From a virus, in IMG/VR virus record IMGVR_UViG_3300048790_000047, positions 1-58,793 of that record: a stretch of DNA of 58,793 nucleotides, one strand, 5' to 3'. A program made the position numbers and the translations under genes. Positions within the stretch are counted from its first letter, which is position 1. The number at the start of each line of letters is the position of its first letter. Positions 1-58,793 of the stretch are shown piece after piece. The notes beneath the pieces are model-generated. The model saw nothing but the letters and a program-made list of their open reading frames with translations, was not told the DNA's origin and did not search any database.

Positions 1-356
1 CCGGTTGAGCCAAATCCTGTGGGGCCGGTCGCGCCAACGGAGCCGCCTGCACCAGCAGAACCGGTAGGGCCGGTCGCGCCAACGGAGCCGCCTGCACCGG
101 CAGAGCCAGTCGGGCCGGGCGTACCAGCGCTTCCTGGCGAGCCAGTGGGACCAGTCGGACCCGAAACACCGGCGGAACCTGTCGGACCAGCAGAGCCAGA
201 AGGGCCGGTAAAGCCAGAGTTTGAACCTGTCGGACCAGAGGGACCGGTCGGACCAGTGAAACCCGTGTCAGAGCCAGTCGGACCCGTCGGGCCGTTGTTG
301 ATGACAACAATCGGCCGCGCTCGAATAGGTGCTGCGGTTACTTGCTCTACAGCCAC
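1..356 (-). CDS. Collagen-like fibre protein, N-terminal part (continues across the window junction)
   Basis: A GTG start at 354-356, behind an AGGGAA ribosome site, follows the stop of the upstream gene by 3 bases. After about 20 ordinary residues the protein becomes Gly-X-Y triplets rich in GPTGPTG, the signature of bacteriophage collagen-like fibre proteins that form triple helices. The frame runs off the left edge after two bases of a Gly codon. The right edge supplies the third base and a further short stretch to a TGA at 58751-58753, giving 132 residues in all. It probably forms a thin fibre or decoration on the virion. Two longer collagen-like paralogues lie at 7.9-9.05 kb. Only the fibre role is inferred. 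Confidence 0.85.
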
Positions 357-359
357 GGT

Positions 360-809
360 TTAATTCCCTGTAACGCCCTGCCCGACACGGACGGTACCGT
401 TCATCAATTCGACGCGTGTGGGCGGCGAATTGTTGTCGTACATGATCAGATCGTAGACGTACTCGCCCGGAGGGCGCTTTGGCTCATTGTCCTCAGCCCA
501 GCGATCCCACTCGTCTTCGTCTGAGAACGGTCCAGGCTGGAGCACAGACGCGATCGACGTGTCTGGGCAGCTAAAATAGAGCACGCGCTTGATCGGGTCC
601 GCGATCACGATAAAACCGTTGTCGGTTGACAGCGTTAGGAGCGCAGGGCCGGTTTTTGTCGCCTTCACGTCCATCCGGAAATTTTGCCCGTTGAAATTCC
701 AAGACGTGTCATCGCAATCACCGAACTGGAACGCGTCGTTCCACGTTGCGTTGTTTACGATAAAAAGCTTGACAAAGGCACTTGTGGCGCCGCGCATGGG
801 TCGCTCCAT
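360..809 (-). CDS. Putative virion protein (neck/tail region)
   Basis: 149 residues. I chose the ATG at 807-809 because it overlaps the stop of the upstream gene as TAATG; an upstream start would overlap that gene by about 75 bases. The protein is acidic in its centre, with several Asp/Glu/Trp clusters, and has no signal peptide or membrane segment. It lies between a probable adaptor gene and a collagen-like gene in the leftward structural operon. A role as a small neck or baseplate component is inferred from position. I do not recognise the family. Confidence 0.7.
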   Translation of the reverse strand: MERPMRGATSAFVKLFIVNNATWNDAFQFGDCDDTSWNFNGQNFRMDVKATKTGPALLTLSTDNGFIVIADPIKRVLYFSCPDTSIASVLQPGPFSDEDEWDRWAEDNEPKRPPGEYVYDLIMYDNNSPPTRVELMNGTVRVGQGVTGN

Positions 810-1510
810 TAGAACCGAGTTGAGGTACCCGCGCCCCACAAGCCGTGTTGGGTACGAGTGCTGAAAGATTGCGGGAAGCGCCACGCCTGCGCGCCGTAGG
901 TGTTGGCTTTGATCGCGGCCACGCGCGCTCGGGAGATCGCCTCCTGGAAGCGCTTCAAATGGTACGTACCAAGCGCATCATTGCTGTAACTTTTAGATGC
1001 CTGGTTCATCATTTTGCCCATCAGGCCATCGAGGATGCCCAGATGATACCGCGGCAGGACCCAATCGGGCGCTATTGGCACCATGTCGCGCGTAGTCGGG
1101 AGCACGACGTTCTTGATCACCGTCGCGCGCATAAACTGGTTCGTGTTGGGGATCGAGCAGTTTGAAAGGACCATCACGCCAATATCCGGCATAGCGGCGC
1201 CCATTGGGTACCAGCCGCCCGGCTGCGCAGGGTTCAGCGCGAGAGCAGCTTCATAAGCCGCCTGTGTAGGGAACGTGCTGTTTGCAAAGCAGCCGCCAAA
1301 ACGAATAATTTGCCCCTCATGGATCGGTAGGGGGTACTCGCGCTGGTACGCGACACCATCGATCGGGATGTGCTCGCTCCAGCAAGATGACACATCAAAG
1401 AACTCCGTGAGCACGTCAAAAAGCTCTGCTTTCAAGGCAGCATCCGACGCGCCCATAATCTTGACGCGGGCCTGGTTCATCAACTGGTCAAAATCTTGTT
1501 TGGCGATCAC
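809..1510 (-). CDS. Putative tail-tube/neck protein
   Basis: 233 residues, GTG start at 1508-1510 overlapping the upstream stop (GTGA), with a good AGGGAGG site 6 bases before it. The mixed alpha/beta sequence has no transmembrane segment. Its position two genes after the capsid gene and next to an adaptor-like gene suits a tail-tubular-protein-A-like or gatekeeper protein of a podovirus. That function is inferred from order and size, not from a motif I can name. Confidence 0.65.
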   Translation of the reverse strand: MIAKQDFDQLMNQARVKIMGASDAALKAELFDVLTEFFDVSSCWSEHIPIDGVAYQREYPLPIHEGQIIRFGGCFANSTFPTQAAYEAALALNPAQPGGWYPMGAAMPDIGVMVLSNCSIPNTNQFMRATVIKNVVLPTTRDMVPIAPDWVLPRYHLGILDGLMGKMMNQASKSYSNDALGTYHLKRFQEAISRARVAAIKANTYGAQAWRFPQSFSTRTQHGLWGAGTSTRF

Positions 1511-1917
1511 GGGTGGCCTCCCTGCGCCGGCGGATGCGTGCCGGTGGCAATACCCGGCGAGGCCACGCCAATGAGCATGGCGTTGAACACGCCCATGAAT
1601 GAAGCCGCGCGGTTATCCTGAATGTCTTCTTGGTCGCGCGACAACGCGTGGGCGACGATCCCGTGCACGATAGCCAGACGGAACGGCTCTTCCATTTCCA
1701 GCCGATTATCGTTGATATCCATGAACATCGGCACGCGGCCGCCGTTCCGGAATATGAACAAGTCCGCGCGCAGGCGGCGCGCTTCAAGCAGCGTCACGTT
1801 AAGCGCCGCGAGGATTGACTCGTCGCTATAACGGTGGGGCCGCACGGTATCCTGCAAGAGGGTCCGCACGTCCGACACATAATCGCGAACTGTCTCCAGT
1901 GTGCCAAATGCGGCCAT
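1507..1917 (-). CDS. Putative head-tail adaptor protein
   Basis: 136 residues from the ATG at 1915-1917, preceded by CAGGGG. A GTG further upstream lies inside the 15-bp palindrome at 1932-1946 and is a poorer start. The sequence is mainly helical: an N-terminal stretch (TLETVRDYVSDVRTLLQD), 'YSDESILAALN', then 'AIVHGIVAHALSRDQED'. That pattern, and the place directly downstream of the capsid gene, are typical of gp6-type head-tail connectors. The adaptor role is an inference. Confidence 0.65.
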   Translation of the reverse strand: MAAFGTLETVRDYVSDVRTLLQDTVRPHRYSDESILAALNVTLLEARRLRADLFIFRNGGRVPMFMDINDNRLEMEEPFRLAIVHGIVAHALSRDQEDIQDNRAASFMGVFNAMLIGVASPGIATGTHPPAQGGHP

Positions 1918-1931
1918 AACGAACCCCTGAT

Positions 1932-1946
1932 TTACCGCCACGGTAA
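1932..1946. repeat. TTACCGYSRCGGTAA palindrome, exact
   Basis: TTACCGCCACGGTAA. Intergenic, between the capsid terminator and the adaptor gene start. A GCACACTAAG element follows at 1951-1960. Confidence 0.9.
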
Positions 1947-1968
1947 AGCCAGCACACTAAGATTTTCT

Positions 1969-2008
1969 TAACGAAAAGGCCGGCGAAGGATTTCTCCCCG
2001 CCGGCCTC
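1969..2008 (-). terminator. Rho-independent terminator after the capsid gene
   Basis: On the minus strand, 24 bases after the capsid stop, a 9-bp GC-rich stem (AGGCCGGCG/CGCCGGCCT, 1977-1985 with 1999-2007) with a 13-base loop is followed by TTTTCGTT. A T5 run on the other side could make it bidirectional. A partial terminator here would set capsid mRNA levels above those of the downstream tail genes. Confidence 0.85.
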
Positions 2009-2031
2009 TAACTTTTTCCGTTAGTCAGGGC

Positions 2032-3042
2032 TTAGCTGCCCGGAGTAACCTGCGCCTGCACGAGGGCCTTGCCGTCGACGATCTGGTAACCGTAGACCTG
2101 GAGGCCGCGCAGGATTTGACCGAAGGTCAACTCCGAACGAAGCGTCTCGACCTTGCTGATCTGGCTCGCGAAAGTCAGACCGTGCGCGTGGCCCGCGTAG
2201 ATCGGCCATTCGCCAGCGTTGAACTGCCCCGGATCGGAGCCGTTGTTCGGCAGCAAGTTGCTGATGTAGATGGTGAAACGGTCCACCATACCCAGCCGCC
2301 CGTTGCGGAGCATCGACACGCTGTCACCCGACAGATACGCCTGGCGGAGTTCGGACTGCTTGATCTGACGACCAGCCCAAGCCGGCATCACGACCCAGCG
2401 GCCCTCTTCCGGGATATTCTGCTCGTCTAGGCACTGGCCCATACGCATCAGAACATCGAGGAGTTCGACCTCGCCACCGGTGGGGTTCTTGGCGACCACC
2501 GAGAGCGCGGAGCCCTGCACGCCGAGGTTCAAGCTACCGGTGATGACACCAGCAGTCGTACCCTGGTTCGCAGCGGCCATTCCGCCGTAGATGCCGGTCA
2601 GAACGTCCTGATCGACAACGATTTTCAGTTGCTGCGCTGCGTCGTCCGACCACATGCTGAGGACATTCAGATCGCTCTGCATCTCCATCACGTCGTCGAG
2701 GATCAGCGAGAAGTACTTACCGTTGCCGATGTACAACTCGACAGTTCCACCCTGCGGACGGTCGAGGCCCAGGAGGCCGTCGGCGTCGTAGTTGTGGATC
2801 GAGATGGTCGGCTTGGTGCGGATTTTCACCCGATCACCCTTGCTTTTGATCTCGCCTTCGTAGTCGGTATTCGAGATCGCAGCCAACACGGTGCTGGCAT
2901 AGAACTTCTCGACGAGCTTGCCCGACCAGATTTCCGGGATGAACCCTGAAGCCTGGAGGCCGTTGCCCGAGGAACCTACCGGGTACAGCGGAGGCGTAGA
3001 GCCTGACGTTGCGCCGGGAAATGAACCGGAAGGAATAGACAT
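2032..3042 (-). CDS. Major capsid protein
   Basis: 336 residues, ATG at 3040-3042. A flexible Ser/Gly/Pro N-terminus of about 30 residues is followed by 'SGFIPEIWSGKLVEKFYAST', the typical opening of T7/podovirus-type HK97-fold coat proteins, then 'GEIKSKGDRVKIRTKPTI' (an E-loop-like strand pair) and a mixed alpha/beta body. It lies directly downstream of the scaffold and is followed by a strong terminator, the usual arrangement for a coat gene. Its start codon and ribosome site sit in a hairpin (3042-3072). The identification rests on sequence flavour and gene order. Confidence 0.9.
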   Translation of the reverse strand: MSIPSGSFPGATSGSTPPLYPVGSSGNGLQASGFIPEIWSGKLVEKFYASTVLAAISNTDYEGEIKSKGDRVKIRTKPTISIHNYDADGLLGLDRPQGGTVELYIGNGKYFSLILDDVMEMQSDLNVLSMWSDDAAQQLKIVVDQDVLTGIYGGMAAANQGTTAGVITGSLNLGVQGSALSVVAKNPTGGEVELLDVLMRMGQCLDEQNIPEEGRWVVMPAWAGRQIKQSELRQAYLSGDSVSMLRNGRLGMVDRFTIYISNLLPNNGSDPGQFNAGEWPIYAGHAHGLTFASQISKVETLRSELTFGQILRGLQVYGYQIVDGKALVQAQVTPGS

Positions 3043-3072
3043 GGGTTGCCCCTGCGTTTTGGAGGCAACCCA
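3042..3072 (-). promoter_or_regulatory. Hairpin covering the capsid gene ribosome site
   Basis: A perfect 9-bp inverted repeat (TGGGTTGCC at 3042-3050, GGCAACCCA at 3064-3072). On the minus-strand mRNA the right half of the stem runs into the first base of the capsid ATG, and the AGGGG ribosome site is partly paired. It could moderate or time translation, or be opened by a protein. Confidence 0.5.
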
Positions 3073-3097
3073 CGCTCTGCGTTAGGTGCCCCCGGTG

Positions 3098-4183
3098 TTA
3101 GCGGACACGTCCTTCTCGCTGCGCCGCGAAGATTTCATTCTCCAAGCGGGCTTTTTCGGCTTCACGGCCGGCGTAACGCTGTTGGCGTACGTCGCTGTAA
3201 AACGCTGCGATCTGGGCGCGGGTGAAAACTGGTTTTTCGGCGGGCGCCCCGTTATCACCGGAGGCCGGTCGCGCTCGGCCGGGAGCAGCTAGAGAACTCA
3301 GCGGGACCGCGGGTTCACGAGGCGCCGGCGCTGCCGGTGGCTCATTCCGCGGGGCTGCACTCAACTGGCCCGTGGCGTTGGCTTCCGCGAGGAAGCCTTT
3401 GAAGAACGCGATCACCCGAGGGGCATTGGCCGCTGCGTGTGCTTCGTTCAACATTGTCTGGCGTACAGCACCAGAGTAAACATCTCGTAAACGCAGCCAG
3501 TTTTTGAATGACTGCATTACGTTTATTTCGCGCCAATTCGGCACGGCGGCATCGAGGGCCTGCACCATAGTCCCTTGGGAGTTCTGGTTCAGTTTCTGCT
3601 TGAGTTCGCGGTTCTCGTTCTCCAAAGCGGTGAGCTTCGGGGTTACCGCTTCAAGACCAGCGCGGCGCGCTAAGTCTATGATTTCAGGGCCATATTGAGC
3701 CACATCTGCCTCGGTGATCATAGGCTGGATAGGCTCATGAGCCGGGGCATTTTGGTTGTTTTGGATCAGCGCTTGGGTCCGAACAAGCTCGTCTCCAAGC
3801 TGTTGCAACTGCTCCTGCATGGAGCCAATTTCGCGCTGAGAGGCGTCGTAACGACCCCGCATCGAATTATATCGATGTTCCCAGTTCACGTTATTGTGAT
3901 CAGGATTTTTCGGCGGCTCGGGCTGCGGGGCTGCGTTTGCGTCCGGCTGAGGGGCTGGCGCGGGCTCGGGCGCAGCGTTTGCGTCCGGCTGCGGGGCCGG
4001 ATCAGGCTGCGGGGCTGCGTTTGCGTCCGGCTGAGGGGCCGGCGTGGGTTCAGCAGGCTCCTTGGGGTAGAAACTGTTGGCGCGCGCCGCGGCATCGCGG
4101 ACGCTCTTGGGTAGCTTTACTGACTCGTCGATCGGCGGCATGTTGCGGGGCGGCATATCGCGGACAACTTCGGTGGCAGGCAT
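3098..4183 (-). CDS. Scaffolding protein
   Basis: 361 residues, ATG at 4181-4183 behind AGGAG. The order is: a short N-terminus; a Pro/Ala/Gln-rich low-complexity segment of three 14-residue repeats (about residues 45-95); a long coiled-coil region (about 105-200); and a basic C-terminus ending near 'REAEKARLENEIFAAQREG'. Helical, charged proteins with a basic C-terminal helix directly upstream of the coat gene are typical phage scaffolds, which are lost from the mature head. It lies between a small head protein gene and the capsid gene in the same operon. Confidence 0.85.
   Translation of the reverse strand: MPATEVVRDMPPRNMPPIDESVKLPKSVRDAAARANSFYPKEPAEPTPAPQPDANAAPQPDPAPQPDANAAPEPAPAPQPDANAAPQPEPPKNPDHNNVNWEHRYNSMRGRYDASQREIGSMQEQLQQLGDELVRTQALIQNNQNAPAHEPIQPMITEADVAQYGPEIIDLARRAGLEAVTPKLTALENENRELKQKLNQNSQGTMVQALDAAVPNWREINVMQSFKNWLRLRDVYSGAVRQTMLNEAHAAANAPRVIAFFKGFLAEANATGQLSAAPRNEPPAAPAPREPAVPLSSLAAPGRARPASGDNGAPAEKPVFTRAQIAAFYSDVRQQRYAGREAEKARLENEIFAAQREGRVR
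3922..4046. repeat. 42-bp tandem repeats inside the scaffold gene
   Basis: The 17-mer GCGTTTGCGTCCGGCTG recurs at 3933, 3975 and 4017, a 42-bp period. It encodes three imperfect 'APQPDANAAP...' units, a likely disordered spacer that can vary in copy number. Confidence 0.85.
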
Positions 4184-4208
4184 GGGAGGCTCCTATTGCG
4201 CGCGAGAG

Positions 4209-4445
4209 TTAGGTCGCGGGCTGTTTGGTTTGAGCGGTCAGATGGCACTCTTTGAAGACGCGCAGGAGCGCTCGGGCCTCCTGGGCATGTCCTTGTAAAC
4301 GCAGGATATTTCCTGAGTCAGCGTCCGTTACCGCGACGGTAACGAGATCGACGTGAGCCGTAAGCTCACGCACGAAATTCTCGAACATTTCCGGGGTCGC
4401 ATTGCGCAGGCGCAGGGCGGCAGCACTCAGGGGGGACTGGGCCAC
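4209..4445 (-). CDS. Small conserved protein upstream of the scaffold
   Basis: 78 residues, GTG at 4443-4445 immediately after the upstream stop, so probably translationally coupled. It looks helical, with the strand 'VDLVTVAVTDADSG' in the middle, part of which is encoded by the 15-bp palindrome at 4328-4342. No motif identifies a function. Position suggests a head-assembly accessory protein. Confidence 0.65.
   Translation of the reverse strand: MAQSPLSAAALRLRNATPEMFENFVRELTAHVDLVTVAVTDADSGNILRLQGHAQEARALLRVFKECHLTAQTKQPAT
4328..4342. repeat. TTACCGYSRCGGTAA palindrome, exact
   Basis: TTACCGCGACGGTAA, inside the 78-residue gene, where it encodes VTVAV on the minus strand. Confidence 0.9.
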
Positions 4446-4694
4446 TTAAATTCCGTTTCCACCCCAGTCGCCGTCACCTAGCCCGTTGATCGAGGGGCTC
4501 GAATTGCTGGTGGGGCTCGCCATAGGGGTTGCTTTGGCGTAGTTGTTCATCGTCCGCTGGGCGGGGTCGCCCTGCGTCAAGCTCTGCATGGCGCCGGGAG
4601 CGGGGAGCGTCTGCTCCGTCGCGCCCTTACCCACCTGCTTGTGGATGGCGCCGCCTTTACCGAGGGGGGTCAAATGCTTCTTGAACACAGCCAT
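4446..4694 (-). CDS. Small virion-region protein
   Basis: 82 residues from the ATG at 4692-4694 (MAVFKKHLTPLGKGG). The reading frame is open further upstream, but this start follows the upstream stop by one base. The C-terminal half is Ser/Asn/Gly/Pro-rich and probably disordered. It belongs to a run of three small genes between the methyltransferase and the scaffold gene. Function unknown. Confidence 0.65.
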   Translation of the reverse strand: MAVFKKHLTPLGKGGAIHKQVGKGATEQTLPAPGAMQSLTQGDPAQRTMNNYAKATPMASPTSNSSPSINGLGDGDWGGNGI

Positions 4695-4695
4695 T

Positions 4696-4887
4696 TTAGC
4701 TCTCCCCGGACATACCAGTGTCGTTAAACCCCGGATTTTGCGGGGCGCTGGCCTGTTTCCCGTACTGCGTCTGCCCCGTGAGAGGCTTAATGCGAGGCGC
4801 AATAAGATCGGGCGGCCGGGAGCCCCGAACGAAATTCGGGTGCTCCGGAGGCTTCGAGATCGTGACTTTGAGGCTGGCTTTAGCCAT
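4696..4887 (-). CDS. Small virion-region protein
   Basis: 63 residues, ATG at 4885-4887 overlapping the previous stop by one base (TAATG). Basic N-terminal half with 'HPNFVRGSRPPDLIAPRIKP', then a Gln/Asn/Gly tail. The tight overlaps on both sides suggest coupled translation with its neighbours. Family not recognised. Confidence 0.65.
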   Translation of the reverse strand: MAKASLKVTISKPPEHPNFVRGSRPPDLIAPRIKPLTGQTQYGKQASAPQNPGFNDTGMSGES

Positions 4888-5117
4888 TATCGGGCGCTGG
4901 TCTTGCCAGCTTGGGCCGGCAGCGCGCCGGTGTACCCGAACATCTTGCCTTTGCCGCCCGATGCGAACTTGTCGCTTCCGCCCGAGCCTACGTCGTGCGC
5001 AGTAGTGCCCGGCTTCTCTTCGCCGGCCTTCTGCGCGCCGAACATATGGGTTTTCCCACCCTCGGCAAACTTGGCGGATTTCTCGGTTTCTTTGCGGCCT
5101 GTGTTAAGTTCAGCCAT
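4887..5117 (-). CDS. Small Gly/Lys-rich protein with two KFA-GGK-MFG repeats
   Basis: 76 residues. Two imperfect copies of the same unit are visible: 'KFAEGGKTHMFGAQKAG' (about residues 16-32) and 'KFASGGKGKMFGYTG' (about 51-65). Short 'FAEGGxxxMFGxxxAGxxxPG' proteins are common near the head genes of podoviruses and are usually annotated as hypothetical or minor virion proteins. The ribosome site AGGAGAT precedes the ATG at 5115-5117. A 91-base gap without genes separates it from the methyltransferase stop. Confidence 0.75.
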   Translation of the reverse strand: MAELNTGRKETEKSAKFAEGGKTHMFGAQKAGEEKPGTTAHDVGSGGSDKFASGGKGKMFGYTGALPAQAGKTSAR

Positions 5118-5208
5118 GACGGTATCTCCTGAAAACTGTGCGGCCGACGTACGCCGACCTCGCGGGTTAGACCCACGTGCAGATAATCAGAAGTCCGTAA
5201 ACAGAGAG

Positions 5209-5895
5209 TTAATCGCGCCGGAAATGCAAGTTGCAGAACGTATAGTTCATACCGAGCCACTGGATGACCCGATCCTTGCAGTGCAGCTTGGTGGGCGATG
5301 TAATGCGAAGTCCCTGGCTGGCGCAGAAATTCACCATATCCAGTACCTCGTCTTTAGTGAAGACCTTAACCGGGGCGCCAAACGCCATTTGACCGCCGGT
5401 ATCGACTGGGTCTTTCCAGTAGTCAAACGACACAAAAAGCTCGCCGCCGCGGCGCAGTACGCGCGCGCAGGAGGCATAGAACGCGCGCCAGTCGACGCCG
5501 TGCTCGATGGTTGATAAGCAGGCAATGAAAGCAAAGTGCTGATCCGGGAACGGGATCGACGTGATATCCCCGTACTGATACGTGGCGCCGCCAACGGACA
5601 CCGGGGCGCCCTCGTCGAGGTTTATCCCATGCAAATCCGTGAAGTCGTGCAAAGCGAGCGTCGGCAAGAAAACAGACGCAGACTTGGGATCACGGCACGC
5701 GCCGGCGTCGAGCACCGGGCCACGTTCCGCGCGGATCGCATGGTACACCGCCAGGAAGTTATCCCAGTTCTTCGTGCGCTCCGGATGGAACGGCCACCCG
5801 CGGGCCATAGCCATAACCTCGGCTTGGCCTACTTCGAGATTACTCTTGAGCGCGCGGTTCGTCTGGGACTGCACCCACTCGTGATCAGTAACCAT
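5209..5895 (-). CDS. Class I SAM-dependent methyltransferase
   Basis: 228 residues, ATG at 5893-5895, overlapping the upstream glycosyltransferase stop by 11 bases. The SAM-binding motif I 'VLDAGACRDP' is near residues 61-70, an acidic motif II 'DLHGINLDE' follows, and 'FAFIACLSTIEHGVDW' then 'VLRRGGELFVSFDYW' match motifs IV-VI of methyltransferase type 11/FkbM-like sugar or small-molecule enzymes. Coupled to a glycosyltransferase and downstream of two collagen-like genes, it probably methylates a sugar or other virion decoration. DNA methylation is unlikely: there is no (D/N)PPY motif or target-recognition domain. Confidence 0.85.
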   Translation of the reverse strand: MVTDHEWVQSQTNRALKSNLEVGQAEVMAMARGWPFHPERTKNWDNFLAVYHAIRAERGPVLDAGACRDPKSASVFLPTLALHDFTDLHGINLDEGAPVSVGGATYQYGDITSIPFPDQHFAFIACLSTIEHGVDWRAFYASCARVLRRGGELFVSFDYWKDPVDTGGQMAFGAPVKVFTKDEVLDMVNFCASQGLRITSPTKLHCKDRVIQWLGMNYTFCNLHFRRD

Positions 5896-7867
5896 GTGAC
5901 AGCATCCAACTTACCTCTTCGGCATTGATCGTGGCCAGCCACGCGGAGTTGTCCTCACGCCCGTAGGATATGATCAATCGCCTCCCGTCTGGGTGCCACG
6001 CGAGGCCAGCGGCGAACTCGATCACCTTATCGTGAAAGCAGAACGGCATCGAGACTGCAACGAGCCGGCTCGATGTATCAAACATCACGAACCGGTGCTG
6101 GTAATAGCGCTTCCCACTGACAGGGAGCGCGCGCGCCTCGTGGATGACCGCCAGCCAGTTCGAGAAGAACGGGATCACCTGCGACCCGCCGCTTAGCGCG
6201 TCTAGCGATAGCTCTGGGTACTCATACTCCCAGGTTGTAACACCGCTAGGGTCCACTACCCTGTTGAGCCTATAGAAGAACTCAAGGCCAACGTCAGACA
6301 CCCGCGGCATCCAGTTCTTCTCATGAACCGGCGGCTGAGACATAACGTGTGGTTTACCCAGCACATCGCCATCGAGCAACTGGGTTAGCACCTGCTGCGC
6401 GCAGCCTTGGGCGTTTAATTCCCGCATCGTGGATGAAGTCCAAAGGTCGCCGTTCCACGAGAACAGGCGCATGTCTTCGAACCCGATCACGAGGTCAAAC
6501 TCGGGCTTCGGCAGGGGAGGCGGTATGATCCGTCTTGAGTTGGCTACGGTCAGATCAAGGGTCAGATCGACGATATAATTGACCGTGTTGATCGGGTTCG
6601 TGCTGTTGGCCTCGCCATTGGTGTCTTTGATCAGATACCGGCCGGCATCGTCAATCGTGTAATTGACGGTACGAACGGTCGTAACGAGGGCGCCTTTATG
6701 CTGGCATATGGACGGATTGAGTTGGGTGGCTTCGTACAAATTCGGAACCACCAATTCCCGCGCCTCGAACGACGGGCAAAAGTCACCGAGAGGCTTGATG
6801 TAGTGGTACAGGTTCGACTTCGCGCCCTCGCGGTTCATGGAGGGCATGTCCCCCTTGATTGCCAGCCGGCTGCACATTTCGTACCCCGCATGGCGGTGCG
6901 CCGGGTTATAGAACGCCGAGATCGCGAACTCCTCTTTGAGGCCCCAGTTGTATACGAAGTCACCCACGAAAAGTTGATCGTCAGGGCGCGGCATCCCTAG
7001 GCCGGCGCGGGCGAAGATCAGCGCGGTGTTGTCCTCACCCTTCTCGCGGTAGTATTTTGACAGGTCATAGAGCGGCTCGGCGCGCTGCGGCCGCATATTA
7101 TACGCCTTCTGGAGATTGAACACAAACCCGTCAGTGTTCCCCAAATTCTTCAGCATGTGCGCATAGTTACACTGGGCGTCGTAGGTCTCTTCTTCCCAGC
7201 CGCCCAGGTCAACGCGCTTCTTGTACGCCTGCGCGGCGTGTGACCACTGGCCCGCATCGCGGTATGACTGTGCGAGGTAAAACCAGGACCGGCCGTTATC
7301 TGGGTCGTCTCTCAGCGCGCCCAGCAACAGCTTGATATCCCGCTCGAACTTGTCTTTGCGGTTGGCACCGTCGGCATGATCGATGAAGTACACGCCCGAA
7401 ATTGCCCGGCCGCCATTGTGCGCCACATCGAGATATTCGTGGGTGACGCCGCGGTACCAGCCGGTCGTGTCCTTCTTGATGATCCGGCGGTTGTAATACG
7501 AAATGCCCGCAGCTTTCTGGAGGATATCGTAGGCGTCGTACTGGAGATTATCTTTGAACGCCGGGTCTTCGACGAAAAGCTCCATATCGGCATCGCAGAG
7601 CAGGATATATTCGCTCGGGTGGACGGCGTTGCGCGCGAGACGGAGCGCAGCATTACGGGCCTGCTCGAAGTTCTTGAAATCCCCGGTATGGATTTCTCCG
7701 GGGATTTCGTGCTCCGACATGATCTCTTCGATCTTTTCGATAGTGCCGTCAGTCGACCCTGTGTCGAAAATAACGTAACTATCGATGTACGGGGCAACGC
7801 TGTTGAGACAACGCTCGATCCGCTCCGCTTCGTTGCGGACGATCATATTCAGACACAGCTTCGGCAT
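5885..7867 (-). CDS. Family 2 glycosyltransferase with TPR linker and GH130-like C-terminal domain
   Basis: 660 residues. The N-terminal GT-A domain begins 'LCLNMIVRNEAERIERCL' and contains 'DTGSTDGT' (35-42) and the metal-binding DAD (92-94). The middle (about 190-300) reads as TPR helices ('DNGRSWFYLAQSYRDAGQW', 'LYDLSKYYREKGEDNTALI'). The C-terminal half contains 'GFEDMRLF', 'KNWMP' and 'LIISYGREDN', reminiscent of the five-bladed propeller of GH130-type phosphorylase/mannosyl enzymes. It starts right after two collagen-like fibre genes and overlaps a methyltransferase gene. I infer that it glycosylates the fibres, or alters sugars for adsorption or exclusion. Confidence 0.85.
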   Translation of the reverse strand: MPKLCLNMIVRNEAERIERCLNSVAPYIDSYVIFDTGSTDGTIEKIEEIMSEHEIPGEIHTGDFKNFEQARNAALRLARNAVHPSEYILLCDADMELFVEDPAFKDNLQYDAYDILQKAAGISYYNRRIIKKDTTGWYRGVTHEYLDVAHNGGRAISGVYFIDHADGANRKDKFERDIKLLLGALRDDPDNGRSWFYLAQSYRDAGQWSHAAQAYKKRVDLGGWEEETYDAQCNYAHMLKNLGNTDGFVFNLQKAYNMRPQRAEPLYDLSKYYREKGEDNTALIFARAGLGMPRPDDQLFVGDFVYNWGLKEEFAISAFYNPAHRHAGYEMCSRLAIKGDMPSMNREGAKSNLYHYIKPLGDFCPSFEARELVVPNLYEATQLNPSICQHKGALVTTVRTVNYTIDDAGRYLIKDTNGEANSTNPINTVNYIVDLTLDLTVANSRRIIPPPLPKPEFDLVIGFEDMRLFSWNGDLWTSSTMRELNAQGCAQQVLTQLLDGDVLGKPHVMSQPPVHEKNWMPRVSDVGLEFFYRLNRVVDPSGVTTWEYEYPELSLDALSGGSQVIPFFSNWLAVIHEARALPVSGKRYYQHRFVMFDTSSRLVAVSMPFCFHDKVIEFAAGLAWHPDGRRLIISYGREDNSAWLATINAEEVSWMLSHGY

Positions 7868-7900
7868 GAAAATCCTAGGGGGCTAGGGGTTTCGGGGGGA

Positions 7901-8473
7901 TCAACCTTTGGAGATTGCCAGGACGTTCGGTCCTGTTGCTCCGCCTGGGTTCCAGATACAGCCAACAATCCGAGGATCGGTCGTCGGCGGAATGAGTACG
8001 GTGTGGTTCCGCACAGGTCCTGGTACTCCAGTAGGCCCGGATTGTCCAGTGGAACCTGCGGCACCGGCGTGACCGGTGTTACCTTTGAAGCCCGGACCTG
8101 TGTTTCCAGTCGGACCGGTTACGCCGGTCGGACCCACTGGCATGGCGCCGGTCGGACCAACAAACGGACCCGTCGGACCAGCAACGCCGGTAGGACCAGT
8201 CGAAGCCGAAAACGTAGGACCAACGATACCATGAGGACCAGTCGGGCCGGTCGCGCCGGTAGGACCAGTCTGACCCAACGAAGGACCAGTCGGACCAACA
8301 CCGGCAGGGCCGGTTGTACCTGTGACGCCAGTGGTACCACTCTGCGGACCGGTGGCGCCAGCGGCGCCGGTCGGACCCGGAATGTTGCCCATGTTAATTC
8401 GATCCACGACCTCCTTGAGGGCGCCGGGGATCGAATTGTCGTCGTACGTGGTCGCTGCGCGAACGGTACTCAT
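7901..8473 (-). CDS. Collagen-like fibre protein
   Basis: 190 residues, ATG at 8471-8473. The N-terminal helix ('[17 protein letters not shown]') probably acts as a trimerising or docking segment. It is followed by about 110 residues of Gly-X-Y with many GPTGPTG units and a C-terminal non-collagen cap ('[16 protein letters not shown]...AISKG'). The N-helix and the cap match the next gene upstream, so the two are tandem paralogues. A thin triple-helical virion fibre or head decoration is the likely role. Confidence 0.9.
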
Positions 8474-8490
8474 GTCAGCCCTCGTTCAGA

Positions 8491-9054
8491 TTAGCCTGCC
8501 GAAACAGTCAGCACGCCAGCGTTGTTCCACACCTGACCGCTGTTATGCGGATCGGACGTGGGCGGTACGATAAGGAAAGCCTGCGTTCCGGTCGGGCCGG
8601 TTGCGCCGGTCGGACCCGTGGTGCCAGCGCCAGTGGCGCCGGTCGGACCCGTCGGACCCGTGGTGCCGCCAGTGGGGCCGGTTACGCCCGTGACGCCAGG
8701 ACCCGTTGGACCCGTGGTGCCCGCGGGACCAGTCGGACCTGAAGCCTGACCAGTTGGGCCGGTGATACCTTGAGGACCCGTTGCGCCGGTGCCAGTCGGA
8801 CCAGCGGGGCCGGTTGCGCCCGTGCTACCAGCGGGGCCTGCCGGACCTTGCGGACCGCCAGAAGGACCCGTCGGGCCGGTTGAACCCGCGGCGCCCGTAG
8901 GGCCTGCGGGACCGGTGCTTGCACCAGTCGGACCAGTGGGACCGGCAACGCCCGTGGGGCCGCCGATGTTTCCCGCGTTTACTGCGGCAACGACCTGACC
9001 GAGGATGTTGCCGAGGTTATTGCGGTCGATATCAGTAGATGCCGGAATTGTCAT
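8491..9054 (-). CDS. Collagen-like fibre protein
   Basis: 187 residues. Same three-part plan as its downstream neighbour: N-terminal helix ('[19 protein letters not shown]'), an almost unbroken Gly-X-Y tract of about 120 residues, and the cap '[21 protein letters not shown]'. It directly follows the portal gene after a 60-base gap. The repetitive tract is a likely site of repeat-number change. Thr at many Y positions would offer acceptors for the adjacent glycosyltransferase; this link is inference. Confidence 0.9.
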
Positions 9055-9114
9055 GGCCTAACCCCTATGGGACGAATTGTTCTCTACGATTAGCCGAAAC
9101 TTATTACTCGATCG

Positions 9115-11418
9115 TTAACCGACCCCCGGAGAGATTGGATTGGCGTGCGGACCAGGTGTATTCCCAGCAAGATTGGCGACTTGCGGGCTCATACCGCCAC
9201 CGCCAAGAGGACTTGTTTTTGTACCTTGACCGACGGCAGCGGCGCGCGCGCTATCACCGCCCGGCCCCAAGTCCATCGCAGGATTATTTGTCGCTGGCTG
9301 CTCACCACCGCCCGGCGGAGTGCCGATATGCGCCGGCGGACCTTCACCCATGCCGCCCCGCTCCGCGAGGATACCGGCCGTAAGTTCAGTCGCGATACGA
9401 GCAACGCCCGCTTCAACGCCCTTCTGGACGCCTTCATCAACACGCTGCTGGATTGCGCCGTTGCCATTTTGCTGTTGCTGCTGCTCGGCCTGGGCCATTT
9501 TCTCGATCTGGTCATCAGGCGGCACGATCTCCTCGCCGTCCAAGCCGATTGTGCTTGACACGGAGCGCAGGACTGCGGCGCGACCCTTGATGCCCATGAT
9601 CTTCTGATCGGTCGGGTTGATCGTGGCGCCGAGGAACTCGATCTGACGCTGGCGGAGCGTCTCGCGCTGGATCGCGACACTGACGCCCTGGACGCTGATC
9701 TTTTCTTCGCCGGTCAACAGGCCGGTGTTATCCGTCAGCATAATCAGGTCAGCGAGGTTCAGGAGCGCAGGCTCCATCACATCGTTGTCGACGTTCGCGC
9801 TGACCGACTGCAAAATCTTCGAGGCGTTGCCCATGAGCATGGCAAGGCCGGACGCCGTGCGCCCCGCTCCGCCGCCAGACTGGCCGCCGACGTACTTCGG
9901 GATCGCGGACACGTCGTCTGCGATGGACACAAAATCATTGAACACCTGCACCAACTGAGCGGCGTTTGAAGTCGGCATGAAGAACGAGATCGGGACCTGT
10001 GTGTTATTGCCCACCGGGTCGTTGCGAACGTGCCACCGCTTCCACGGATAAAGGTCGTCACCGTTCTCTTCGGGCGACAGCCGGTCGTCGTTCACGACCA
10101 CTTGCGGACCGGAGGCTATGCTCAAGTTATTGACAAGGCTGCGCAAAGTGGCGTTTGCCACCTCCTGCAAGTCCGACAGCAAATCCGTCAGGCCGTTGCC
10201 CACCGGGGTGCCGGGGACCTTCTCAAACGAGGTCGTAAAGTACGGGTGGCGCTGGCGCGGCGACGGCGACAGTTGTGCCTTGATGACATGCGAGCCAATG
10301 ACCCAGCACTGCACGGAGTAATCGCGAAGCTCGTCAGGGACGGCAAGGCCATATTCCTGGAGGACGCGTCCCTGCACGTTGCCGTTGAACTCCATCATGG
10401 AGATCATGGCCGATCGGTTCCACGCCGGGTTCTCGCGGCTTTCCAGCACGGCGCGCTCGGAGTCGGTGGTGTCCCAATTATCATACAGGCCGCCGCGGCC
10501 GTACTCGTCGAGCACCGCGCGAATTTCGTCGGCGTTGTAACCCGGCAGATCGAGCAGATCGTTTAGCTCGGCGCGTGTGACGCGCAGCTTCTCGATCACG
10601 TCGGCGTTCGCAATGTCCGAAACACCTGGCGTGAACCAGATATCGAACGGCGATACCCGGTTCCACGTCAGCTTCGGGTTCTGCTTTACCGTCGGCGTGC
10701 CACCGCCAGGCGGCCACACAACTTCGGGAACAACCTTGACCACAGGTCCCTTGATGCAGGCGAAGGGGAAGATGGGGAGGTCGACAAGGAACTCAGCCAG
10801 CGCATGATAAAATCCTCCGTCTCGGAGGAGACCTTCGATGGCCGTGTCTGAGTCACGCGCTTGCTGGACGGCTTTCTTTTTCGCGGCATCTTTCGCTGAC
10901 TCAAGGAGCGCTGTTTTGCGTTGCTGTACATCTTGGGGGTCCGGTGGTTGACTAGTTTGCTGTTGGATAAGTTGTGCCTCATGCTGCATCAACTGGTCGA
11001 TGCTCTGCAAGATTTCATCAGGCACGGCGGGGTCGGCAGGGGGCTTGATCGTCCAGGGCTGATCCTGACCCAGATAAATATCCCGCAAAAGAGAACTCGC
11101 TGCCCGGCACTTTTGGGCGATCAGCCGGGCATAAACCTTGCTGCCGCCAAACTTGTTTAGTTCCATGACCTTAGACGGGTCATACTGGCCGTTGAACGAC
11201 CGCAAGGCAGCGAGCAGCCGGTTCGACCAGCCCGCCTCGGTGTTGCGGTGGTTCCGGAAAATCTCAAACTGGCCTTTGATATAGCCGGCAAGCTGCGGCA
11301 CGGCGGGCGCTGCGGGTTGGGCCGCGGCGACCTTATCCCGCGCCTTTTGCTGAAGCTGTTGTTCGAGGGCCGCAGGGGGTACCACCTGCATTACACCCTG
11401 CTGGCCAATATCAGACAT
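9115..11418 (-). CDS. Portal protein
   Basis: 767 residues, ATG at 11416-11418 behind GGGAAG. Size and order fit the large podovirus portals. The N-terminus has Gln-rich helices. The core includes 'WNRVSPFDIWFTPG', 'RHPYFTTSFEKVPGTPVGNGLTDLLSDLQEVANATLRSLVNN', typical of the P22-like/large portal clip and stem, and 'GGGAGRTASGLAMLMGNAS', a Gly-rich loop found in this portal family. The C-terminal 100 residues are Gln/Gly/Pro-rich. It opens the leftward late operon, divergent from the terminase genes. The portal forms the dodecameric DNA channel. Confidence 0.93.
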   Translation of the reverse strand: MSDIGQQGVMQVVPPAALEQQLQQKARDKVAAAQPAAPAVPQLAGYIKGQFEIFRNHRNTEAGWSNRLLAALRSFNGQYDPSKVMELNKFGGSKVYARLIAQKCRAASSLLRDIYLGQDQPWTIKPPADPAVPDEILQSIDQLMQHEAQLIQQQTSQPPDPQDVQQRKTALLESAKDAAKKKAVQQARDSDTAIEGLLRDGGFYHALAEFLVDLPIFPFACIKGPVVKVVPEVVWPPGGGTPTVKQNPKLTWNRVSPFDIWFTPGVSDIANADVIEKLRVTRAELNDLLDLPGYNADEIRAVLDEYGRGGLYDNWDTTDSERAVLESRENPAWNRSAMISMMEFNGNVQGRVLQEYGLAVPDELRDYSVQCWVIGSHVIKAQLSPSPRQRHPYFTTSFEKVPGTPVGNGLTDLLSDLQEVANATLRSLVNNLSIASGPQVVVNDDRLSPEENGDDLYPWKRWHVRNDPVGNNTQVPISFFMPTSNAAQLVQVFNDFVSIADDVSAIPKYVGGQSGGGAGRTASGLAMLMGNASKILQSVSANVDNDVMEPALLNLADLIMLTDNTGLLTGEEKISVQGVSVAIQRETLRQRQIEFLGATINPTDQKIMGIKGRAAVLRSVSSTIGLDGEEIVPPDDQIEKMAQAEQQQQQNGNGAIQQRVDEGVQKGVEAGVARIATELTAGILAERGGMGEGPPAHIGTPPGGGEQPATNNPAMDLGPGGDSARAAAVGQGTKTSPLGGGGMSPQVANLAGNTPGPHANPISPGVG

Positions 11419-11558
11419 GCGAGCTTCCCGTGTGTGTCCCGCACACTAAGCACGCGAGGGTTAACAGATGCCTAAGGATTACCGCCACGGTAACGGATTA
11501 AGGGTTTGTTAACCTTTTCCGGCGATATAGGAACCCTCACCTAGCGGGGGTTTACGAC
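11419..11558. promoter_or_regulatory. Divergent promoter region, terminase and late operons
   Basis: 140 noncoding bases between the portal start (leftward) and the terminase start (rightward). It contains one exact palindrome (11479-11493), the element GCACACTAAG (11438-11447), which also precedes the adaptor gene, and GTTAAC motifs. No textbook sigma70 pair stands out. Confidence 0.5.
11479..11493. repeat. TTACCGYSRCGGTAA palindrome, exact
   Basis: TTACCGCCACGGTAA in the middle of the divergent terminase/portal intergenic region, where a bound protein could affect both directions. Confidence 0.92.
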
Positions 11559-12281
11559 GTGACAGAAAAGCTCAATGAGCCTGAGCAAAGCGCGCCAGCT
11601 TCAAACCTCCCAGAAGTGACCCCGGTAATACACAGCGCGCTTACGCCCGCAGGGCTAGCCGCACTGGCACGAGAGGTCGCCTTTGATATCCGCGAACTCC
11701 CTACGATCCTAAAAACATTCAAACTCACCGAAGCCCAGTATGAAGAAATTGGAAAAATCCCATTCTTCCAAAACGCGCTCACGAGCGCGACGATCGAATG
11801 GGAAAGCGTCAAAGGCACCGAGGAGCGCATCAAGCTCCGGTCGCAAATCATTCTCGAAGAAAATATCGGCATCGTCGCAGCCCGTATGCGCGACATTAAA
11901 GAGCCCCTCAACTCGGTCGTCGAGACCGGGAAGTTCTTCACGAAGCTCGCCGGTATCGGAGAGCAAAGCAAGTCTGGTGCCAGCGCCGGCGAAAAATTCG
12001 TCATCGAAATTAACCTCGGGGAAGACACCAAACTCCGATTTGAAAAAAACACCACTCCAGATAGCCCGAGCGAAGTACCAGCGCTCATTGAAGGGGAAGT
12101 TGTGCAGGAGACGGTACGACCGGACCCTGAAGGGGATTTTGAACTCGAAGCGAACCCGGAGCCGGTACGACCGGTCCCCGAAGGCGATAATGACCTACCA
12201 CAACTACAACCGAAGCCCACTCGGGCGCGCAAGACGCCACCGGTACGACACCTCGATAAAACGACACCTAGCACGGAGTAG
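11559..12281 (+). CDS. Putative small terminase subunit
   Basis: 240 residues, GTG at 11559. The N-terminal third is helical ('LAALAREVAFDIRELPTILKTFKLTEAQYEEIGKIPFF'), like the HTH-containing domain of small terminases. Helices with 'RIKLRSQIILEENIGIVAARM' follow, then an acidic Pro/Glu-rich tail with 'VRPDPEGD/VRPVPEGD' repeats. It is the first gene of the terminase operon. The tail overlaps an alternative frame with conserved Y-x-R-S repeats starting at an A7 run (12043-12049). The assignment rests on position and the N-terminal domain. Confidence 0.65.
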   Translation: MTEKLNEPEQSAPASNLPEVTPVIHSALTPAGLAALAREVAFDIRELPTILKTFKLTEAQYEEIGKIPFFQNALTSATIEWESVKGTEERIKLRSQIILEENIGIVAARMRDIKEPLNSVVETGKFFTKLAGIGEQSKSGASAGEKFVIEINLGEDTKLRFEKNTTPDSPSEVPALIEGEVVQETVRPDPEGDFELEANPEPVRPVPEGDNDLPQLQPKPTRARKTPPVRHLDKTTPSTE

Positions 12282-12327
12282 AAATAATGCCCGCCGCATT
12301 GAAGGACGACGCATCGCGTCTGCATGA
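12040..12327 (+). other. Overlapping +1 frame with five Y-x-R-S/T repeats (possible dual-coding segment)
   Basis: In the +1 frame over the small terminase tail the sequence reads as five spaced units: YQRSLKGK, YDRTLKGI, YDRSPKAI, YNRSPLGR and YDTSIKRH. Tyr is kept in 5/5, Ser/Thr at position 4 in 5/5 and Arg at position 3 in 4/5. The annotated frame conserves much less across the same units. 'Y-x-R-S-x-K-G-R' repeats are a known basic repeat style in phage and bacterial proteins. Access could be by slippage at the A7 run (12043-12049), by an independent start, or by a one-base sequencing error. The frame ends at TGA 12325-12327, inside the next gene. Confidence 0.4.
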
Positions 12328-13396
12328 CGCAAACGAGATCATTCGGAAGCAGAACGCTGCTGCGGTTGATCTCAAGCGCACCATCGAGGCACTCCGCCGG
12401 GAGAACGACACCGCGGAGAAAATCCGTGCCGAACTCTACGGGCTGTCAGAGCACAACCCGGAGCCGCCGGATTGGTTGTCACGACGCGAAGCGAAGCCCG
12501 GCAAGCGCGGCGGACCGATCACGATCTGGAGCGACTTCCATTATGGCGAGACCATCCAGAAGGATCAAACTGGCGGCGTCAACGAGTACAACATGAAGAT
12601 CGCCAAGAAGCGCTTCACCCGCCTCGTCGACACGACTATCGACTTGTCGTTCAACCATATGGGGCGCGCGGACACGCAGTACCCCGGTATCGTGGTGATG
12701 CTCGGCGGCGACATGATCGGCGGCGATATCCACGAAGAACTGCTCGCCACGAACGATCGCACGTCGCACCAGTCAGTCAATGACCTCACCGACATGCTGG
12801 CCGCTGGTATAGACAACCTGGCGACCAAGTTCGGCAAAGTCTACGCCACCGGCGTCGTAGGTAACCACGGCCGGTCGACCAAGAAAATGATGATGAAGAA
12901 CCGCGTCTATACGAACTACGACTGGTCGATCTACTGTAATCTCGCTCGGTACTTCCGTAAGGAAAAGAATATCCGAATCGACGTGCCAAACTCGGCCGAC
13001 GCGTTCGTGAATGTCTACGGTCATCGCTACATGCTCACACATGGCGACAGCATTGGCGTGAAGGGCGGCGACGGCATCATTGGCGCCATCGGCCCGATCA
13101 TGCGCGGCTCGCTCAAAGTCGGCCAGAGCCAAGCCCAGATGGGACGCGCGTTTGACACGCTGTGCCTGTGCCACTGGCACCAGTACATCACGCTCCCTGG
13201 GCTGATCGTAAACAACGCGCTCAAGGGCTTCGACGAGTACGCGATGCTCGCGCTGCGCGCCAAGTACAGCCGGCCGTCACAGGCCCTGTGGTTCACCCAC
13301 CCCGAGCACGGCATCACGGCACACTGGCAGGTTTACCTCGAAGGGATGAAACATGCCGAAGAAGCGAAGAAGAATTGGGTGAGTGTCTGGGAATAA
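12287..13396 (+). CDS. Calcineurin-like metallophosphoesterase
   Basis: 369 residues, ATG at 12287 six bases after the upstream stop, with GGAG before it. An N-terminal coiled coil (about residues 1-55) precedes the catalytic domain. Metal-binding motifs in order are 'SDFHYG' (about 82-87), 'LGGDMIGGD' (139-147), 'GNHG' (192-195), 'THGDSIG' (about 250) and 'CHWHQY' (about 297). The set corresponds to D-x-H...GD...GNH...GH-x-H, with Trp in the last motif. Phosphoesterases of this type are often found beside phage terminases; the substrate is not known. The active site appears complete. Confidence 0.9.
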   Translation: MPAALKDDASRLHDANEIIRKQNAAAVDLKRTIEALRRENDTAEKIRAELYGLSEHNPEPPDWLSRREAKPGKRGGPITIWSDFHYGETIQKDQTGGVNEYNMKIAKKRFTRLVDTTIDLSFNHMGRADTQYPGIVVMLGGDMIGGDIHEELLATNDRTSHQSVNDLTDMLAAGIDNLATKFGKVYATGVVGNHGRSTKKMMMKNRVYTNYDWSIYCNLARYFRKEKNIRIDVPNSADAFVNVYGHRYMLTHGDSIGVKGGDGIIGAIGPIMRGSLKVGQSQAQMGRAFDTLCLCHWHQYITLPGLIVNNALKGFDEYAMLALRAKYSRPSQALWFTHPEHGITAHWQVYLEGMKHAEEAKKNWVSVWE

Positions 13397-13397
13397 C

Positions 13398-13715
13398 ATG
13401 CCATACGCGAACATCGAGGAGCGTCGTGCTTACCACCAGAACTGGCGGCAGAAGAACCGCCCAAGGCAGCGCCGTGCAAATCTAAAGGCGCTCTACGGGA
13501 TAACGCCAGAACGATATGATCTGATCCTGGCCGCGCAGAACGGCCACTGCGGGATGTGCCCCAGTACATCCCGCCTGGGGGTAGATCACTGCCACAAGAC
13601 AGGTCGCGTACGCGGCATCCTGTGTCGGGTTTGTAACGTCCACCTCGGCGGCCTTGGCGATGATGCCGAGGCGCTTCAACGCGGCCTTAAATATCTGGAA
13701 ACGCCATGTCCATAA
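13398..13715 (+). CDS. HNH endonuclease, recombination endonuclease VII-like
   Basis: 105 residues from the ATG at 13398; an in-frame GTG at 13383 is possible but overlaps the upstream stop. The motif 'GHCGMC...LGVDHCHKTGRVRGILCRVCNVHLGGL' is the Cys4-zinc and DHCH catalytic core of the endonuclease VII HNH group. A very basic N-terminus (about 20 Arg/Lys/Gln-rich residues) likely contacts DNA. Sitting between the phosphoesterase and the large terminase and overlapping the latter by 10 bases, it may be a free-standing homing nuclease or a packaging-associated nicking enzyme. Confidence 0.88.
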   Translation: MPYANIEERRAYHQNWRQKNRPRQRRANLKALYGITPERYDLILAAQNGHCGMCPSTSRLGVDHCHKTGRVRGILCRVCNVHLGGLGDDAEALQRGLKYLETPCP

Positions 13716-15160
13716 GCTATACGGCCCCCGCTACTTGCGCGACCTTCATGAAGTCCGACGCGTTCGGCCGGCTAATAGCTGGGCCGGTGGGCTCGGGCAA
13801 GACAACGGCGTGCGTCATCGAGTTGATGAAGCGCTCGATGGCCCAGTCGAAAGCGCGCGATGGCTTCCGGTACACCCGCCACGCCATCGTCCGGCAGACG
13901 CTGAAACAGCTTAAAGACACCGTGCTGAAAGACGTGCGCTCATGGCTCGGCGGCCTGGGCGAATGGCGCGTGTCTGAAAATACTTTTCACCTGAACTTTG
14001 GCGACGTGCGCAGCGAATGGATTTTCATCCCCCTCGAAGACGCCGCCGACCAGGCGCGCTTGCTCTCGATGCAGCTTACAGGCGCGTGGTTGTCTGAGGC
14101 GATCGAAATGAACCTAGATGTTGTGGCTCCAATAACGGGTCGTCTCGGTCGTTTCCCGTCAGGCGCGCAAGGCACACCGACGTGGCACGGCTTGATCGCT
14201 GACACCAACATGCCTACTGAGTTGTCACCTTGGCACCAGTTCATGATCAACCCGACACCGGACTGGCAGATGTACATCCAGCCGTCAGGCTTGGCACCGA
14301 ACGCTGAGAACCTGAATTGGCTTGTGCAGAACGAACGCACGATCCTCCTCCCGATTGATCATCCGGATCGCATCGCGCAGGGGCGCAAGTACTATGAGCG
14401 CTTCGTCGAAATGTACGGCGAAGATAGCGACTGGGTGAAGCGCTACGTCAAGGCGCAGTACGGCGACGACCCAAGCGGTCTAGCTGTCTTCCGCGAGACC
14501 TTCCGTGCTGAGTTCCATGTGAAGGACAGCACTTTACTCATACCTGGATACCCGCTACTGGTGGCGCAGGACTTCGGCCGTAACCCGTGGTCGCTGATCT
14601 GCCAGGCTGACCACCAAGGCCGGCTCATTGTGCATGAGGAAGTTCCCGGCACGAACATAGGACTTGAGAAGCATGTCAACCAAAACCTGCGCCCTCGACT
14701 GCTTTCGGACAAATATGCAGGCTATAAAGTCGGTGTCATTGGCGACCCGGCAGGCGTTGCAAAAGGCTCGGTCTCCGAAGAGTCAAACTTTGACGCACTC
14801 AAGCGCATGGGCTTCCCCTGCTACCCGGCGCCCACAAACGACATTGACCCACGACTCCGGGCTGTCGAGAGCCTTCTCGGACGCCAAACGAACGGCGGTC
14901 CAACCCTGATTTTCAACCGCACCGGATGCCCAATGCTCATTCGCGCCATGAGCGGCGGCTACCGCTTCACCAAGATGAAGGGCGGCGCGCTGCGCGCGAT
15001 ACCAGACAAGAACGATAAAGAAGGTTTCTCGCACGTCGCGGACTGCTTGCAGTACGCGTGCCTTGCGATGGGCGGTGGAATTATTGGGGAGATCGCTCGT
15101 CGTCTACGGCCGCGGATGGGGGCAAAACGCCCGACGATATCTGCTGCCGGCTGGACGTGA
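13706..15160 (+). CDS. Large terminase subunit
   Basis: 484 residues, ATG at 13706. Walker A 'GPVGSGKT' (26-33); 'LLSMQLTGAWLSEAIEM' (about 119-135) carries the Walker B-like strand and catalytic Glu; the C-terminal RNase H-like nuclease starts with 'LLVAQDFGRNPWSLI' (Asp289), with further acidic positions near 'VIGDPAG' and 'VADCLQYA'. The protein packages DNA through the portal using ATP and cuts the concatemer. Its last 80 bases overlap a convergent leftward gene. Confidence 0.95.
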   Translation: MSISYTAPATCATFMKSDAFGRLIAGPVGSGKTTACVIELMKRSMAQSKARDGFRYTRHAIVRQTLKQLKDTVLKDVRSWLGGLGEWRVSENTFHLNFGDVRSEWIFIPLEDAADQARLLSMQLTGAWLSEAIEMNLDVVAPITGRLGRFPSGAQGTPTWHGLIADTNMPTELSPWHQFMINPTPDWQMYIQPSGLAPNAENLNWLVQNERTILLPIDHPDRIAQGRKYYERFVEMYGEDSDWVKRYVKAQYGDDPSGLAVFRETFRAEFHVKDSTLLIPGYPLLVAQDFGRNPWSLICQADHQGRLIVHEEVPGTNIGLEKHVNQNLRPRLLSDKYAGYKVGVIGDPAGVAKGSVSEESNFDALKRMGFPCYPAPTNDIDPRLRAVESLLGRQTNGGPTLIFNRTGCPMLIRAMSGGYRFTKMKGGALRAIPDKNDKEGFSHVADCLQYACLAMGGGIIGEIARRLRPRMGAKRPTISAAGWT

Positions 15161-15398
15161 GCCGGTAGAGACCCGTCAGTAGCATCGTCATCCACGTAAT
15201 ACAGAACACGCTGTCGCACGCCTCGCGGTGCACGAGCGGCGCGTTGGTCCACGCGCGATCGACGCCCGCGGAGTTCATATCGTCGGTGAGTTTGAAGAGG
15301 ACCTCAAGTACATCGCGGCCGGTTGCGCCGGACGCCGCGATCAGGGTCTCCTCGCGCAGCTTCTGCACGAACGCTTCAATGTCCGTCGTCGTCGCCAT
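15081..15398 (-). CDS. Hypothetical protein, last gene of the leftward accessory operon
   Basis: 105 residues from the ATG at 15396-15398 (MATTTDIEAFVQKL). Helical N-terminal half; 'CITWMTMLLTGLYRL' could be a membrane or buried helix. The C-terminal 27 codons overlap the end of the large terminase gene on the other strand, so part of this tail may not be conserved. Function unknown. Confidence 0.55.
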   Translation of the reverse strand: MATTTDIEAFVQKLREETLIAASGATGRDVLEVLFKLTDDMNSAGVDRAWTNAPLVHREACDSVFCITWMTMLLTGLYRLTSSRQQISSGVLPPSAAVDDERSPQ

Positions 15399-15531
15399 GA
15401 CCTTGCTCGTAATTCTCGAACGCCGCGGCAAACAAGGCAATAACAGTCAGGCACGAAAGAAGCCCCAACAAGCCCCACATCGTTCCAAAGATATCCTGCA
15501 AACTCTGGAACAGCGTGAGTGTAAGGATCAT
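15376..15531 (-). CDS. Small single-pass membrane protein
   Basis: 51 residues, ATG at 15529-15531. The hydrophobic stretch 'MWGLLGLLSCLTVIALFAAAF' forms one membrane segment, followed by an acidic tail 'ENYEQGHGDDDGH'. Its start overlaps the upstream stop (TGATG) and its end overlaps the next gene. I accept it on packing and composition; function unknown. Confidence 0.55.
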   Translation of the reverse strand: MILTLTLFQSLQDIFGTMWGLLGLLSCLTVIALFAAAFENYEQGHGDDDGH

Positions 15532-15644
15532 CAGCCTTTCCGCTTGGATGCGGTAACAAATCGTTGGATGACTACTGGGATTTTGCGGCCGCGCACCATG
15601 CGTGCTTGGCGGCGACGGCGTTTAGCGGTGGCGCAGACAGTCAT
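15531..15644 (-). CDS. Very basic 37-residue peptide
   Basis: ATG at 15642-15644 overlaps the previous stop (ATGA), and its TGA overlaps the next start (TGATG). About 14 of 37 residues are Arg or Lys ('AKRRRRQARMVRGRK'), so it may bind nucleic acid. Its reality is supported only by the overlaps and the clean frame. Confidence 0.45.
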   Translation of the reverse strand: MTVCATAKRRRRQARMVRGRKIPVVIQRFVTASKRKG

Positions 15645-15967
15645 ATGCCTTTATCCTTGAGGGTCTCGGCTGTAGTTAGGGCAGCGTTTTCAGCTTCAAC
15701 GGCGGCAAGCTCGGTCTTGAGCAGGTTGATCTGCTTCAGCCGGGCGGCACGGAGGCGTGCGAGCTTCCGCACCTGCCACCCGATGATCCAGCCCTGCACC
15801 GTCTTGTCGCCGTAAATCTGTAGAAGGTAATAGGCCAAGCCAATAACGGCGGCGACTTGGGGCAGATACCCAAACGCGCTACCGAAGATGGTCCCCAACG
15901 ATACGACGTGGGCCATCCAAGTATGATAGTCGAAAAAATCTGTCACCGCCACGCCCCTGTCCGACAT
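15641..15967 (-). CDS. Membrane protein with coiled-coil tail
   Basis: 108 residues from the ATG at 15965-15967 (MSDRGVAVTDFFD). Two hydrophobic segments at about residues 22-55 ('VVSLGTIFGSAFGYLPQVAAVIGLAYYLLQIY') precede a charged helix with heptad character ending 'LLKTELAAVEAENAALTTAETLKDKG'. The plan (membrane anchor plus coiled coil) resembles a spanin-like or holin-like protein, but it is far from the lysis genes. I leave the function open. Confidence 0.65.
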   Translation of the reverse strand: MSDRGVAVTDFFDYHTWMAHVVSLGTIFGSAFGYLPQVAAVIGLAYYLLQIYGDKTVQGWIIGWQVRKLARLRAARLKQINLLKTELAAVEAENAALTTAETLKDKGI

Positions 15968-16012
15968 GATCTTGCTCCTAAGCATGGGACGGTGCGCCTA
16001 GATCATTACCGG

Positions 16013-16423
16013 TTAGTTAATGGGATCGTCTTCGCAAGGAAGTTGCGCGATCAGTTCCATCCGCTTGATCATGCTCGCCCGCTTCGCTTCGGCCGTATTT
16101 GTCAGTCCGGTCAATGCCTCCCGCACCTTTTCGGCGTCAAAATCGTCGATCTGCATGAGATTGTCGATCGAGATTAACATTTCCAGGCGGCCGAGGGCGT
16201 CGCGCATTTTCAGGGCGTCGTCGATCATTTCGATGAACTCGTCCCGCGTGATCCGCCGGTCATACGCCGCCACCAGGGGCGACATGATCGCTGACCGCAG
16301 GTGCATGATCGACTCAGGCCCGACCGCGACCGACAGAACGTCTATGATGTACCGCTCGCTCAGCAGCGGATTAGTACCGCGCCGGCGCACCTTATTTTTA
16401 CGGGACGATAAGTTTTTTGGCAC
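16013..16423 (-). CDS. Hypothetical helical protein
   Basis: 136 residues, GTG at 16421-16423, overlapping the upstream gene by 26 bases. A basic N-terminus ('NLSSRKNKVRRRG') is followed by an almost entirely helical, charged body. No membrane segment or catalytic motif. Function unknown. Confidence 0.65.
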   Translation of the reverse strand: MPKNLSSRKNKVRRRGTNPLLSERYIIDVLSVAVGPESIMHLRSAIMSPLVAAYDRRITRDEFIEMIDDALKMRDALGRLEMLISIDNLMQIDDFDAEKVREALTGLTNTAEAKRASMIKRMELIAQLPCEDDPIN

Positions 16424-16610
16424 CAGACACCTTGAGCTTGGGTTTCTCGTTATCCGCGAGGGGCACCAGCTTGAAGCCAGCGAACCACGCTTGCACTAAA
16501 AACGAGGTTGCCTCGTTCGCACCGATGATGTTCGACAACCAGGCGAAGGCCGGGCTGGACTTAGCTGCCTGTAGCGTCGTTGGCGTTTCCGTCGGCTGGG
16601 TCTGGGACAT
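16398..16610 (-). CDS. Hypothetical small protein
   Basis: 70 residues from the ATG at 16608-16610, behind AGGAA. Thr/Pro/Gln-rich N-terminus, then 'FAWLSNIIGANEATSFLVQAWFAGFKLVPL' with hydrophobic character, and a Lys-rich end. It may associate with membranes. Unrecognised family. Confidence 0.6.
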   Translation of the reverse strand: MSQTQPTETPTTLQAAKSSPAFAWLSNIIGANEATSFLVQAWFAGFKLVPLADNEKPKLKVSGAKKLIVP

Positions 16611-17283
16611 GGTGGATTCCTGTTGCGCCGCGCGCGATGATCTCGCCAACGGCAATGGGTTCAATCGCCATCGAGGACTCCTCCAGCGGGACCATTAGCT
16701 GTGAGCGTGTCACCGTGCCAGTAGACTGGAGGTTGATTAAGTCGAGGATGTGCTTCCGGTGGTTAGCCGGCATGTAGTAGCCCTTGCCCCATATTGTCGT
16801 GATCTCGATGTTGAGGGGGCGCAGCTTTTTGCGCAGCTTGCAGATAAAAACGTCGACGATTTTTATCTCGGTGGGGTCCGGCGGATTACCGCGGCACTCT
16901 TCACCGGCATTGTGAAGCATCTCTCGGGTGACTTCGTTCTTGCGCAGCATCAGCAGCATGTAGGCTGTCTCTACGCGTGTCAACCGAAAAAGGCGGCTGA
17001 GCCCCAGCCCTAAGTCTTCGTCGGTGCCCTTGATGTTCCGTACGAACGCTGGCTCGCGCGCATCGGCGTTGGTGCCGGGGGTCCAGTCGTCTTTTGGGGT
17101 ACGCGTGATGGCGCCCTTCTCGGCAGCGACCTGTATCGCACAGCGCACCCAGTCGGCCGGCTTATTGGTGGCCCGAGCAATCGCTCGGACGGGCACCCCT
17201 TCGCGGGCCATTAACGTCACGAGCGGTGATAGCACCGGGTCCGGGACGTAATTTTCGAGTGCGTCTGCATCGATCGCTGGCAT
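16561..17283 (-). CDS. OmpR-type winged-helix DNA-binding protein
   Basis: 240 residues from the ATG at 17281-17283, behind AGGGGG. The N-terminal half holds an HTH-like stretch ('VPVRAIARATNKPADWVRCAIQVAAEKG'). The middle has 'SRLFRLTRVETAYMLLMLRKNEVTREML...EIKIVDVFICKLRKKL..IEITTIWGKGYYM', the trans_reg_C fold of OmpR/PhoB proteins including the recognition helix (VDVFICKLRKKL) and the C-terminal hairpin (WGKGYYM). There is no receiver domain, so it is not a standard response regulator. It is preceded by a 282-base gap with its own likely promoter. A role as phage transcription regulator is inferred. Confidence 0.85.
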   Translation of the reverse strand: MPAIDADALENYVPDPVLSPLVTLMAREGVPVRAIARATNKPADWVRCAIQVAAEKGAITRTPKDDWTPGTNADAREPAFVRNIKGTDEDLGLGLSRLFRLTRVETAYMLLMLRKNEVTREMLHNAGEECRGNPPDPTEIKIVDVFICKLRKKLRPLNIEITTIWGKGYYMPANHRKHILDLINLQSTGTVTRSQLMVPLEESSMAIEPIAVGEIIARGATGIHHVPDPADGNANDATGS

Positions 17284-17550
17284 GGGAGCCCCCTGGGGAT
17301 GGGAAAATTCTTGGATTACTTTTTTATTGACCAACCCTTAACAAAGAGTTTACGTGGGGTACTTCAGATAAAGCAAGGGAAAAATGGTACCCCGGTAGTG
17401 TTTTTCAACACTCTGGTACCGCCCGAGCCCTATCTGTTGAAACCGGAAGGTGGGTCCGACGTGCAACCCCCGTCGAGCGGCCAGCGCGAAGCATAGCGAC
17501 CCATGCCGCCGGACCCGCGCTGACACTAGATGTGGTAGGATAACAAATCG
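17284..17550. promoter_or_regulatory. Noncoding region upstream of the winged-helix gene
   Basis: No gene seen. It holds two GGTACC sites (about 17387 and 17415), a small hairpin (AGTGT/ACACT) between them, and a CTAGATGTGGTAGGA copy (17526-17540) of an element otherwise confined to the 19.8-20.6 kb control region. A leftward promoter for the winged-helix gene is expected here. Confidence 0.4.
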
Positions 17551-17565
17551 TTACCGTGGCGGTAA
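17551..17565. repeat. TTACCGYSRCGGTAA palindrome, exact
   Basis: TTACCGTGGCGGTAA, directly abutting the stop codon of the Tad2-like gene and upstream of the winged-helix gene. Confidence 0.92.
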
Positions 17566-17838
17566 TCACTCCACGATTTCCGCGGTTTCCCAGTCGGTCG
17601 CCAGCAGATCAGTCTGCGAGCACAGCCACGGCACCGTGTGCTTGTCCGCCGTATACATGACGATGAACGGCAGGGGTCCCTGCCAGTCCTTTGGGGCGCC
17701 TATTTTTTCAGGGCCGCCGCCGATACGGCCGACCCAGTCTGCGACCAGCGCGAGCCACATGCCCTTGCCATTCCAGCCAGCACGGCGCACGCGGCGCGCG
17801 TCCTTCATTTCGTTTACAGCCCAACCAATGTCGTACAT
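17566..17838 (-). CDS. tad2: DUF2829/Tad2-like anti-Thoeris protein
   Basis: 90 residues, the family's normal length. Hallmarks in order: 'AVNEMKDARRVRRAGWNGKGMWLALV' (the K/R-R-x-G-W-N-G-K-G-M motif), 'PFIVMYTADKHTVPWLCSQTDLLATDWE' (the K-T-A-D-x-x-x-V-P-W-x-x-S-Q-x-D-L-L-A-x-D-W motif). Members of this family (Tad2 of phage SPO1 and relatives) sequester the cyclic ADP-ribose signal made by Thoeris ThsB, blocking abortive defence. The protein acts in the cytoplasm as a small oligomer. It lies among small early accessory genes, as expected for a counter-defence factor. Activity is inferred from homology. Confidence 0.9.
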   Translation of the reverse strand: MYDIGWAVNEMKDARRVRRAGWNGKGMWLALVADWVGRIGGGPEKIGAPKDWQGPLPFIVMYTADKHTVPWLCSQTDLLATDWETAEIVE

Positions 17839-17854
17839 GAGTTTCTCCGGGGGG

Positions 17855-18397
17855 TTAGATTTCGCTCGCCTTGACTTGTTCGAGGAGCCCGATCAGTTCG
17901 AGGCGGTTCACGCCGATCGAGTAGTAGGGGAAGTACGCAGCGCCGTTTTCGAACGGGGCGGGGCACGTGAACGCGATCACGACCCCGTCCGGCTGGAACG
18001 TGCCGTCGCTAATGTCCCCGATCGCCTCGTAAATGATCCCGAGGACTTCTAGCACAACATCTGAAACCGGCGCCTTTACATCCGAGGTCGCCGGCGCAGC
18101 GTTATCCTGGCCACCCATCGTGGTTGGTGACCGACCGGGGGTATCCAAGAGCGCTGCAATTTCGCGGTCAAAGGCTTCGTCCTCTGCCGACTGAACTGGT
18201 TGATCGCCCGGGCCGGGCAGCGATATCGCGCCCACCTTCAAACCCCCGTCGCCTTCCCTGCCGGGAAAAGGTAGCAAGGTGACACCCGCCTGGAGTTTTA
18301 CATTCAAAGGCGCGACAGGCTTACAAGGTGTCACCTTGCTAGGCTTGCCGTCGGGGCGCTTGAACGTCGTGCGGCCGTCTTCGTGCTTAGTCGGCAT
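17855..18397 (-). CDS. Hypothetical protein
   Basis: 180 residues from the ATG at 18395-18397. The N-terminal half is basic and Pro/Gly-rich and probably disordered. The C-terminal half (about 105-180) looks folded: 'VVLEVLGIIYEAIGDISDG', 'GVVIAFTCPAPFENGAAYFPYYSIGVNRLELIGLLEQV'. A nearby run of CAAGGTGTCACCTTG (about 18324-18338) is a 15-bp palindrome inside the gene. I do not recognise the family. Confidence 0.65.
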   Translation of the reverse strand: MPTKHEDGRTTFKRPDGKPSKVTPCKPVAPLNVKLQAGVTLLPFPGREGDGGLKVGAISLPGPGDQPVQSAEDEAFDREIAALLDTPGRSPTTMGGQDNAAPATSDVKAPVSDVVLEVLGIIYEAIGDISDGTFQPDGVVIAFTCPAPFENGAAYFPYYSIGVNRLELIGLLEQVKASEI

Positions 18398-18491
18398 GGT
18401 TGAAGAGCCCCTCAAAGAGGATGATAGCTGCGCAGGCGAGCGCCAGGCAGATCACCGGCAGGAAGTACCATGGGTCGCCTTCGGTAATCAT
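18387..18491 (-). CDS. Tiny membrane peptide
   Basis: 34 residues, ATG at 18489-18491 overlapping the upstream stop (ATGA), and its end overlaps the next gene by 11 bases. 'WYFLPVICLALACAAIILFEGLF' spans one membrane helix. Confidence 0.5.
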   Translation of the reverse strand: MITEGDPWYFLPVICLALACAAIILFEGLFNHAD

Positions 18492-18604
18492 AGCGCCCCC
18501 GACACGTAGTTAGCCCAGAGGGCGGCAGCAACAAGCGAGATGACGAAGAATTCGGCCGCTATCATAAGCACCGCGCAGATTATCCTGATGAAGGTCCAAA
18601 TCAT
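18488..18604 (-). CDS. Tiny membrane peptide
   Basis: 38 residues, ATG at 18602-18604, overlapping the upstream gene by four bases. Almost wholly hydrophobic ('IICAVLMIAAEFFVISLVAAALW'). Part of a chain of three tiny membrane peptides with overlapping start and stop codons. Confidence 0.5.
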   Translation of the reverse strand: MIWTFIRIICAVLMIAAEFFVISLVAAALWANYVSGAL

Positions 18605-18714
18605 TCTGCGTCCCCTGCGTCACCAAAGTCGTCCATGAACAAATCGAAAAGTAAAATCGTAGCCGCTATCGAGCCGCCTACGATGAACGCGTAAATGAGC
18701 CAGTCGGGTATCAC
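18601..18714 (-). CDS. Tiny membrane peptide
   Basis: 37 residues, GTG at 18712-18714 behind AGGTGG. One membrane helix ('LIYAFIVGGSIAATILLFDLF') and an acidic tail. First of the chain of three. Confidence 0.5.
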   Translation of the reverse strand: MIPDWLIYAFIVGGSIAATILLFDLFMDDFGDAGDAE

Positions 18715-18724
18715 CGTGCCACCT

Positions 18725-18925
18725 TTAGGCCGCTGGCTCACAGGTGTGGGCCGTGATCTGATAACTCCCGGTGCCGTACTTCGCCTCAATATCTTTCATG
18801 AGTGCGTGCGCTTCGATCGGCGCCGCAAGCTCGCATTGGTTGGCGGTGACGAACGTGTGCTCCGCAGGGATGCCGAGGAACGGCGAGCCGTACACACCGA
18901 CCAAGAAAAATATCAAATGGAACAT
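18725..18925 (-). CDS. Small exported or membrane-anchored protein
   Basis: 66 residues from the ATG at 18923-18925. 'FHLIFFLVGVYGSPFLG' looks like a signal peptide or anchor, followed by a 45-residue domain with two Cys ('NQCELAA', 'HTCEPAA') that could form a disulphide in the periplasm. The frame is open further upstream, but that part is not protein-like. Confidence 0.55.
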   Translation of the reverse strand: MFHLIFFLVGVYGSPFLGIPAEHTFVTANQCELAAPIEAHALMKDIEAKYGTGSYQITAHTCEPAA

Positions 18926-19160
18926 CGCGGCCCCCAATCTGCACGGGGAGGATCGCCCCAAAAGAGTTAAAAAAGAGTTAACGTCACTTTGGACCCCAGA
19001 GATATTTCTAAAGCGGGTAGCAAAAGGAAGAAGCAGGGTCCTCTGTCCAGCATGGGGGGCGAGCGCGCCAAAGCCTTGCGCGGGGGGGGTTCCCTGCACA
19101 AGGCGAAACAATTTGGAGCAATCCCTAGCGCGACATATGCGCCACGCTAGGGGTATCAGG
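18926..19160. other. Noncoding stretch
   Basis: No convincing gene. Contains the direct repeat AAGAGTTAAAAAAGAGTTAA, a G8 run and GC-rich patches. It separates the first leftward gene from the exported-protein gene and may carry a second leftward promoter. Confidence 0.4.
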
Positions 19161-19487
19161 TTAAGCGGTTAACGAAATTCCGCTTGAGGCCTTCGCCTTG
19201 GGGGCGGAGGCAGTGGCCACCGCAACGCCGCGCATATAGCTATATTTGAGCACGCTATTCGCAGGGAATTTCCCATTGGCGTCCACTTTGAGCGTTGCCT
19301 TTGCAGCGGCTGGCAGCGCCTCGGCAATGGAAGCTAGTACCTTGTTAGCTTCCTGCTCAAATTCCGCCTTGGCCGCCTTAACTTGCGCAAACAAGTCCCG
19401 CACGATTTGATGCTTAGCCTGCAACGTCGGCGGGAGAGTTTCCACTTTGATTGCAAGCCACGAAAGCTCTTCTTTGAATTTAGGCAT
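19161..19487 (-). CDS. Hypothetical helical protein, first leftward early gene
   Basis: 108 residues from the ATG at 19485-19487, spaced correctly from GAGGA; another ATG nine bases upstream touches GAGGA directly. Two-thirds helical ('QIVRDLFAQVKAAKAEFEQEANKVLASIAEAL'), then 'LKVDANGKFPANSVLKYSYMRGV' and a Lys/Ala/Ser tail. It is the gene closest to the control region on the left, so probably expressed first. A small DNA-binding or nucleoid-like role is possible but unsupported by a motif. Confidence 0.65.
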   Translation of the reverse strand: MPKFKEELSWLAIKVETLPPTLQAKHQIVRDLFAQVKAAKAEFEQEANKVLASIAEALPAAAKATLKVDANGKFPANSVLKYSYMRGVAVATASAPKAKASSGISLTA

Positions 19488-19545
19488 TTTAGTCATTCCT
19501 CAGTTTTGCTCATTTGGCGTTATTGCCTATAGAGCGTTGGTTTTC

Positions 19546-19576
19546 CTTAGTCCCAGTGGCGACTAAGCCACTGGGA
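19546..19576. promoter_or_regulatory. Two mutually exclusive hairpins in the leftward leader
   Basis: CTTAGTC (19546-19552) pairs with GACTAAG (19561-19567), or TCCCAGTGG (19551-19559) pairs with CCACTGGGA (19568-19576). The arms interlock, so only one can form at a time. About 60-90 bases upstream of the first leftward gene; an attenuator-like or protein-sensing leader is possible. Confidence 0.4.
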
Positions 19577-19707
19577 CCACCGGAACCCATGCCGGCTCTC
19601 ATCGGGTCACTCCCGCCGCGTCGGGCAGCGCGCTTTCATTCTCTTATGGTGTCACCTTGCAAAGGTATACGACTTTCCGCTAACTCAACCGGACGCGTGC
19701 GAGGCTC

Positions 19708-19722
19708 TTACCGTCACGGTAA
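19708..19722. repeat. TTACCGYSRCGGTAA palindrome, exact
   Basis: TTACCGTCACGGTAA, in the noncoding region between the first leftward gene and the symmetric control region. Confidence 0.92.
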
Positions 19723-19803
19723 GCAGGTTGTAATCTCAAAAATACAACCAAGCCCAGAAACTGCATCACAAACACAAGTAGTTGTTGTCCGGAAGGCATT
19801 TTA

Positions 19804-20598
19804 CTAGATGTAGTAGGTAGGCCGGCTCGAAAGCAGGTTGTACCGATAGGTATTAAATCGCTAGGTATTAGACAAAAATCCTATAAACACAAGATGTAGT
19901 GGGTAAAAATTTTCGACCTACTAGATGTAGCGTTTCTCAAAAGTTGTAACTTGAAACTAGACAATCGGATTTCCGTCGGTTAATTGTTTGGTTAATTATT
20001 TTCACCTTGTAACCTTTTGATATTGTTACCTTTTTGTATTGGTTAACGAGATATTTAACTTAATTCGCGTCGTTTTTTTTGCCTTTATCGACCTCGGCGC
20101 AGTAGTGGTTACGGAATAGTTAACGGATTGCGGCAGTAAATAGGCAGAAAGAGGCTGATCCTTACTGTGTAAGGGAACAAACCATAAACATTAACTATTC
20201 ATCAACTATTTGTTAACGATTTGTAAATCACTACTCCGGCGACCCCCCCCAAAGGTGTTTTTTTCAACGCGAATTAAGTTAAATATGTTGTTAACCATTG
20301 AAAAGGTGTAAAGGTATCAACTACTTACCCCACAATTTTAATTAACCAAATAATTCGCCACGACAAAACAGGTTGTAACTTTTGACCCTCCGAGTTGTAC
20401 TTTACAACCCAAAACGCTATAAACTGTTAACCACTACTTTCAAAAGTGTACAAATAGGAATTTATTTCCAGCGAGTTAGCGAAATAAACTGTTAACCTTT
20501 ATAAACGCGGCGTAAACGCTGCCGACAAGGTGGGCGCGTTTTTGCCGGCCTATAATGGACACGGATGGATATGATTGGACACGACCTACTACATCTAG
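19804..20598. other. Symmetric AT-rich control region, candidate origin and mirrored early promoters
   Basis: Noncoding. Four nested inverted-repeat pairs lie about one centre: TTTGGTTAATTA 19987-19998 with 20339-20350; a 32-bp arm 20041-20072 with 20265-20296 (29/32 match); 20101-20128 with 20208-20235 (20/28); and CCTTACTGTGTAAGG at 20160-20174. The first three pairs centre at 20168-20168.5. An outer 15-bp perfect inverted pair CTAGATGTAGTAGGT lies at 19804-19818 and 20584-20598. GTTAAC occurs at 20042, 20119, 20212, 20290, 20426 and 20491; ATAAACTGTTAACC is directly repeated at 20419 and 20484; CAGGTTGTA recurs at 19725, 19833 and 20369. Early genes diverge from it. Confidence 0.75.
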
Positions 20599-20790
20599 GG
20601 GCATCTGCTACCGCGCGCGTTGGTCTCTGCCCGACGCGGCGGGGGCGTGACCATAGCGGCGCGGCAGGAACCGCACCCGAACAGGGCCATCCAATGCTGG
20701 CACTAGGGATTAACGCACAGCGTGAACACCTAGTCGCCAAGAGCGGCGGACGGCATACTAACCCGGTCGGTTCCTGCCAATGCCCACAAC
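20551..20790 (+). ncRNA. Candidate structured leader upstream of the rightward early operon
   Basis: A TATAAT box (20551-20556) is followed by 250 bases with nested complementarity. GGCAGGAACCG (20663-20673) pairs with CGGTTCCTGCC (20768-20778); inside it ACTAGG...CCTAGT enclose CGC-ACA-GCG (about 20701-20734). A CGCGTTGG/CCGACGCG stem lies upstream near 20615-20638. No -35 box is clear. The 82-codon open frame through here has low-complexity, unlikely protein content, so I read it as leader RNA. Confidence 0.35.
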
Positions 20791-20809
20791 CAACGGCTGA
20801 GGAGCCAAC

Positions 20810-20968
20810 ATGAAGCACTTCAAGTACAACGAACCCCCGCGTGAGTTCAGTTCCTTGCTCACATACAGCGTGATCGAGGACGAGATTGACGAAACGCACG
20901 AACTGGCCCGGCGTACCTATGACAAGGTGGCACGGTGTCAGCGCGACGAAAATCGGCGTCAGTCATAA
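20810..20968 (+). CDS. Small acidic early protein
   Basis: 52 residues. The ATG at 20810 follows CAACGGCTGAGGAGCCAAC, a leader repeated before the gene at 21222. Charged, helical ('VIEDEIDETHELARRTYDKVARCQRDENRR'). First rightward early gene. Function unknown. Confidence 0.7.
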   Translation: MKHFKYNEPPREFSSLLTYSVIEDEIDETHELARRTYDKVARCQRDENRRQS

Positions 20969-20992
20969 AAAAGCGTGATTTATTATAAAGGA

Positions 20993-21047
20993 CCCTTATA
21001 AGGGACGTATATCCGGCATCCCTTAATTTATCAACCCCTTATAAGGG
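20993..21047. repeat. Two CCCTTATAAGGG palindromes
   Basis: Perfect 12-bp palindromes at 20993-21004 and 21036-21047, 43 bp apart, with CATCCCTTAATTTA between. They sit in a gene-free stretch (20969-21221), just upstream of a TATAAT at 21081-21086, so they may be operators for a second early promoter. CGCAAATTGCG (21070-21080) is another small palindrome next to it. Confidence 0.55.
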
Positions 21048-21116
21048 CTGGAGACATTTATACGCATTCCGCAAATTGCGTATAATTCTGAGGTGGCGGC
21101 TTCCTGATTGAAGCCA

Positions 21117-21160
21117 GTGGCACGCTGGATTACCGTGGCAGTAACAGCGTGCCACCTTTT
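21117..21160 (+). terminator. Hairpin terminator with a palindrome in its loop
   Basis: GTGGCACGCTG (21117-21127) pairs perfectly with CAGCGTGCCAC (21145-21155), followed by CTTTTCTTA. The 17-base loop consists almost wholly of the palindrome copy TTACCGTGGCAGTAA. Confidence 0.65.
21130..21144. repeat. TTACCGYSRCGGTAA palindrome, one mismatch
   Basis: TTACCGTGGCAGTAA; lies in the loop of the terminator hairpin, so binding or base pairing here could influence termination. Confidence 0.8.
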
Positions 21161-21221
21161 CTTAGCCCCTTTACAAAGAGGTTAAGAAAAGGTAACAAGG
21201 TTCAACGGCTGAGGAGCCAAC

Positions 21222-21464
21222 ATGAGCATATTCAAACGGCGGCATTACAACGAAATTGCCCGTTCTATGCAGGCGTCGGCGCTCGATGCCCTGTGGAGCG
21301 AAGATGCGCATATTGCGCGGGAAAACATCATCAACGCGTTGATCCGCATGTTCCGCAACGATAACAACAGGTTTGACGCTGAGCGTTTCCGTTGGGCGTG
21401 CCAGCCCGGTGCCAACGTATCAGCTAGATCGCCCGATAAGATGGGCAACTTGGAGGCAAAATGA
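21222..21464 (+). CDS. Small early protein
   Basis: 80 residues. The leader (about 21203-21221) repeats the one before the gene at 20810, including GAGGAG. Basic N-terminus, then helical. Its end overlaps the next start by four bases. Function unknown. Confidence 0.65.
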   Translation: MSIFKRRHYNEIARSMQASALDALWSEDAHIARENIINALIRMFRNDNNRFDAERFRWACQPGANVSARSPDKMGNLEAK

Positions 21465-21646
21465 GTAAGATATCCAAATCTGACCAGATGCTCGCTGATA
21501 TGTACGCCGGCCACATCGCGTCGGCGCGCGCCCAGTATTGCAACGACGACATAGAGATTGACGATATAACGCGGGTGTCGCCTACAGATGACGGCTGTTG
21601 GGTGCAAGCGTGGGTGTGGGTCCATGACGACGAGGTAGGCGAGTGA
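21461..21646 (+). CDS. Small acidic early protein
   Basis: 61 residues, ATG overlapping the previous stop (ATGA). Asp/Glu-rich with three Trp near the C-terminus ('DGCWVQAWVWVHDDEVGE'). Possibly a nucleic-acid mimic or inhibitor, but no family is recognised. Confidence 0.65.
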   Translation: MSKISKSDQMLADMYAGHIASARAQYCNDDIEIDDITRVSPTDDGCWVQAWVWVHDDEVGE

Positions 21647-21753
21647 TCGGATACTGGACCGTTTTTCTGGTTATGCTCGCTGCCTACTTTGCCGTGCTTG
21701 GCCTTGCGATCGGCGCGGTAGCCACCGTCATATCGAAACTGCTGGGAGTGTGA
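21643..21753 (+). CDS. Tiny membrane peptide
   Basis: 36 residues, GTG at 21643 overlapping the upstream stop (GTGA). One long hydrophobic helix 'VFLVMLAAYFAVLGLAIGAV'. Confidence 0.55.
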   Translation: MIGYWTVFLVMLAAYFAVLGLAIGAVATVISKLLGV

Positions 21754-21754
21754 C

Positions 21755-21850
21755 ATGCACGAATTGCTTTTGGGCGTAATCGCCATCTTGGTGTCGGTAT
21801 ATATCGGCCACCTGATCAGTGAGTGTATCGACAGTGGCTTGGAGGACTGA
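21755..21850 (+). CDS. Tiny membrane peptide
   Basis: 31 residues, ATG at 21755 two bases after the previous stop, behind GGGAG. Hydrophobic 'LLLGVIAILVSVYIGHLI' then an acidic end. Confidence 0.5.
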   Translation: MHELLLGVIAILVSVYIGHLISECIDSGLED

Positions 21851-21851
21851 C

Positions 21852-21938
21852 ATGACCCTGTTCACTGACGCGCAGGTGCACGATGTGTGCGGCGCCCTCG
21901 TGCTGATCGTGGTCTTATACCTCCTGTTGAGGGCATAA
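21852..21938 (+). CDS. Tiny membrane peptide
   Basis: 28 residues, ATG at 21852 behind GGAGGACTG. C-terminal hydrophobic 'CGALVLIVVLYLLLRA'. Its TAA overlaps the next ATG by one base (TAATG). Confidence 0.5.
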   Translation: MTLFTDAQVHDVCGALVLIVVLYLLLRA

Positions 21939-22147
21939 TGAGCAACGTCATCCCCTTTGCGCCTTTCCTTGAGCGTCGTCGTAACACGCAGCGCGCGCTT
22001 GAGGCTGAAATCGCGGCTGATATGGAGATACTAGCCGGCACAGTTGGCCGGCCGCATCCGATGACGGTGGACCTGCGCCCTATTTGGGATAAAATGCTCG
22101 ATGATTTATACGCATCGGGTTGCAAGCCGACTGAGTTCAGACCATGA
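21938..22147 (+). CDS. Small early protein
   Basis: 69 residues from the ATG at 21938, coupled to the preceding stop. The sequence 'MSNVIPFAPFLERRRNTQRALEAEIAADMEIL' is helical and basic in its middle. The end overlaps the next gene by four bases. Unknown. Confidence 0.65.
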   Translation: MSNVIPFAPFLERRRNTQRALEAEIAADMEILAGTVGRPHPMTVDLRPIWDKMLDDLYASGCKPTEFRP

Positions 22148-22488
22148 AGCGCAAAAAGGGCATGGTGCAGACCGCGGTGTGGCTGGATCGTGCCACACAC
22201 AAGCTGCTCAAGAAGCAAGGTGGCAAGGGTGGACTGGGCAAGCAGATACGCGCTCGTATTGATCACTCGATCAATATCAACCCGGAGCCTATATCGCCAC
22301 TTGCTCACGCTATCACAGACCTGGTCGCTGCTGGGCTTGTAGAGCTTAACCTAGATGGGAAGTTTGTACTTACCACGAAAGCAAAAGACCTCGAAAACAG
22401 AAGGAGACTGAGACGTGAAGATGATCAAAGATCATACGAAACTGGGGATATCGTTCCCCGAACTGGGCGCGCTGCTGGGGACGCGTGA
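22144..22488 (+). CDS. Ribbon-helix-helix-like small basic protein
   Basis: 114 residues. The N-terminal 40 residues suit a ribbon-helix-helix: strand 'MVQTAVWLD', helix 'RATHKLLKKQ', Gly-rich turn 'GGKGG', helix 'LGKQIRARIDHS'. RHH proteins are small dimers that bind short palindromes, which makes this a candidate binder of the TTACCGYSRCGGTAA sites. A second small domain ('LAHAITDLVAAGLVELNLDGKFVLTTKA') resembles a winged-helix end. The last 74 bases overlap the next gene. RHH is my structural guess, not a clear family hit. Confidence 0.6.
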   Translation: MKRKKGMVQTAVWLDRATHKLLKKQGGKGGLGKQIRARIDHSININPEPISPLAHAITDLVAAGLVELNLDGKFVLTTKAKDLENRRRLRREDDQRSYETGDIVPRTGRAAGDA

Positions 22489-22903
22489 GTTGCTGGCGCG
22501 CAAAGTGGTGTTCGACGCAAAAGGTCGCCAGTACGCCGGACGCGACGAACATGCGTTCAATATGCGCGTAGCGTGCAAGGTACAAGGGTGTGGCTCTGTA
22601 GCGTGCATCGGGGGCACGATGGCGCAAATTATGGGTATGAAACCAACAGAGGCTAACGACTATGTTAACAACTATGTTAGCAACGCGCACGACGCCCGAA
22701 TAATGCGTTCTGACATTCTGTCTGAGCTATTCTTTCCCAGCAGCAAGTATCAGCGTATTCCCTGCGCCGGCGCCTGGTGGGACGACATAACGCCAGCGAT
22801 TGCTGTGAAGGCTATTGACTACTTATTGGCCCACGGCAAGGTGAATTGGGACAAGGTGATGCCCAAGAAACTGCGCGCCAAGATCAAGCGGTTGTACGGC
22901 TAG
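22415..22903 (+). CDS. Hypothetical early protein with Cys cluster
   Basis: 162 residues, GTG at 22415 (AAGGAGACTGAGAC before it); an ATG two codons later is possible. 'ACKVQGCGSVACIGG' places three Cys in 11 residues, a potential metal site. The rest is helical. A clear terminator follows. Unknown family. Confidence 0.7.
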   Translation: MKMIKDHTKLGISFPELGALLGTRELLARKVVFDAKGRQYAGRDEHAFNMRVACKVQGCGSVACIGGTMAQIMGMKPTEANDYVNNYVSNAHDARIMRSDILSELFFPSSKYQRIPCAGAWWDDITPAIAVKAIDYLLAHGKVNWDKVMPKKLRAKIKRLYG

Positions 22904-22947
22904 GACGTTTTAACTCCGCCTCGGTCCCTGCTCGACGCTGCGGGGCT

Positions 22948-22976
22948 GGGGCGGATCGTAAAGCGCCCCGTTTTTG
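22948..22976 (+). terminator. Rho-independent terminator
   Basis: GGGGCG (22948-22953) pairs with CGCCCC (22964-22969) around a 10-base loop, then GTTTTTG. It ends the first block of small early genes. An exact palindrome begins seven bases after the T run. Confidence 0.75.
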
Positions 22977-22981
22977 AAGGG

Positions 22982-22996
22982 TTACCGTAGCGGTAA
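22982..22996. repeat. TTACCGYSRCGGTAA palindrome, exact half-sites
   Basis: TTACCGTAGCGGTAA. The only copy whose middle base is not C or G. Intergenic, between a terminator and the next gene start, the position expected of an operator. Confidence 0.9.
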
Positions 22997-23021
22997 TCCA
23001 AAACACTGAGGAGAATGGACC

Positions 23022-23723
23022 GTGACCACGCCAAGTACCAACGGCGTGTCCCTTTCGGACTTGATTGCTGCTGCCGCGCAGTTGGGCGGCGAGAACGGCA
23101 AGGGACGCGACACGCAGATTAAGATGGGCATCATGCTCGTCGAAGGCGGATACCATTCTGGTATCGACCTCGAAGCGAACAAGCACGGCACTGACATTGA
23201 CGACGCCACGAAGATTGCCGAGGCGTATGTCAAGGCACAGTCCGGGGCCGTTGTGTTCGATGCGAAAGCGCCGAACCAGCGCAAGCTGATCAGCACGTTC
23301 CGTACCTGCATCAAGCTGGGTATGTGGCCCAAGGGCGGCAATGGCGAGCCTCTCGCCACTGTCAACCAGATGATCAGTGATCGCCAGAAGCTACGCGCCA
23401 TACCGGCCGAAGCTAAGAAGCTAGATGATGCGTTCAACGCGCTGCTCAAGTATGCGCGTGCACAGATCAAGGCCGATCAACTGTTGTCGCCGGCCGAGAT
23501 CACTAGCTTCCTGTACAAGTCGATCAACCCGCTCAAGACGGCAGAGGAAGTCGTCGAAGCACAGCGCGATGCCTTGCAGAAACTGTACGAGGGCAAGGCA
23601 GCGAACGGCACGGCACAGGACCACTCGCCGCAAATCAAGGCGGCGATTGATGCGCTCACTAAGCGCCTCAAGGAGATCGCAACGGCACGCGCTCCCGCAC
23701 AGGGAGCCGTTACTAGCGTCTAA
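23022..23723 (+). CDS. Hypothetical early protein
   Basis: 233 residues, GTG at 23022 behind CTGAGGAGAA. Ala/Lys-rich and helical; 'AEEVVEAQRDALQKLYEGKA' and 'IDALTKRLKEIATARA' suggest coiled coils near the C-terminus. No signal or membrane segment. Its own upstream terminator and palindrome suggest a separate transcription start. Function unknown. Confidence 0.75.
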   Translation: MTTPSTNGVSLSDLIAAAAQLGGENGKGRDTQIKMGIMLVEGGYHSGIDLEANKHGTDIDDATKIAEAYVKAQSGAVVFDAKAPNQRKLISTFRTCIKLGMWPKGGNGEPLATVNQMISDRQKLRAIPAEAKKLDDAFNALLKYARAQIKADQLLSPAEITSFLYKSINPLKTAEEVVEAQRDALQKLYEGKAANGTAQDHSPQIKAAIDALTKRLKEIATARAPAQGAVTSV

Positions 23724-23771
23724 GTTCGCGCGTCACCTGCGTTCTTGTCAGTCCGCGGTGGCAGTGTGAAG

Positions 23772-23812
23772 GTGGCAGTAGATGGCTCCTCAGCGTCTAC
23801 TGCCACTTCCCC
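23772..23812 (+). terminator. Long-stem hairpin, probable terminator
   Basis: GTGGCAGTAGA (23772-23782) pairs perfectly with TCTACTGCCAC (23796-23806), 13-base loop, followed by TTCCCCCTTT. The T run is weak. The stem contains GGCAGTA, like the variant half of the 15-bp palindrome. Confidence 0.5.
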
Positions 23813-23861
23813 CTTTCACTGAGGTAACAGTTTGTGGCATTACCAACTGAGGACTGAGGAC

Positions 23862-24053
23862 ATGACCAAGCAAGACTTTGAGTTGATTGAAAACGTGCTG
23901 CATAAGGTGAAGCCGCACTCGCAAGGTGTCGCGCTGACACAGTGGCAGCACACTGTCGACACGTTCAAGGACTGGCTGGAGTATGATATCAACCGGTTCA
24001 ACGGGCACAAGTTCAAGATCGGTTGCGAGCATGGCAACCGCCAGCGTTCGTAA
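23862..24053 (+). CDS. Small early protein
   Basis: 63 residues from the ATG at 23862, behind CTGAGGAC. Helical ('KQDFELIENVLHKVKP', 'WQHTVDTFKDWLEYDI'), ending 'NRFNGHKFKIGCEHGN'. Directly upstream of the ATPase gene. Unknown function; similar short early proteins are common in phages. Confidence 0.7.
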   Translation: MTKQDFELIENVLHKVKPHSQGVALTQWQHTVDTFKDWLEYDINRFNGHKFKIGCEHGNRQRS

Positions 24054-24083
24054 TAGCACTCTAACCTAACGGAGACTGAGGAT

Positions 24084-25220
24084 ATGAATTTACGGGACGC
24101 ACAGAATGAATTGCTGGCGCAGGTGGAGGCGGGTAACGCCGTACTCCTACGTTCCGGCTCTGGTATCGGCAAGTCGCAGATCGTGGCACAGACCTTCGAG
24201 AAGCTGAAGGCCGATGGTGCCACGCGTGGCGAGACATGGGGTCTGGGTATTATCTTCGCAGCTACCCAGACGCCGCCTGATCTTATTGGTTATCAGTTCA
24301 AAGGCGAGCGCGAGTTCGACGATGGCAAAGGTGGCAAGGTGTCAGTCACTGTGACTGACCCAAGCGTACCGTTGTGGATGATATCCACCGAGGGTAAGCC
24401 CGCTTGGATGTATGACCGTTTCTTCCTGCTCATTGACGAGTACGGGCAGGGTGAGCCGGATACCAAGCGCGCCATCGCTGAAATCTTTTTGAACGGTGGC
24501 ACATCGCCGTGGTATCTGCCCAAGGGCAGCGTGCGTGTGGCCTGTACCAATGCTGGTGCACGCTACGGTGTGACCAAGGACTTCGACTTCTGTATCACTC
24601 GTCGTTCTGTCATCGATATAACTGGCGACGTGGACCTGTGGCTGGCGTATGCTGACAAGCCCTACGCCTATCAAGGTGCCATGTGGCAGACGATGCCCGT
24701 GATCAAAGCGTGGGCCGCTACTCACCCTGAGGTTCTGTTCGAGAGTGAGCCGCAAGAGCAGGGACCGTGGTGCAACCCGCGTGCCTTGATGGCAGCGGAT
24801 CGCTACCTGCAAATGAAGGCCAAGAATAACAACGGTGTGATCCCGACGGATGCACTCACAACGGAGAGCTTGTCTGGTATCCTTGGTATGCCTGCCACTC
24901 AGTCACTTGTTAACCACTTGCAGTTCAGGTTGGAGCTTCCGTCTTATGACGACGTGATCGCTGACCCGGCGAACTGTAAGGTGCCGACGCGTGCTGACCT
25001 GATCATGCTCATGGCGTATGAGTTGGCAGGGCACACCAAGAAACAAGACCTTGGGCCGTGCATCACGTACATGCAGCGCTTGCCCAAGGACATGGGTGTG
25101 ACGTATATCTCGTCGCTCCTGCGGCGGGACTACAAGGGCATGATCAACGAGCCGGCGATGCAGGGCTGGATCAACAAGAACGCGGCGCTGGTGTCGATCA
25201 TCGCATCGCTCGCAGCGTAG
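24084..25220 (+). CDS. MoxR-type AAA+ ATPase
   Basis: 378 residues. Walker A 'RSGSGIGKS' (23-31), Walker B 'FFLLIDEYGQGEPD' (113-126), a sensor-1-like 'VRVACTNAG', and 'FDFCITRRSVID' giving an arginine-finger region. This is the RavA/MoxR chaperone style. A gene encoding a zincin/VWA protein lies about 1.7 kb downstream in the same unit; MoxR ATPases typically remodel complexes together with a VWA partner. The target is unknown and could be a host protein early in infection. Confidence 0.88.
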   Translation: MNLRDAQNELLAQVEAGNAVLLRSGSGIGKSQIVAQTFEKLKADGATRGETWGLGIIFAATQTPPDLIGYQFKGEREFDDGKGGKVSVTVTDPSVPLWMISTEGKPAWMYDRFFLLIDEYGQGEPDTKRAIAEIFLNGGTSPWYLPKGSVRVACTNAGARYGVTKDFDFCITRRSVIDITGDVDLWLAYADKPYAYQGAMWQTMPVIKAWAATHPEVLFESEPQEQGPWCNPRALMAADRYLQMKAKNNNGVIPTDALTTESLSGILGMPATQSLVNHLQFRLELPSYDDVIADPANCKVPTRADLIMLMAYELAGHTKKQDLGPCITYMQRLPKDMGVTYISSLLRRDYKGMINEPAMQGWINKNAALVSIIASLAA

Positions 25221-25223
25221 CTC

Positions 25224-25673
25224 ATGCCCGGATATAAGGAGTATTGCGCTGCCAAATGTATCGACCCACGCCTGTACTTGACGTGGTGCTCGATGCGTTG
25301 GCGATGTAATAACCCTAAGCGGGATGACTATAAAAACTACGGCGGGCGCGGGATAAAGGTTTGCGCCCGCTGGAATACCTTCGCGTTGTTCGCCGCGGAC
25401 ATGGGGCCGCACCCCGGTAGGGGTTGGACATTGGAACGCAAGCGAGTGAACCAAGGTTACCGTCGCGGTAATTGTCGGTGGGCAACGATGACCGAGCAGA
25501 ACCGGAACCGCCGGTATCCGATACGTGCTAAGGACGTGAAACGAATTAGGAAGATGTATCGCGGCGATCCTCGCCGCACCGCTGGTCGCGTTACACAGCA
25601 AGCGATAGCGGATATGTTTGGGGTCAATCGCTCAACGGTATCTTATATCGTTGCCCGAAAGACCTGGCTGTAG
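25224..25673 (+). CDS. HNH homing endonuclease with C-terminal HTH
   Basis: 149 residues. The 'DYKNYGGRGIKVCARW...FAADMGPHPGRGWTLERKRVNQGYRRGNCRWAT' core is the HNH/AP2-associated homing nuclease motif. The C-terminus 'TQQAIADMFGVNRSTVSYIVARKTW' is a helix-turn-helix for DNA recognition. A paralogue lies at 37923. Codons for the conserved 'YRRGN' coincide exactly with the 15-bp palindrome at 25457-25471. Probably a mobile free-standing nuclease inserted between the ATPase and its downstream genes. Confidence 0.9.
   Translation: MPGYKEYCAAKCIDPRLYLTWCSMRWRCNNPKRDDYKNYGGRGIKVCARWNTFALFAADMGPHPGRGWTLERKRVNQGYRRGNCRWATMTEQNRNRRYPIRAKDVKRIRKMYRGDPRRTAGRVTQQAIADMFGVNRSTVSYIVARKTWL
25457..25471. 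repeat. TTACCGYSRCGGTAA palindrome, exact
   Basis: TTACCGTCGCGGTAA inside the HNH gene, encoding Tyr-Arg-Arg-Gly-Asn of its conserved core. Confidence 0.9.
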
Positions 25674-25703
25674 GGAGAGCGTGTCACGCAGCGCCAATTT
25701 ACA

Positions 25704-25970
25704 ATGGAATTAAGAGTTGACTACGCGGACAACGAGAAGAACGAGACGATGCGCAACGCGTTGCAGGCTGCGGCTCGCCATGTGTACGCCACTGCCGTCC
25801 TACTCAATGACGGAGTGAAGCCACAGATCGCAATCTTCAGCGACGACTTCTTCAGTGGCCATGAAGAGATACAGCTACTCGAAGACACAATCGCGAAGGG
25901 GCTGGGCGAAGTAGGCCAAGCCGAAGCGCAGGACAAGCCATCGCAAGAGTTGTTGGATGCGCTCAAGTAA
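25704..25970 (+). CDS. Small early protein
   Basis: 88 residues. N-terminal strand 'MELRVDYADNEKNE', then 'AARHVYATAVLLNDGVKPQIAIFSDDFFSGHEEI', suggesting an alpha/beta fold with an acidic loop. Overlaps the next start by 14 bases. The ribosome site is weak. Unknown. Confidence 0.65.
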   Translation: MELRVDYADNEKNETMRNALQAAARHVYATAVLLNDGVKPQIAIFSDDFFSGHEEIQLLEDTIAKGLGEVGQAEAQDKPSQELLDALK

Positions 25971-26307
25971 TCCGGCCAATCCGGTGAACAATACGTTCGC
26001 CTCCGAGGCACAGGCACGGCGCGCGCATAGACACAAGCTGCGTAAATACGCCGCCGAGTTGATGCGTGGGTATGATCGCGTCGATGTGCATCGGATGCCA
26101 ACAGAAGACAGGCTAAGGCTGCGCGAATGGATACGGGGAGTACGGGCGTGGGTATTAAGAGATTATCCATATCCGAAGGTGCCACCAAAGAAGAAGCGCG
26201 GCGTGACGACGGGCGCCTTACCAATCGTAAGTGGGAATATGTACATCAGGGAACGCGACCGCGTGCTAATCTCCCCGACAATTCAAGGTGGCACGCGTGG
26301 CAAGTAG
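25957..26307 (+). CDS. Small basic protein of a tandem paralogue family
   Basis: 116 residues. The basic helix 'ARRAHRHKLRKYAAEL' and 'RLRLREWIRGVRAWVLRDY' match a pattern also seen in four other small genes (26332, 28169, 28332, 28495): basic start, A..Y, Pro, R..W..G/A, Trp/aromatic. The W..G motif and size recall ribosome-modulation-factor-like phage proteins. That comparison is tentative. Confidence 0.6.
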   Translation: MRSSNPANPVNNTFASEAQARRAHRHKLRKYAAELMRGYDRVDVHRMPTEDRLRLREWIRGVRAWVLRDYPYPKVPPKKKRGVTTGALPIVSGNMYIRERDRVLISPTIQGGTRGK

Positions 26308-26331
26308 CTGGATTATACTGGGCGGATCGCG

Positions 26332-26541
26332 ATGAAACGCAAGCGAGACAAGAGCCTGTCGCCAGCGGAGCATGTGGCGATGACCACGCACGCGAAGAAG
26401 CGTAGGTGGATGACTAGGTATACCTCGCATGTATACGCGCTTTCCCAGCATGGAGTGGTACCAAAATATAATACTGACGCGCGCTTTGCTTACAACAAGT
26501 GGATAGATGGTTTCAAAGATTGGGTGATGCGCGATGAATAG
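26332..26541 (+). CDS. Small basic protein, tandem paralogue family
   Basis: 69 residues. 'MTTHAKKRRWMTRYTSHVYAL' then 'RFAYNKWIDGFKDWVMRDE', aligning with the 25957 protein's 'LREWIRGVRAWVLRDY'. Ends overlapping the next tiny gene. See the group under 25957. Confidence 0.6.
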   Translation: MKRKRDKSLSPAEHVAMTTHAKKRRWMTRYTSHVYALSQHGVVPKYNTDARFAYNKWIDGFKDWVMRDE

Positions 26542-26636
26542 CTGTGCTGCTCTCGCTTGGTTCTCCGTCGTTACCGTCGCGGTAATCGCCGCGCTGTGGT
26601 TTGGCATGTTCACATACGGAGTAATGCTGCAATGAC
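26535..26636 (+). CDS. Tiny membrane peptide
   Basis: 33 residues, overlapping neighbours at both ends. 'LAWFSVVTVAVIAALWFGMFTYGVML' is one membrane helix; its VTVAV is encoded by the exact palindrome at 26571-26585. Confidence 0.55.
26571..26585. repeat. TTACCGYSRCGGTAA palindrome, exact
   Basis: TTACCGTCGCGGTAA within the tiny membrane-peptide gene. Confidence 0.9.
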
Positions 26637-26931
26637 TGACGACGAGACAAGGTTCAGATCGTTTGCCGAGCGCTACTTAGTTGGGCGAGCGCACCACTTC
26701 GAGGTAGGCAAGGAGAAGGAGCAAGCGTTCCTTACTATCGAAGATGCGCGTTATGCGTATGACCAGATCGCCACGGTCGCTGCCCGACGCTACGGGGTTA
26801 AGGACGACGGCGCGATGGCGCCAGCATACGGATATGCTGTAGCTACTGAGCCGGCCGGCTATGTGCCAAGCGCAGCGCAGGCTGCGAGTACAGTCAAGAA
26901 ACAACTAAAGCAACTGAGGGGAAAAATATGA
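26632..26931 (+). CDS. Small early protein
   Basis: 99 residues from the ATG at 26632, which overlaps the upstream stop (ATGA). Helical ('RFRSFAERYLVGRAHHFEV', 'DARYAYDQIATVAARRYGV') with a Lys/Gln-rich C-terminal helix. Overlaps the metallopeptidase start by four bases, so probably coupled to it. Unknown. Confidence 0.65.
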   Translation: MTDDETRFRSFAERYLVGRAHHFEVGKEKEQAFLTIEDARYAYDQIATVAARRYGVKDDGAMAPAYGYAVATEPAGYVPSAAQAASTVKKQLKQLRGKI

Positions 26932-28172
26932 GCGAACCTATTCAAGGCGAAGAGCTTACACCGGAGCAATCACAGCAGTGGCAAGACACACTGTCGCTGA
27001 TGGCGTGGACAGCACCGGGCTTCCGGCACATCTTCTATAAGTTGCTGGCGAACAACGACGGCAAGTACGTGGCCGTACCCACGCGCGCCGTGCCGATTGC
27101 AGCGACTGACGCGAAGAACATTCTGATCAACCCAGATACATTCTTCAAGTACAGCTTGAAAGAGCGAGCGTTCATACTTGCCCATGAGATCGTGCACAAC
27201 GTGTACGGTGACGTGGAGCTACTGCATCGCTGCAAGACAGCGGGCAAGGTGCCCATGCACGGTGGCAAGGAACTACCCTTCGACAATAAGACGATGCAAC
27301 ATGCGATGGACTACCGCATCAACGCTCTCTTGAAAGAGAGTAAGATCGGTACGCCGCCAAAGGCTTGCTTGCTCGATCCCAAGATGGCTGGCCCCAATGA
27401 CAGCGTGCTCGAAGTGTACGGCAAGCTGTACAAGAAGAAGAAAGAAGACGGCGACCTAGATGGTGAAGGCTTCGACGAGTTGCTATCACCCGGTGCCAGC
27501 ACTGGCCAGACGCCGTCGCAAGCGCAGCGCAACGCACAGCAATGGGCGGTGGAAACTGCGGCGGCACAGACCATTGAGCAGATGCGTTCACAGGGCAAGA
27601 TGGCTGGCGCGCTGCGGCGTATGTTCAAGGATATCCTTGAGCCTGAGATACCGTGGACCGAGCACATTCAGTCCATCTTCGCACGCAAGGTGGGCACTGG
27701 GTCATACGACTGGAAGCGTCCCGACCGGCGTTTCATCGTGCGGGATATCCATATGCCGTCACGGTCCGGGAAGGGTGCGGGCTGGCTAGTAGTGTGGGGC
27801 GACACATCGGGCAGCATCGGAGCCAGCGAGTTGAACAAGTATCTGGGCGAGTTGTCCGGTATCATCGAGGACACGCGGCCGCGCAGGCTCACAGTCATAT
27901 GGTGTGACGCTGCTATATCGCACATCGATGAACTCGAAGAGGCGATGGACTTGCAGACCATTAAGCGCCGTGGCGTTGGCGGCGGCGGTGGCACAAGCTG
28001 TGACCCAGTGTTCAAGTGGATCGCTGACAGCCTTGAGGTACCCGATATGTTCATCGGGTTCACGGATGGCTATGTCACGTTCCCCAAGATGGAGCCTACG
28101 TTCCCTGTGATCTGGGCGTCAGTGTCCGACGTTAAGTATCCCTGGGGCGACGTGGTTCGCATCCACCCATGA
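26928..28172 (+). CDS. Zincin-like metallopeptidase with C-terminal VWA domain (DUF2201-like)
   Basis: 414 residues. The N-terminal part has 'ERAFILAHEIVHNVYGDVE' with the zinc/catalytic HEIVH (86-90) and 'MQHAMDYRINALL', typical of DUF2201_N metallopeptidases. A Ser/Gln linker follows. The C-terminal domain begins 'GWLVVWGDTSGSIGASEL' near residue 287, where D-T-S-G-S is a MIDAS metal site, and ends with VWA-like strands. VWA proteins pair with MoxR ATPases, one of which lies upstream at 24084. Together they probably form a two-component remodelling/protease machine. The target is unknown. Confidence 0.88.
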   Translation: MSEPIQGEELTPEQSQQWQDTLSLMAWTAPGFRHIFYKLLANNDGKYVAVPTRAVPIAATDAKNILINPDTFFKYSLKERAFILAHEIVHNVYGDVELLHRCKTAGKVPMHGGKELPFDNKTMQHAMDYRINALLKESKIGTPPKACLLDPKMAGPNDSVLEVYGKLYKKKKEDGDLDGEGFDELLSPGASTGQTPSQAQRNAQQWAVETAAAQTIEQMRSQGKMAGALRRMFKDILEPEIPWTEHIQSIFARKVGTGSYDWKRPDRRFIVRDIHMPSRSGKGAGWLVVWGDTSGSIGASELNKYLGELSGIIEDTRPRRLTVIWCDAAISHIDELEEAMDLQTIKRRGVGGGGGTSCDPVFKWIADSLEVPDMFIGFTDGYVTFPKMEPTFPVIWASVSDVKYPWGDVVRIHP

Positions 28173-28498
28173 AGAGCAGGTACCAATGTGCAAGGGAAAT
28201 TAAGGTAGCGTACATGAATCCGATGCACCGGTACCAAAGCGGGCCCGCCTCTATGAGGAATAAAGAAGCGTGGGATAGGTGGCGCAAGTGGCGGGCTGAC
28301 TGGCTTGATTATGTGAAGCAGGTGGAACACGATGCCAAAGAAAAAGAAGTCGGTCAGTATCGCCCGCCAAGTCTACATAGCATACACGTCTCACTGCGTC
28401 GAAGGCAGGCTCTCACTGCCGTGCAATCTGCCGCACGAAAAACTACGGAGCGAGTGGCAGGAAGCATGGTTTGTACTGTGCAGGAAGATGATCAATGA
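28169..28498 (+). CDS. Small protein, tandem paralogue family
   Basis: 109 residues as the frame stands, ATG overlapping the previous stop (ATGA). The first 60 residues fit the family ('AREIKVAYMNPMHRYQ', 'WDRWRKWRADWLDYVKQVEHD'). The last 50 overlap the 28332 gene and look less protein-like, so the functional part may be the N-terminal portion. Confidence 0.5.
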   Translation: MKSRYQCAREIKVAYMNPMHRYQSGPASMRNKEAWDRWRKWRADWLDYVKQVEHDAKEKEVGQYRPPSLHSIHVSLRRRQALTAVQSAARKTTERVAGSMVCTVQEDDQ

Positions 28499-28538
28499 AG
28501 AGCGAGATAACGCCAGAGCAAATAATACAAAACGGTGA
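28332..28538 (+). CDS. Small basic protein, tandem paralogue family
   Basis: 68 residues. 'SIARQVYIAYTSHCVEGRLSLP' then 'LRSEWQEAWFVLCRKMINEERDN' align with the other members. Overlaps both neighbours heavily. Confidence 0.5.
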   Translation: MPKKKKSVSIARQVYIAYTSHCVEGRLSLPCNLPHEKLRSEWQEAWFVLCRKMINEERDNARANNTKR

Positions 28539-28728
28539 AGCTATTCGCGAAGCAATTCGCGAAAGGTATTGGGCTGATAGCTTCAGGCTACCGGAAGCGG
28601 GCGAGGCTAGGGAGCGCTATGCCAAATGGTTCAGCGATGGGATCAGTTATATCTATGACGTACTAGAGCAGGCGCGCACTGATCAGCAAAAAACCGTTAC
28701 CGCGGCGGTAAAAAATCCCGCGGCGTAG
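28495..28728 (+). CDS. Small protein, tandem paralogue family
   Basis: 77 residues. 'AIREAIRERYWADSFRLPEAGEARERYAKWFSDGISYIYDVLEQ' carries the family's Y...LP...R..W..G pattern. The C-terminal 'VTAAVKNPAA' is encoded partly by an exact palindrome, as if a standard cassette had been tolerated at the end of the gene. A hairpin follows. Confidence 0.6.
   Translation: MKSEITPEQIIQNGEAIREAIRERYWADSFRLPEAGEARERYAKWFSDGISYIYDVLEQARTDQQKTVTAAVKNPAA
28697..28711. repeat. TTACCGYSRCGGTAA palindrome, exact
   Basis: TTACCGCGGCGGTAA in the last codons of the 28495 gene, 39 bases before a terminator-like hairpin. Confidence 0.92.
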
Positions 28729-28749
28729 AATAACTTGGTTCGTTCGTTG

Positions 28750-28782
28750 CTCTAAACCTCACCGAGGTTTAGAGTGGTTTCT
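28750..28782 (+). terminator. Perfect hairpin, probable terminator
   Basis: CTCTAAACCTC (28750-28760) and GAGGTTTAGAG (28764-28774) with an ACC loop, followed by TGGTTTCT. Perfect 11-bp stem but only a modest T run. It closes the block of small paralogues. Confidence 0.6.
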
Positions 28783-28812
28783 GAAATAAGTCAACCCCTG
28801 AGGAGCAAAAAT

Positions 28813-29538
28813 ATGTCACGTCGAAAAAGAATTTTCCCCATAAAAGAATACGATACCGCTACCGGTGCGTTAATCCGCAACACGATGGGCCGGTTCAGAA
28901 CCGTAGCTATAGCGCGTTGCAACAAGCTGACGACCGATACCGTGAACGTAATGACGCGCTTCGATTACACGGTTGCGGAGGTGATCCCGTGGTTCGTCAA
29001 GCCCGAATACAGGGCGCTGCTAGAAAAAGCGTATAATCTGGCAGAGACACCGTCCTACGTGACGGCCTCCGTACCAGAGGATTGTGATCTTCACTTCCAG
29101 TTTCAGGGTATAGAGATGCTGACGCCATCACCGGCCTGTATGATTTTTGATAAAACGCTGGGTGCGCCTCTCGCTGACTTTATCAAAGAGGTACGCGCCA
29201 TCCATGCTGACTGGGCTGTGGTCAAGTACGTTGTGAATTGGCTAGATAAGTTCGCCACGCCCGGCGCGATACGATACTATTTTCCATCGATCATGGCGCT
29301 TGCGCCTGAGTGGGACGGCATTAGCGAGGACACGGCTAAGCGTTTCGTTGATCCGATTGGCGTTGCCAAGATGATGCCACTCTTTCGCGATGCTGCTTCG
29401 ACTGTGGCAAGCGCGCAGTTGCTCCCCGCCGTTGTGCCCTTAAAAAACCATAAAGGGTTAACCCTTTATTTAGATAGTAGCGTCATTGTGCGGCACGACG
29501 TTCCCATTGACGCTGAAACTCAACAGTTTTTTATCTGA
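28813..29538 (+). CDS. Hypothetical early protein
   Basis: 241 residues from the ATG at 28813, behind CTGAGGAG; the open frame extends upstream into the hairpin, which is not coding. Alpha/beta composition, no membrane segments: 'MSRRKRIFPIKEYD', 'VIPWFVKPEYRALLEKAYNL', 'HADWAVVKYVVNWLDKFATPGAIRYYFPSIMAL'. It precedes the DNA polymerase by 12 bases, suggesting a replication-related role, but no family is recognised. Confidence 0.75.
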   Translation: MSRRKRIFPIKEYDTATGALIRNTMGRFRTVAIARCNKLTTDTVNVMTRFDYTVAEVIPWFVKPEYRALLEKAYNLAETPSYVTASVPEDCDLHFQFQGIEMLTPSPACMIFDKTLGAPLADFIKEVRAIHADWAVVKYVVNWLDKFATPGAIRYYFPSIMALAPEWDGISEDTAKRFVDPIGVAKMMPLFRDAASTVASAQLLPAVVPLKNHKGLTLYLDSSVIVRHDVPIDAETQQFFI

Positions 29539-29550
29539 GCATCCCCCCGG

Positions 29551-31446
29551 ATGATTGATCCCAAAGCGCACCGTCTGTTGTTCCTGGACGCCGAGACATA
29601 TTTCGACGACGAGTATTCGTTGCGAAAAATGCCGACGCCCAATTACATCTTGGACCCACGGTTCGAGTTGCAGATGGTGGCTGTCAAAGAAGGGCGAGGC
29701 CAGACCCATATCATAGACGGGCCGGACTTCAGTGCGTTCCTCTCTGGGTTCGATCTAAAAAATACCACCACGGTAACATTCAACTCGCTCTTCGATAACT
29801 CGATCTTGGCGTGGCAGTACGGGTTCGTGCCCGCGCGCATGTTGGATGCGATGGGCATGGCGCGCACGCTGATGGGGCACAAGCTGCGGCGGTTCTCACT
29901 CGCTGCCGTTGGCGAGGCTCTGGGCGTAGGTATCAAAGGTGACGCCCTGATGAAGGTCAAAGGGATGCGAGCCGCGCAGATAAAGGCGGCTGGCCTCTGG
30001 CCTGAGTTTTCCAAGTACGCCATCCAAGACGTTGACGTGATGTTCGGCATCTTTACAAAGCTGATCAAGGACTTTCCCGCATCCGAGCAAAGGCTCATGG
30101 ACCTAGTGCTCCGCTGTTGCGTTGAGCCGCGCTTCCAGTTTGACATACCCCTAGCGACTTCGCACCTGCAAGAGGTCAAGGACGCCAAGAGCGCCATGCT
30201 TGCAGTGTCGGGCGTTGACGTGGTTACCCTTATGTCGGCGGTTAAATTCACCGACACGTTGCGAGGTTTGGGCGTCGATGTTGAAACGAAGACTTCGCCC
30301 ACCGGCCGGCAAGTGCCAGCTATCGCAAAGACTGATAAGTTTATGGAGACGCTGCTAGATCATCCCGACATGCGGGTGCAGGCTCTGGCTACTGCGAGGC
30401 TTGGCCACAAGAGCACGCTGGAGGAGACGCGCACCGAGAAGCTGCTGAGCATCGGCAATCTCGATTGGTCGCGTTACCACGGCGGTAAAAATCTCATGCC
30501 CGTCCCGCTGCGGTTCGGCGGCGCGCACACCCACCGCCTGTCTGGCGACTGGGGCATGAACATGCAGAACCTGCCATCGTCGCGCCAAGCCAAGTCGAAG
30601 CTGCGGCGCGCACTGATCGCGCCACCGGGCCACAAAGTTTTGACGTGCGACTTAGGACAGATCGAGGCGAGGCTTGTCGCGTGGATATGCGGTTGCGAGA
30701 ACTTGGTAAAGCAATTTGCGGACAAACTCGACCCATATTCCCTACTAGCTGAGGCTATCTTTGGCTATTCAGTTGATCGTAAAGGCGCGCAGAAGGCCGA
30801 GGGCTTCATTGGCAAGACCGGCATCTTGGGGCTGGGCTACGGCTGCGGAGCCGAGAAATTCTATACAATGGTCGCCATGCTGGCGCGCACGTCCGGTATT
30901 GACTTTCCCGCGCTGGGTATCACCTGGGACCGCAAGCTGGCGCAGAAGGCCGTTGACACGTATCGGCAAGAATACGAGGCGATAAAGTACGGCTGGTATC
31001 GGCTAGACCGCATACTAAAGACGGCATGGCTGGGGCTGAGCGGCCCGGCGAAATTCGGGCCATGCCTCATTGGTCACGGCGAGGTTAAGCTGCCGAGCGG
31101 CTTGAGCCTTATGTATGAGCGCCCGCACCTAGACCCTGAGAACGCCGAGTTGATGTATTTTTACGGCGGCGTCCCGCACAAAATTTATGGTGCGAAGATG
31201 CTTGAAAACATCGTGCAGGCTCTGGCGCGGATCGTCGTGATGAACGCCGCGCTGCGGCTTGCTGATCGCGGCTATCGCTTTGTCTTGCAGGCGCATGACG
31301 AGCTAGTGTTCATTGTTCCTGACGCGGACGTTGACAACGCTAAAAAGATCATTCATGGTGAAATGGTAAGGGTGCCCTCATGGGCAACGGGTTTGCCACT
31401 CACCGCTGACGTAGGCGTGGGAAACTCGTACGGGGAAGCGAAATGA
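29551..31446 (+). CDS. polA: DNA polymerase, family A (Pol I-like)
   Basis: 631 residues. 3'-5' exonuclease domain: 'LFLDAETYF' (ExoI, D13/E15), 'FNSLFDNSIL' (ExoII), 'YAIQDVDVMF' (ExoIII, Y-x-x-x-D). Polymerase motifs: 'VLTCDLGQIEARLVAWI' (motif A, about 363-379), 'IGKTGILGLGYG' (motif B region), 'LQAHDELVFIVP' (motif C, HDE near 583). The 5'-3' nuclease domain is absent, as usual for phage replicases. It is the replicative polymerase. Two degenerate palindrome copies lie inside (29762 and 30474). Confidence 0.95.
   Translation: MIDPKAHRLLFLDAETYFDDEYSLRKMPTPNYILDPRFELQMVAVKEGRGQTHIIDGPDFSAFLSGFDLKNTTTVTFNSLFDNSILAWQYGFVPARMLDAMGMARTLMGHKLRRFSLAAVGEALGVGIKGDALMKVKGMRAAQIKAAGLWPEFSKYAIQDVDVMFGIFTKLIKDFPASEQRLMDLVLRCCVEPRFQFDIPLATSHLQEVKDAKSAMLAVSGVDVVTLMSAVKFTDTLRGLGVDVETKTSPTGRQVPAIAKTDKFMETLLDHPDMRVQALATARLGHKSTLEETRTEKLLSIGNLDWSRYHGGKNLMPVPLRFGGAHTHRLSGDWGMNMQNLPSSRQAKSKLRRALIAPPGHKVLTCDLGQIEARLVAWICGCENLVKQFADKLDPYSLLAEAIFGYSVDRKGAQKAEGFIGKTGILGLGYGCGAEKFYTMVAMLARTSGIDFPALGITWDRKLAQKAVDTYRQEYEAIKYGWYRLDRILKTAWLGLSGPAKFGPCLIGHGEVKLPSGLSLMYERPHLDPENAELMYFYGGVPHKIYGAKMLENIVQALARIVVMNAALRLADRGYRFVLQAHDELVFIVPDADVDNAKKIIHGEMVRVPSWATGLPLTADVGVGNSYGEAK
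29762..29776. repeat. Degenerate palindrome copy (two mismatches)
   Basis: ATACCACCACGGTAA within the polymerase gene; the right half is intact. Listed as a weak member only. Confidence 0.4.
30474..30488. repeat. TTACCGYSRCGGTAA palindrome, one mismatch
   Basis: TTACCACGGCGGTAA inside the polymerase gene (encodes Tyr-His-Gly-Gly-Lys), mismatch at position 6. Confidence 0.75.
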
Positions 31447-31589
31447 AACTGAGCATCGCACTGCTGCTGATCCCGACTGTGTGCTACTCTGGCATATCAG
31501 CCAATGAAGCATGGCAAGGTCACTGGCCGCAAGCGCTAGTGTTCTTTGGCTATGCGCTGGCGAACACTGGCCTGATGGTGACGCTGTGA
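31443..31589 (+). CDS. Small membrane protein
   Basis: 48 residues, ATG overlapping the polymerase stop (ATGA) and TGA overlapping the next GTG. N-terminal 'LSIALLLIPTVCYSGI' and C-terminal 'ALVFFGYALANTGLMVTL' are hydrophobic: a possible signal peptide plus anchor or two short helices. Unknown. Confidence 0.55.
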   Translation: MKLSIALLLIPTVCYSGISANEAWQGHWPQALVFFGYALANTGLMVTL

Positions 31590-32188
31590 CCGCGACGGTA
31601 ACAAAACCCACAACGGCCTTTGAAGGTGACAAGCGTACAGGCGCGGACGACCGCGGCTTCTACATTCGCACGTTCACCGGCAAGCAATTTTACTGGGATG
31701 AAATCGAAAAGAACGAGTACGACATTCGTGACATTGCGCACGCGCTGTCGATGAACTGTCGCTGGACCGGACACGTAAAAAAATTCTACTCCGTGGCACA
31801 GCACAGCCTGATGTGCTCGATGCAGGTGCCGACCAAGCACGCGCTGGCAGCGCTGCTCCATGACGCGACCGAGGCATATGTTCACGATACTCCGTCGCCC
31901 CTTAAATGGTACCTACGCGAGCGCGGGTTCACGTCATTCGCAGACCTTGAGAAGCGGATCGACGTTGCCCTCAATAAGACGTTCGGCGTCACTCTGCCGC
32001 GAGACCCCTGTATAAAGGAAGCCGACCTCCGCATGTTGGCCACCGAGAACCGGGACCTTATGGAGCAGGGGCAAGAGAGCGAGTGGATGGTGAAGCCATA
32101 CGATTTTCGGATCACGCCGATCCCCCCGGAGCAGGCCGAGGCGTACTTTCTTAACCGCTACACCGCACTAACAGGAGTGACCCCATGA
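31586..32188 (+). CDS. HD-domain phosphohydrolase
   Basis: 200 residues, GTG at 31586 overlapping the previous stop. 'FYSVAQHSLMCSMQ' supplies the first His, 'ALLHDATEAYVHDTPSPLKWYL' the HD pair (about 91-92) and 'EADLRMLATENRDLM' the last Asp. This is the YfbR/5'-deoxynucleotidase-like phage HD family, acting on nucleotides. Next to the polymerase it likely adjusts dNTP pools. A one-mismatch palindrome overlaps its start codon (31587-31601). Confidence 0.88.
   Translation: MTATVTKPTTAFEGDKRTGADDRGFYIRTFTGKQFYWDEIEKNEYDIRDIAHALSMNCRWTGHVKKFYSVAQHSLMCSMQVPTKHALAALLHDATEAYVHDTPSPLKWYLRERGFTSFADLEKRIDVALNKTFGVTLPRDPCIKEADLRMLATENRDLMEQGQESEWMVKPYDFRITPIPPEQAEAYFLNRYTALTGVTP
31587..31601. repeat. 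TTACCGYSRCGGTAA palindrome, one mismatch
   Basis: TGACCGCGACGGTAA, mismatch at position 2, covering the start codon of the HD gene. Confidence 0.75.
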
Positions 32189-32736
32189 AAGCGTTTGAAG
32201 CCCTAGCACCGAGCGAAGAGCGTTTTGTACTTCCGCAACACGGACTTCCGCAATCGCAATCTGTGACTACCGCGCGTGCGCGCGCAGGAGAAAAAGCCGA
32301 GCCGACCCCGGCGGCCGCCGAGGCCCCCCGCCCAGGCGACGACATAAAGGGTGGCGCGCTAAAGATGGACATGGGCAAAGCCCCCCTCTTTACGCTGGTC
32401 ATGCAATACTTCCCGAAGGCTCTGACCGCGGTGGCGAACGTGAGCGAGTACGGCCTGCGGAAATATAATCCGGGTGGACCCGGTACAGGTTGGAAGCGCG
32501 TACCCGACGGCGCCAATAGGTATGGCGACGGATTGGTGCGGCACATCGTTAAAGAGTCTGTCGAAGGCCCGTACGACTTACAAGACAGCGGACTGGCGCA
32601 CGCCGCGCAGGCTGCGTGGAACGCACTAGCCCGTCTTGAGATACTACTGGAAGACGGATTGCTCCTCGACATGCGCGGCAACGAAATCGTGGACGGCAAG
32701 CCCGTGCTGGGTACAGCGCGTCCGGTCAAGATTTGA
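32185..32736 (+). CDS. dATP/dGTP diphosphohydrolase-like protein (DUF5664)
   Basis: 183 residues. The C-terminal 130 match the family: 'KGGALKMDMGKAPLFTLV', 'ALTAVANVSEYGLRKYNPGG...W', 'NRYGDGLVRHIVKESVEGPYDLQDSGLAHAAQAAWNALARLEIL'. The N-terminal 50 residues are Ala/Pro-rich linker. Often found with HD phosphohydrolases and polymerases in phages; it probably sanitises or shapes the dNTP pool. An intergenic palindrome follows. Confidence 0.85.
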   Translation: MKAFEALAPSEERFVLPQHGLPQSQSVTTARARAGEKAEPTPAAAEAPRPGDDIKGGALKMDMGKAPLFTLVMQYFPKALTAVANVSEYGLRKYNPGGPGTGWKRVPDGANRYGDGLVRHIVKESVEGPYDLQDSGLAHAAQAAWNALARLEILLEDGLLLDMRGNEIVDGKPVLGTARPVKI

Positions 32737-32738
32737 TT

Positions 32739-32753
32739 TTACCGCGACGGTAA
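32739..32753. repeat. TTACCGYSRCGGTAA palindrome, exact
   Basis: TTACCGCGACGGTAA, filling the 23-base gap before the next gene start at 32760. Confidence 0.92.
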
Positions 32754-32759
32754 CAGACT

Positions 32760-33056
32760 ATGTCTCGATCTCCAGGCGGCTGGGTTGAAACTGAAATTCG
32801 TCCGGCGCGCGAGTTTAGCGAAAAGACGAAGCTGGAGATTGCAGCCGGACAAAGGCAGGTGCGCAAGCACCTACGCGCGGAAACGATGCGCTTGTTCAGT
32901 GATCTATATAACTGCGACGTACACTATGTGGCCGCGACCGACGAAATGCACGTTTACGTTGGCAATACGCTGGTGTGGAAAGAAGACGTGGGAGTGTTTC
33001 CGACAGACCTATGTACGGCGCATGTCGCGCTGGCAATCGAAGCAGGTGTGAAGTGA
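32760..33056 (+). CDS. Small early protein, FP(S/T)-tail family
   Basis: 98 residues. It ends 'NTLVWKEDVGVFPTDLCTAHVALAIEAG', a tail shared with the genes at 33053 and 35347 (V-F/Y-P-S/T-D/E-x(3)-A-x-I/V-A/I-L). The start lies seven bases after the palindrome. Function unknown. Confidence 0.65.
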   Translation: MSRSPGGWVETEIRPAREFSEKTKLEIAAGQRQVRKHLRAETMRLFSDLYNCDVHYVAATDEMHVYVGNTLVWKEDVGVFPTDLCTAHVALAIEAGVK

Positions 33057-33337
33057 GCGAGTTGACGGGTGAAGCATTTAAGCTGGCGACTGACGCGCTA
33101 AACGCACGCAGCGACCGAGTAGAGCTTGTAGAGCGCTGGGCGCGAGCAAAGAAGATAACGGTGTACGAATTAAAAGAAGTGGAAAAGAATAACGGGTCAT
33201 TGCTTTTGCCGCGCCCCCCGTTTGGGGGGACAGACATTACCGTGGCAGTAAACGGGGCCAGACTTACCGAGCCGGCTAAGGTTTTTCCTAGTGAGCACAT
33301 GATCGCGCAGATCGCGCTTGGGATCGGAGCAGAGTGA
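33053..33337 (+). CDS. Small early protein, FP(S/T)-tail family
   Basis: 94 residues, GTG at 33053 overlapping the previous stop. Tail 'AKVFPSEHMIAQIALGIGAE' matches 32760 and 35347. A palindrome copy (33237-33251) encodes 'ITVAV' before the tail. Unknown. Confidence 0.65.
   Translation: MSELTGEAFKLATDALNARSDRVELVERWARAKKITVYELKEVEKNNGSLLLPRPPFGGTDITVAVNGARLTEPAKVFPSEHMIAQIALGIGAE
33237..33251. repeat. TTACCGYSRCGGTAA palindrome, one mismatch
   Basis: TTACCGTGGCAGTAA, identical in sequence to the copy at 21130. Confidence 0.8.
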
Positions 33338-33383
33338 TGGCTAACAATGATTTTTATCATCGAAGCAGGGCAGAGTAACAAAA

Positions 33384-34058
33384 ATGGGTAAGCAATTCGC
33401 GTGGTCATTCTCGAAGCTGAAAAATTTCGAGACGTGCCCGAAGCGCCACTACGAAATCGATATCGCCAAAACGTACGCAGAGGCCATGGAGCCTGGCGGC
33501 GCGCTGGACTGGGGCAACCAAGTGCACAAGGCGCTGGCGCTGGCGTGCGACGGTAAAGCGCCGCTGCCGCCTGAAATGGCCGATTACCAAAAGTGGGTTG
33601 ACAAGGTGCGAGCCGGCCCCGGTGATCTGTACGTTGAACAAAAATACGCGATCACAAAAGACTTCCAGAAAACAAGTTGGTTCGGTCACAACGCGTGGTA
33701 CCGGGGCATAGGCGACGTGGTGCGAGTAGCTGGCCCCGTGGCGCTGATCATGGACTGGAAGACGGGCAAGATACTCGTCGACAGCGTGCAGCTTATGCTG
33801 ATGGCGCAGTGTATCTTCAGCCACTTTCCACAGGTCAAGAAGGTCCGAAGCGAGTACGTATGGCTCAAAGAGGATTGCTCGACGCCAGAGTTGTTCGACC
33901 GGCAGGACGTGGCCGATGCTTGGGTGGGTGTGCTCGATCGCGTCGTCAACTTGGAGAACGCCGCCAAGTCGCAGAACTATCCGCCGAAGCCGGGCAAGCT
34001 GTGTCGTAAGTGGTGCCCAGTCATGAGTTGTCCCTACCACGGCAAGGGAGGCTACTGA
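33384..34058 (+). CDS. PD-(D/E)XK nuclease (Cas4/RecB-like)
   Basis: 224 residues. N-terminal 'WSFSKLKNFETCPKRHYEIDI' is the opening motif of PDDEXK_1/RecB-family nucleases; 'GNQVHKAL' gives the usual helix with His; 'GIGDVVRVAGPVALIMDWKTGK' carries the active-site D...D-x-K (DWKTGK near 122-127), and 'DSVQLMLMAQCIF' the Q-motif. C-terminal Cys residues ('LCRKWCPVMSCPYH') could bind a cluster or zinc as in Cas4/AddB-like proteins. Likely processes recombination or replication intermediates. Confidence 0.92.
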   Translation: MGKQFAWSFSKLKNFETCPKRHYEIDIAKTYAEAMEPGGALDWGNQVHKALALACDGKAPLPPEMADYQKWVDKVRAGPGDLYVEQKYAITKDFQKTSWFGHNAWYRGIGDVVRVAGPVALIMDWKTGKILVDSVQLMLMAQCIFSHFPQVKKVRSEYVWLKEDCSTPELFDRQDVADAWVGVLDRVVNLENAAKSQNYPPKPGKLCRKWCPVMSCPYHGKGGY

Positions 34059-34228
34059 TGCGACGATCCCACGTTGAAATGCGGTCTAACCAAAGCGTGA
34101 TTGCCCGGCAGTTCGTTAGCGAGACACACGATCACAAGCCAGATGCACCGGCAAGAGCAGCGCCGAAGCCGCTGACTAAAGAAGAGTTGATGGCGCGGTT
34201 GAGCGCCAAGTTCAAAGTTCGCAGTTAA
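34058..34228 (+). CDS. Small basic protein
   Basis: 56 residues, ATG overlapping the upstream stop (TGATG). Basic at both ends with a Pro/Ala-rich middle. 'TKEELMARLSAKFKVRS' could be a short DNA-binding helix. Unknown. Confidence 0.6.
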   Translation: MRRSHVEMRSNQSVIARQFVSETHDHKPDAPARAAPKPLTKEELMARLSAKFKVRS

Positions 34229-34243
34229 CGGGACAGGAATGAC

Positions 34244-34699
34244 ATGGATACCAAAGAACGCAGATTTATCACGGCGGCAGAGGAACTCTACAGCGCGGTC
34301 GCGCAAGGAAGCCGCATGGCTTGGCCTCCGCATCTTGTGAAGGCGATGGACGAGTTTGCCGCTGCCAGCAACGACAACGGCCCGATAACCGCCGCCGATC
34401 TTGCGAAGGCGCTGCGCCACATGGGCGTTAACGAGGACAAGTGGGATTGGTTGGCGCAGGAAGCCGCAATCATGCTTGAGGATCAAGCCGCCGAGATTAC
34501 CGACCTCCGCAACGGGAAACCGCAAGCCGGGAATGGCGCTGTGACGCCTGCGAAGCACATAATGTCCACAAACCTTTTAGCCATCGCGCAGCGCGAGGAA
34601 AGCCTTGGCCATGCCGAGTTGGCTAAGATCATAGAGGTCGCCGCGCACGAACTTGAGCGGCTATACGAACGCGAGCATTCATACATTCATAAGCCATAA
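34244..34699 (+). CDS. Hypothetical early protein
   Basis: 151 residues. Predominantly helical, with 'ITAADLAKALRHMGV' and a long C-terminal helix 'NLLAIAQREESLGHAELAKIIEVAAHELERLY'. No catalytic motif. Behind GGGACAGGAATGAC. Unknown. Confidence 0.7.
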   Translation: MDTKERRFITAAEELYSAVAQGSRMAWPPHLVKAMDEFAAASNDNGPITAADLAKALRHMGVNEDKWDWLAQEAAIMLEDQAAEITDLRNGKPQAGNGAVTPAKHIMSTNLLAIAQREESLGHAELAKIIEVAAHELERLYEREHSYIHKP

Positions 34700-34708
34700 G
34701 AGGTCACA

Positions 34709-34999
34709 GTGTCTGCTCGACGCGGCGTAGAACAAGGACGTGTATTTGCGATGCTCAAGCGCGAGATAGCCGCGCTGCCCGCTGGCGACCCGTTGCGTAT
34801 TCGACGTGAACGTACATTGGAGGCAAAAGTTGCCCGACGACAAAGACGACGACTTAGAAATTCCGGAGTGCCTTCGCAGGTATCCGGGCGAAATACGCCC
34901 CGCGTGGAAACCTACGCCAGCAGTAGTCGCTGCCAAGGAGGAGTGGGAGCGCCGCGAGGAAGTGATCCGCGAGCAGAAAGCTGCGGAGCGCAAGGCTAA
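34709..34999 (+). CDS. Very basic small protein (C-terminal part doubtful)
   Basis: 96 residues as an open frame, GTG at 34709. The first 50 are protein-like: 'VFAMLKREIAALPAGDPLRIRRERTLEAKVARRQRRRLR'. After that it overlaps the gene at 34830 and turns Ser/Gly-rich, so the annotated end may exceed the functional part. Confidence 0.45.
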   Translation: MSARRGVEQGRVFAMLKREIAALPAGDPLRIRRERTLEAKVARRQRRRLRNSGVPSQVSGRNTPRVETYASSSRCQGGVGAPRGSDPRAESCGAQG

Positions 35000-35108
35000 G
35001 AACGCCAGAGGGCTGGCAAAGGTGAGAGCTAAACACCCCGGTGAGAGATATGACCGGAAGCGAAAAATCTGGGTGCCTGTGGAGAAGATCGATGCGCTGG
35101 AAACGTGA
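34830..35108 (+). CDS. Small charged early protein
   Basis: 92 residues. I chose the TTG at 34830 because GGAGG lies eight bases before it; GTG at 34806 is an alternative. Strongly helical and charged ('PAVVAAKEEWERREEVIREQKAAERKAKNARGL'). Unknown. Confidence 0.6.
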   Translation: MPDDKDDDLEIPECLRRYPGEIRPAWKPTPAVVAAKEEWERREEVIREQKAAERKAKNARGLAKVRAKHPGERYDRKRKIWVPVEKIDALET

Positions 35109-35328
35109 GACAAGGCAAGCCCGGCGAGACCGGCAAGACAGCGAGCATTTTGCGTGGATCAAACTCGTGTCAGAATGGCATCGCACATTTGCGTGGCGGC
35201 CCCGGTACACCGAGGACGGTGGTATCTGCATGTGGATGGAGTTTGTCTTAACACGCAGGGTGTCGGGTGGGCACTGGCAATACCGCCCGATCACGATTTT
35301 GGAAACAGACATTTTACCGCGACGGTAA
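35092..35328 (+). CDS. Small early protein
   Basis: 78 residues from the ATG at 35092 behind GGAGA. Trp-rich ('AWIKLVSEWHRTFAWRPRY', 'MWMEFVLTRRVSGGHWQY'), two beta-hairpin-like segments. Its TAA is the right end of the exact palindrome at 35314-35328. Confidence 0.6.
   Translation: MRWKRETRQARRDRQDSEHFAWIKLVSEWHRTFAWRPRYTEDGGICMWMEFVLTRRVSGGHWQYRPITILETDILPRR
35314..35328. repeat. TTACCGYSRCGGTAA palindrome, exact
   Basis: TTACCGCGACGGTAA; spans the last codons and stop of the 35092 gene, 18 bases before the next start. Confidence 0.92.
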
Positions 35329-35346
35329 CGAAACAGGAGAACAAAA

Positions 35347-35847
35347 ATGTCTATATCAGACCGAGTGTACCCATACGAGTACGAGAACCGCCCTGCGACA
35401 GCCGCGCCTAGTCTTCCGCAGGGGTACTTGTCGGTGAGCGAAGTAGAGCGCCTCGCGAAAGCCGGCGTCAGCATTTCATACGACGCTATCCGCGAGAGGA
35501 TATATTCAGACATACCGGCTGAGGGGCCGCTTAACGAGACCGAGCGCATGATCAGGGCGTTCCAAGACCGCTGGTCCCTTGCACACGCGCCGCACGCGGA
35601 TTGTTATAACCATTCCAGTATCGTTGCCCTCATGCCGGTGCGGCACGGTGGCAAGGTGTATGTCATGGTCCAGATGCTTGGTCTCCCGCCGGTCATGCTC
35701 GAAGACGACGCCATGATGTATCCGTCGGATGCGCTCATAGCGAAGATCATCCTCTACAAAGAGACGCAGAAGAACACCGAAGACTTTGGGTCCGGGACGG
35801 GCGCAAACGCTACGCCTACTTCTACGAATGGGCGATTGACGCGATGA
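35347..35847 (+). CDS. Early protein, FP(S/T)-tail family, probably frameshifted into the next gene
   Basis: 166 residues as read. 'GYLSVSEVERLAKAGVSISYDAI' near the N-terminus; 'MMYPSDALIAKIILYKETQ' near 120-140 is the family tail seen at 32760 and 33053. After 'NTEDF' (about 35787) this frame becomes Gly/Thr/Asn-rich with poorer codon bias, while the -1 frame reads 'WVRDGRKRYAYFYEWAIDAM' with strong third-position GC and runs without a stop into the VRR-NUC gene. A missing base in the run ACTTTGGG or a -1 frameshift would fuse the two. Confidence 0.65.
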   Translation: MSISDRVYPYEYENRPATAAPSLPQGYLSVSEVERLAKAGVSISYDAIRERIYSDIPAEGPLNETERMIRAFQDRWSLAHAPHADCYNHSSIVALMPVRHGGKVYVMVQMLGLPPVMLEDDAMMYPSDALIAKIILYKETQKNTEDFGSGTGANATPTSTNGRLTR

Positions 35848-36146
35848 CACCCGAAGGCCGCGTCAAAGCAAAAGTCAACCGGCTGATCGCCAGCTACGAC
35901 TTAGTGTGGAAGTTCATGCCGGTGCAGATGGGTATGGGCGCTCCGTCGCTGGACTACATGCTGTGCGTGAACGGCCACTTTGACTGTGTCGAGACCAAGG
36001 TTAAGGGCAAGAAGATGACGCCGCGCCAAGAAGCAACCGCCGCGGCGATACGCGCTGCTGGCGGTACGGTGTTCGTGGTCGATGACGACACCTCGCTGCT
36101 GGTATTCGAGAGATATCTAATCAGCATGGGATGCAAGAAAAAATGA
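35844..36146 (+). CDS. VRR-NUC domain nuclease
   Basis: 100 residues from the ATG at 35844, which lacks a good ribosome site. 'VQMGMGAPSLDYMLCVNGHFDCVETKVKGKKMTPRQEATAAAIRAAGGTVFVV' is the compact VRR-NUC core (catalytic D...E-x-K: SLDYM...VETKV). Such small phage nucleases accompany SNF2-like helicases and act on branched DNA. The upstream coding signal suggests expression as a fusion with the preceding gene. The next gene overlaps by ATGA. Confidence 0.9.
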   Translation: MTPEGRVKAKVNRLIASYDLVWKFMPVQMGMGAPSLDYMLCVNGHFDCVETKVKGKKMTPRQEATAAAIRAAGGTVFVVDDDTSLLVFERYLISMGCKKK

Positions 36147-36394
36147 TCAAACACACTAAGAAAACCTTTACCCGTTGGACGCTACAGTGGCGCTCCGAAA
36201 ATAAACGCGACGGTCGCCGGGAGTATATGTGTGCCTCGATGAAAGGGCTGTTCGACACGCGTGCGGAAGCGCGAGCAGCCCAAGAGAACGAGTACTGTTA
36301 CCTGCAAGGGCGCCCTGATTTACGCGCTGAACCACATGGCTGGCTAGTCCCCAAAGTCGTCAAGGTAAAAGTCACAATCTCCATATGTCGATAG
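36143..36394 (+). CDS. Small basic protein
   Basis: 83 residues from the ATG at 36143 (ATGA overlap). Contains 'TRWTLQWRSENKRDGRREYMCA', 'TRAEARAAQENEYCYLQG' and a strand-rich end. Overlaps the helicase start by 10 bases. Unknown, probably replication-associated by context. Confidence 0.6.
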   Translation: MIKHTKKTFTRWTLQWRSENKRDGRREYMCASMKGLFDTRAEARAAQENEYCYLQGRPDLRAEPHGWLVPKVVKVKVTISICR

Positions 36395-37926
36395 TTGTCT
36401 CAAAAACAAACAAGTCCCTTGTGATCCCTAGCACCAACGGGACGCTTGGCCTATTCCCGAACGCCAAGTCGCTAGGCGATAGGCTCGTCGTGCCGCATGG
36501 GCTGCGCGAGTACCTCCTGTTGAAGCACCTTGGGTATAACCTGCCCCACCCGATGCTCACATACTATGACTGGCGCAAGGGCAAGCCGTTCGATGTGCAG
36601 CGCAAGACGTGTGCGATGCTCACGGCAAACCCACGGTCGTACGTCCTCAATCATATGGGCACCGGCAAAACGAAGAGCGCGCTGTGGGCTTGGGATTACC
36701 TTCGCGGTAACAACTACGCGAAGAAGGCCCTCGTCGTTGCTCCGCTGAGCACACTCAATTTCGTTTGGGGCCGAGAGATTTTCGCTACGCTACCCAACGT
36801 GAAGTACGCGATCCTGCACGGTAGCAAGAAGCAAAGGTTGAACCGGCTCGCTGATCCTGACGTGGACGTGTTCATTATCAATCACGACGGCCTCAAGGTG
36901 ATCGAGGATGATCTGCACGCGCGCACTGATATCGACACGCTGATCATCGACGAGCTTGCTGTGTATCGGAATAACTCTGACCGATCCAAGGGTATGCGCA
37001 AATTCGCTGAGCGCTTCGATTGGGTGTGGGGCATGACGGGCGCTCCGATGCCAAACCAGCCAACTGACGTGTGGGCGCAGGCGCGTATCGTGACCCCGAA
37101 CACGGTGCCTACGTACTTCAAGAATGCACGCGACATGCTGATGACGAAGGTAGATCAGTTCAAGTACATTCCAAAACCTGATGCCGTGGAAAAAGCGTTT
37201 GCCATGATGCAGCCGGCGGTTCGCTTCGAGCTTGACGATGTAGTTGAACTTCCTGACGTGGTGTCCCGGACAATCGACGTGGACCTGACTAAAGCGCAAG
37301 CGGACGCCTACGCAAAAATGTCAAAGCTGTTCCAGGTGATGATCGACAACGAAACGATCACCGCTGTGAACGCGGGTGCCGCCATGCAGAAACTGCTCCA
37401 GGTTTCTACCGGATGTGTGTACACCCATACTCCAACGTATGTTGTGCTCGACAGCGCGCCGCGTCAGCAGACGCTCTTGGACTTGATCGACAGCGCCGCG
37501 AACAAGGTGCTCGTATTTGTACCGTATCGTCATGCACTGGCCGAGCTAAGCAAGCTGCTCGACGCGGCGAAGATCGAACATGCCGTTGTGCATGGTGAGG
37601 TCCATGACCGAGACAAGATTTTTAACGCGTTTCAGAACACCACAAAATACAAGGTGTTACTCGCGCACCCGCAATGTCTGGCACACGGCCTGACCTTGAC
37701 AGTAGCAGATACTATTGTATGGTACTCGCCTACCGCTTCGCTGGAAATTTATGAGCAAGCAAACGCTCGCATCCGGCGCGTAGGGCAGAAAAATCGACAG
37801 CAGATACTCCACCTACAGAGTACACCAGTCGAGAAAAAAATCTACGCGCTGCTTCGCAGCAAGCAGAAAATCCAGAACCGGTTACTCGAACTTTTCCAAG
37901 ACGCAACAGCAGGGGTAAGATCATGA
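36385..37926 (+). CDS. SNF2/DEAD-like superfamily 2 helicase
   Basis: 513 residues. Motif I 'LNHMGTGKTKSALWAW' (GTGKT about 92-96), Ia-like 'KALVVAPLSTLNFVWGREI', motif II 'TLIIDELAVYRN' (about 186-197), motif III 'WGMTGAPMPNQ', and the C-terminal lobe 'LLAHPQCLAHGLTLTVADTIVWYSPTASLEIYEQANARIRRVGQ' with motifs V and VI. Phage SNF2-type helicases of this length work in replication or recombination, often beside VRR-NUC nucleases, as here. One palindrome copy (36696) lies inside. Confidence 0.93.
   Translation: MSIVVSKTNKSLVIPSTNGTLGLFPNAKSLGDRLVVPHGLREYLLLKHLGYNLPHPMLTYYDWRKGKPFDVQRKTCAMLTANPRSYVLNHMGTGKTKSALWAWDYLRGNNYAKKALVVAPLSTLNFVWGREIFATLPNVKYAILHGSKKQRLNRLADPDVDVFIINHDGLKVIEDDLHARTDIDTLIIDELAVYRNNSDRSKGMRKFAERFDWVWGMTGAPMPNQPTDVWAQARIVTPNTVPTYFKNARDMLMTKVDQFKYIPKPDAVEKAFAMMQPAVRFELDDVVELPDVVSRTIDVDLTKAQADAYAKMSKLFQVMIDNETITAVNAGAAMQKLLQVSTGCVYTHTPTYVVLDSAPRQQTLLDLIDSAANKVLVFVPYRHALAELSKLLDAAKIEHAVVHGEVHDRDKIFNAFQNTTKYKVLLAHPQCLAHGLTLTVADTIVWYSPTASLEIYEQANARIRRVGQKNRQQILHLQSTPVEKKIYALLRSKQKIQNRLLELFQDATAGVRS
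36696..36710. repeat. TTACCGYSRCGGTAA palindrome, one mismatch
   Basis: TTACCTTCGCGGTAA inside the helicase gene, encoding Tyr-Leu-Arg-Gly-Asn. Confidence 0.75.
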
Positions 37927-38336
37927 ACTACAAGCACGGTGGATCAAAAGACAGAACGTACTTTGTGTGGCAGCAAATGTTCTCTCGATGCCAAAACCCT
38001 AATCACGCTGACTATAAAAACTATGGCGGCCGCGGTATTCGCGTTATCCGCCGGTGGGAGAGCTACGAAGACTTCATGGCTGACATGGGACCGCGCCCAG
38101 AAGGCATGACCTTGGAGCGGAAGAACGTCAACGGAAACTACTCGAAGCGCAACTGCAAGTGGGCGTCGAATAAAGAGCAACAGCGCAACAAGAGAAACAA
38201 CGTAATGACGCTGCCTCTCGTGCGACGTATCCGGCGGCAGCGAGCAAACGGCGCTAGGTACTGCACGCTCGCTGCCCGATATAAAACCTCAAGACAGCTA
38301 ATCCGCTATGTTTGCATAGGTAGGATTTGGGCATGA
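37923..38336 (+). CDS. HNH homing endonuclease with C-terminal HTH
   Basis: 137 residues, ATG overlapping the helicase stop (ATGA). 'DYKNYGGRGIRVIRRWESYEDFMADMGPRPEGMTLERKNVNGNYSKRNCKWAS' aligns closely with the 25224 protein. C-terminal 'YCTLAARYKTSRQLIRYVCIGRIW' is HTH-like. A second mobile copy of the same nuclease in the genome. Its homologous codons do not form the palindrome. Confidence 0.9.
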   Translation: MNYKHGGSKDRTYFVWQQMFSRCQNPNHADYKNYGGRGIRVIRRWESYEDFMADMGPRPEGMTLERKNVNGNYSKRNCKWASNKEQQRNKRNNVMTLPLVRRIRRQRANGARYCTLAARYKTSRQLIRYVCIGRIWA

Positions 38337-38359
38337 ACACAACAGCTAGGAGTATGAGC

Positions 38360-38785
38360 ATGACTGAGACACCAGATGATGTGTCCGCCACCGTCGATAA
38401 GCGTATCCAGCAGTACGTGGCTGTACGCGACCGTATCAAGGCGCTTGAAGAAAAGCACAAAGAAGAACTCAAGCCCTTCGTCGAAGTTCAGAATATGTTA
38501 ACCGGATGGGTGCAATCTTTCCTGGACAAGACCGGCGTTGAGTCGGTCAAGACCAAACATGGGACGGCGTACTCCTCGACGCGCTATTCCGCATCCCTCG
38601 CTGACGCAGACGCATTTATGAACTTCGTCAAGACGACCAGCAATTACGATCTACTTGATCGCCGCGCCAACGTGACGGCGGTTAAAGACTACGTTGCCGA
38701 GCATGGCAACTTACCACCCGGCTGCAATTTAACGGCGCTCAAAACGATTGGCGTCCGACGCGGCCCAGCGAAAAAAGACGATTAA
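38360..38785 (+). CDS. Conserved early protein with coiled coil
   Basis: 141 residues. ATG at 38360 is eight bases from AGGAG; earlier in-frame ATGs at 38333 and 38354 are less well placed. 'RIQQYVAVRDRIKALEEKHKEELKPFVEVQNMLTGWVQSFLDKTG' is a long helix. 'VESVKTKHGTAYSSTRYSASLADADAFMNFV' follows. The charged-helix-then-beta plan resembles Gam-like or recombination-associated phage proteins. It directly precedes the Cys-cluster protein. Confidence 0.7.
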   Translation: MTETPDDVSATVDKRIQQYVAVRDRIKALEEKHKEELKPFVEVQNMLTGWVQSFLDKTGVESVKTKHGTAYSSTRYSASLADADAFMNFVKTTSNYDLLDRRANVTAVKDYVAEHGNLPPGCNLTALKTIGVRRGPAKKDD

Positions 38786-38790
38786 CCCTT

Positions 38791-38805
38791 TTACCTTCAC
38801 GGTAA
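38791..38805. repeat. TTACCGYSRCGGTAA palindrome, one mismatch
   Basis: TTACCTTCACGGTAA, in the 38-base gap between two genes. Confidence 0.8.
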
Positions 38806-38823
38806 ATAACCGGAGAGCCGAAC

Positions 38824-39894
38824 ATGGCAAATGAGTTGACTATCCCCTTTGCTGGACAAGCGCCAGCACAAGCGTTTTCGAGCTACGCGAACACCCAAGA
38901 AAAAGAGAGCCTGTCCGATGGCATTGGCTCTTCGTATGGCGTCATTGGATACAAGGGCAAGGTCTGGTCCCTTCGTGTTCGTGGCGAGAAGCACACGTTT
39001 ACGCGCAAGGACGATGGCTCGCCGTCGTCTTACATCGACGTGATCATCCTCCGCCAAGCACGCGCCAAGTCCAAGTCGTTCTACGACGCGTACGACCCGG
39101 ATGCTTCGCAGGGTGTGCGACCTATTTGTGCCTCGCTCAACGGCATCATCCCTGACAACGACGTGCAGGAGAAGCAGGCGACAGCGTGCGCTCTGTGCCC
39201 GCGCAACGTCTGGAAGGTCAACGACAAGGGCAAGAAGGTGCGCGAGTGCACGGACTACAAGCGCCTCGCGGTTCTCGTCCTGCCGAACCTGACCCAAGAC
39301 TTGCTGGGATCGCCGCTCATGGAGCCGTTGTTCTTGCGCGTGCCCCCGGCATCGCTCAATGATCTGGCTACGTTTGGTGAGGCGATGGCCAACCAGGGCT
39401 ATCCGTACTTCAGCTTCGTGACGCGGATCAGCTTCGACCCGAACCAGCCGCATCCGAAGATGGTGTTCCGCCCGCTCCAGGTGCTCACCAACGCCGAGGC
39501 CCCCGTTGTGCTGGCGCTCCGCGATGATCCTATCGCTTTGCGCATCACAGGCGAAGACAACACCGCGGCTATCTCTGGTGCAGCTACGCCGGCCGCGTTG
39601 TCGAAGTCTCAACCGCTCGCGACTGGTATCGTTCCTCAGCCGGCACAGCCAGAAGTACAAGCCACACAGGAGCAAGCCGTGCAGTTAGTACAGCAGGCTA
39701 AAGCACCGCCGCCGATGCTCGACTTGCAGGCGAACAAGCCCGCCGAGCCTGAACGGGTTTCGACTGGGCTTACCGCGGCGGTAACGCCCAAAGCGACAGC
39801 GGCGCTCACACCAGCGATCCAGACAGTAGCAGACGTAGGTGAGGCCACCGAGTCCGATGCTGCTCTCGACGCTCAAATCGCGGCGCTCCTGTAA
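38824..39894 (+). CDS. Replication-associated protein with Cys cluster (possible ssDNA-binding protein)
   Basis: 356 residues. The N-terminal domain ('IGYKGKVWSLRVRGEKHTFTRKDDGSPSSYIDVIILRQA') is OB-like in appearance. 'ATACALCPRNVWKVNDKGKKVRECTDYKRLAVLVLP' (about 118-155) has three Cys in a zinc-finger arrangement. The C-terminal third is an Ala/Pro/Gln-rich linker with an acidic final helix, as in ssDNA-binding proteins. This family is common in phages, between recombination and primase genes. The ssDNA-binding role is inferred. Confidence 0.8.
   Translation: MANELTIPFAGQAPAQAFSSYANTQEKESLSDGIGSSYGVIGYKGKVWSLRVRGEKHTFTRKDDGSPSSYIDVIILRQARAKSKSFYDAYDPDASQGVRPICASLNGIIPDNDVQEKQATACALCPRNVWKVNDKGKKVRECTDYKRLAVLVLPNLTQDLLGSPLMEPLFLRVPPASLNDLATFGEAMANQGYPYFSFVTRISFDPNQPHPKMVFRPLQVLTNAEAPVVLALRDDPIALRITGEDNTAAISGAATPAALSKSQPLATGIVPQPAQPEVQATQEQAVQLVQQAKAPPPMLDLQANKPAEPERVSTGLTAAVTPKATAALTPAIQTVADVGEATESDAALDAQIAALL
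39770..39784. repeat. TTACCGYSRCGGTAA palindrome, exact
   Basis: TTACCGCGGCGGTAA in the disordered linker part of the 38824 gene, encoding Leu-Thr-Ala-Ala-Val. Confidence 0.92.
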
Positions 39895-39913
39895 AGCGAA
39901 CCACTAGGCGTAC

Positions 39914-42900
39914 ATGACTACCACCAAGAGCGTCCTCGAAGATTTCATGTCTCGCGTTGTCCCGTGGCCTAAGTCGGCCACGGGCGATGGTTATGTGAAT
40001 ATCCATTGGAAGGTGCCAGCACGAACTGGCCCTAAGATGATCTGGACGGGAAAGCCGGCGAAGACCGTCGACGAGTTTGTGAACCTAGTGAACTGGGGCA
40101 AGGGCAAGCCGCACATTCAGGACATATACTACTGCCTCTCGCTGCAATCGCATTGTAGCTCGAAAGAAGGTGGCAGAAAGAGTGTGCTCCGATCGCAGGC
40201 ATATGCGATGGCGCTCAAGTCGCTCTGGCTGGATATCGATATCAAGCCGGACCCTAAAAAGGGCTACGCGACTATCTCTGATGCAATCACAGCGCTGAGC
40301 ATCTTCTGCAAGAAGTGTTCGCTTCCGAAACCTAGCGCACTGATCGGGTCCGGCGGCGGCTTGCACGTATATTGGATATCGAAAGAAGCGCTCCCCAAGG
40401 CGGAGTGGCAACGCTACGCTGACGGGCTTTGGGCGCTTGCACAACGCGAGGGTCTACGCGCCGATCCGGTGACAACGGATAGCGCTCGCATCCTGCGGGT
40501 GCCATTCACAAACAATTACAAGACCAAGCCGCCGAAGCCGGTAAAGGTCCTCTTTCTGGGTAAGCCAGAAGACGATTACGACTTTGCGACCGCGCTAAGC
40601 GCGCTGCCCGCTCTGGCGCCCGTTACCACCACGGTAACGCAGGGCACGCAAGTGGCGCCGTTTGACCTGACGAATTTTCCACGCAAAAACGATAAAGTAG
40701 AGAGCCTTGCCGAGGGTATCGAGCACCAGGAATATCCTCCGTTAGCGTTCGCCCCCATTATAAAAGGCTGCGAGTTCATTCGCAATGCCCTCAAGACCGG
40801 CGGCAAGGACTATTCCCAGCCGCTTTGGATGCTCACCACCTTGGCTTCAACCTTTATGGAAAGGGGACACGACCTTGCACATAAAATGGCCAATAAACAC
40901 CCAGGCTATACATTTGAAAGCACCGAGGCCATGTGGCAGCGGAAGCAAGAAGACCGACAAGTACGGGGGATCGGCTGGCCTTCATGTAAAGCTATCAGTT
41001 CGGCAGGATGCGCGTCATGCGCTTCGTGCCCACACTTTACAAAGGGCAAATCGCCGCTGAATTTGGCTGTCGGCATCCCGCCGGCGGTTACCTCTGCTGC
41101 GCTTCAGACCATTGCTGCTCTCCATCTACCGAAGGGTTACGCCTTAAACGAGCACGGCGTGATCTGCGTCATTGTGGAAGACGACGACGCGAAGGACAAC
41201 GCCGGGAAAGGGCAGTTGGTTCCAATCTTTAATTGTGTGCTGTCGCATCCGTGGCCTTCGTCTAAAGGCTCCGAGGGTGGTGACGCGCTCAATTTCAAAA
41301 CTACCGTGTCCAAAGGCGAGGTGCGCGACGTGCACATCTTGCTGGAGGACATGATACCCGGCCCCGATATGTGGCGCAAAGTACAGCGCCAAGGTGTGAA
41401 GCCTGTACCTTCACGACGTAACCAAGCAGGAGATTATTTCATGGCGTGGATCAGCACACTACACGATCAATTTGCGTCAATAAAGACGGTCTCGTTCGGA
41501 TGGCTCGAAGAAAAGGGCAAGCTCGAAGGGTTCATCTACGGGGGCGTTGCAATGAAGCGTGACGGCTCGGAAGGCCCCGCTGGATTGGCCGACCCGAAGT
41601 TGCGCGGCACGTACTCGCCGTGTGGCTCTATCGACCCCTGGTTCCGTGCCTGTAAGATGATCACCGACCGTAAGCGTGCTGATCTGAACGCGATTATCGC
41701 ATCGGCGTTCGCTTCGCCGCTCATGCGCTTTGGCGCGGAGTACAGCGCGCTGGTGAGCGCGTGGGGCGAGTCAGGCACCGGCAAGTCGGCGGCGTCGTAC
41801 ATCGGGCTGGCCGTGTGGGGTCACCCTAAGCTGACCAAGGAAGGCCCGAACGCCACGTCGAAGAAGTTCATCAAGCACATGGGCGAGGTCCGTAACCTGC
41901 CCCTGTACTGGGACGAGATCAAAGGACCAGAAGGCCAGAAGCGCGTCATTGACGTGCTCTTTAACGCGACCGAAGGCGTTGAAGGTGGCCGTCTTAATCG
42001 CGGTTCACAGATGATGGACCAAACCGACTGGCAGAACCTGATCACTGTCTGCTCGAACAACAGCATCGTGGAAGCGGTGCTCGCGCAACAGAAGACCACG
42101 GACGCCGGCGCCAATCGTATCTTCGAGTTCTTCGTGCCGAAGATCGATAACGAAGTCGTTGGCGACACGATGGATGGCTCCCGCATCATCCAGAGCCTTG
42201 AGAGCAACTATGGCAACATCGGCCTACGCTACGCCAAGATGCTGGCGATGGACCCGGAGGGCGCTGATACTCGCACACAGGCGTGGGTGAAGCGGTTTTC
42301 GGCCGCGGTACATCAGCGCCAGTCTGAACGCTACTGGGTTGTCGTCTGTGGCACCTTGATGGCTGGTGCGGAGAACGCCAACGCCCTTGGGTGTGAGATC
42401 GATCTGGCTGGCCTCCAAACGTATCTGGTTCAACAGTACATGGAGAACCGTAAAAAGGTGGCACAGGCGGGCGTGATCGGCGGTTCGACGGTGAACACCG
42501 AGGACGTGGTCACCAAGTTCTTGAAGCACTACGCGGGCCAGCACCTGTATACAGATATCTTCCCGCTCGGCGTCGGCCGACCGCAAAAGGCTACGATCAT
42601 CTACCAGCCTGCGCTCACAGGGCTCGTCCGTGCGATCGAAGTACACTGGGCTGTCAGTGACCGGACGCTGCGCTTCTCGCGTCGGGCGTTCGCGGATTTC
42701 TTGGAAACCAACAAGATACCCGCGGGTCCGATCATGCGCGGCTTGGAAAACCATATGAACGCTACCGTTGCCCGGCAGACGTTGGGTTCAGGTACGCAAT
42801 GGTCAAAAGGACCGGAGTACCTGTGGGTGATCCCGATCCCGGCGGGCTCGTCATATGAGCAGCAACTCTTCGCGTATGACCCGGAGGCGCGTGCTGGGTT

Positions 42901-43036
42901 GGAAGCGCTACCGCCGGCCGAGGAAACGGGCATCGTGACACCCTTCCCGGCCAGCACACCGAGTGAGCCAACGAGCATCAACGCTGCTGCGGCGCAAGCG
43001 GCGGCTGACCTGAACCTCGTCCGGAGCCGCACATGA
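39914..43036 (+). CDS. Primase-helicase: PrimPol-like and DUF927 domains
   Basis: 1040 residues. N-terminal archaeo-eukaryotic primase-like domain: 'LWLDIDIKPD' (about 104-113, catalytic D-x-D), 'IGSGGGLHVYWISKE' (G-x-H), 'TTDSARILRVPFTNNYK'. Then 'GCASCASCPHFTKGKSP' (about 368), a Cys zinc finger. The C-terminal DUF927 helicase has Walker A 'WGESGTGKSAASY' (GESGTGKS about 617-624), 'LPLYWDEIKG' as Walker B and a 'TVCSNNS' sensor. One protein thus primes and unwinds, as in many phages with a family A polymerase. A palindrome copy (40623) sits in an inter-domain linker. Confidence 0.92.
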   Translation: MTTTKSVLEDFMSRVVPWPKSATGDGYVNIHWKVPARTGPKMIWTGKPAKTVDEFVNLVNWGKGKPHIQDIYYCLSLQSHCSSKEGGRKSVLRSQAYAMALKSLWLDIDIKPDPKKGYATISDAITALSIFCKKCSLPKPSALIGSGGGLHVYWISKEALPKAEWQRYADGLWALAQREGLRADPVTTDSARILRVPFTNNYKTKPPKPVKVLFLGKPEDDYDFATALSALPALAPVTTTVTQGTQVAPFDLTNFPRKNDKVESLAEGIEHQEYPPLAFAPIIKGCEFIRNALKTGGKDYSQPLWMLTTLASTFMERGHDLAHKMANKHPGYTFESTEAMWQRKQEDRQVRGIGWPSCKAISSAGCASCASCPHFTKGKSPLNLAVGIPPAVTSAALQTIAALHLPKGYALNEHGVICVIVEDDDAKDNAGKGQLVPIFNCVLSHPWPSSKGSEGGDALNFKTTVSKGEVRDVHILLEDMIPGPDMWRKVQRQGVKPVPSRRNQAGDYFMAWISTLHDQFASIKTVSFGWLEEKGKLEGFIYGGVAMKRDGSEGPAGLADPKLRGTYSPCGSIDPWFRACKMITDRKRADLNAIIASAFASPLMRFGAEYSALVSAWGESGTGKSAASYIGLAVWGHPKLTKEGPNATSKKFIKHMGEVRNLPLYWDEIKGPEGQKRVIDVLFNATEGVEGGRLNRGSQMMDQTDWQNLITVCSNNSIVEAVLAQQKTTDAGANRIFEFFVPKIDNEVVGDTMDGSRIIQSLESNYGNIGLRYAKMLAMDPEGADTRTQAWVKRFSAAVHQRQSERYWVVVCGTLMAGAENANALGCEIDLAGLQTYLVQQYMENRKKVAQAGVIGGSTVNTEDVVTKFLKHYAGQHLYTDIFPLGVGRPQKATIIYQPALTGLVRAIEVHWAVSDRTLRFSRRAFADFLETNKIPAGPIMRGLENHMNATVARQTLGSGTQWSKGPEYLWVIPIPAGSSYEQQLFAYDPEARAGLEALPPAEETGIVTPFPASTPSEPTSINAAAAQAAADLNLVRSRT
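40623..40637. repeat. TTACCGYSRCGGTAA palindrome, one mismatch
   Basis: TTACCACCACGGTAA inside a linker of the primase-helicase gene. Confidence 0.75.
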
Positions 43037-43257
43037 GCCTGCTCCCTAAAGACGACTACTACGAGCCTTGGCATCTAGCGTCTATAAAAGAAGCCGAGGA
43101 GAACCTCGTTAACTTAACCCGGCTGTTGGCCGAGTTCGACTCAGGGCGGCACGATAATTCACGATTGCCATCGCGTGAGCTTATCGTGCACGCCATACAA
43201 TCAACCGAGGCCTTTCTTCAGACACTACAAGGGAGCAACGCGCGTGCCAATTCGTAA
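43033..43257 (+). CDS. Small early protein
   Basis: 74 residues, ATG overlapping the primase stop (ATGA). Helical: 'LASIKEAEENLVNLTRLLAEF', 'SRELIVHAIQSTEAFLQTL'. Unknown. Confidence 0.65.
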   Translation: MSLLPKDDYYEPWHLASIKEAEENLVNLTRLLAEFDSGRHDNSRLPSRELIVHAIQSTEAFLQTLQGSNARANS

Positions 43258-43447
43258 AGCTGTACTGCTGGGTGAGTGCGACAAGCGTGTAGGGGCCGCC
43301 TCTGTGCCTGAGACAACATTTGCCATCAGGCACAAAGGCGAGACCTACATACGCACCGAGCAGGGTATAAGGCTACCCGGTGGCGGAATTGGCGCGGTCT
43401 TTGTCCTTACAGACGTTCTTGTACGTGACAGCCTCGACCCGGCTTAG
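43244..43447 (+). CDS. Small protein, last rightward early gene
   Basis: 67 residues, GTG at 43244 behind AAGGGAGC. Beta-rich ('VPIRKAVLLGECDKRVGAASVPETTFAIRHKGETYIRTEQGIRLPGGG'). Its last 75 bases overlap a convergent zinc-ribbon gene, so one of the two may be shorter in practice. Confidence 0.55.
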   Translation: MPIRKAVLLGECDKRVGAASVPETTFAIRHKGETYIRTEQGIRLPGGGIGAVFVLTDVLVRDSLDPA

Positions 43448-43585
43448 CCCTGTCAAGTGACGCACGCTCCCACACCCTAAGCACTCGAAGACGTACTTCG
43501 TGAGTTCGTGGTCGGCCTCGACCACGGATATGCGCATATGCTTGTTGCAACGCAGGCATAGAACCTGTCCGAACTGGGAGATCAT
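43373..43585 (-). CDS. Zinc-ribbon protein
   Basis: 70 residues. 'LCLRCNKHMRI' and 'FECLGCGSVRHL' provide two CxxC pairs about 25 residues apart, a typical zinc ribbon. It is the last gene of the leftward late unit and converges with the early unit. A DNA- or protein-binding adaptor role is likely; the partner is unknown. Confidence 0.65.
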   Translation of the reverse strand: MISQFGQVLCLRCNKHMRISVVEADHELTKYVFECLGCGSVRHLTGLSRVEAVTYKNVCKDKDRANSATG

Positions 43586-43612
43586 TTTTGCTACCCCACT
43601 ACCGGGGAACCC

Positions 43613-43644
43613 GGCGCAGTATGTCTACTAAGAGACATAACGCC
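43613..43644. other. Intergenic hairpin
   Basis: TATGTCT (43620-43626) pairs with AGACATA (43633-43639) around ACTAAG, flanked by GGCG/CGCC. It lies between the zinc-ribbon and Ntn hydrolase genes. No T run, so possibly an RNA processing or stability element. Confidence 0.45.
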
Positions 43645-43673
43645 TGACTGTATAAAACAGCACACTTCTGTAA

Positions 43674-44120
43674 TTATTTTTTGGGTAGCTTCGCTAGGCG
43701 GACGAAGGTGACTTTTCCACCCGAGTACACGTCACGCTTGGCGCCGATCTTCGCTGCCTCGATGGCAGAGGCGCCGGCGTCCATAGCGGCCATAGCGAAG
43801 ATACTGCCAGAGCCGATCGCGTAGTACGGGATCGTGATCCGCTGCCAGATGTTACCTTCGTAGAGCCAGATGCGCCCCTTGAGGTCGATGCGCAGCGCGT
43901 TCACGCACTCCAACTTGGGCGGCGGAAGTTTCTTGGTCAGGGCCTCATACAATCGCGTCCCATCTTCAGAGCCCTTCGACGCGCCAAACAGTTGCCCGTC
44001 GGGGAGTTTGAACACCTTGCGGCATCGGTCGTTGAGAACCATCGGGCTCTCGTCTTCAGCAATGGCTGTCTCGCGGCCGTCACCGGCGAGCACCCCCGAC
44101 CTGTATGCTATGGTGGTCAT
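43674..44120 (-). CDS. HslV/proteasome-like Ntn hydrolase
   Basis: 148 residues. After Met removal the N-terminus is Thr-Thr (TTIAYRSGVLAGDG), as in HslV; Asp of 'AGDGRET' and Lys of 'CRKVFKL' match the catalytic Asp17 and Lys33 region, and 'YYAIGSGSIFAMAAMDAGASAIEAAKIG' matches the GSG loop and following helix. The active site looks complete. HslV needs HslU, which is absent here, so it may use host HslU, act alone or process virion proteins. It overlaps the upstream HNH gene (ATGA) at the end of the late unit. Confidence 0.88.
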   Translation of the reverse strand: MTTIAYRSGVLAGDGRETAIAEDESPMVLNDRCRKVFKLPDGQLFGASKGSEDGTRLYEALTKKLPPPKLECVNALRIDLKGRIWLYEGNIWQRITIPYYAIGSGSIFAMAAMDAGASAIEAAKIGAKRDVYSGGKVTFVRLAKLPKK

Positions 44121-44383
44121 TTTTTGTTCCAGCCCCGATTTTTGTGCTCTGAAATAACGCGCCAGTTTTTCGGACTGTTACTACCGCCGTCTTTCAGCAT
44201 ATGCTTATGGTCTACATCGCGATGGTCGCCTTTATGCACTTTGCCCTCGCGCATGAGGGTGCGGCGCGCAAGGTGGCGCTCTACGATAGCGTCCTGATGC
44301 TGGACGTTGTAGCCCTTATCCATTTGATGAATTTGGGCCAGCGTCCGATGGCTGGATGGATCGCGTTTGTCATAGTCGCGCAC
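44117..44383 (-). CDS. HNH endonuclease-like protein
   Basis: 88 residues, GTG at 44381-44383. 'HKGDHRDVDHKHMLKDGGSNSPKNWRVISEHKNRGW' has the HNH features: DH pair, GG-S-N and final N..R. Similar short proteins occur in late regions, where HNH nucleases help packaging. It is small for a homing nuclease. Coupled to the Ntn hydrolase. Confidence 0.75.
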   Translation of the reverse strand: MRDYDKRDPSSHRTLAQIHQMDKGYNVQHQDAIVERHLARRTLMREGKVHKGDHRDVDHKHMLKDGGSNSPKNWRVISEHKNRGWNKK

Positions 44384-44394
44384 GGGAGTATTCC

Positions 44395-44592
44395 TTAGCT
44401 GCGCGGGACTATGGCTTTCTCGGATTTGTCCTCGCCCTTAGGCTTCTTGCCTGTGGCGTAGTTCGGGTTGGGCACACCAGCACTGCGGAACGCCTCAGGG
44501 GCGTCCTTCATGAAGTCCTTGGCGCGGGAGGTTACACCGCCGCCCTTGGCGTACGACGCGTTCTGGGGCTTGGAGCCCTTCGAGTAAGCCAT
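44395..44592 (-). CDS. Small basic virion-region protein
   Basis: 65 residues from the ATG at 44590-44592, with GGAG eight bases before it; an open frame extends upstream through the palindrome but is not likely coding. Lys/Ser/Gly-rich ('YSKGSKPQNASYAKGGGVTSRAKDFMKDAP'). Resembles other short Gly/Lys phage proteins. Unknown. Confidence 0.65.
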   Translation of the reverse strand: MAYSKGSKPQNASYAKGGGVTSRAKDFMKDAPEAFRSAGVPNPNYATGKKPKGEDKSEKAIVPRS

Positions 44593-44618
44593 GACAGTCT
44601 CCGTGCGGTGGCGTTTGG

Positions 44619-44633
44619 TTACCGCCACGGTAA
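44619..44633. repeat. TTACCGYSRCGGTAA palindrome, exact
   Basis: TTACCGCCACGGTAA in the gap between the internal virion protein gene and the small basic gene. Confidence 0.92.
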
Positions 44634-44655
44634 GCAGGGACCCCCTAAAAATCCG

Positions 44656-47600
44656 TTAAAGGGGGCTCGTATAGTAGTCATAGGCACGTTCAAGCGAGCC
44701 CCGCGGTTTCTTGAACCGGTTGATGGCCTCCTGATTGGCCTTCTTCTGGGCCTCAATCTGGAACTTACTAGACGCAGGGCTCGGGTTCTTGATAGCCAGG
44801 GCCTCGTCGCGGATGCCACTGGCCAAACCCAGCCCCTTGGCGCCGGCGTTCTCGCCAGTGTTGAACGGGCTCACCAGCCCGCGGACTGCGTGCTCACCTG
44901 CCTGAACACCCACCCGCCCCGCTGCTGTAACGCTACCGTGCATCGCGGCGGATACGTCGCCGGGCGACATAATTGTTCGGCCGGCAAAGTCTCGATTGTC
45001 GTATAGCTCTTTGGCCGCCGACAGCAACGGCGAGACGCTCGCGATATTGCGAAATGCCTGTGTCGGGTCGGCGCGACCTTCGCGCGTGTCAGCCAGTGTA
45101 GACGTGACAGCCCACGGGCCGCTGCGCGCTATTGAGGCGAAGTTGTTGCCTGTGATGTATTTCGCCGCCTTATCGAGTTGCGGGTACACAAAGTACGCGA
45201 TGGCACCCAGAAGGATCATGCGCGCTGCTGCGTCGACGCGCTGGCTCTTCGTGCCCGATCGTGCGTCTTTAATCGTGTTAGCCATCGCGTTGATGACGCC
45301 GTTATGATACCGGCTGAACGAGAACCCCAGTGGATCGGAATAGACTTTTGACAGCATACGGGAGCCGGCCAAGCGAGTTGGCATACGATATGTGGGAATG
45401 TCCTTGGCGATGTAGTTCGCTGCTGCCTTTGGCGTAAACCCGCGCGCCTTGGCTTCCAGGTACGCCTGGGTGTTCAGCATGTCGTTGACGGCCCACATGG
45501 TGTGCTTCGACACGTCGTAAATTTTTGCCGCGATCTCTCCAAGGCCGACCCCAAGGTGGTCCGCGATAAATTTGTACTGCCCGGCATTGCTCTGGATTTC
45601 ATGCCCCAGCTTGCGGGCGATGTTGTTCACAAAATCTTGCGTGGCCACGCCGCCATAGATATTGGCAGCGCCGACTTCGCGCATTTCTTTCTGGATCGGG
45701 CCTTGGTTGATCACATCGCGAATTGCCACAGGAGCAGTCTTCGCCAACTGCTTCCAGCCTTCTGGTGTCACCCACCCAGCGCCGCGATGGATAGTCCAGT
45801 GGGCGCCGACGTTGAGAATGTGTTTCACCGGCAACCAGAATAGAGTCTTCGTGACGTTCTGCGACAGCTTACGTGCGCTGTCCCAGCCGTTCTCGCTGAG
45901 GCCAGGCTTGTTGTAGTCGTCGAAGACCTCCTTCAACTCGGGGGCCATATACCACTGCGAGCCCGGCCGGTTAAAGGTGTCCATCTCGGTCTTCTCAAAG
46001 CCTTCATCCTCCGCCCGCTTTTTGTCGGTGGTCATGTACTTGTTCTCCACCGTCCCCGGCGTGTTCGCTTTAGCCTTCAGATCGTCGACGTACTTCAAAG
46101 AGTTGTACACCTCGGTCAACTCTTGGTTCGCCGCGACAGCGCTAAGGTGCGCGTCCTGCAAATACTTGACAGGCTTGCCATTGAGCATGGCGTGCTTCTC
46201 GATCTCGTCGGTGAGTGCCTCGGTCATCTTGTACGTGTCGTTGCCGATTTTCACCTGCTTACCGTCCTTATACTCAAAGCCCGGATCGGTCACTTGCTTG
46301 CCTACGCGGTTCTGCCATTGCGTAAACCCTTTAGAGTTAGGCGACATAATGGTACGCTGGCCGTCCTTCACACGCTCAAGCGCGTAAAACGCACGGTCTT
46401 TCAAGGTGCCACGCCGGCGCGTTGCGAGGTCCCGGTTTTGGGTCGGGTCCGCGGTTTGGTTCGCGCTCGCGTTCGGGTCTAGCTCAGACGCGCCGTTATC
46501 CAAGACACGACGTACGTGGTTCACCACGTCAGGGCCAACGAAGTTCTTGCCCGCCAACTTTTTAATGGCATCACGAATAACCGTGTTCTTGTCGAGGATT
46601 GGCTGCGTGTACTTGTCGTACGCAGCCTTGAGTTTCGCTGGCAAATGTTGCAGCGCGCCACCTTCTTGGGCCTTGTACGCCTGTTTGCGGTCGGCATCGG
46701 TATAGTTCGGGTCGGCACGCGCCTCGTCGGCTACCTTGCCATTATCGACCTTGTTCTGCTCGTTCTTCTTTGTGTTCTTGAACAGGTCATCATCGATCGA
46801 GCGCGAGTATTCTTCCGCGGGGGACGCTGCATTTTTAGCCCGGAACGAGCCGGGCTTCTCCATTTCCGCGATCTCTTCTTTCGAGGGCGTACGGATTTCG
46901 TTAATTTTATCATTCGCGCGTTTAGCGGCGTCTTTCACCTTCTGTAGGTCGAGCGCGCCGCTCTCGTCACTGGCGAATTTCTTGGCAGGGCTCTCGCTCT
47001 TCTCAGCTTGCGCTGCTTCTTTGAGCGCCTTCAAGCGCGCGGTCTTTTCGGCCTGCAAGCGCAACCGCTCGGCTTCGATGTTCTTGAAGTTGCCAGTGAT
47101 CGACGCCGGGTCCACATACGTGTCCGGCTTCGTCAGGTCTAGCGTCTTGCCGGTGGGCTCTTTGATCTGGGATGCGTCCGTAATCGGTTCGGGCGTGGTC
47201 GTGGCTTCCGCGTCCTCGTGCGGCGTCTCTCCAGGAAAGTCTTGAGCGCGCGTTGCTTCGGCTTGCTCAACCGTAGGCGCGCGTCGGAGTTCGCTGTCGG
47301 CTTTGATCCGTCGGGTCTGGTTGACATTCTCCACGTCCTCTGCTTTGCCGGACCGTAGCTGCAACTCGTCTGCCGTGAACTTGGCGATATCATTGGTGGT
47401 CATACGGCCACCGACGAGCTTCTTCGCCGCCTTCAACCAAGCGTACGCAGCGTCTTTCTTTGCGGGCTGGTAGCCGCCGTCTTTCAGCTTACCCAATGGG
47501 TCCTTGCCACCGTTGGCTTCCTTGGCATGGTCAAGCGCGCCCTGGAGGCGGTCACGCAGCGCAGCCACATACTCAGACGACGGCGGACCCGGCGGCAAGT

Positions 47601-49314
47601 TTGAGGCCGGCGGCGGGAACTTCTCGAACGCAGACTTCACAGCCGTGTACGCGCCCTGCTTACGGGCAATGTCGGCTTTGCTGCGGCCAGTGACGTTGAG
47701 ACCGTCCACAACCGGCGCCTTCGACGGCACGCGAACCGTTGTACGTTCTGACTGGCCCGTGCGGCCAGTCTTCGCCGCAAGATACTGCGCTGCGAGCACC
47801 GCCTGTTTCGCAGGGGGAGCCTTCTCGAGGGCGTCAGCAACTTCGTTGGCGCCGATCTCGCGCATATGCGATATGGCTTCGGTAACAACTTTTGGCTGGG
47901 GACCCGTACCGGTCCGTTCGCCGCCCATATCGAGCGCCATAGTACCATTTGCCCGCTGCACCATCTGCGGTTGGCGCGCGTCTGCCATCGCCTGTAGGCG
48001 ATCATGATCGAGACCACGCTCGGCCAAGTGACCGGGCAGTTCTTCGTCAGATATATCATGCCCTGCGGCTTCGTCGTGCGGTCCAGCCTCGTAGGCATCG
48101 GGCTGCGCGTTAGCAGGGAGCGTGTCGTCCTCGCCAATAGCGGCATCGCCATAGTCGGCTTCGCTCTTGGGCTCGTGGTACGCGTCAGGATCGAGCGTGA
48201 TACCCTTATTCTCTTTGGGTGCGATCCCAGTGTCGAGAGGGAGGGACTCACCTGAGAGGGCGAGTTTCTCCGCCGGCGCCACGCCGTTCTCGATAGGCGT
48301 GATCGCGCCGTTCGGCTCGCCGCCACTCATGTCGATACCCTTAGGGTATTCACGCTCCGAGCGCTGCGGTGCGCTTTGCTCATTGCCCACCGTGTCCGGC
48401 GGGTACTCAGCGTTGACCGGCGGGTTATCCGCCGCGATACCTGGGGCAGTCGTCGTCACGTCGTCCTGGTCAACCGCGGCCGCGTCAGCTTCTTTATTAG
48501 GTGCATCTTGGTCAGGGCGACCGGGTGTGTTCGGGCCAGCGTGACCCGGCATAAGGCGCGCAGTCCCCGAGCGAGGTTCGTTGAACACGGCGCCAAGGAC
48601 GCCAGACACCGCGGCCTGTTTCCAGTCGATTGGCTGGTCGCTGCCCTTAGTGAGTTCTTGCTGCCCAACGTCAAAGCCCGCCATGCCGCCGCCAGTGAGC
48701 AAGCGTGATGCGAGGCTCCCTGCCAATTTGCCAGACTTGAACGCAGCAACGCTTTCGATACCCTGTGCAACGAGTGCAGCGTTCGGGTTGGCAGCGTCGT
48801 TCGCCTGGTTCTGAGCAGTGTCGTCCAGTCCGAGGGCGCGCTTGATAAGGTCCTGTGCTTTGCCAGCGATCCAGCCAGCACCTGCGCCAGCAACACCAGC
48901 ACCGATGAACCCGCCAACAGGTATCGAAAGACCGCCGGTGAACGGCGCCAATGGGGCACCGGCGGCGGCGCCGGCTGCAAAACCGGGACCCATCGCAGGG
49001 AGAGACGCTGCAAAAGGAAGCGCTTCGTCGGCAACGTGGCGCACGACGCTCCCGATCGGGCCTTCAGCTTGGGGTTTATCTTCAGCGGGAGCATACCCCG
49101 CGGCCTTGGCTTCCTCTGGCGTCATTACGCCGGGATCGACCTCGTGCGCAGGGGCGTACCCTGCCGCGCGTGCCTCTTCATCGGTCATTACATCGGAAGC
49201 AGCAGGGGCGTCAGATTGGGGCGCAGACGCAGGGCTACTAGCCTCGTCAGCAGGGGCGTACCCTGCCGCGCGTGCCTCTGCGTCGGTCATAACGTCGTCG
49301 TCAGTGTCGGCCAC
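44656..49314 (-). CDS. Very large internal virion (ejection) protein
   Basis: 1552 residues, the longest gene. Three copies of a 15-residue unit 'VMTxEEAxAAGYAPA' lie in the first 80 residues. Then come Gly/Ala hydrophobic stretches at about 95-150 ('AGAPLAPFTGGLSIPVGGFIGAGVAGAGAG'), long disordered and coiled-coil parts, and a C-terminal third with helices ('DMLNTQAYLEAKARGFTPKAAANYIAKDI', 'AAARMILLGAIAYFVYP'). Length, position among tail genes and the membrane-active segments fit podovirus ejection proteins such as T7 gp16. No lytic transglycosylase motif was seen. Confidence 0.8.
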   Translation of the reverse strand: MADTDDDVMTDAEARAAGYAPADEASSPASAPQSDAPAASDVMTDEEARAAGYAPAHEVDPGVMTPEEAKAAGYAPAEDKPQAEGPIGSVVRHVADEALPFAASLPAMGPGFAAGAAAGAPLAPFTGGLSIPVGGFIGAGVAGAGAGWIAGKAQDLIKRALGLDDTAQNQANDAANPNAALVAQGIESVAAFKSGKLAGSLASRLLTGGGMAGFDVGQQELTKGSDQPIDWKQAAVSGVLGAVFNEPRSGTARLMPGHAGPNTPGRPDQDAPNKEADAAAVDQDDVTTTAPGIAADNPPVNAEYPPDTVGNEQSAPQRSEREYPKGIDMSGGEPNGAITPIENGVAPAEKLALSGESLPLDTGIAPKENKGITLDPDAYHEPKSEADYGDAAIGEDDTLPANAQPDAYEAGPHDEAAGHDISDEELPGHLAERGLDHDRLQAMADARQPQMVQRANGTMALDMGGERTGTGPQPKVVTEAISHMREIGANEVADALEKAPPAKQAVLAAQYLAAKTGRTGQSERTTVRVPSKAPVVDGLNVTGRSKADIARKQGAYTAVKSAFEKFPPPASNLPPGPPSSEYVAALRDRLQGALDHAKEANGGKDPLGKLKDGGYQPAKKDAAYAWLKAAKKLVGGRMTTNDIAKFTADELQLRSGKAEDVENVNQTRRIKADSELRRAPTVEQAEATRAQDFPGETPHEDAEATTTPEPITDASQIKEPTGKTLDLTKPDTYVDPASITGNFKNIEAERLRLQAEKTARLKALKEAAQAEKSESPAKKFASDESGALDLQKVKDAAKRANDKINEIRTPSKEEIAEMEKPGSFRAKNAASPAEEYSRSIDDDLFKNTKKNEQNKVDNGKVADEARADPNYTDADRKQAYKAQEGGALQHLPAKLKAAYDKYTQPILDKNTVIRDAIKKLAGKNFVGPDVVNHVRRVLDNGASELDPNASANQTADPTQNRDLATRRRGTLKDRAFYALERVKDGQRTIMSPNSKGFTQWQNRVGKQVTDPGFEYKDGKQVKIGNDTYKMTEALTDEIEKHAMLNGKPVKYLQDAHLSAVAANQELTEVYNSLKYVDDLKAKANTPGTVENKYMTTDKKRAEDEGFEKTEMDTFNRPGSQWYMAPELKEVFDDYNKPGLSENGWDSARKLSQNVTKTLFWLPVKHILNVGAHWTIHRGAGWVTPEGWKQLAKTAPVAIRDVINQGPIQKEMREVGAANIYGGVATQDFVNNIARKLGHEIQSNAGQYKFIADHLGVGLGEIAAKIYDVSKHTMWAVNDMLNTQAYLEAKARGFTPKAAANYIAKDIPTYRMPTRLAGSRMLSKVYSDPLGFSFSRYHNGVINAMANTIKDARSGTKSQRVDAAARMILLGAIAYFVYPQLDKAAKYITGNNFASIARSGPWAVTSTLADTREGRADPTQAFRNIASVSPLLSAAKELYDNRDFAGRTIMSPGDVSAAMHGSVTAAGRVGVQAGEHAVRGLVSPFNTGENAGAKGLGLASGIRDEALAIKNPSPASSKFQIEAQKKANQEAINRFKKPRGSLERAYDYYTSPL
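49060..49300. repeat. Three VMTxEEAxAAGYAPA units in the ejection protein
   Basis: The DNA encoding the motif recurs three times near the start of the 1552-residue gene, with shared GCGTACCCTGCCGCGCGTGC on the plus strand at about 49153 and 49256 and a diverged copy near 49094. Confidence 0.75.
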
Positions 49315-49325
49315 GACTTATCGCC

Positions 49326-51107
49326 TTACTGCGCTACTTTCACGTATCCCGGCGGGGGGCGCTTACCCCCAGCGGAAGGTTGAGTCTGTCCTGGTGCAGG
49401 CGCCTGCGGGGCCTGGACCTGAGGAGCTTGATCCTGCGGAGCTTGCGGTTGCTGTCCATTTTGAGGCACAGCGGCGTACATAGCGTTCAGCACCTTGGTT
49501 GCCTGCGGTGTCAACTGACCACCGGTAAGGGGCATATTGGTAATTTCCCGGTCCAACGCACCGGCAGCGGCCTGGAACTGTTTACCCATGAGGCCCATCT
49601 TGGCGGCCTGGATCACGCCGTCTCGACGAAGGCTCTCCGCGTCGACAAGCCCCTTGGCACGGTTAGCCGACGATGCTTCACGCGAGCTTGCGTTCATCGC
49701 TGCGACGTTCTCCGCGGTATTACCGCGAATACTCCACGCCTTCGCGGCGTTCTCGCCCTGGGTTTTGGCGACTGTCACCTTGTTACCTTGGTCCGCGCGC
49801 TCTTTCATCGTGTCCTGTATCCACTTGTTGCGCTGTGGCTGCGCATCGGTGCCGGGGAACATTTCGTTGCCCTGGGCAACCAAGTCAGCCGGCAAAGTAG
49901 ACTTAGGCACGACGGAGTGGCTACCGCGCTTTGCCATCGCTGCATCGTCGTTGATATCGTTCTGATCGTCAGCCGCGCTCACGCGCGAACTCCCAGCGGA
50001 GTCAGGCGCTTGATCAGTATAACCTGGCGCACGGCCCGCGCCGAACTTGGCGTCGGCTGGTTGAATTTGGTCCAGCCCCTTGGTGAGGGACGCGATTACA
50101 GCCGGGCCGCTCTTTTCGTACACGTTGTCATACTGGCCATCAGGCCCGTTGACGAATTTATTGTACGCCTGCACAGGCATCTGAACCTGTTTTGTTTGGG
50201 CGCCGGGCGTGGTTACCGCCGCGGTAACGGACTTGCCGTCAACGCCGGGCTGGAACACGATGCTCGTGCCATCGAGCATGTTCGAGTACGCCTTGGTCGC
50301 GTACTGCGTCGACGCTGCGAGGTTCGGTGGTTTCCCATTGGCCCCGTTGAGCGCTGCGCCGGCGACCGCCTTCCATGCGTCATATTTTTGGCGATAGTGC
50401 TGCACGATGCCCCATGCTTTCGACGGGTCGCCCTGGCCATCCTCGCCGCCGGCCGCCGCCTGCACGGTCAGGAGTTTGCGCGTACCCTCGTCCATCTGCC
50501 CCTGCGGGTCGACTTGCTGCTCGATCTGCTGCACGGCCTGCGGGGGAGCCGCATCGGCGCCCTGGAGGTAGCGCATGATCTTGGCGCCCGCGCCCTGGAC
50601 CGCTCCCACGGCCGCTTGCACCGGCGGGTTATCAGTTGTGAGCGCGCCAGCGACTTTGCCCGGCGCGGCAGCGATATCGTTAATCGCGCCCTGGCTGATC
50701 GCTCCACGTCCTTGCGGCGTATCACCGGTAAAGATCGAGTTGTCAGGCGAGTTGGCCTGGTATGCGTCCGCTGCGGGTTCGCTATCAGGCGCGCCGCTTG
50801 CACCGGGCGCAAACTGCGCAGCAGGGCCAGCTTGATATGCGGCAGCAGCAGGGTCTTCGTCGACCGCGCCGCCTTCGTCAAAAGATATAGCGCCCTGTTG
50901 CGCGGGAGCTTGCGCGCTGTCATCCGAAGAGCCAGCACCGCCCAAGCCATTCAGCTTGCGGCCGTAGTCCATCGCCGCGTCGACGATATCGAGCGCGCCG
51001 TTGATATCAGGCTGACCCTGACCTTGCGAAGGATCAGCGCCAATGTTGATGGCTCCGCCGGCTGCGTAACCCATAGGCTGAGTACCTGGCATAGTTGAGA
51101 GAGACAT
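49326..51107 (-). CDS. Internal virion protein
   Basis: 593 residues, ATG at 51105-51107. Gly/Ala/Gln/Pro-rich, with disordered N- and C-terminal ends and a helical middle ('IVQHYRQKYDAWKAVAGAALNGANGK', 'ATKAYSNMLDGTSIVF'). It lies between two other long low-complexity virion proteins, the standard place for podovirus ejection proteins (T7 gp14-gp16 style). A palindrome (50213) encodes 'VTAAV' within it. Function by position. Confidence 0.75.
   Translation of the reverse strand: MSLSTMPGTQPMGYAAGGAINIGADPSQGQGQPDINGALDIVDAAMDYGRKLNGLGGAGSSDDSAQAPAQQGAISFDEGGAVDEDPAAAAYQAGPAAQFAPGASGAPDSEPAADAYQANSPDNSIFTGDTPQGRGAISQGAINDIAAAPGKVAGALTTDNPPVQAAVGAVQGAGAKIMRYLQGADAAPPQAVQQIEQQVDPQGQMDEGTRKLLTVQAAAGGEDGQGDPSKAWGIVQHYRQKYDAWKAVAGAALNGANGKPPNLAASTQYATKAYSNMLDGTSIVFQPGVDGKSVTAAVTTPGAQTKQVQMPVQAYNKFVNGPDGQYDNVYEKSGPAVIASLTKGLDQIQPADAKFGAGRAPGYTDQAPDSAGSSRVSAADDQNDINDDAAMAKRGSHSVVPKSTLPADLVAQGNEMFPGTDAQPQRNKWIQDTMKERADQGNKVTVAKTQGENAAKAWSIRGNTAENVAAMNASSREASSANRAKGLVDAESLRRDGVIQAAKMGLMGKQFQAAAGALDREITNMPLTGGQLTPQATKVLNAMYAAVPQNGQQPQAPQDQAPQVQAPQAPAPGQTQPSAGGKRPPPGYVKVAQ
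50213..50227. repeat. TTACCGYSRCGGTAA palindrome, exact
   Basis: TTACCGCCGCGGTAA inside the 593-residue gene; encodes Val-Thr-Ala-Ala-Val on the minus strand. Confidence 0.92.
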
Positions 51108-51110
51108 TTG

Positions 51111-52829
51111 TTACCCCATCGCCTGACGTTGCGGGCGCTGCATCGGTTGAGTTGGGCGCATGGCGGGACGCGGCGCCGGGCGCGATGCGAACGTAGTCGG
51201 TTGACCAGCGTTCTGTCCCGGCGTTGCAGGCTTACCCTTTGCCGGGGCAGTGACCCGCGCCTTGCGCGACTGCGCAATGAGCTTCTGGAAGAACTCCTGG
51301 CCCTTCCACATGGCAACGTCGCGCGGGATGATGAACTCGCCCGCGTTCACGTTCGCTTTGATATCGTCGGTTTGCGCACCCTGGCTGGGACTGGCCGAGA
51401 ATGGTATGCCGCCGCCGGTTGTCGGAGCAGCCGACGGACCTCCCATAGGGATCGCGCCACCAGCAGCATAATCACTGTCAGAACCATCGCCGCCCGAAGT
51501 CGGGTCATAGCTCGATCCACCAGTCGTGTCATCGCCGTAATTGCTCGTGTCCGGCGCGGAATACGTCGATCCGCTCGTGTCGGGGGGCGTGTATGTGCCA
51601 CCCCCACCTGCGCCGGCATAGGGGTCACCGAACCCGCCGACCCCGCCCACTGAATTATCCGCCCACGGGGCGCCCGATTGTCCTGCTGAATTGGAGCCGC
51701 CAAACTGGAACGGATCGTAACCCGGCGTCGGGTTGTTTGCGTCAAAGCCATTGTCTACTCCACCATAGTTGTATGCGTTCGCGGGGTTACCGGACGAACC
51801 AGAGTCAGACGGGTTAGAAAACGTAGAAGCGCCGGCCGGCGCCCCATAGTTCTCCCACCCTGTGTTCACGTTATCAAACGGGCTCATAGGGTCGATCGCC
51901 CCCGGCGTGTTCTGCGGCCCATCAGGCGTGTTCTGCGGCCCATCAGGCGGGTGATTACCCCCCTGGGGCATCGGGCTTTTGTTGTTTATCAAATAGTCAT
52001 ACCCAGGGATGCCCGGGTTCGTGGGGTCGTTCCCGCTGCCCTGCTGGCTGCTGCGCTGACCCTGACCCTGGTTCGGGTTGCCCTGGCTCTGCGAACGCTG
52101 GCTGCTTCCGCTCGCGGTCCCAAGAGGAGGATACTTGAGCGAAGACGCCGTTTGCAGGAACTGATTGGGCGAAGTTGTTAGAGCAACGCCCGTATTGGCG
52201 TTCCCCAGCGCGGCGCCCTCGGCACCGGCCACGCCTTGAAGCTCGCTGTTCAGCGCGTTGACGGCCTGCCCCGGATACTGTTGGCCCACCTGGATCGCCT
52301 GTTCGCGAAGCTGGCGGCCGACGTTTTCGGTGTTCTCCTCAGCCTGGTTACCGGCGCCGGCTTCCGTCGCGGCGGCCTGGGACCGTTGGGCTTCTTCGAG
52401 GTCGGCATACCGGCCCGAGGACGGGTCGACGCCGAACGAGCGAAGGTTATCCTCAGCGCTAAGGCGGTTGCCGTTGGCGGCCTGCGCGGCATCGCTCTCC
52501 GCGGCGCCCATGTTCTGCGCGATGCGCGGGCTGCTGTTATAGCTGTCCGCGTCCGCAACAAGCTGGTTCTCTTCCGGCTGGAAGATGTTCTCATAGCGGT
52601 CGATGTTATTGATCGCCAAACCACCAGCGGCATCGGCCGCGGTGAGGTACTGGGCGATATTTTGGTCGGTGATGGCTGAGGTAGTGGCGTACGTCTGCTG
52701 CGCCCACGACGCCTGCTGTTGGGCAAGCTGGTTCGCATACTGTGCAATTTGGGTTAGAAGGCCAGCTTGGGAGTAGTCCGGAATAAATGAACTAGAGCCG
52801 GATGCCCCGCTGCTGCTACTTTCAGACAT
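51111..52829 (-). CDS. Internal virion protein
   Basis: 572 residues. The N-terminal half has long Gln/Ala helices ('LLTQIAQYANQLAQQQASWAQQTYATT', 'DAAQAANGNRLSAEDNLRSFG'), typical of T7 gp14-like ejection proteins. The C-terminal half is a Gly/Ser/Pro/Asn disordered tract with repeats of 'PPDGPQNTPDGPQNTPG'. It lies between the tail protein and the 593-residue gene. The ejection role is by analogy. Confidence 0.75.
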   Translation of the reverse strand: MSESSSSGASGSSSFIPDYSQAGLLTQIAQYANQLAQQQASWAQQTYATTSAITDQNIAQYLTAADAAGGLAINNIDRYENIFQPEENQLVADADSYNSSPRIAQNMGAAESDAAQAANGNRLSAEDNLRSFGVDPSSGRYADLEEAQRSQAAATEAGAGNQAEENTENVGRQLREQAIQVGQQYPGQAVNALNSELQGVAGAEGAALGNANTGVALTTSPNQFLQTASSLKYPPLGTASGSSQRSQSQGNPNQGQGQRSSQQGSGNDPTNPGIPGYDYLINNKSPMPQGGNHPPDGPQNTPDGPQNTPGAIDPMSPFDNVNTGWENYGAPAGASTFSNPSDSGSSGNPANAYNYGGVDNGFDANNPTPGYDPFQFGGSNSAGQSGAPWADNSVGGVGGFGDPYAGAGGGGTYTPPDTSGSTYSAPDTSNYGDDTTGGSSYDPTSGGDGSDSDYAAGGAIPMGGPSAAPTTGGGIPFSASPSQGAQTDDIKANVNAGEFIIPRDVAMWKGQEFFQKLIAQSRKARVTAPAKGKPATPGQNAGQPTTFASRPAPRPAMRPTQPMQRPQRQAMG

Positions 52830-52883
52830 ATTACGGCCCCTGTACTGGTCCTAAACCATTACGCAAAAAGGGTAAACAGACGC

Positions 52884-53516
52884 TTAAAACGCCTTATTGT
52901 AGGTCATATACGCGACCGCCGGCAGGTGCTCTATGCTGAAGGTGAAGATGTTGAACACGTTAAGGGGGGACAGAAGATCGTGATTACCCTCGTATGGGCC
53001 AATAACGGTCTGAGTTATCAGCCCGGTAGCCGGATCAGGCACGTTCGTCGTCAATTCCGGGTAGGGCTGGGACGAGCTAGAATACGAGATAATCTGCTCC
53101 GTGGGGTTTGACCCCACCGGCGCATAGTACGAATAGCTGGGATCAGTGACTTTTCCACCGGCAGGAAGCGGCCCTGGAACGCCAGTGTCAAAGCCGTTCA
53201 GCGCAGTCATATACGGGCCGGCATACCCTTCGAGCACTATTCCGCCGTCAAATGTCGCTACGTATGTGATCGCGCTGATGCAATCAGAATACTTCACGCC
53301 GCTGAAGATGCTACCGAGATTGGGCGACCCAGACGAAACTAGGGTGCTATACTCGGCGGCGCTTATCGGAACCCAATATGCCGGAAATGCCCCTGGCCCA
53401 GGTAGATTGGCGCTCTTCACATAGATTTTGTTCTGGGCCGGCCCGGTCGGGTTTACGCCCGAGCGCCAGTGCACAGCCGTTATCTGTTCAAGAAAGTCTT
53501 CTGCGTAATCGACCAT
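52884..53516 (-). CDS. Putative virion/tail protein
   Basis: 210 residues. Beta-rich, Tyr/Ser/Gly-rich, no signal. 'PAYWVPISAAEYSTLVSSG' and 'GSNPTEQIISYSSSSQPYPEL' suggest a beta-sandwich head or tail protein. It precedes the internal virion genes and follows the 129-residue and 924-residue tail genes. Family unknown. Confidence 0.7.
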   Translation of the reverse strand: MVDYAEDFLEQITAVHWRSGVNPTGPAQNKIYVKSANLPGPGAFPAYWVPISAAEYSTLVSSGSPNLGSIFSGVKYSDCISAITYVATFDGGIVLEGYAGPYMTALNGFDTGVPGPLPAGGKVTDPSYSYYAPVGSNPTEQIISYSSSSQPYPELTTNVPDPATGLITQTVIGPYEGNHDLLSPLNVFNIFTFSIEHLPAVAYMTYNKAF

Positions 53517-53519
53517 AGG

Positions 53520-53909
53520 TTACTGTCCCGAGGGGTCCCCGGTTGCAGCACGGTTCCATATCCACTTTTCGCCGGTGATCGAGTCCCCCATCGTAAGCTG
53601 GTTGATGCGAAGCACGTCAATGTACTGCGTCTTGTCGCTTGGATTGTAAATCCTTACCGTCGCGGTAACGCGACTGCCGGGAAGCTCCACCCACCGGCCG
53701 ACGGTCTTTCCGCTGCCGCCAGCAACATTGACTCCGCCGCTTTTGGCAAGGAGCCCAGAAGTCAGGGACACGATGTTATTGAGCGCAGCGACGGACGCCA
53801 TCAGGCCAGCGATAGTCGGCGTTGGCGGGATCACTCCGGTCAGCTTGATGTTCGGCGCCGACGCAGCAGGCGTGAGCGGCTTCACGTAGCAAATTGGTGC
53901 GTTGGCCAT
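53520..53909 (-). CDS. Small tail protein
   Basis: 129 residues, ATG at 53907-53909, overlapping the upstream stop by one base. 'IMASVAALNNIVSLTSGLLAKSGGVNVAGG' is followed by a beta-rich C-terminus that contains 'RVTATVRIYNPSDKTQYIDVLRI'; the first part of that is encoded by the exact palindrome 53654-53668. Possibly a small tail-fibre or baseplate protein. Confidence 0.65.
   Translation of the reverse strand: MANAPICYVKPLTPAASAPNIKLTGVIPPTPTIAGLMASVAALNNIVSLTSGLLAKSGGVNVAGGSGKTVGRWVELPGSRVTATVRIYNPSDKTQYIDVLRINQLTMGDSITGEKWIWNRAATGDPSGQ
53654..53668. repeat. TTACCGYSRCGGTAA palindrome, exact
   Basis: TTACCGTCGCGGTAA inside the small tail gene; encodes VTATV on the minus strand. Confidence 0.92.
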
Positions 53910-56683
53910 TACACATCTCCTAGCTCGTGCACCGTCGGCGCAACCTGCATATTGGAAATGAGCACGCGCGCATTAAGCTCGAACTGCCACTGCTCGACTT
54001 TGTAGCCCGAAATGATGCGCAGGAGTTCGCCAGACTTGCGGAGTTCGCGAACCGTCACGAGATTGCCATCCGCGAACACGCGGACAATTCCGTACTGACC
54101 CGTTGCGAGGGTGTTCCACGCAGGGTCGTCCGTCTCAAGCTCCTGGCGCTTCGCAGACTGTGTGGGTGTGTTTGGCGGCACAGTGAAGAACACCCGCATA
54201 GCCGACAAGTTCGCCTTCGCCTTCTGCTGATATATTTTTGAGCGCCACGTATAAGGCTGAATGAGCGGAGCCTCGTCAGTGAAGTCAAAGTAGTACACAC
54301 CCCCGTTCTGCACGAGCAGGCCGATGCCTGTCCACGGGTCGGTGAGCACATTCTGAATGTCAAAGCCATTGGGCGAGCCCAACGAGTTGAACCCGAGGCG
54401 GTGGCCGCCTGGCTGTGGCCAGATCGAAAAGCTCTGCGCGTCGGACGGGTTGAGTTCAATCGTGAACCCTTGCTGCGCATAGGTGTCGACGCCATTGGTG
54501 ACAGACCCATATGCAAAGTAGGACGACGCCAAAAGAATGGCGCGCGTAGACATAGGCGGCGTGAGCTTCGCCCAGTTCTCGCGGGTGATCCACAACTCAG
54601 TTGTGTTCGTCGCCTGGCCGAAAGACGTGACCAATATCAAGCCGTTCAGGCTCGTGTAATACACGCCGGTGTCGCCACCTAGGATCGACCCGCGCGAACT
54701 GCACGGCTCTTTTAGGGCCGACTTTGAGAGCGCCATGTTGGCCGGGTTAACGCCGGTCAACGTGTAGGGCGTGCCCGATGTGCAGACGACAAGCGTTTGT
54801 CCCGTCACGCCAAGTCCCACGATCGGGAACTCAGTCGTAACAACATAAGACGGCGGCCACGCGTGCGGGAAATACGGCTCGCTGAACCAGACCTCGTTAC
54901 CTTTGAAGCCGACGGTCATGCCATTAGGCATCGCGACAATCCCGAGGAGCCCTTCCGGCGGCGGGAACCACAGGGTGCTGGGCATCTGCAAGTTGAAGGC
55001 GACCACTACATCTGAGAGCGTGTCGATCACCTGACCGGCCGGGGAGCCGGCCACAACCGTGCCGTTCGTACCCCCAGTGACGGACACCGTATTGTTGTTC
55101 GACAGCGTGACAGCCCCGGTGGCGATATCAATATCGCACACCCAGAAGAACACAGTCTGGCCTGTGGCGCCGCTGACAGTCCGGTAGAGGCGGATCGTCT
55201 TGAGGTTGCGCGCAACGCCCATGTCATCAGGCGGCGGACCGAACGTGTCCACCGTCCATGTGCCGTTGTCCCAGCCGTTTACAAGCGTGGGCGGGCTGGG
55301 CGGACCCTCTTCGCCATATTCCGTGATCCAGGTGTAAACATACGCGCGCGCCTCGATCACCGACGAAGTCGTGAGGTCACCCCACATCTGCCAATCGGGC
55401 TGGCCACCGGCCATCGCAGGCGCTTCGCCGGGAGGACCGTTCGTCCAAGTCGCAGCCTGCGCGCCGTTACCCGCGTTCGCGTTATCGTCAGCCAGCGCAA
55501 TCGGGATCGCCGTATCCATGAGGAAGCCAATCCAGTACTGGGTGTCCATCAGGAGCCCAGTTGGATTGACGAACTGTGACGACAGCGCAACGCTGATCTG
55601 GCATCCAGTCACGATAGCGCCGGTGTTTAGAAGCTGCCCTGGCGTCCCGTTATTGTCATCGTATACGACCGCGGCGAAGTTGGCCGTAGTGCTGAGGGCC
55701 AGCGGCATGAGCGAGACTTCGTTGAGCGTCATAGCGCCGGTGGGCGTAACCGGCGTCAGGATCAGCATGTTGCCACCTGGCGTAGCGCTATTTGTCGAGA
55801 TTGAATTAGGGAAGCCTAGCTGCGCGCTGTCGCCGCCACCGGTGACGGACACCATAGGTTCGCAACCCGGCGCGGGCACGCCCAATAGCCACGGCGCCTG
55901 TCCGGCGCTAATACGCGCGTGCGTGTTGTACTGTGGCGGCAGCGACGGACTGGCAAAATAGTAGCGGTCGTATTGGTCATCGACGACTGGCGAGCGCAAC
56001 ACGTTCGTGTCCGGGTCCGCGAACTCCAGCCACGTCGCGGCACCGGTGATCGAGCTATCGAAATTCGGGTTTATGCCTCCCGTAAAATAGGGAGTGGCCC
56101 AGCTAAAGCGCGCGCCGCTAGTCGACTCAGCGACAGCCAGCGTATTATACGCCTCGCCATAGTCTGCGGCCTGGACGTAGATAACCGCGCCATTGATGGT
56201 GTTAGGTGCAAACGTCGTAGGATTTTTGAGGGCGCCCGACAGATCGAGCGCTGTGTTCGCGCTGGTATCGGTGCCATACAAGACGCCGGCATTGGTAGAG
56301 AGCCCGTTGTCCGCCGTGAGTGCGTCAAGCAGATTTTGAGCGCTTATTGCAGCCGTAGCGCCAATGAGCACGTCGAACGCGTTCGTTACCGTCGCGGTAA
56401 ACTTGTACGTCATCTCCCCGAGTGTCACCGTGTCACCTTCATGGGGGACACCGAGGACCGTCAGCGTGTCGCTCGCGGCGGCCTGCGTGACTGTGGGTAC
56501 GCGATAGACGTACTTGGCAGCGCTGTTCAAAAGCGTGCGCAGGAGCTTCGGCGTGCGCCATCCGTTGAGGGCACCTGAGAACAGATACCCGTTTACGGAG
56601 TTCGCAGCCTGCCCCGCTGGCAGAAGATGGTCATCCCATGCCGGCAACATTCCGCCATATTGATCGAGCTTAATGCCCGGCAT
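53909..56683 (-). CDS. Large tail protein, probable nozzle (tail tubular protein B-like)
   Basis: 924 residues. The opening 'GGMLPAWDDHLLPAGQAANSVNGYLFSGALNGWR' is the typical start of podovirus tail tubular protein B/stabilisation proteins, where 'LLPxxQAxxxxNxxxxSGxLxxxR' contacts the tail core. The rest is beta-rich with many short strands and loops. The size matches T7 gp12-like nozzle proteins. Contains one exact palindrome (56386). Role from N-terminal pattern and position. Confidence 0.8.
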   Translation of the reverse strand: MPGIKLDQYGGMLPAWDDHLLPAGQAANSVNGYLFSGALNGWRTPKLLRTLLNSAAKYVYRVPTVTQAAASDTLTVLGVPHEGDTVTLGEMTYKFTATVTNAFDVLIGATAAISAQNLLDALTADNGLSTNAGVLYGTDTSANTALDLSGALKNPTTFAPNTINGAVIYVQAADYGEAYNTLAVAESTSGARFSWATPYFTGGINPNFDSSITGAATWLEFADPDTNVLRSPVVDDQYDRYYFASPSLPPQYNTHARISAGQAPWLLGVPAPGCEPMVSVTGGGDSAQLGFPNSISTNSATPGGNMLILTPVTPTGAMTLNEVSLMPLALSTTANFAAVVYDDNNGTPGQLLNTGAIVTGCQISVALSSQFVNPTGLLMDTQYWIGFLMDTAIPIALADDNANAGNGAQAATWTNGPPGEAPAMAGGQPDWQMWGDLTTSSVIEARAYVYTWITEYGEEGPPSPPTLVNGWDNGTWTVDTFGPPPDDMGVARNLKTIRLYRTVSGATGQTVFFWVCDIDIATGAVTLSNNNTVSVTGGTNGTVVAGSPAGQVIDTLSDVVVAFNLQMPSTLWFPPPEGLLGIVAMPNGMTVGFKGNEVWFSEPYFPHAWPPSYVVTTEFPIVGLGVTGQTLVVCTSGTPYTLTGVNPANMALSKSALKEPCSSRGSILGGDTGVYYTSLNGLILVTSFGQATNTTELWITRENWAKLTPPMSTRAILLASSYFAYGSVTNGVDTYAQQGFTIELNPSDAQSFSIWPQPGGHRLGFNSLGSPNGFDIQNVLTDPWTGIGLLVQNGGVYYFDFTDEAPLIQPYTWRSKIYQQKAKANLSAMRVFFTVPPNTPTQSAKRQELETDDPAWNTLATGQYGIVRVFADGNLVTVRELRKSGELLRIISGYKVEQWQFELNARVLISNMQVAPTVHELGDV
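56386..56400. repeat. TTACCGYSRCGGTAA palindrome, exact
   Basis: TTACCGTCGCGGTAA inside the nozzle gene; encodes Phe-Thr-Ala-Thr-Val-Thr with its flanks on the minus strand. Confidence 0.92.
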
Positions 56684-56695
56684 GGGACTGAGACC

Positions 56696-57148
56696 TTACG
56701 AGATACGGGAACGCCCCGCGATGTTAGACTGATCATTGGAGCCGGCGCCGTCGACGGGACGGAAGACAGGGGTAGAGCTACCCGAGGTTTCGTCTCGCTT
56801 CATGGGCGGCCGGTTCTTCTGCTGATCAGCGTAGAACTGCGCGCGCTTGCGCCCAGCCTCTTGTTCAAGTTGGATCGTCGACTTCTGGCGATCATTGAGC
56901 GGCGCCGGTTTGTGCACGACGGGCGGCCGGTTGCGGTGCTCGGTCATCTTTGCCACAAAGTCGTCGATCTTGATCTGCTTGTCGTTACGCACTTCAGCCG
57001 TGGCTTCAGCCGTGGCTTCTTGCGCAGCGACCGGCTTTACATCGGACAGCGGCGCAGCTTTAGCCTTGGCGCGCTTCGGCGCCGGTGTTTCAGCGGCCGG
57101 GCTTGACGCTTCCGCTATCTGATCCTGGGGTGCTTGGTCCGTCGGCAT
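56696..57148 (-). CDS. Ala/Lys-rich virion-region protein
   Basis: 150 residues from the ATG at 57146-57148, with AAGGAG seven bases before it. N-terminal Ala/Pro/Glu-rich disorder with an 'EATAEATAEV' repeat, then a charged region 'NDRQKSTIQLEQEAGRKRAQFYADQQKNRP'. It lies upstream of the nozzle gene. A tail-assembly or scaffold-like role is possible; family unknown. Confidence 0.6.
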   Translation of the reverse strand: MPTDQAPQDQIAEASSPAAETPAPKRAKAKAAPLSDVKPVAAQEATAEATAEVRNDKQIKIDDFVAKMTEHRNRPPVVHKPAPLNDRQKSTIQLEQEAGRKRAQFYADQQKNRPPMKRDETSGSSTPVFRPVDGAGSNDQSNIAGRSRIS

Positions 57149-57323
57149 TGTCAACTCCTTGTGAGACTACGGGTGTCGAGGCATCAAAACTACCGCCAAT
57201 GGCGGCTCTTCGCGCTCCATGGTCCGCGCGCTCGGCACGGCCCTGGGAGTACAAAATACGGGGACGTTTGGCGTTGGCGTCCATCGCGGCCTGGAGATTG
57301 GCATGAGGACGTTTACGCTTCAT
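57090..57323 (-). CDS. Small basic protein
   Basis: 77 residues, ATG at 57321-57323. Basic N-terminus ('KRKRPHANLQAAMDANAKRPRIL'), Ser/Gly/Pro C-terminus overlapping the next start by 59 bases. Unknown. Confidence 0.5.
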   Translation of the reverse strand: MKRKRPHANLQAAMDANAKRPRILYSQGRAERADHGARRAAIGGSFDASTPVVSQGVDNADGPSTPGSDSGSVKPGR

Positions 57324-57562
57324 TAAAGCAAGCCCGTGCGGAACAGAGGGCAGTGTAACGCCTGCCCTATCTGGTTACGCTTTTTCAGGTCCAACGCCAG
57401 CAGAGCGGCAGCGAAGCGCTTGCTCTTGGGGTCGTACGTGTTGTATTTGAGCGGCCCCACTAAAGCCTTACATATTAACGAAATCTGCGGGGGTCTCGGC
57501 TGAAATGTGGCACAGCCAGATACCAGCGACAGAATTATGAGCAGTGGTGCTAGGTACTTCAT
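57323..57562 (-). CDS. Small lipoprotein in the lysis cassette
   Basis: 79 residues. Signal peptide 'KYLAPLLIILSLVSGC' with lipobox LVSGC, then 'IGP/VGPLKYNTYDPKSKRF...LKKRNQIGQALHCP', a motif seen in short phage lipoproteins. It follows a membrane protein and the endolysin, so it may be an outer-membrane spanin component (Rz1-like), although its Pro content is low for classical Rz1. Confidence 0.75.
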   Translation of the reverse strand: MKYLAPLLIILSLVSGCATFQPRPPQISLICKALVGPLKYNTYDPKSKRFAAALLALDLKKRNQIGQALHCPLFRTGLL

Positions 57563-57565
57563 GGC

Positions 57566-57904
57566 TCAATAGTCCTTACGGTCCCAGGGGTCGGGCTTGG
57601 CTACGGATGCAGGCGTGTTGACACTTTCGGTCGCGTTGTTAACCGTTGTGTTTACGACAGCCGACTGGGCGTGATCCCGATTAAGCTGGAGCTTGACGCC
57701 GACACCCATCATGAACGTGGCAATGGCAACGGCAACGGCCGCCCACCACAGGTCTTTCCGCATCCCGGTCAAGAACGGCCCGATCACAGGGATAGCTGTA
57801 GTGAACCAGCCCGCGGCGAACAGCAGGATGGCAAGCCCAAAACCGGTGCCAAAATGCCACACCAAACCCCAAAGCCCGGCAAAGAAAACGTGGAGCGCGA
57901 TCAT
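57566..57904 (-). CDS. Membrane protein of the lysis cassette
   Basis: 112 residues. Hydrophobic helices at about 3-20, 22-42 ('GLAILLFAAGWFTTAIPVIG') and 52-72 ('LWWAAVAVAIATFMMGVGV'), then a soluble tail ending 'DPWDRKDY'. Located between endolysin and lipoprotein genes; possibly an inner-membrane spanin or second holin. Confidence 0.7.
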   Translation of the reverse strand: MIALHVFFAGLWGLVWHFGTGFGLAILLFAAGWFTTAIPVIGPFLTGMRKDLWWAAVAVAIATFMMGVGVKLQLNRDHAQSAVVNTTVNNATESVNTPASVAKPDPWDRKDY

Positions 57905-57905
57905 G

Positions 57906-58529
57906 TTATTTCCCGTTCATAAAATTCGAGAACAGCGTCCAGTACCCTGCATGGGGGGTAACTTTTTCAGCGGGCGCAGCTTTCTTGATTACCAGTTCTG
58001 GCGGCGGCGTCACGTCCGGCGAAGGAGGGCCGAGGTCAGCTATTTTGATTGCAATCGGCGGCCCGTTGATCCCCTTCAAGCATGACGCCTGCTCAGCGCG
58101 ACGGCGCGTATCGAGCCCCTTGATCACGCGACCACCTGCCCGATTATAGAGCCGTAGCGCGTCACACGCGGCGGTCCAGTTACCTTCGTTCGAGAACTTA
58201 GCCATAGACGATCGACAGAAGCCGCCGACGCCAATGTTATAAGTCGTCGAGATAAACACGACGTGCACGCCGTCGGGTAGATCGCGGTTGAGGCACGCAG
58301 TGAGCCCGTCATCGTACTTGACGAGGGCCTTTTCAAGCCGGACTTTGCAGCCGGCCGGTGTGTCAACGTCGCCCATTTTCACAGGGCTATCTGCGTTCGT
58401 CTCGCCGTAGCAGATCGTAACGACGCCGACTACGTCCTTGTACGCGTGCGTGTCCAGCCCCTCGAATGGCATGATCATGGCCGCCGCGGCAGCTAAAACT
58501 CCAGCCGATGCACGCGATGCCCGGTTCAT
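57906..58529 (-). CDS. Endolysin, GH24 lysozyme
   Basis: 207 residues. 'PFEGLDTHAYKDVVGVVTICYGETN' carries the catalytic triad with T4-lysozyme spacing: Glu23, Asp32, Thr38. 'YNIGVGGFCRSSMAKFSNEGNW' and 'RAGGRVIKGLDTRRRAEQASCL' complete the GH24 fold. The N-terminal 'GVLAAAAAMIM' hydrophobic stretch could be a signal-arrest-release anchor, letting it be secreted through the host Sec system. A 50-residue Pro-rich C-terminal tail follows. Starts overlapping the holin stop (ATGA). Confidence 0.94.
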   Translation of the reverse strand: MNRASRASAGVLAAAAAMIMPFEGLDTHAYKDVVGVVTICYGETNADSPVKMGDVDTPAGCKVRLEKALVKYDDGLTACLNRDLPDGVHVVFISTTYNIGVGGFCRSSMAKFSNEGNWTAACDALRLYNRAGGRVIKGLDTRRRAEQASCLKGINGPPIAIKIADLGPPSPDVTPPPELVIKKAAPAEKVTPHAGYWTLFSNFMNGK

Positions 58530-58747
58530 GACACGTCAAACTTCTTCTGAGTGACGAAACGCGCGATAAGCGCAGCGAAGACCACTACGAACAACAAGCT
58601 CGCAAGTTCGAGTGGCGTGATTGGCAGATACGGCCCGATTACCGGGAGAGCTACCTCAAGACCAGAGAGAACGGCGGCGCCAATTAGAAGTCGAACGCTC
58701 CACGCGTACTTCAACAAGTCGCGCCAATCGTCTCCGATATTGAGCAT
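58526..58747 (-). CDS. Holin
   Basis: 73 residues. Two membrane segments, 'LLIGAAVLSGLEVALPVIG' and 'LASLLFVVVFAALIARFV', separated by a Pro-rich turn, with a charged C-terminal tail. Directly upstream of the endolysin. Small two-segment holins of this form are common in phages. It permits or triggers endolysin activity. Confidence 0.82.
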   Translation of the reverse strand: MLNIGDDWRDLLKYAWSVRLLIGAAVLSGLEVALPVIGPYLPITPLELASLLFVVVFAALIARFVTQKKFDVS

Positions 58748-58750
58748 CTT

Positions 58751-58793
58751 TCATGCTCCAGTGGGACCAGTTGTGGCAGCGGCCGGGAGCGGG
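58751..58793 (-). CDS. Collagen-like fibre protein, C-terminal end (joins 1-356)
   Basis: Reads ...GPLPAAATTGPTGA-stop on the minus strand and joins in frame with the gene at 1-356 when the window ends are connected. The Gly-X-Y pattern is briefly interrupted (PLPAAATT) before the final GPTGA. Confidence 0.8.
   Translation of the reverse strand, partial: PLPAAATTGPTGA

Follow-up and report, generated by a model that had tools for sequence, protein, structure and literature searches.

A Mirror-Symmetric Control Region with Iterons and IHF-Consensus Sites as a Probable Replication Origin in a Class of Tailed Phages

The Genome and Its Control Region

The window analyzed here is the whole of a 58,793-bp virus record of IMG/VR, IMGVR_UViG_3300048790_000047, which has no end repeats. 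As an earlier note on this DNA had stated, leftward and rightward gene blocks diverge from one control region, which is AT-rich, with long open reading frames (ORFs) pointing left from position 19496 and right from position 20810. The region and the genes of main concern are the following:

16561 to 17334, minus strand: two-domain DNA-binding regulator with an N-terminal HTH (HTH_23/BcepMu gp16-like) and a C-terminal winged helix of CtrA/OmpR type
19161 to 19496, minus strand: first long leftward ORF, 111 aa, without family match
19804 to 20598, no strand: AT-rich control region, candidate replication origin, between the divergent gene blocks; 35% GC, the lowest-GC 350 bp of the window
20810 to 20968, plus strand: first rightward small ORF, 52 aa, with the Shine-Dalgarno-like leader GAGGAG
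39914 to 43036, plus strand: primase-helicase of 1040 aa with a DUF927 helicase, its C-terminal half being the proposed iteron-binding initiator

A second contig (L011; 51 kb, 99.9% identical) runs from window position 27,046 to the end of the window, continues through ~5.2 kb that are absent from it and then resumes with window positions 1–14,435. Because this contig joins the end of the window to its start, the phage genome is a circle, or circularly permuted, of ~64 kb. The stretch missing between the two ends lies at 31.8–37.0 kb of L011, and the junction carries a 118-bp tandem repeat in at least 3 copies that are 93–96% identical. Another short repeat, the leader CAACGGCTGAGGAGCCAACATG, is found in identical form at 20790–20812 and 21203–21224, ahead of two successive small rightward ORFs; in a related contig (L008) the 16-bp leader ATGCTGAGGAGCACCC forms an inverted pair flanking the control region on both sides.

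Neither Rfam families nor tRNA genes were found, and searches for DNA similarity to cultured phages returned nothing useful. With regard to the host, a search of GTDB genomes with the phage ATPase gave no match. The site GANTC, the target of CcrM methylation, is about tenfold under-represented in the window and 17 relatives (0.38/kb outside the control regions vs. ~3.9/kb in random sequence), a scarcity that may reflect alphaproteobacterial hosts with methylation of the CcrM type.

Mirror Symmetry around Position 20168.5

The symmetry of the region about position 20168.5 is real. This position is the top mirror center among all centers of the window (z 6.8), and against 60 dinucleotide shuffles of the AT-rich region it reaches a z of 7.8, with 90 of 190 mirrored matches where the shuffle maximum is 77. 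The elements of the symmetry, together with neighboring repeats that depart from it, are:

19804 to 19818, plus strand, with inverted partner at 20584 to 20598, minus strand: outer 15-bp repeat CTAGATGTAGTAGGT
19961 to 20070, no strand: left mirrored arm, inverted repeat of 20267–20376
20267 to 20376, no strand: right mirrored arm
19987 and 20339: inverted pair TTTGGTTAATTA, 12 of 12 matching, center 20168.5
19989 to 19995, minus strand: outer left TTAACCA box, mirroring 20342–20348
20010 to 20022, minus strand: left IHF-consensus site TATCAAAAGGTTA
20040 to 20046, minus strand: inner left TTAACCA box, mirroring 20291–20297
20041 and 20265: 32-bp arm pair, 29 of 32 matching, center 20168.5
20101 to 20128 and 20208 to 20235: inner 28-bp arm pair, 20 of 28 matching, center 20168.0, with GTTAAC at 20119–20124 and 20212–20217
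20291 to 20297, plus strand: inner right TTAACCA box
20315 to 20327, plus strand: right IHF-consensus site TATCAACTACTTA
20342 to 20348, plus strand: outer right TTAACCA box
20426 to 20431, plus strand: GTTAAC box present on the right side only, with a further copy at 20491–20496

Checked base by base, the three inverted-repeat pairs reported in the earlier note do share one center, at 20168–20168.5. Other parts of that description hold less exactly: the palindrome CCTTACTGTGTAAGG said to sit at the center is present at 20160–20174, but it is imperfect and centered on 20167.0, 1.5 bp off; the outer 15-bp pair is indeed perfect (15/15), but its center is 20201.0, so that it is not concentric with the rest; and of the six GTTAAC boxes said to be arranged symmetrically, four form two mirrored pairs (20042/20290 and 20119/20212), whereas those at 20426 and 20491 lie on the right only. 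A fuller description is that of one degenerate inverted repeat, with gap-free arms of 89 nt at 19982–20070 and 20267–20355 that are 72% identical (E 2e-6 in a 25-kb search); a repeat search of the window returned the segments 20017–20070/20267–20320 at 80% and 19961–19998/20339–20376 at 71%. Two further elements had escaped the earlier note. One is the mirrored pair of IHF-consensus sites, which is centered exactly on 20168.5 in a window that holds only four perfect sites of this kind, and which belongs to the five features sharing this center within 0.5 bp. The other is the set of TTAACCA boxes, mirrored in two pairs; five of the six window copies lie within 19989–20433. Farther out, four of the five window copies of AGATGTAG lie in the outer control region, at 19806, 19892, and 19923 on the plus strand and at 20589 on the minus strand.

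Recurrence of the Layout in Related Phages

Relatives were collected with the ATPase encoded at 24084–25220, 4 kb to the right of the region, which recovered 7 and then 25 of them, and with a terminase alignment, which yielded 348; 80 of these were retrieved. All are metagenomic contigs. When ~20 kb of each phage was compared with itself, the best long-range inverted repeat fell in the AT-rich gap between the diverging gene blocks of the window and of L006, L008, L009 (5e-11), L012, L015 (2e-11), L020, L022, L023, L025, and L027, whereas the same comparison detected no such repeat in the gap of L004, L028, L029, and L032. An independent second scan found the same layout in L105, L107, L156, L162, and L168 (4e-11). 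In the relatives the mirrored arms lie ~50–190 bp on either side of the center, and their sequence differs from phage to phage. The mirror score of the whole region is weak in L020, L023, L027, and L006, where the iterons but not the spacers are symmetric and the local repeats are clearer. Since the layout recurs with other sequence, the mirrored region represents a kind of element and is no accident.

Two minor features accompany the arms. G-runs or polypurine stretches, which may have a structural role, occur ~70–125 bp on either side of the center, either overlapping the iterons or immediately interior to them, in L006, L015, L023, L027, L028, and the window (20244–20251). A CTGCCG motif, often extended to TTTCTGCCG, lies on the leftward strand ~20–50 bp from the center, in the left half-arms of L006, L009, L015, L023, L027, L195, and the window; it could be a primase or initiation site.

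Among cultured phages, the closest by primase-helicase are the Rhizobium phages RHph_TM27A, TM27B, TM29, and TM3_14A (~33% identity over 94%), the protein of Pseudomonas phage Rollin being 24% identical. RHph_TM27A has the gene order of the window: ATPase, metallopeptidase/VWA, PolA, SNF2 helicase, and primase-helicase. In its record (MN988461) the gene at 42248–45331 is annotated as "putative integrase," an annotation that looks wrong, the product being a homologue of the DUF927 primase-helicase (Pfam 1e-20).

Iterons and IHF-Consensus Sites

The phages share a short tandem iteron, present in both orientations, and IHF-consensus sites. Each phage has its own iteron of 8–12 bp, almost exclusive to the gap and oppositely oriented on its two sides, usually as a tandem pair or triple with a period of 8–10 bp on the left and an inverted set on the right, ~240–310 bp away. 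The iterons identified are:

L009, L023, L025, L027, L028, and L195: TAAATGTCC; in L027, 12 copies in the gap and 5 outside
L195: also CTAAATGTC, four on the plus strand, then two on the minus strand
L015: TAAGTGTCC; AAGTGTCCAC 8 times in the gap, 0 outside
L006: GAAATGCT
L020: TATTAGCTG
L022: CTGCTATGC; TCTGCTATGC 10 times in the gap, 0 outside
L021: TAATTGGTC; TGGACCAATT 7 times in the gap, 0 outside
L005: TAGTCAAAT; TAGTCAAATA 6 times in the gap, 0 outside
L168: GCGAATAA; GCGAATAAGCGAATAA in both arms
L105: ACCCACCAT, with a 12-bp period

No iterons were found in L007, L012, and L032. The window itself has the least crisp iteron of the phages compared, a degenerate repeat, ATAGTTAAC, with 7 copies in the region and 4 elsewhere. 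In RHph_TM27A (L013), the designated divergent gap at 17.5–18.2 kb has no iterons, and seven TTATAATGA repeats lie in the intergenic gap at 19300–20150, with one elsewhere in the 50 kb examined; this gap is a candidate origin in a cultured relative. Searching IMG/VR with the tandem iteron returned one new mirrored candidate origin, that of L195, on a contig too short to include the helicase, plus unrelated contigs such as L192.

In 14.4 kb of control regions the IHF consensus WATCAANNNNTTR has 12 occurrences, against the 0.69 expected from first-order resampling (at most 4 in any of 300 resamples); the 1.07 Mb outside these regions has 20, which makes the sites 44 times denser in the control regions. 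The enrichment is thus beyond chance for sites that are assigned to IHF by consensus only. Mirrored pairs are present in the window, L023, L008, and L024; a site flanks the left iterons on their outer side, at 18–38 bp, in the window, L006, L023, L025, and L028; and several phages have a further one near the center. DnaA boxes (TTWTNCACA) are absent from the 18 control regions, which is neutral for an origin served by a self-loading helicase.

The Primase-Helicase as Candidate Initiator

The gene that best follows the iterons lies ~20 kb from the mirrored region (39.9 kb vs. 20.17 kb). Its product matches Pfam DUF927 (7e-13), and its N-terminal half matches phage primase/polymerase families while having no Pfam family. 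In an AlphaFold model, residues 560–1002 (pLDDT 79) match SCCmec Cch (3e-13) and SaPIbov1 Rep (5e-10), then D5-type helicases, and the C-terminal part shows winged-helix-like elements. The protein can be predicted, from family and fold, to be a self-encoded helicase-initiator of DUF927/SF3-like type with a C-terminal DNA-binding domain.

We compared 34 conserved gene families and examined 199 segments from the 32 that are common to the window and all five phages with the TAAATGTCC iteron. Only six segments set these five phages cleanly apart from all others, and all six belong to the primase-helicase, within residues 401–970; the sorting of this family by iteron type is 0.88. Over residues 640–1040 the five proteins share 39–52% identity among themselves (one close pair, 90%) vs. 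20–33% with the others, and in the tree of the C-terminal half they form a clade with support of 100/100. Over the first 400 residues they do not cluster, and the tree of the N-terminal half lacks the clade, yet does not significantly reject it (AU p 0.33). The tree of eight other genes does reject it (AU p 0.009), since it places L021 and L016 within the group. These two phages carry a different helicase C-half, and L021 also has another iteron, the contig of L016 containing no control region in which its own iteron could be seen. A partial Mantel analysis, with iteron words hand-picked from the repeat listing, associates iteron with C-half given the N-half (p 0.002), whereas the converse comparison shows no association (p 0.6). 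There is, then, good evidence that iteron type tracks the helicase C-half, amounting to essentially one independent joint switch (L021/L016); a search of IMG/VR with the C-half returned, at ≥50%, only the five known phages and so no further one in which to follow the co-variation.

The CtrA-like regulator had been our first candidate for the iteron binder, because the boxes of the window resemble TTAACCAT, the CtrA half-site; it was set aside, since its family does not sort with iteron type.

A Bidirectional Origin and Its Alternatives

In functional terms, these observations raise a question: Why should a region keep its mirrored layout while its letters change from one phage to the next? We consider it probable that positions 19.8–20.6 kb of the window are the bidirectional replication origin of the phage, of the SaPI/PICI kind, placed between divergent early operons and provided with IHF sites. 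An easily melted AT-rich center would have a set of short iterons on either side, the two sets being inverted relative to each other; host IHF would bend the flanks, bringing the iteron sets together; and the primase-helicase (39914–43036) would bind the iterons through its C-terminal part, one helicase hexamer forming per iteron set, as is thought for self-loading helicases of the SaPI Rep/Cch type. Because the sets are oppositely oriented, the hexamers would face opposite ways and two forks would leave the melted center, one into each divergent operon. Binding, melting, hexamer loading, and bidirectionality are steps that we infer; if they apply, mirror symmetry is a functional requirement, and the layout would be kept though the letters change.

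Of the two readings offered in the earlier note, a bidirectional origin with mirrored binding sites is the better supported, by iterons in two orientations, IHF sites, and co-variation with the helicase C-half. The other, in which mirrored promoters would persist from an ancient inverted duplication, is not supported: arm sequences differ between phages, and a scan for sigma-70-like promoters, which may miss alphaproteobacterial ones, found none in the arms and fewer matches than in shuffles. Arms that mirror each other while their sequence differs from phage to phage are not one old duplication preserved by descent. With regard to the GC-skew turning point that the note proposed to look for near 20.17 kb, the minimum of detrended cumulative skew lies 0.7 kb from the center in the window but is far off in 11 other phages. 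Minima at 0.7–0.8 kb are shared by the window, L007, and L012, and that of L004 is at 3.7 kb, so that it is near in four of 15 phages; skew at fourfold sites fits bidirectional replication cleanly in L007 and L012 only and is inconsistent overall. As proof of an origin, GC skew thus gives a mixed result across the 15 phages.

A more speculative extension of the origin reading, which we would hold only tentatively and think rather doubtful, is a lock-and-key arrangement: iteron and distant helicase C-half would switch together within the conserved mirrored layout, so that co-infecting relatives could not share initiators, and the CtrA-like TTAACCA boxes of the window would let CtrA, whether of the host or of the phage, couple phage replication to the cell cycle of the host.

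An unlikely alternative, though the foremost rival, is a two-sided operator, whose iterons would bind a phage transcription regulator, for example the CtrA-like protein of 16561–17334, and with IHF repress or time both early operons symmetrically. The region does lie between divergent ORFs; a two-domain DNA-binding protein conserved in 18 phages and without receiver domain is encoded 3 kb to its left, its winged helix having CtrA as best NCBIfam match in all 17 members scanned; and the boxes of the window read TTAACCA, the motif concentrated in the region. However, the regulator family sorts by iteron type at only 0.28, against the 0.88 of the primase-helicase; no segment of it separates the iteron groups, nor does the motif follow its sequence across phages; in most relatives the iterons lack TTAA, though the winged-helix sequence stays similar; and the sigma-70 scan found no promoter-like sites in the arms. 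Because the boxes of the window are CtrA-like and such a regulator is encoded nearby, an additional regulatory role of the region is possible. That the region is both things at once, an origin doubling as divergent early promoter and timing switch at which the CtrA-like regulator or host CtrA competes with the initiator, we judge improbable: it would suit the divergent genes, the window-specific boxes, the IHF-consensus sites, and the precedent of the Caulobacter chromosomal origin, itself bound by CtrA, but the CtrA-like boxes are not class-wide.

An old inverted duplication without present function is very improbable: in its favor, the arms of the window are only 71–80% matched, but many phages show this layout with arms of unrelated sequence, together with IHF sites and a constrained spacing, and drift would erase symmetry, not re-create it. 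Least credible of all is a site of partition, packaging, or recombination, for which the sole point is that inverted tandem repeats also occur at centromere-like and packaging sites; the terminase genes lie 5–8 kb off with ordinary DNA between, no ParA/ParB-like protein is among the conserved proteins scanned, and the iterons sort with the helicase, not with the terminase.

Comparison with Known Systems

The candidate origin most resembles those of SaPI and other PICI. Both Pfam DUF927 and the fold place the primase-helicase in one helicase family with SaPIbov1 Rep and SCCmec Cch, and both systems have element-specific iterons; SaPI Rep recognizes its iterons through its own C-terminal domain, and PICI origins always have an AT-rich region with an iteron set on either side (PMC6092414). 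Two iteron sets at an AT-rich region are likewise seen in the relatives, the window having mirrored boxes and an AT-rich region with degenerate iterons. The differences are equally clear. These are tailed phages of ~60–68 kb and not satellites: the window carries terminase, and portal and capsid genes follow in the same order in the cultured relative, unlike in a satellite, which lacks a structural module of its own. IHF sites are built in, and the helicase is fused to an N-terminal primase-like half. Finally, the origin of SaPI is directly 3' of rep, whereas the candidate lies ~20 kb from the initiator gene, between divergent operons, which would make it a variant working like a SaPI/PICI-type origin and not a plain member.

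The origin of satellite phage P4, ori/crr, similarly has several clusters of short iterons at a distance from the gene, but its two required sites are kilobases apart and do not form a mirrored pair around one AT-rich center. A primase-helicase fusion is a further likeness, the alpha protein of P4 combining primase and initiating helicase in one protein (PMC7145576). Iteron plasmids and lambda differ from our phages, which have two inverted iteron sets, no DnaA box, and their own helicase. In P1, R6K, pSC101, and lambda, the iterons are arranged in a single direct-repeat array, usually with DnaA boxes, and host DnaB is loaded. The likeness lies in the combination of iterons, AT-rich region, and IHF (PMC4980987). 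With herpes simplex oriL and SV40-type origins the proteins are unrelated, and the resemblance would be an analogy of layout only. Those origins are symmetric, lie between divergent early genes, and have an initiator that is a helicase or works with one.

Few tailed phages have a mapped origin; in the present class, sequence by itself reveals the layout in many relatives that are uncultured, and a probable initiator can be named, while phage-specific iterons offer an immediate handle on initiator specificity. An initiator of this family and a candidate iteron region are also present in the cultured RHph_TM27A. In this way, the self-loading initiator known from SaPI and satellites would extend to a class of tailed phages of ~60–68 kb.
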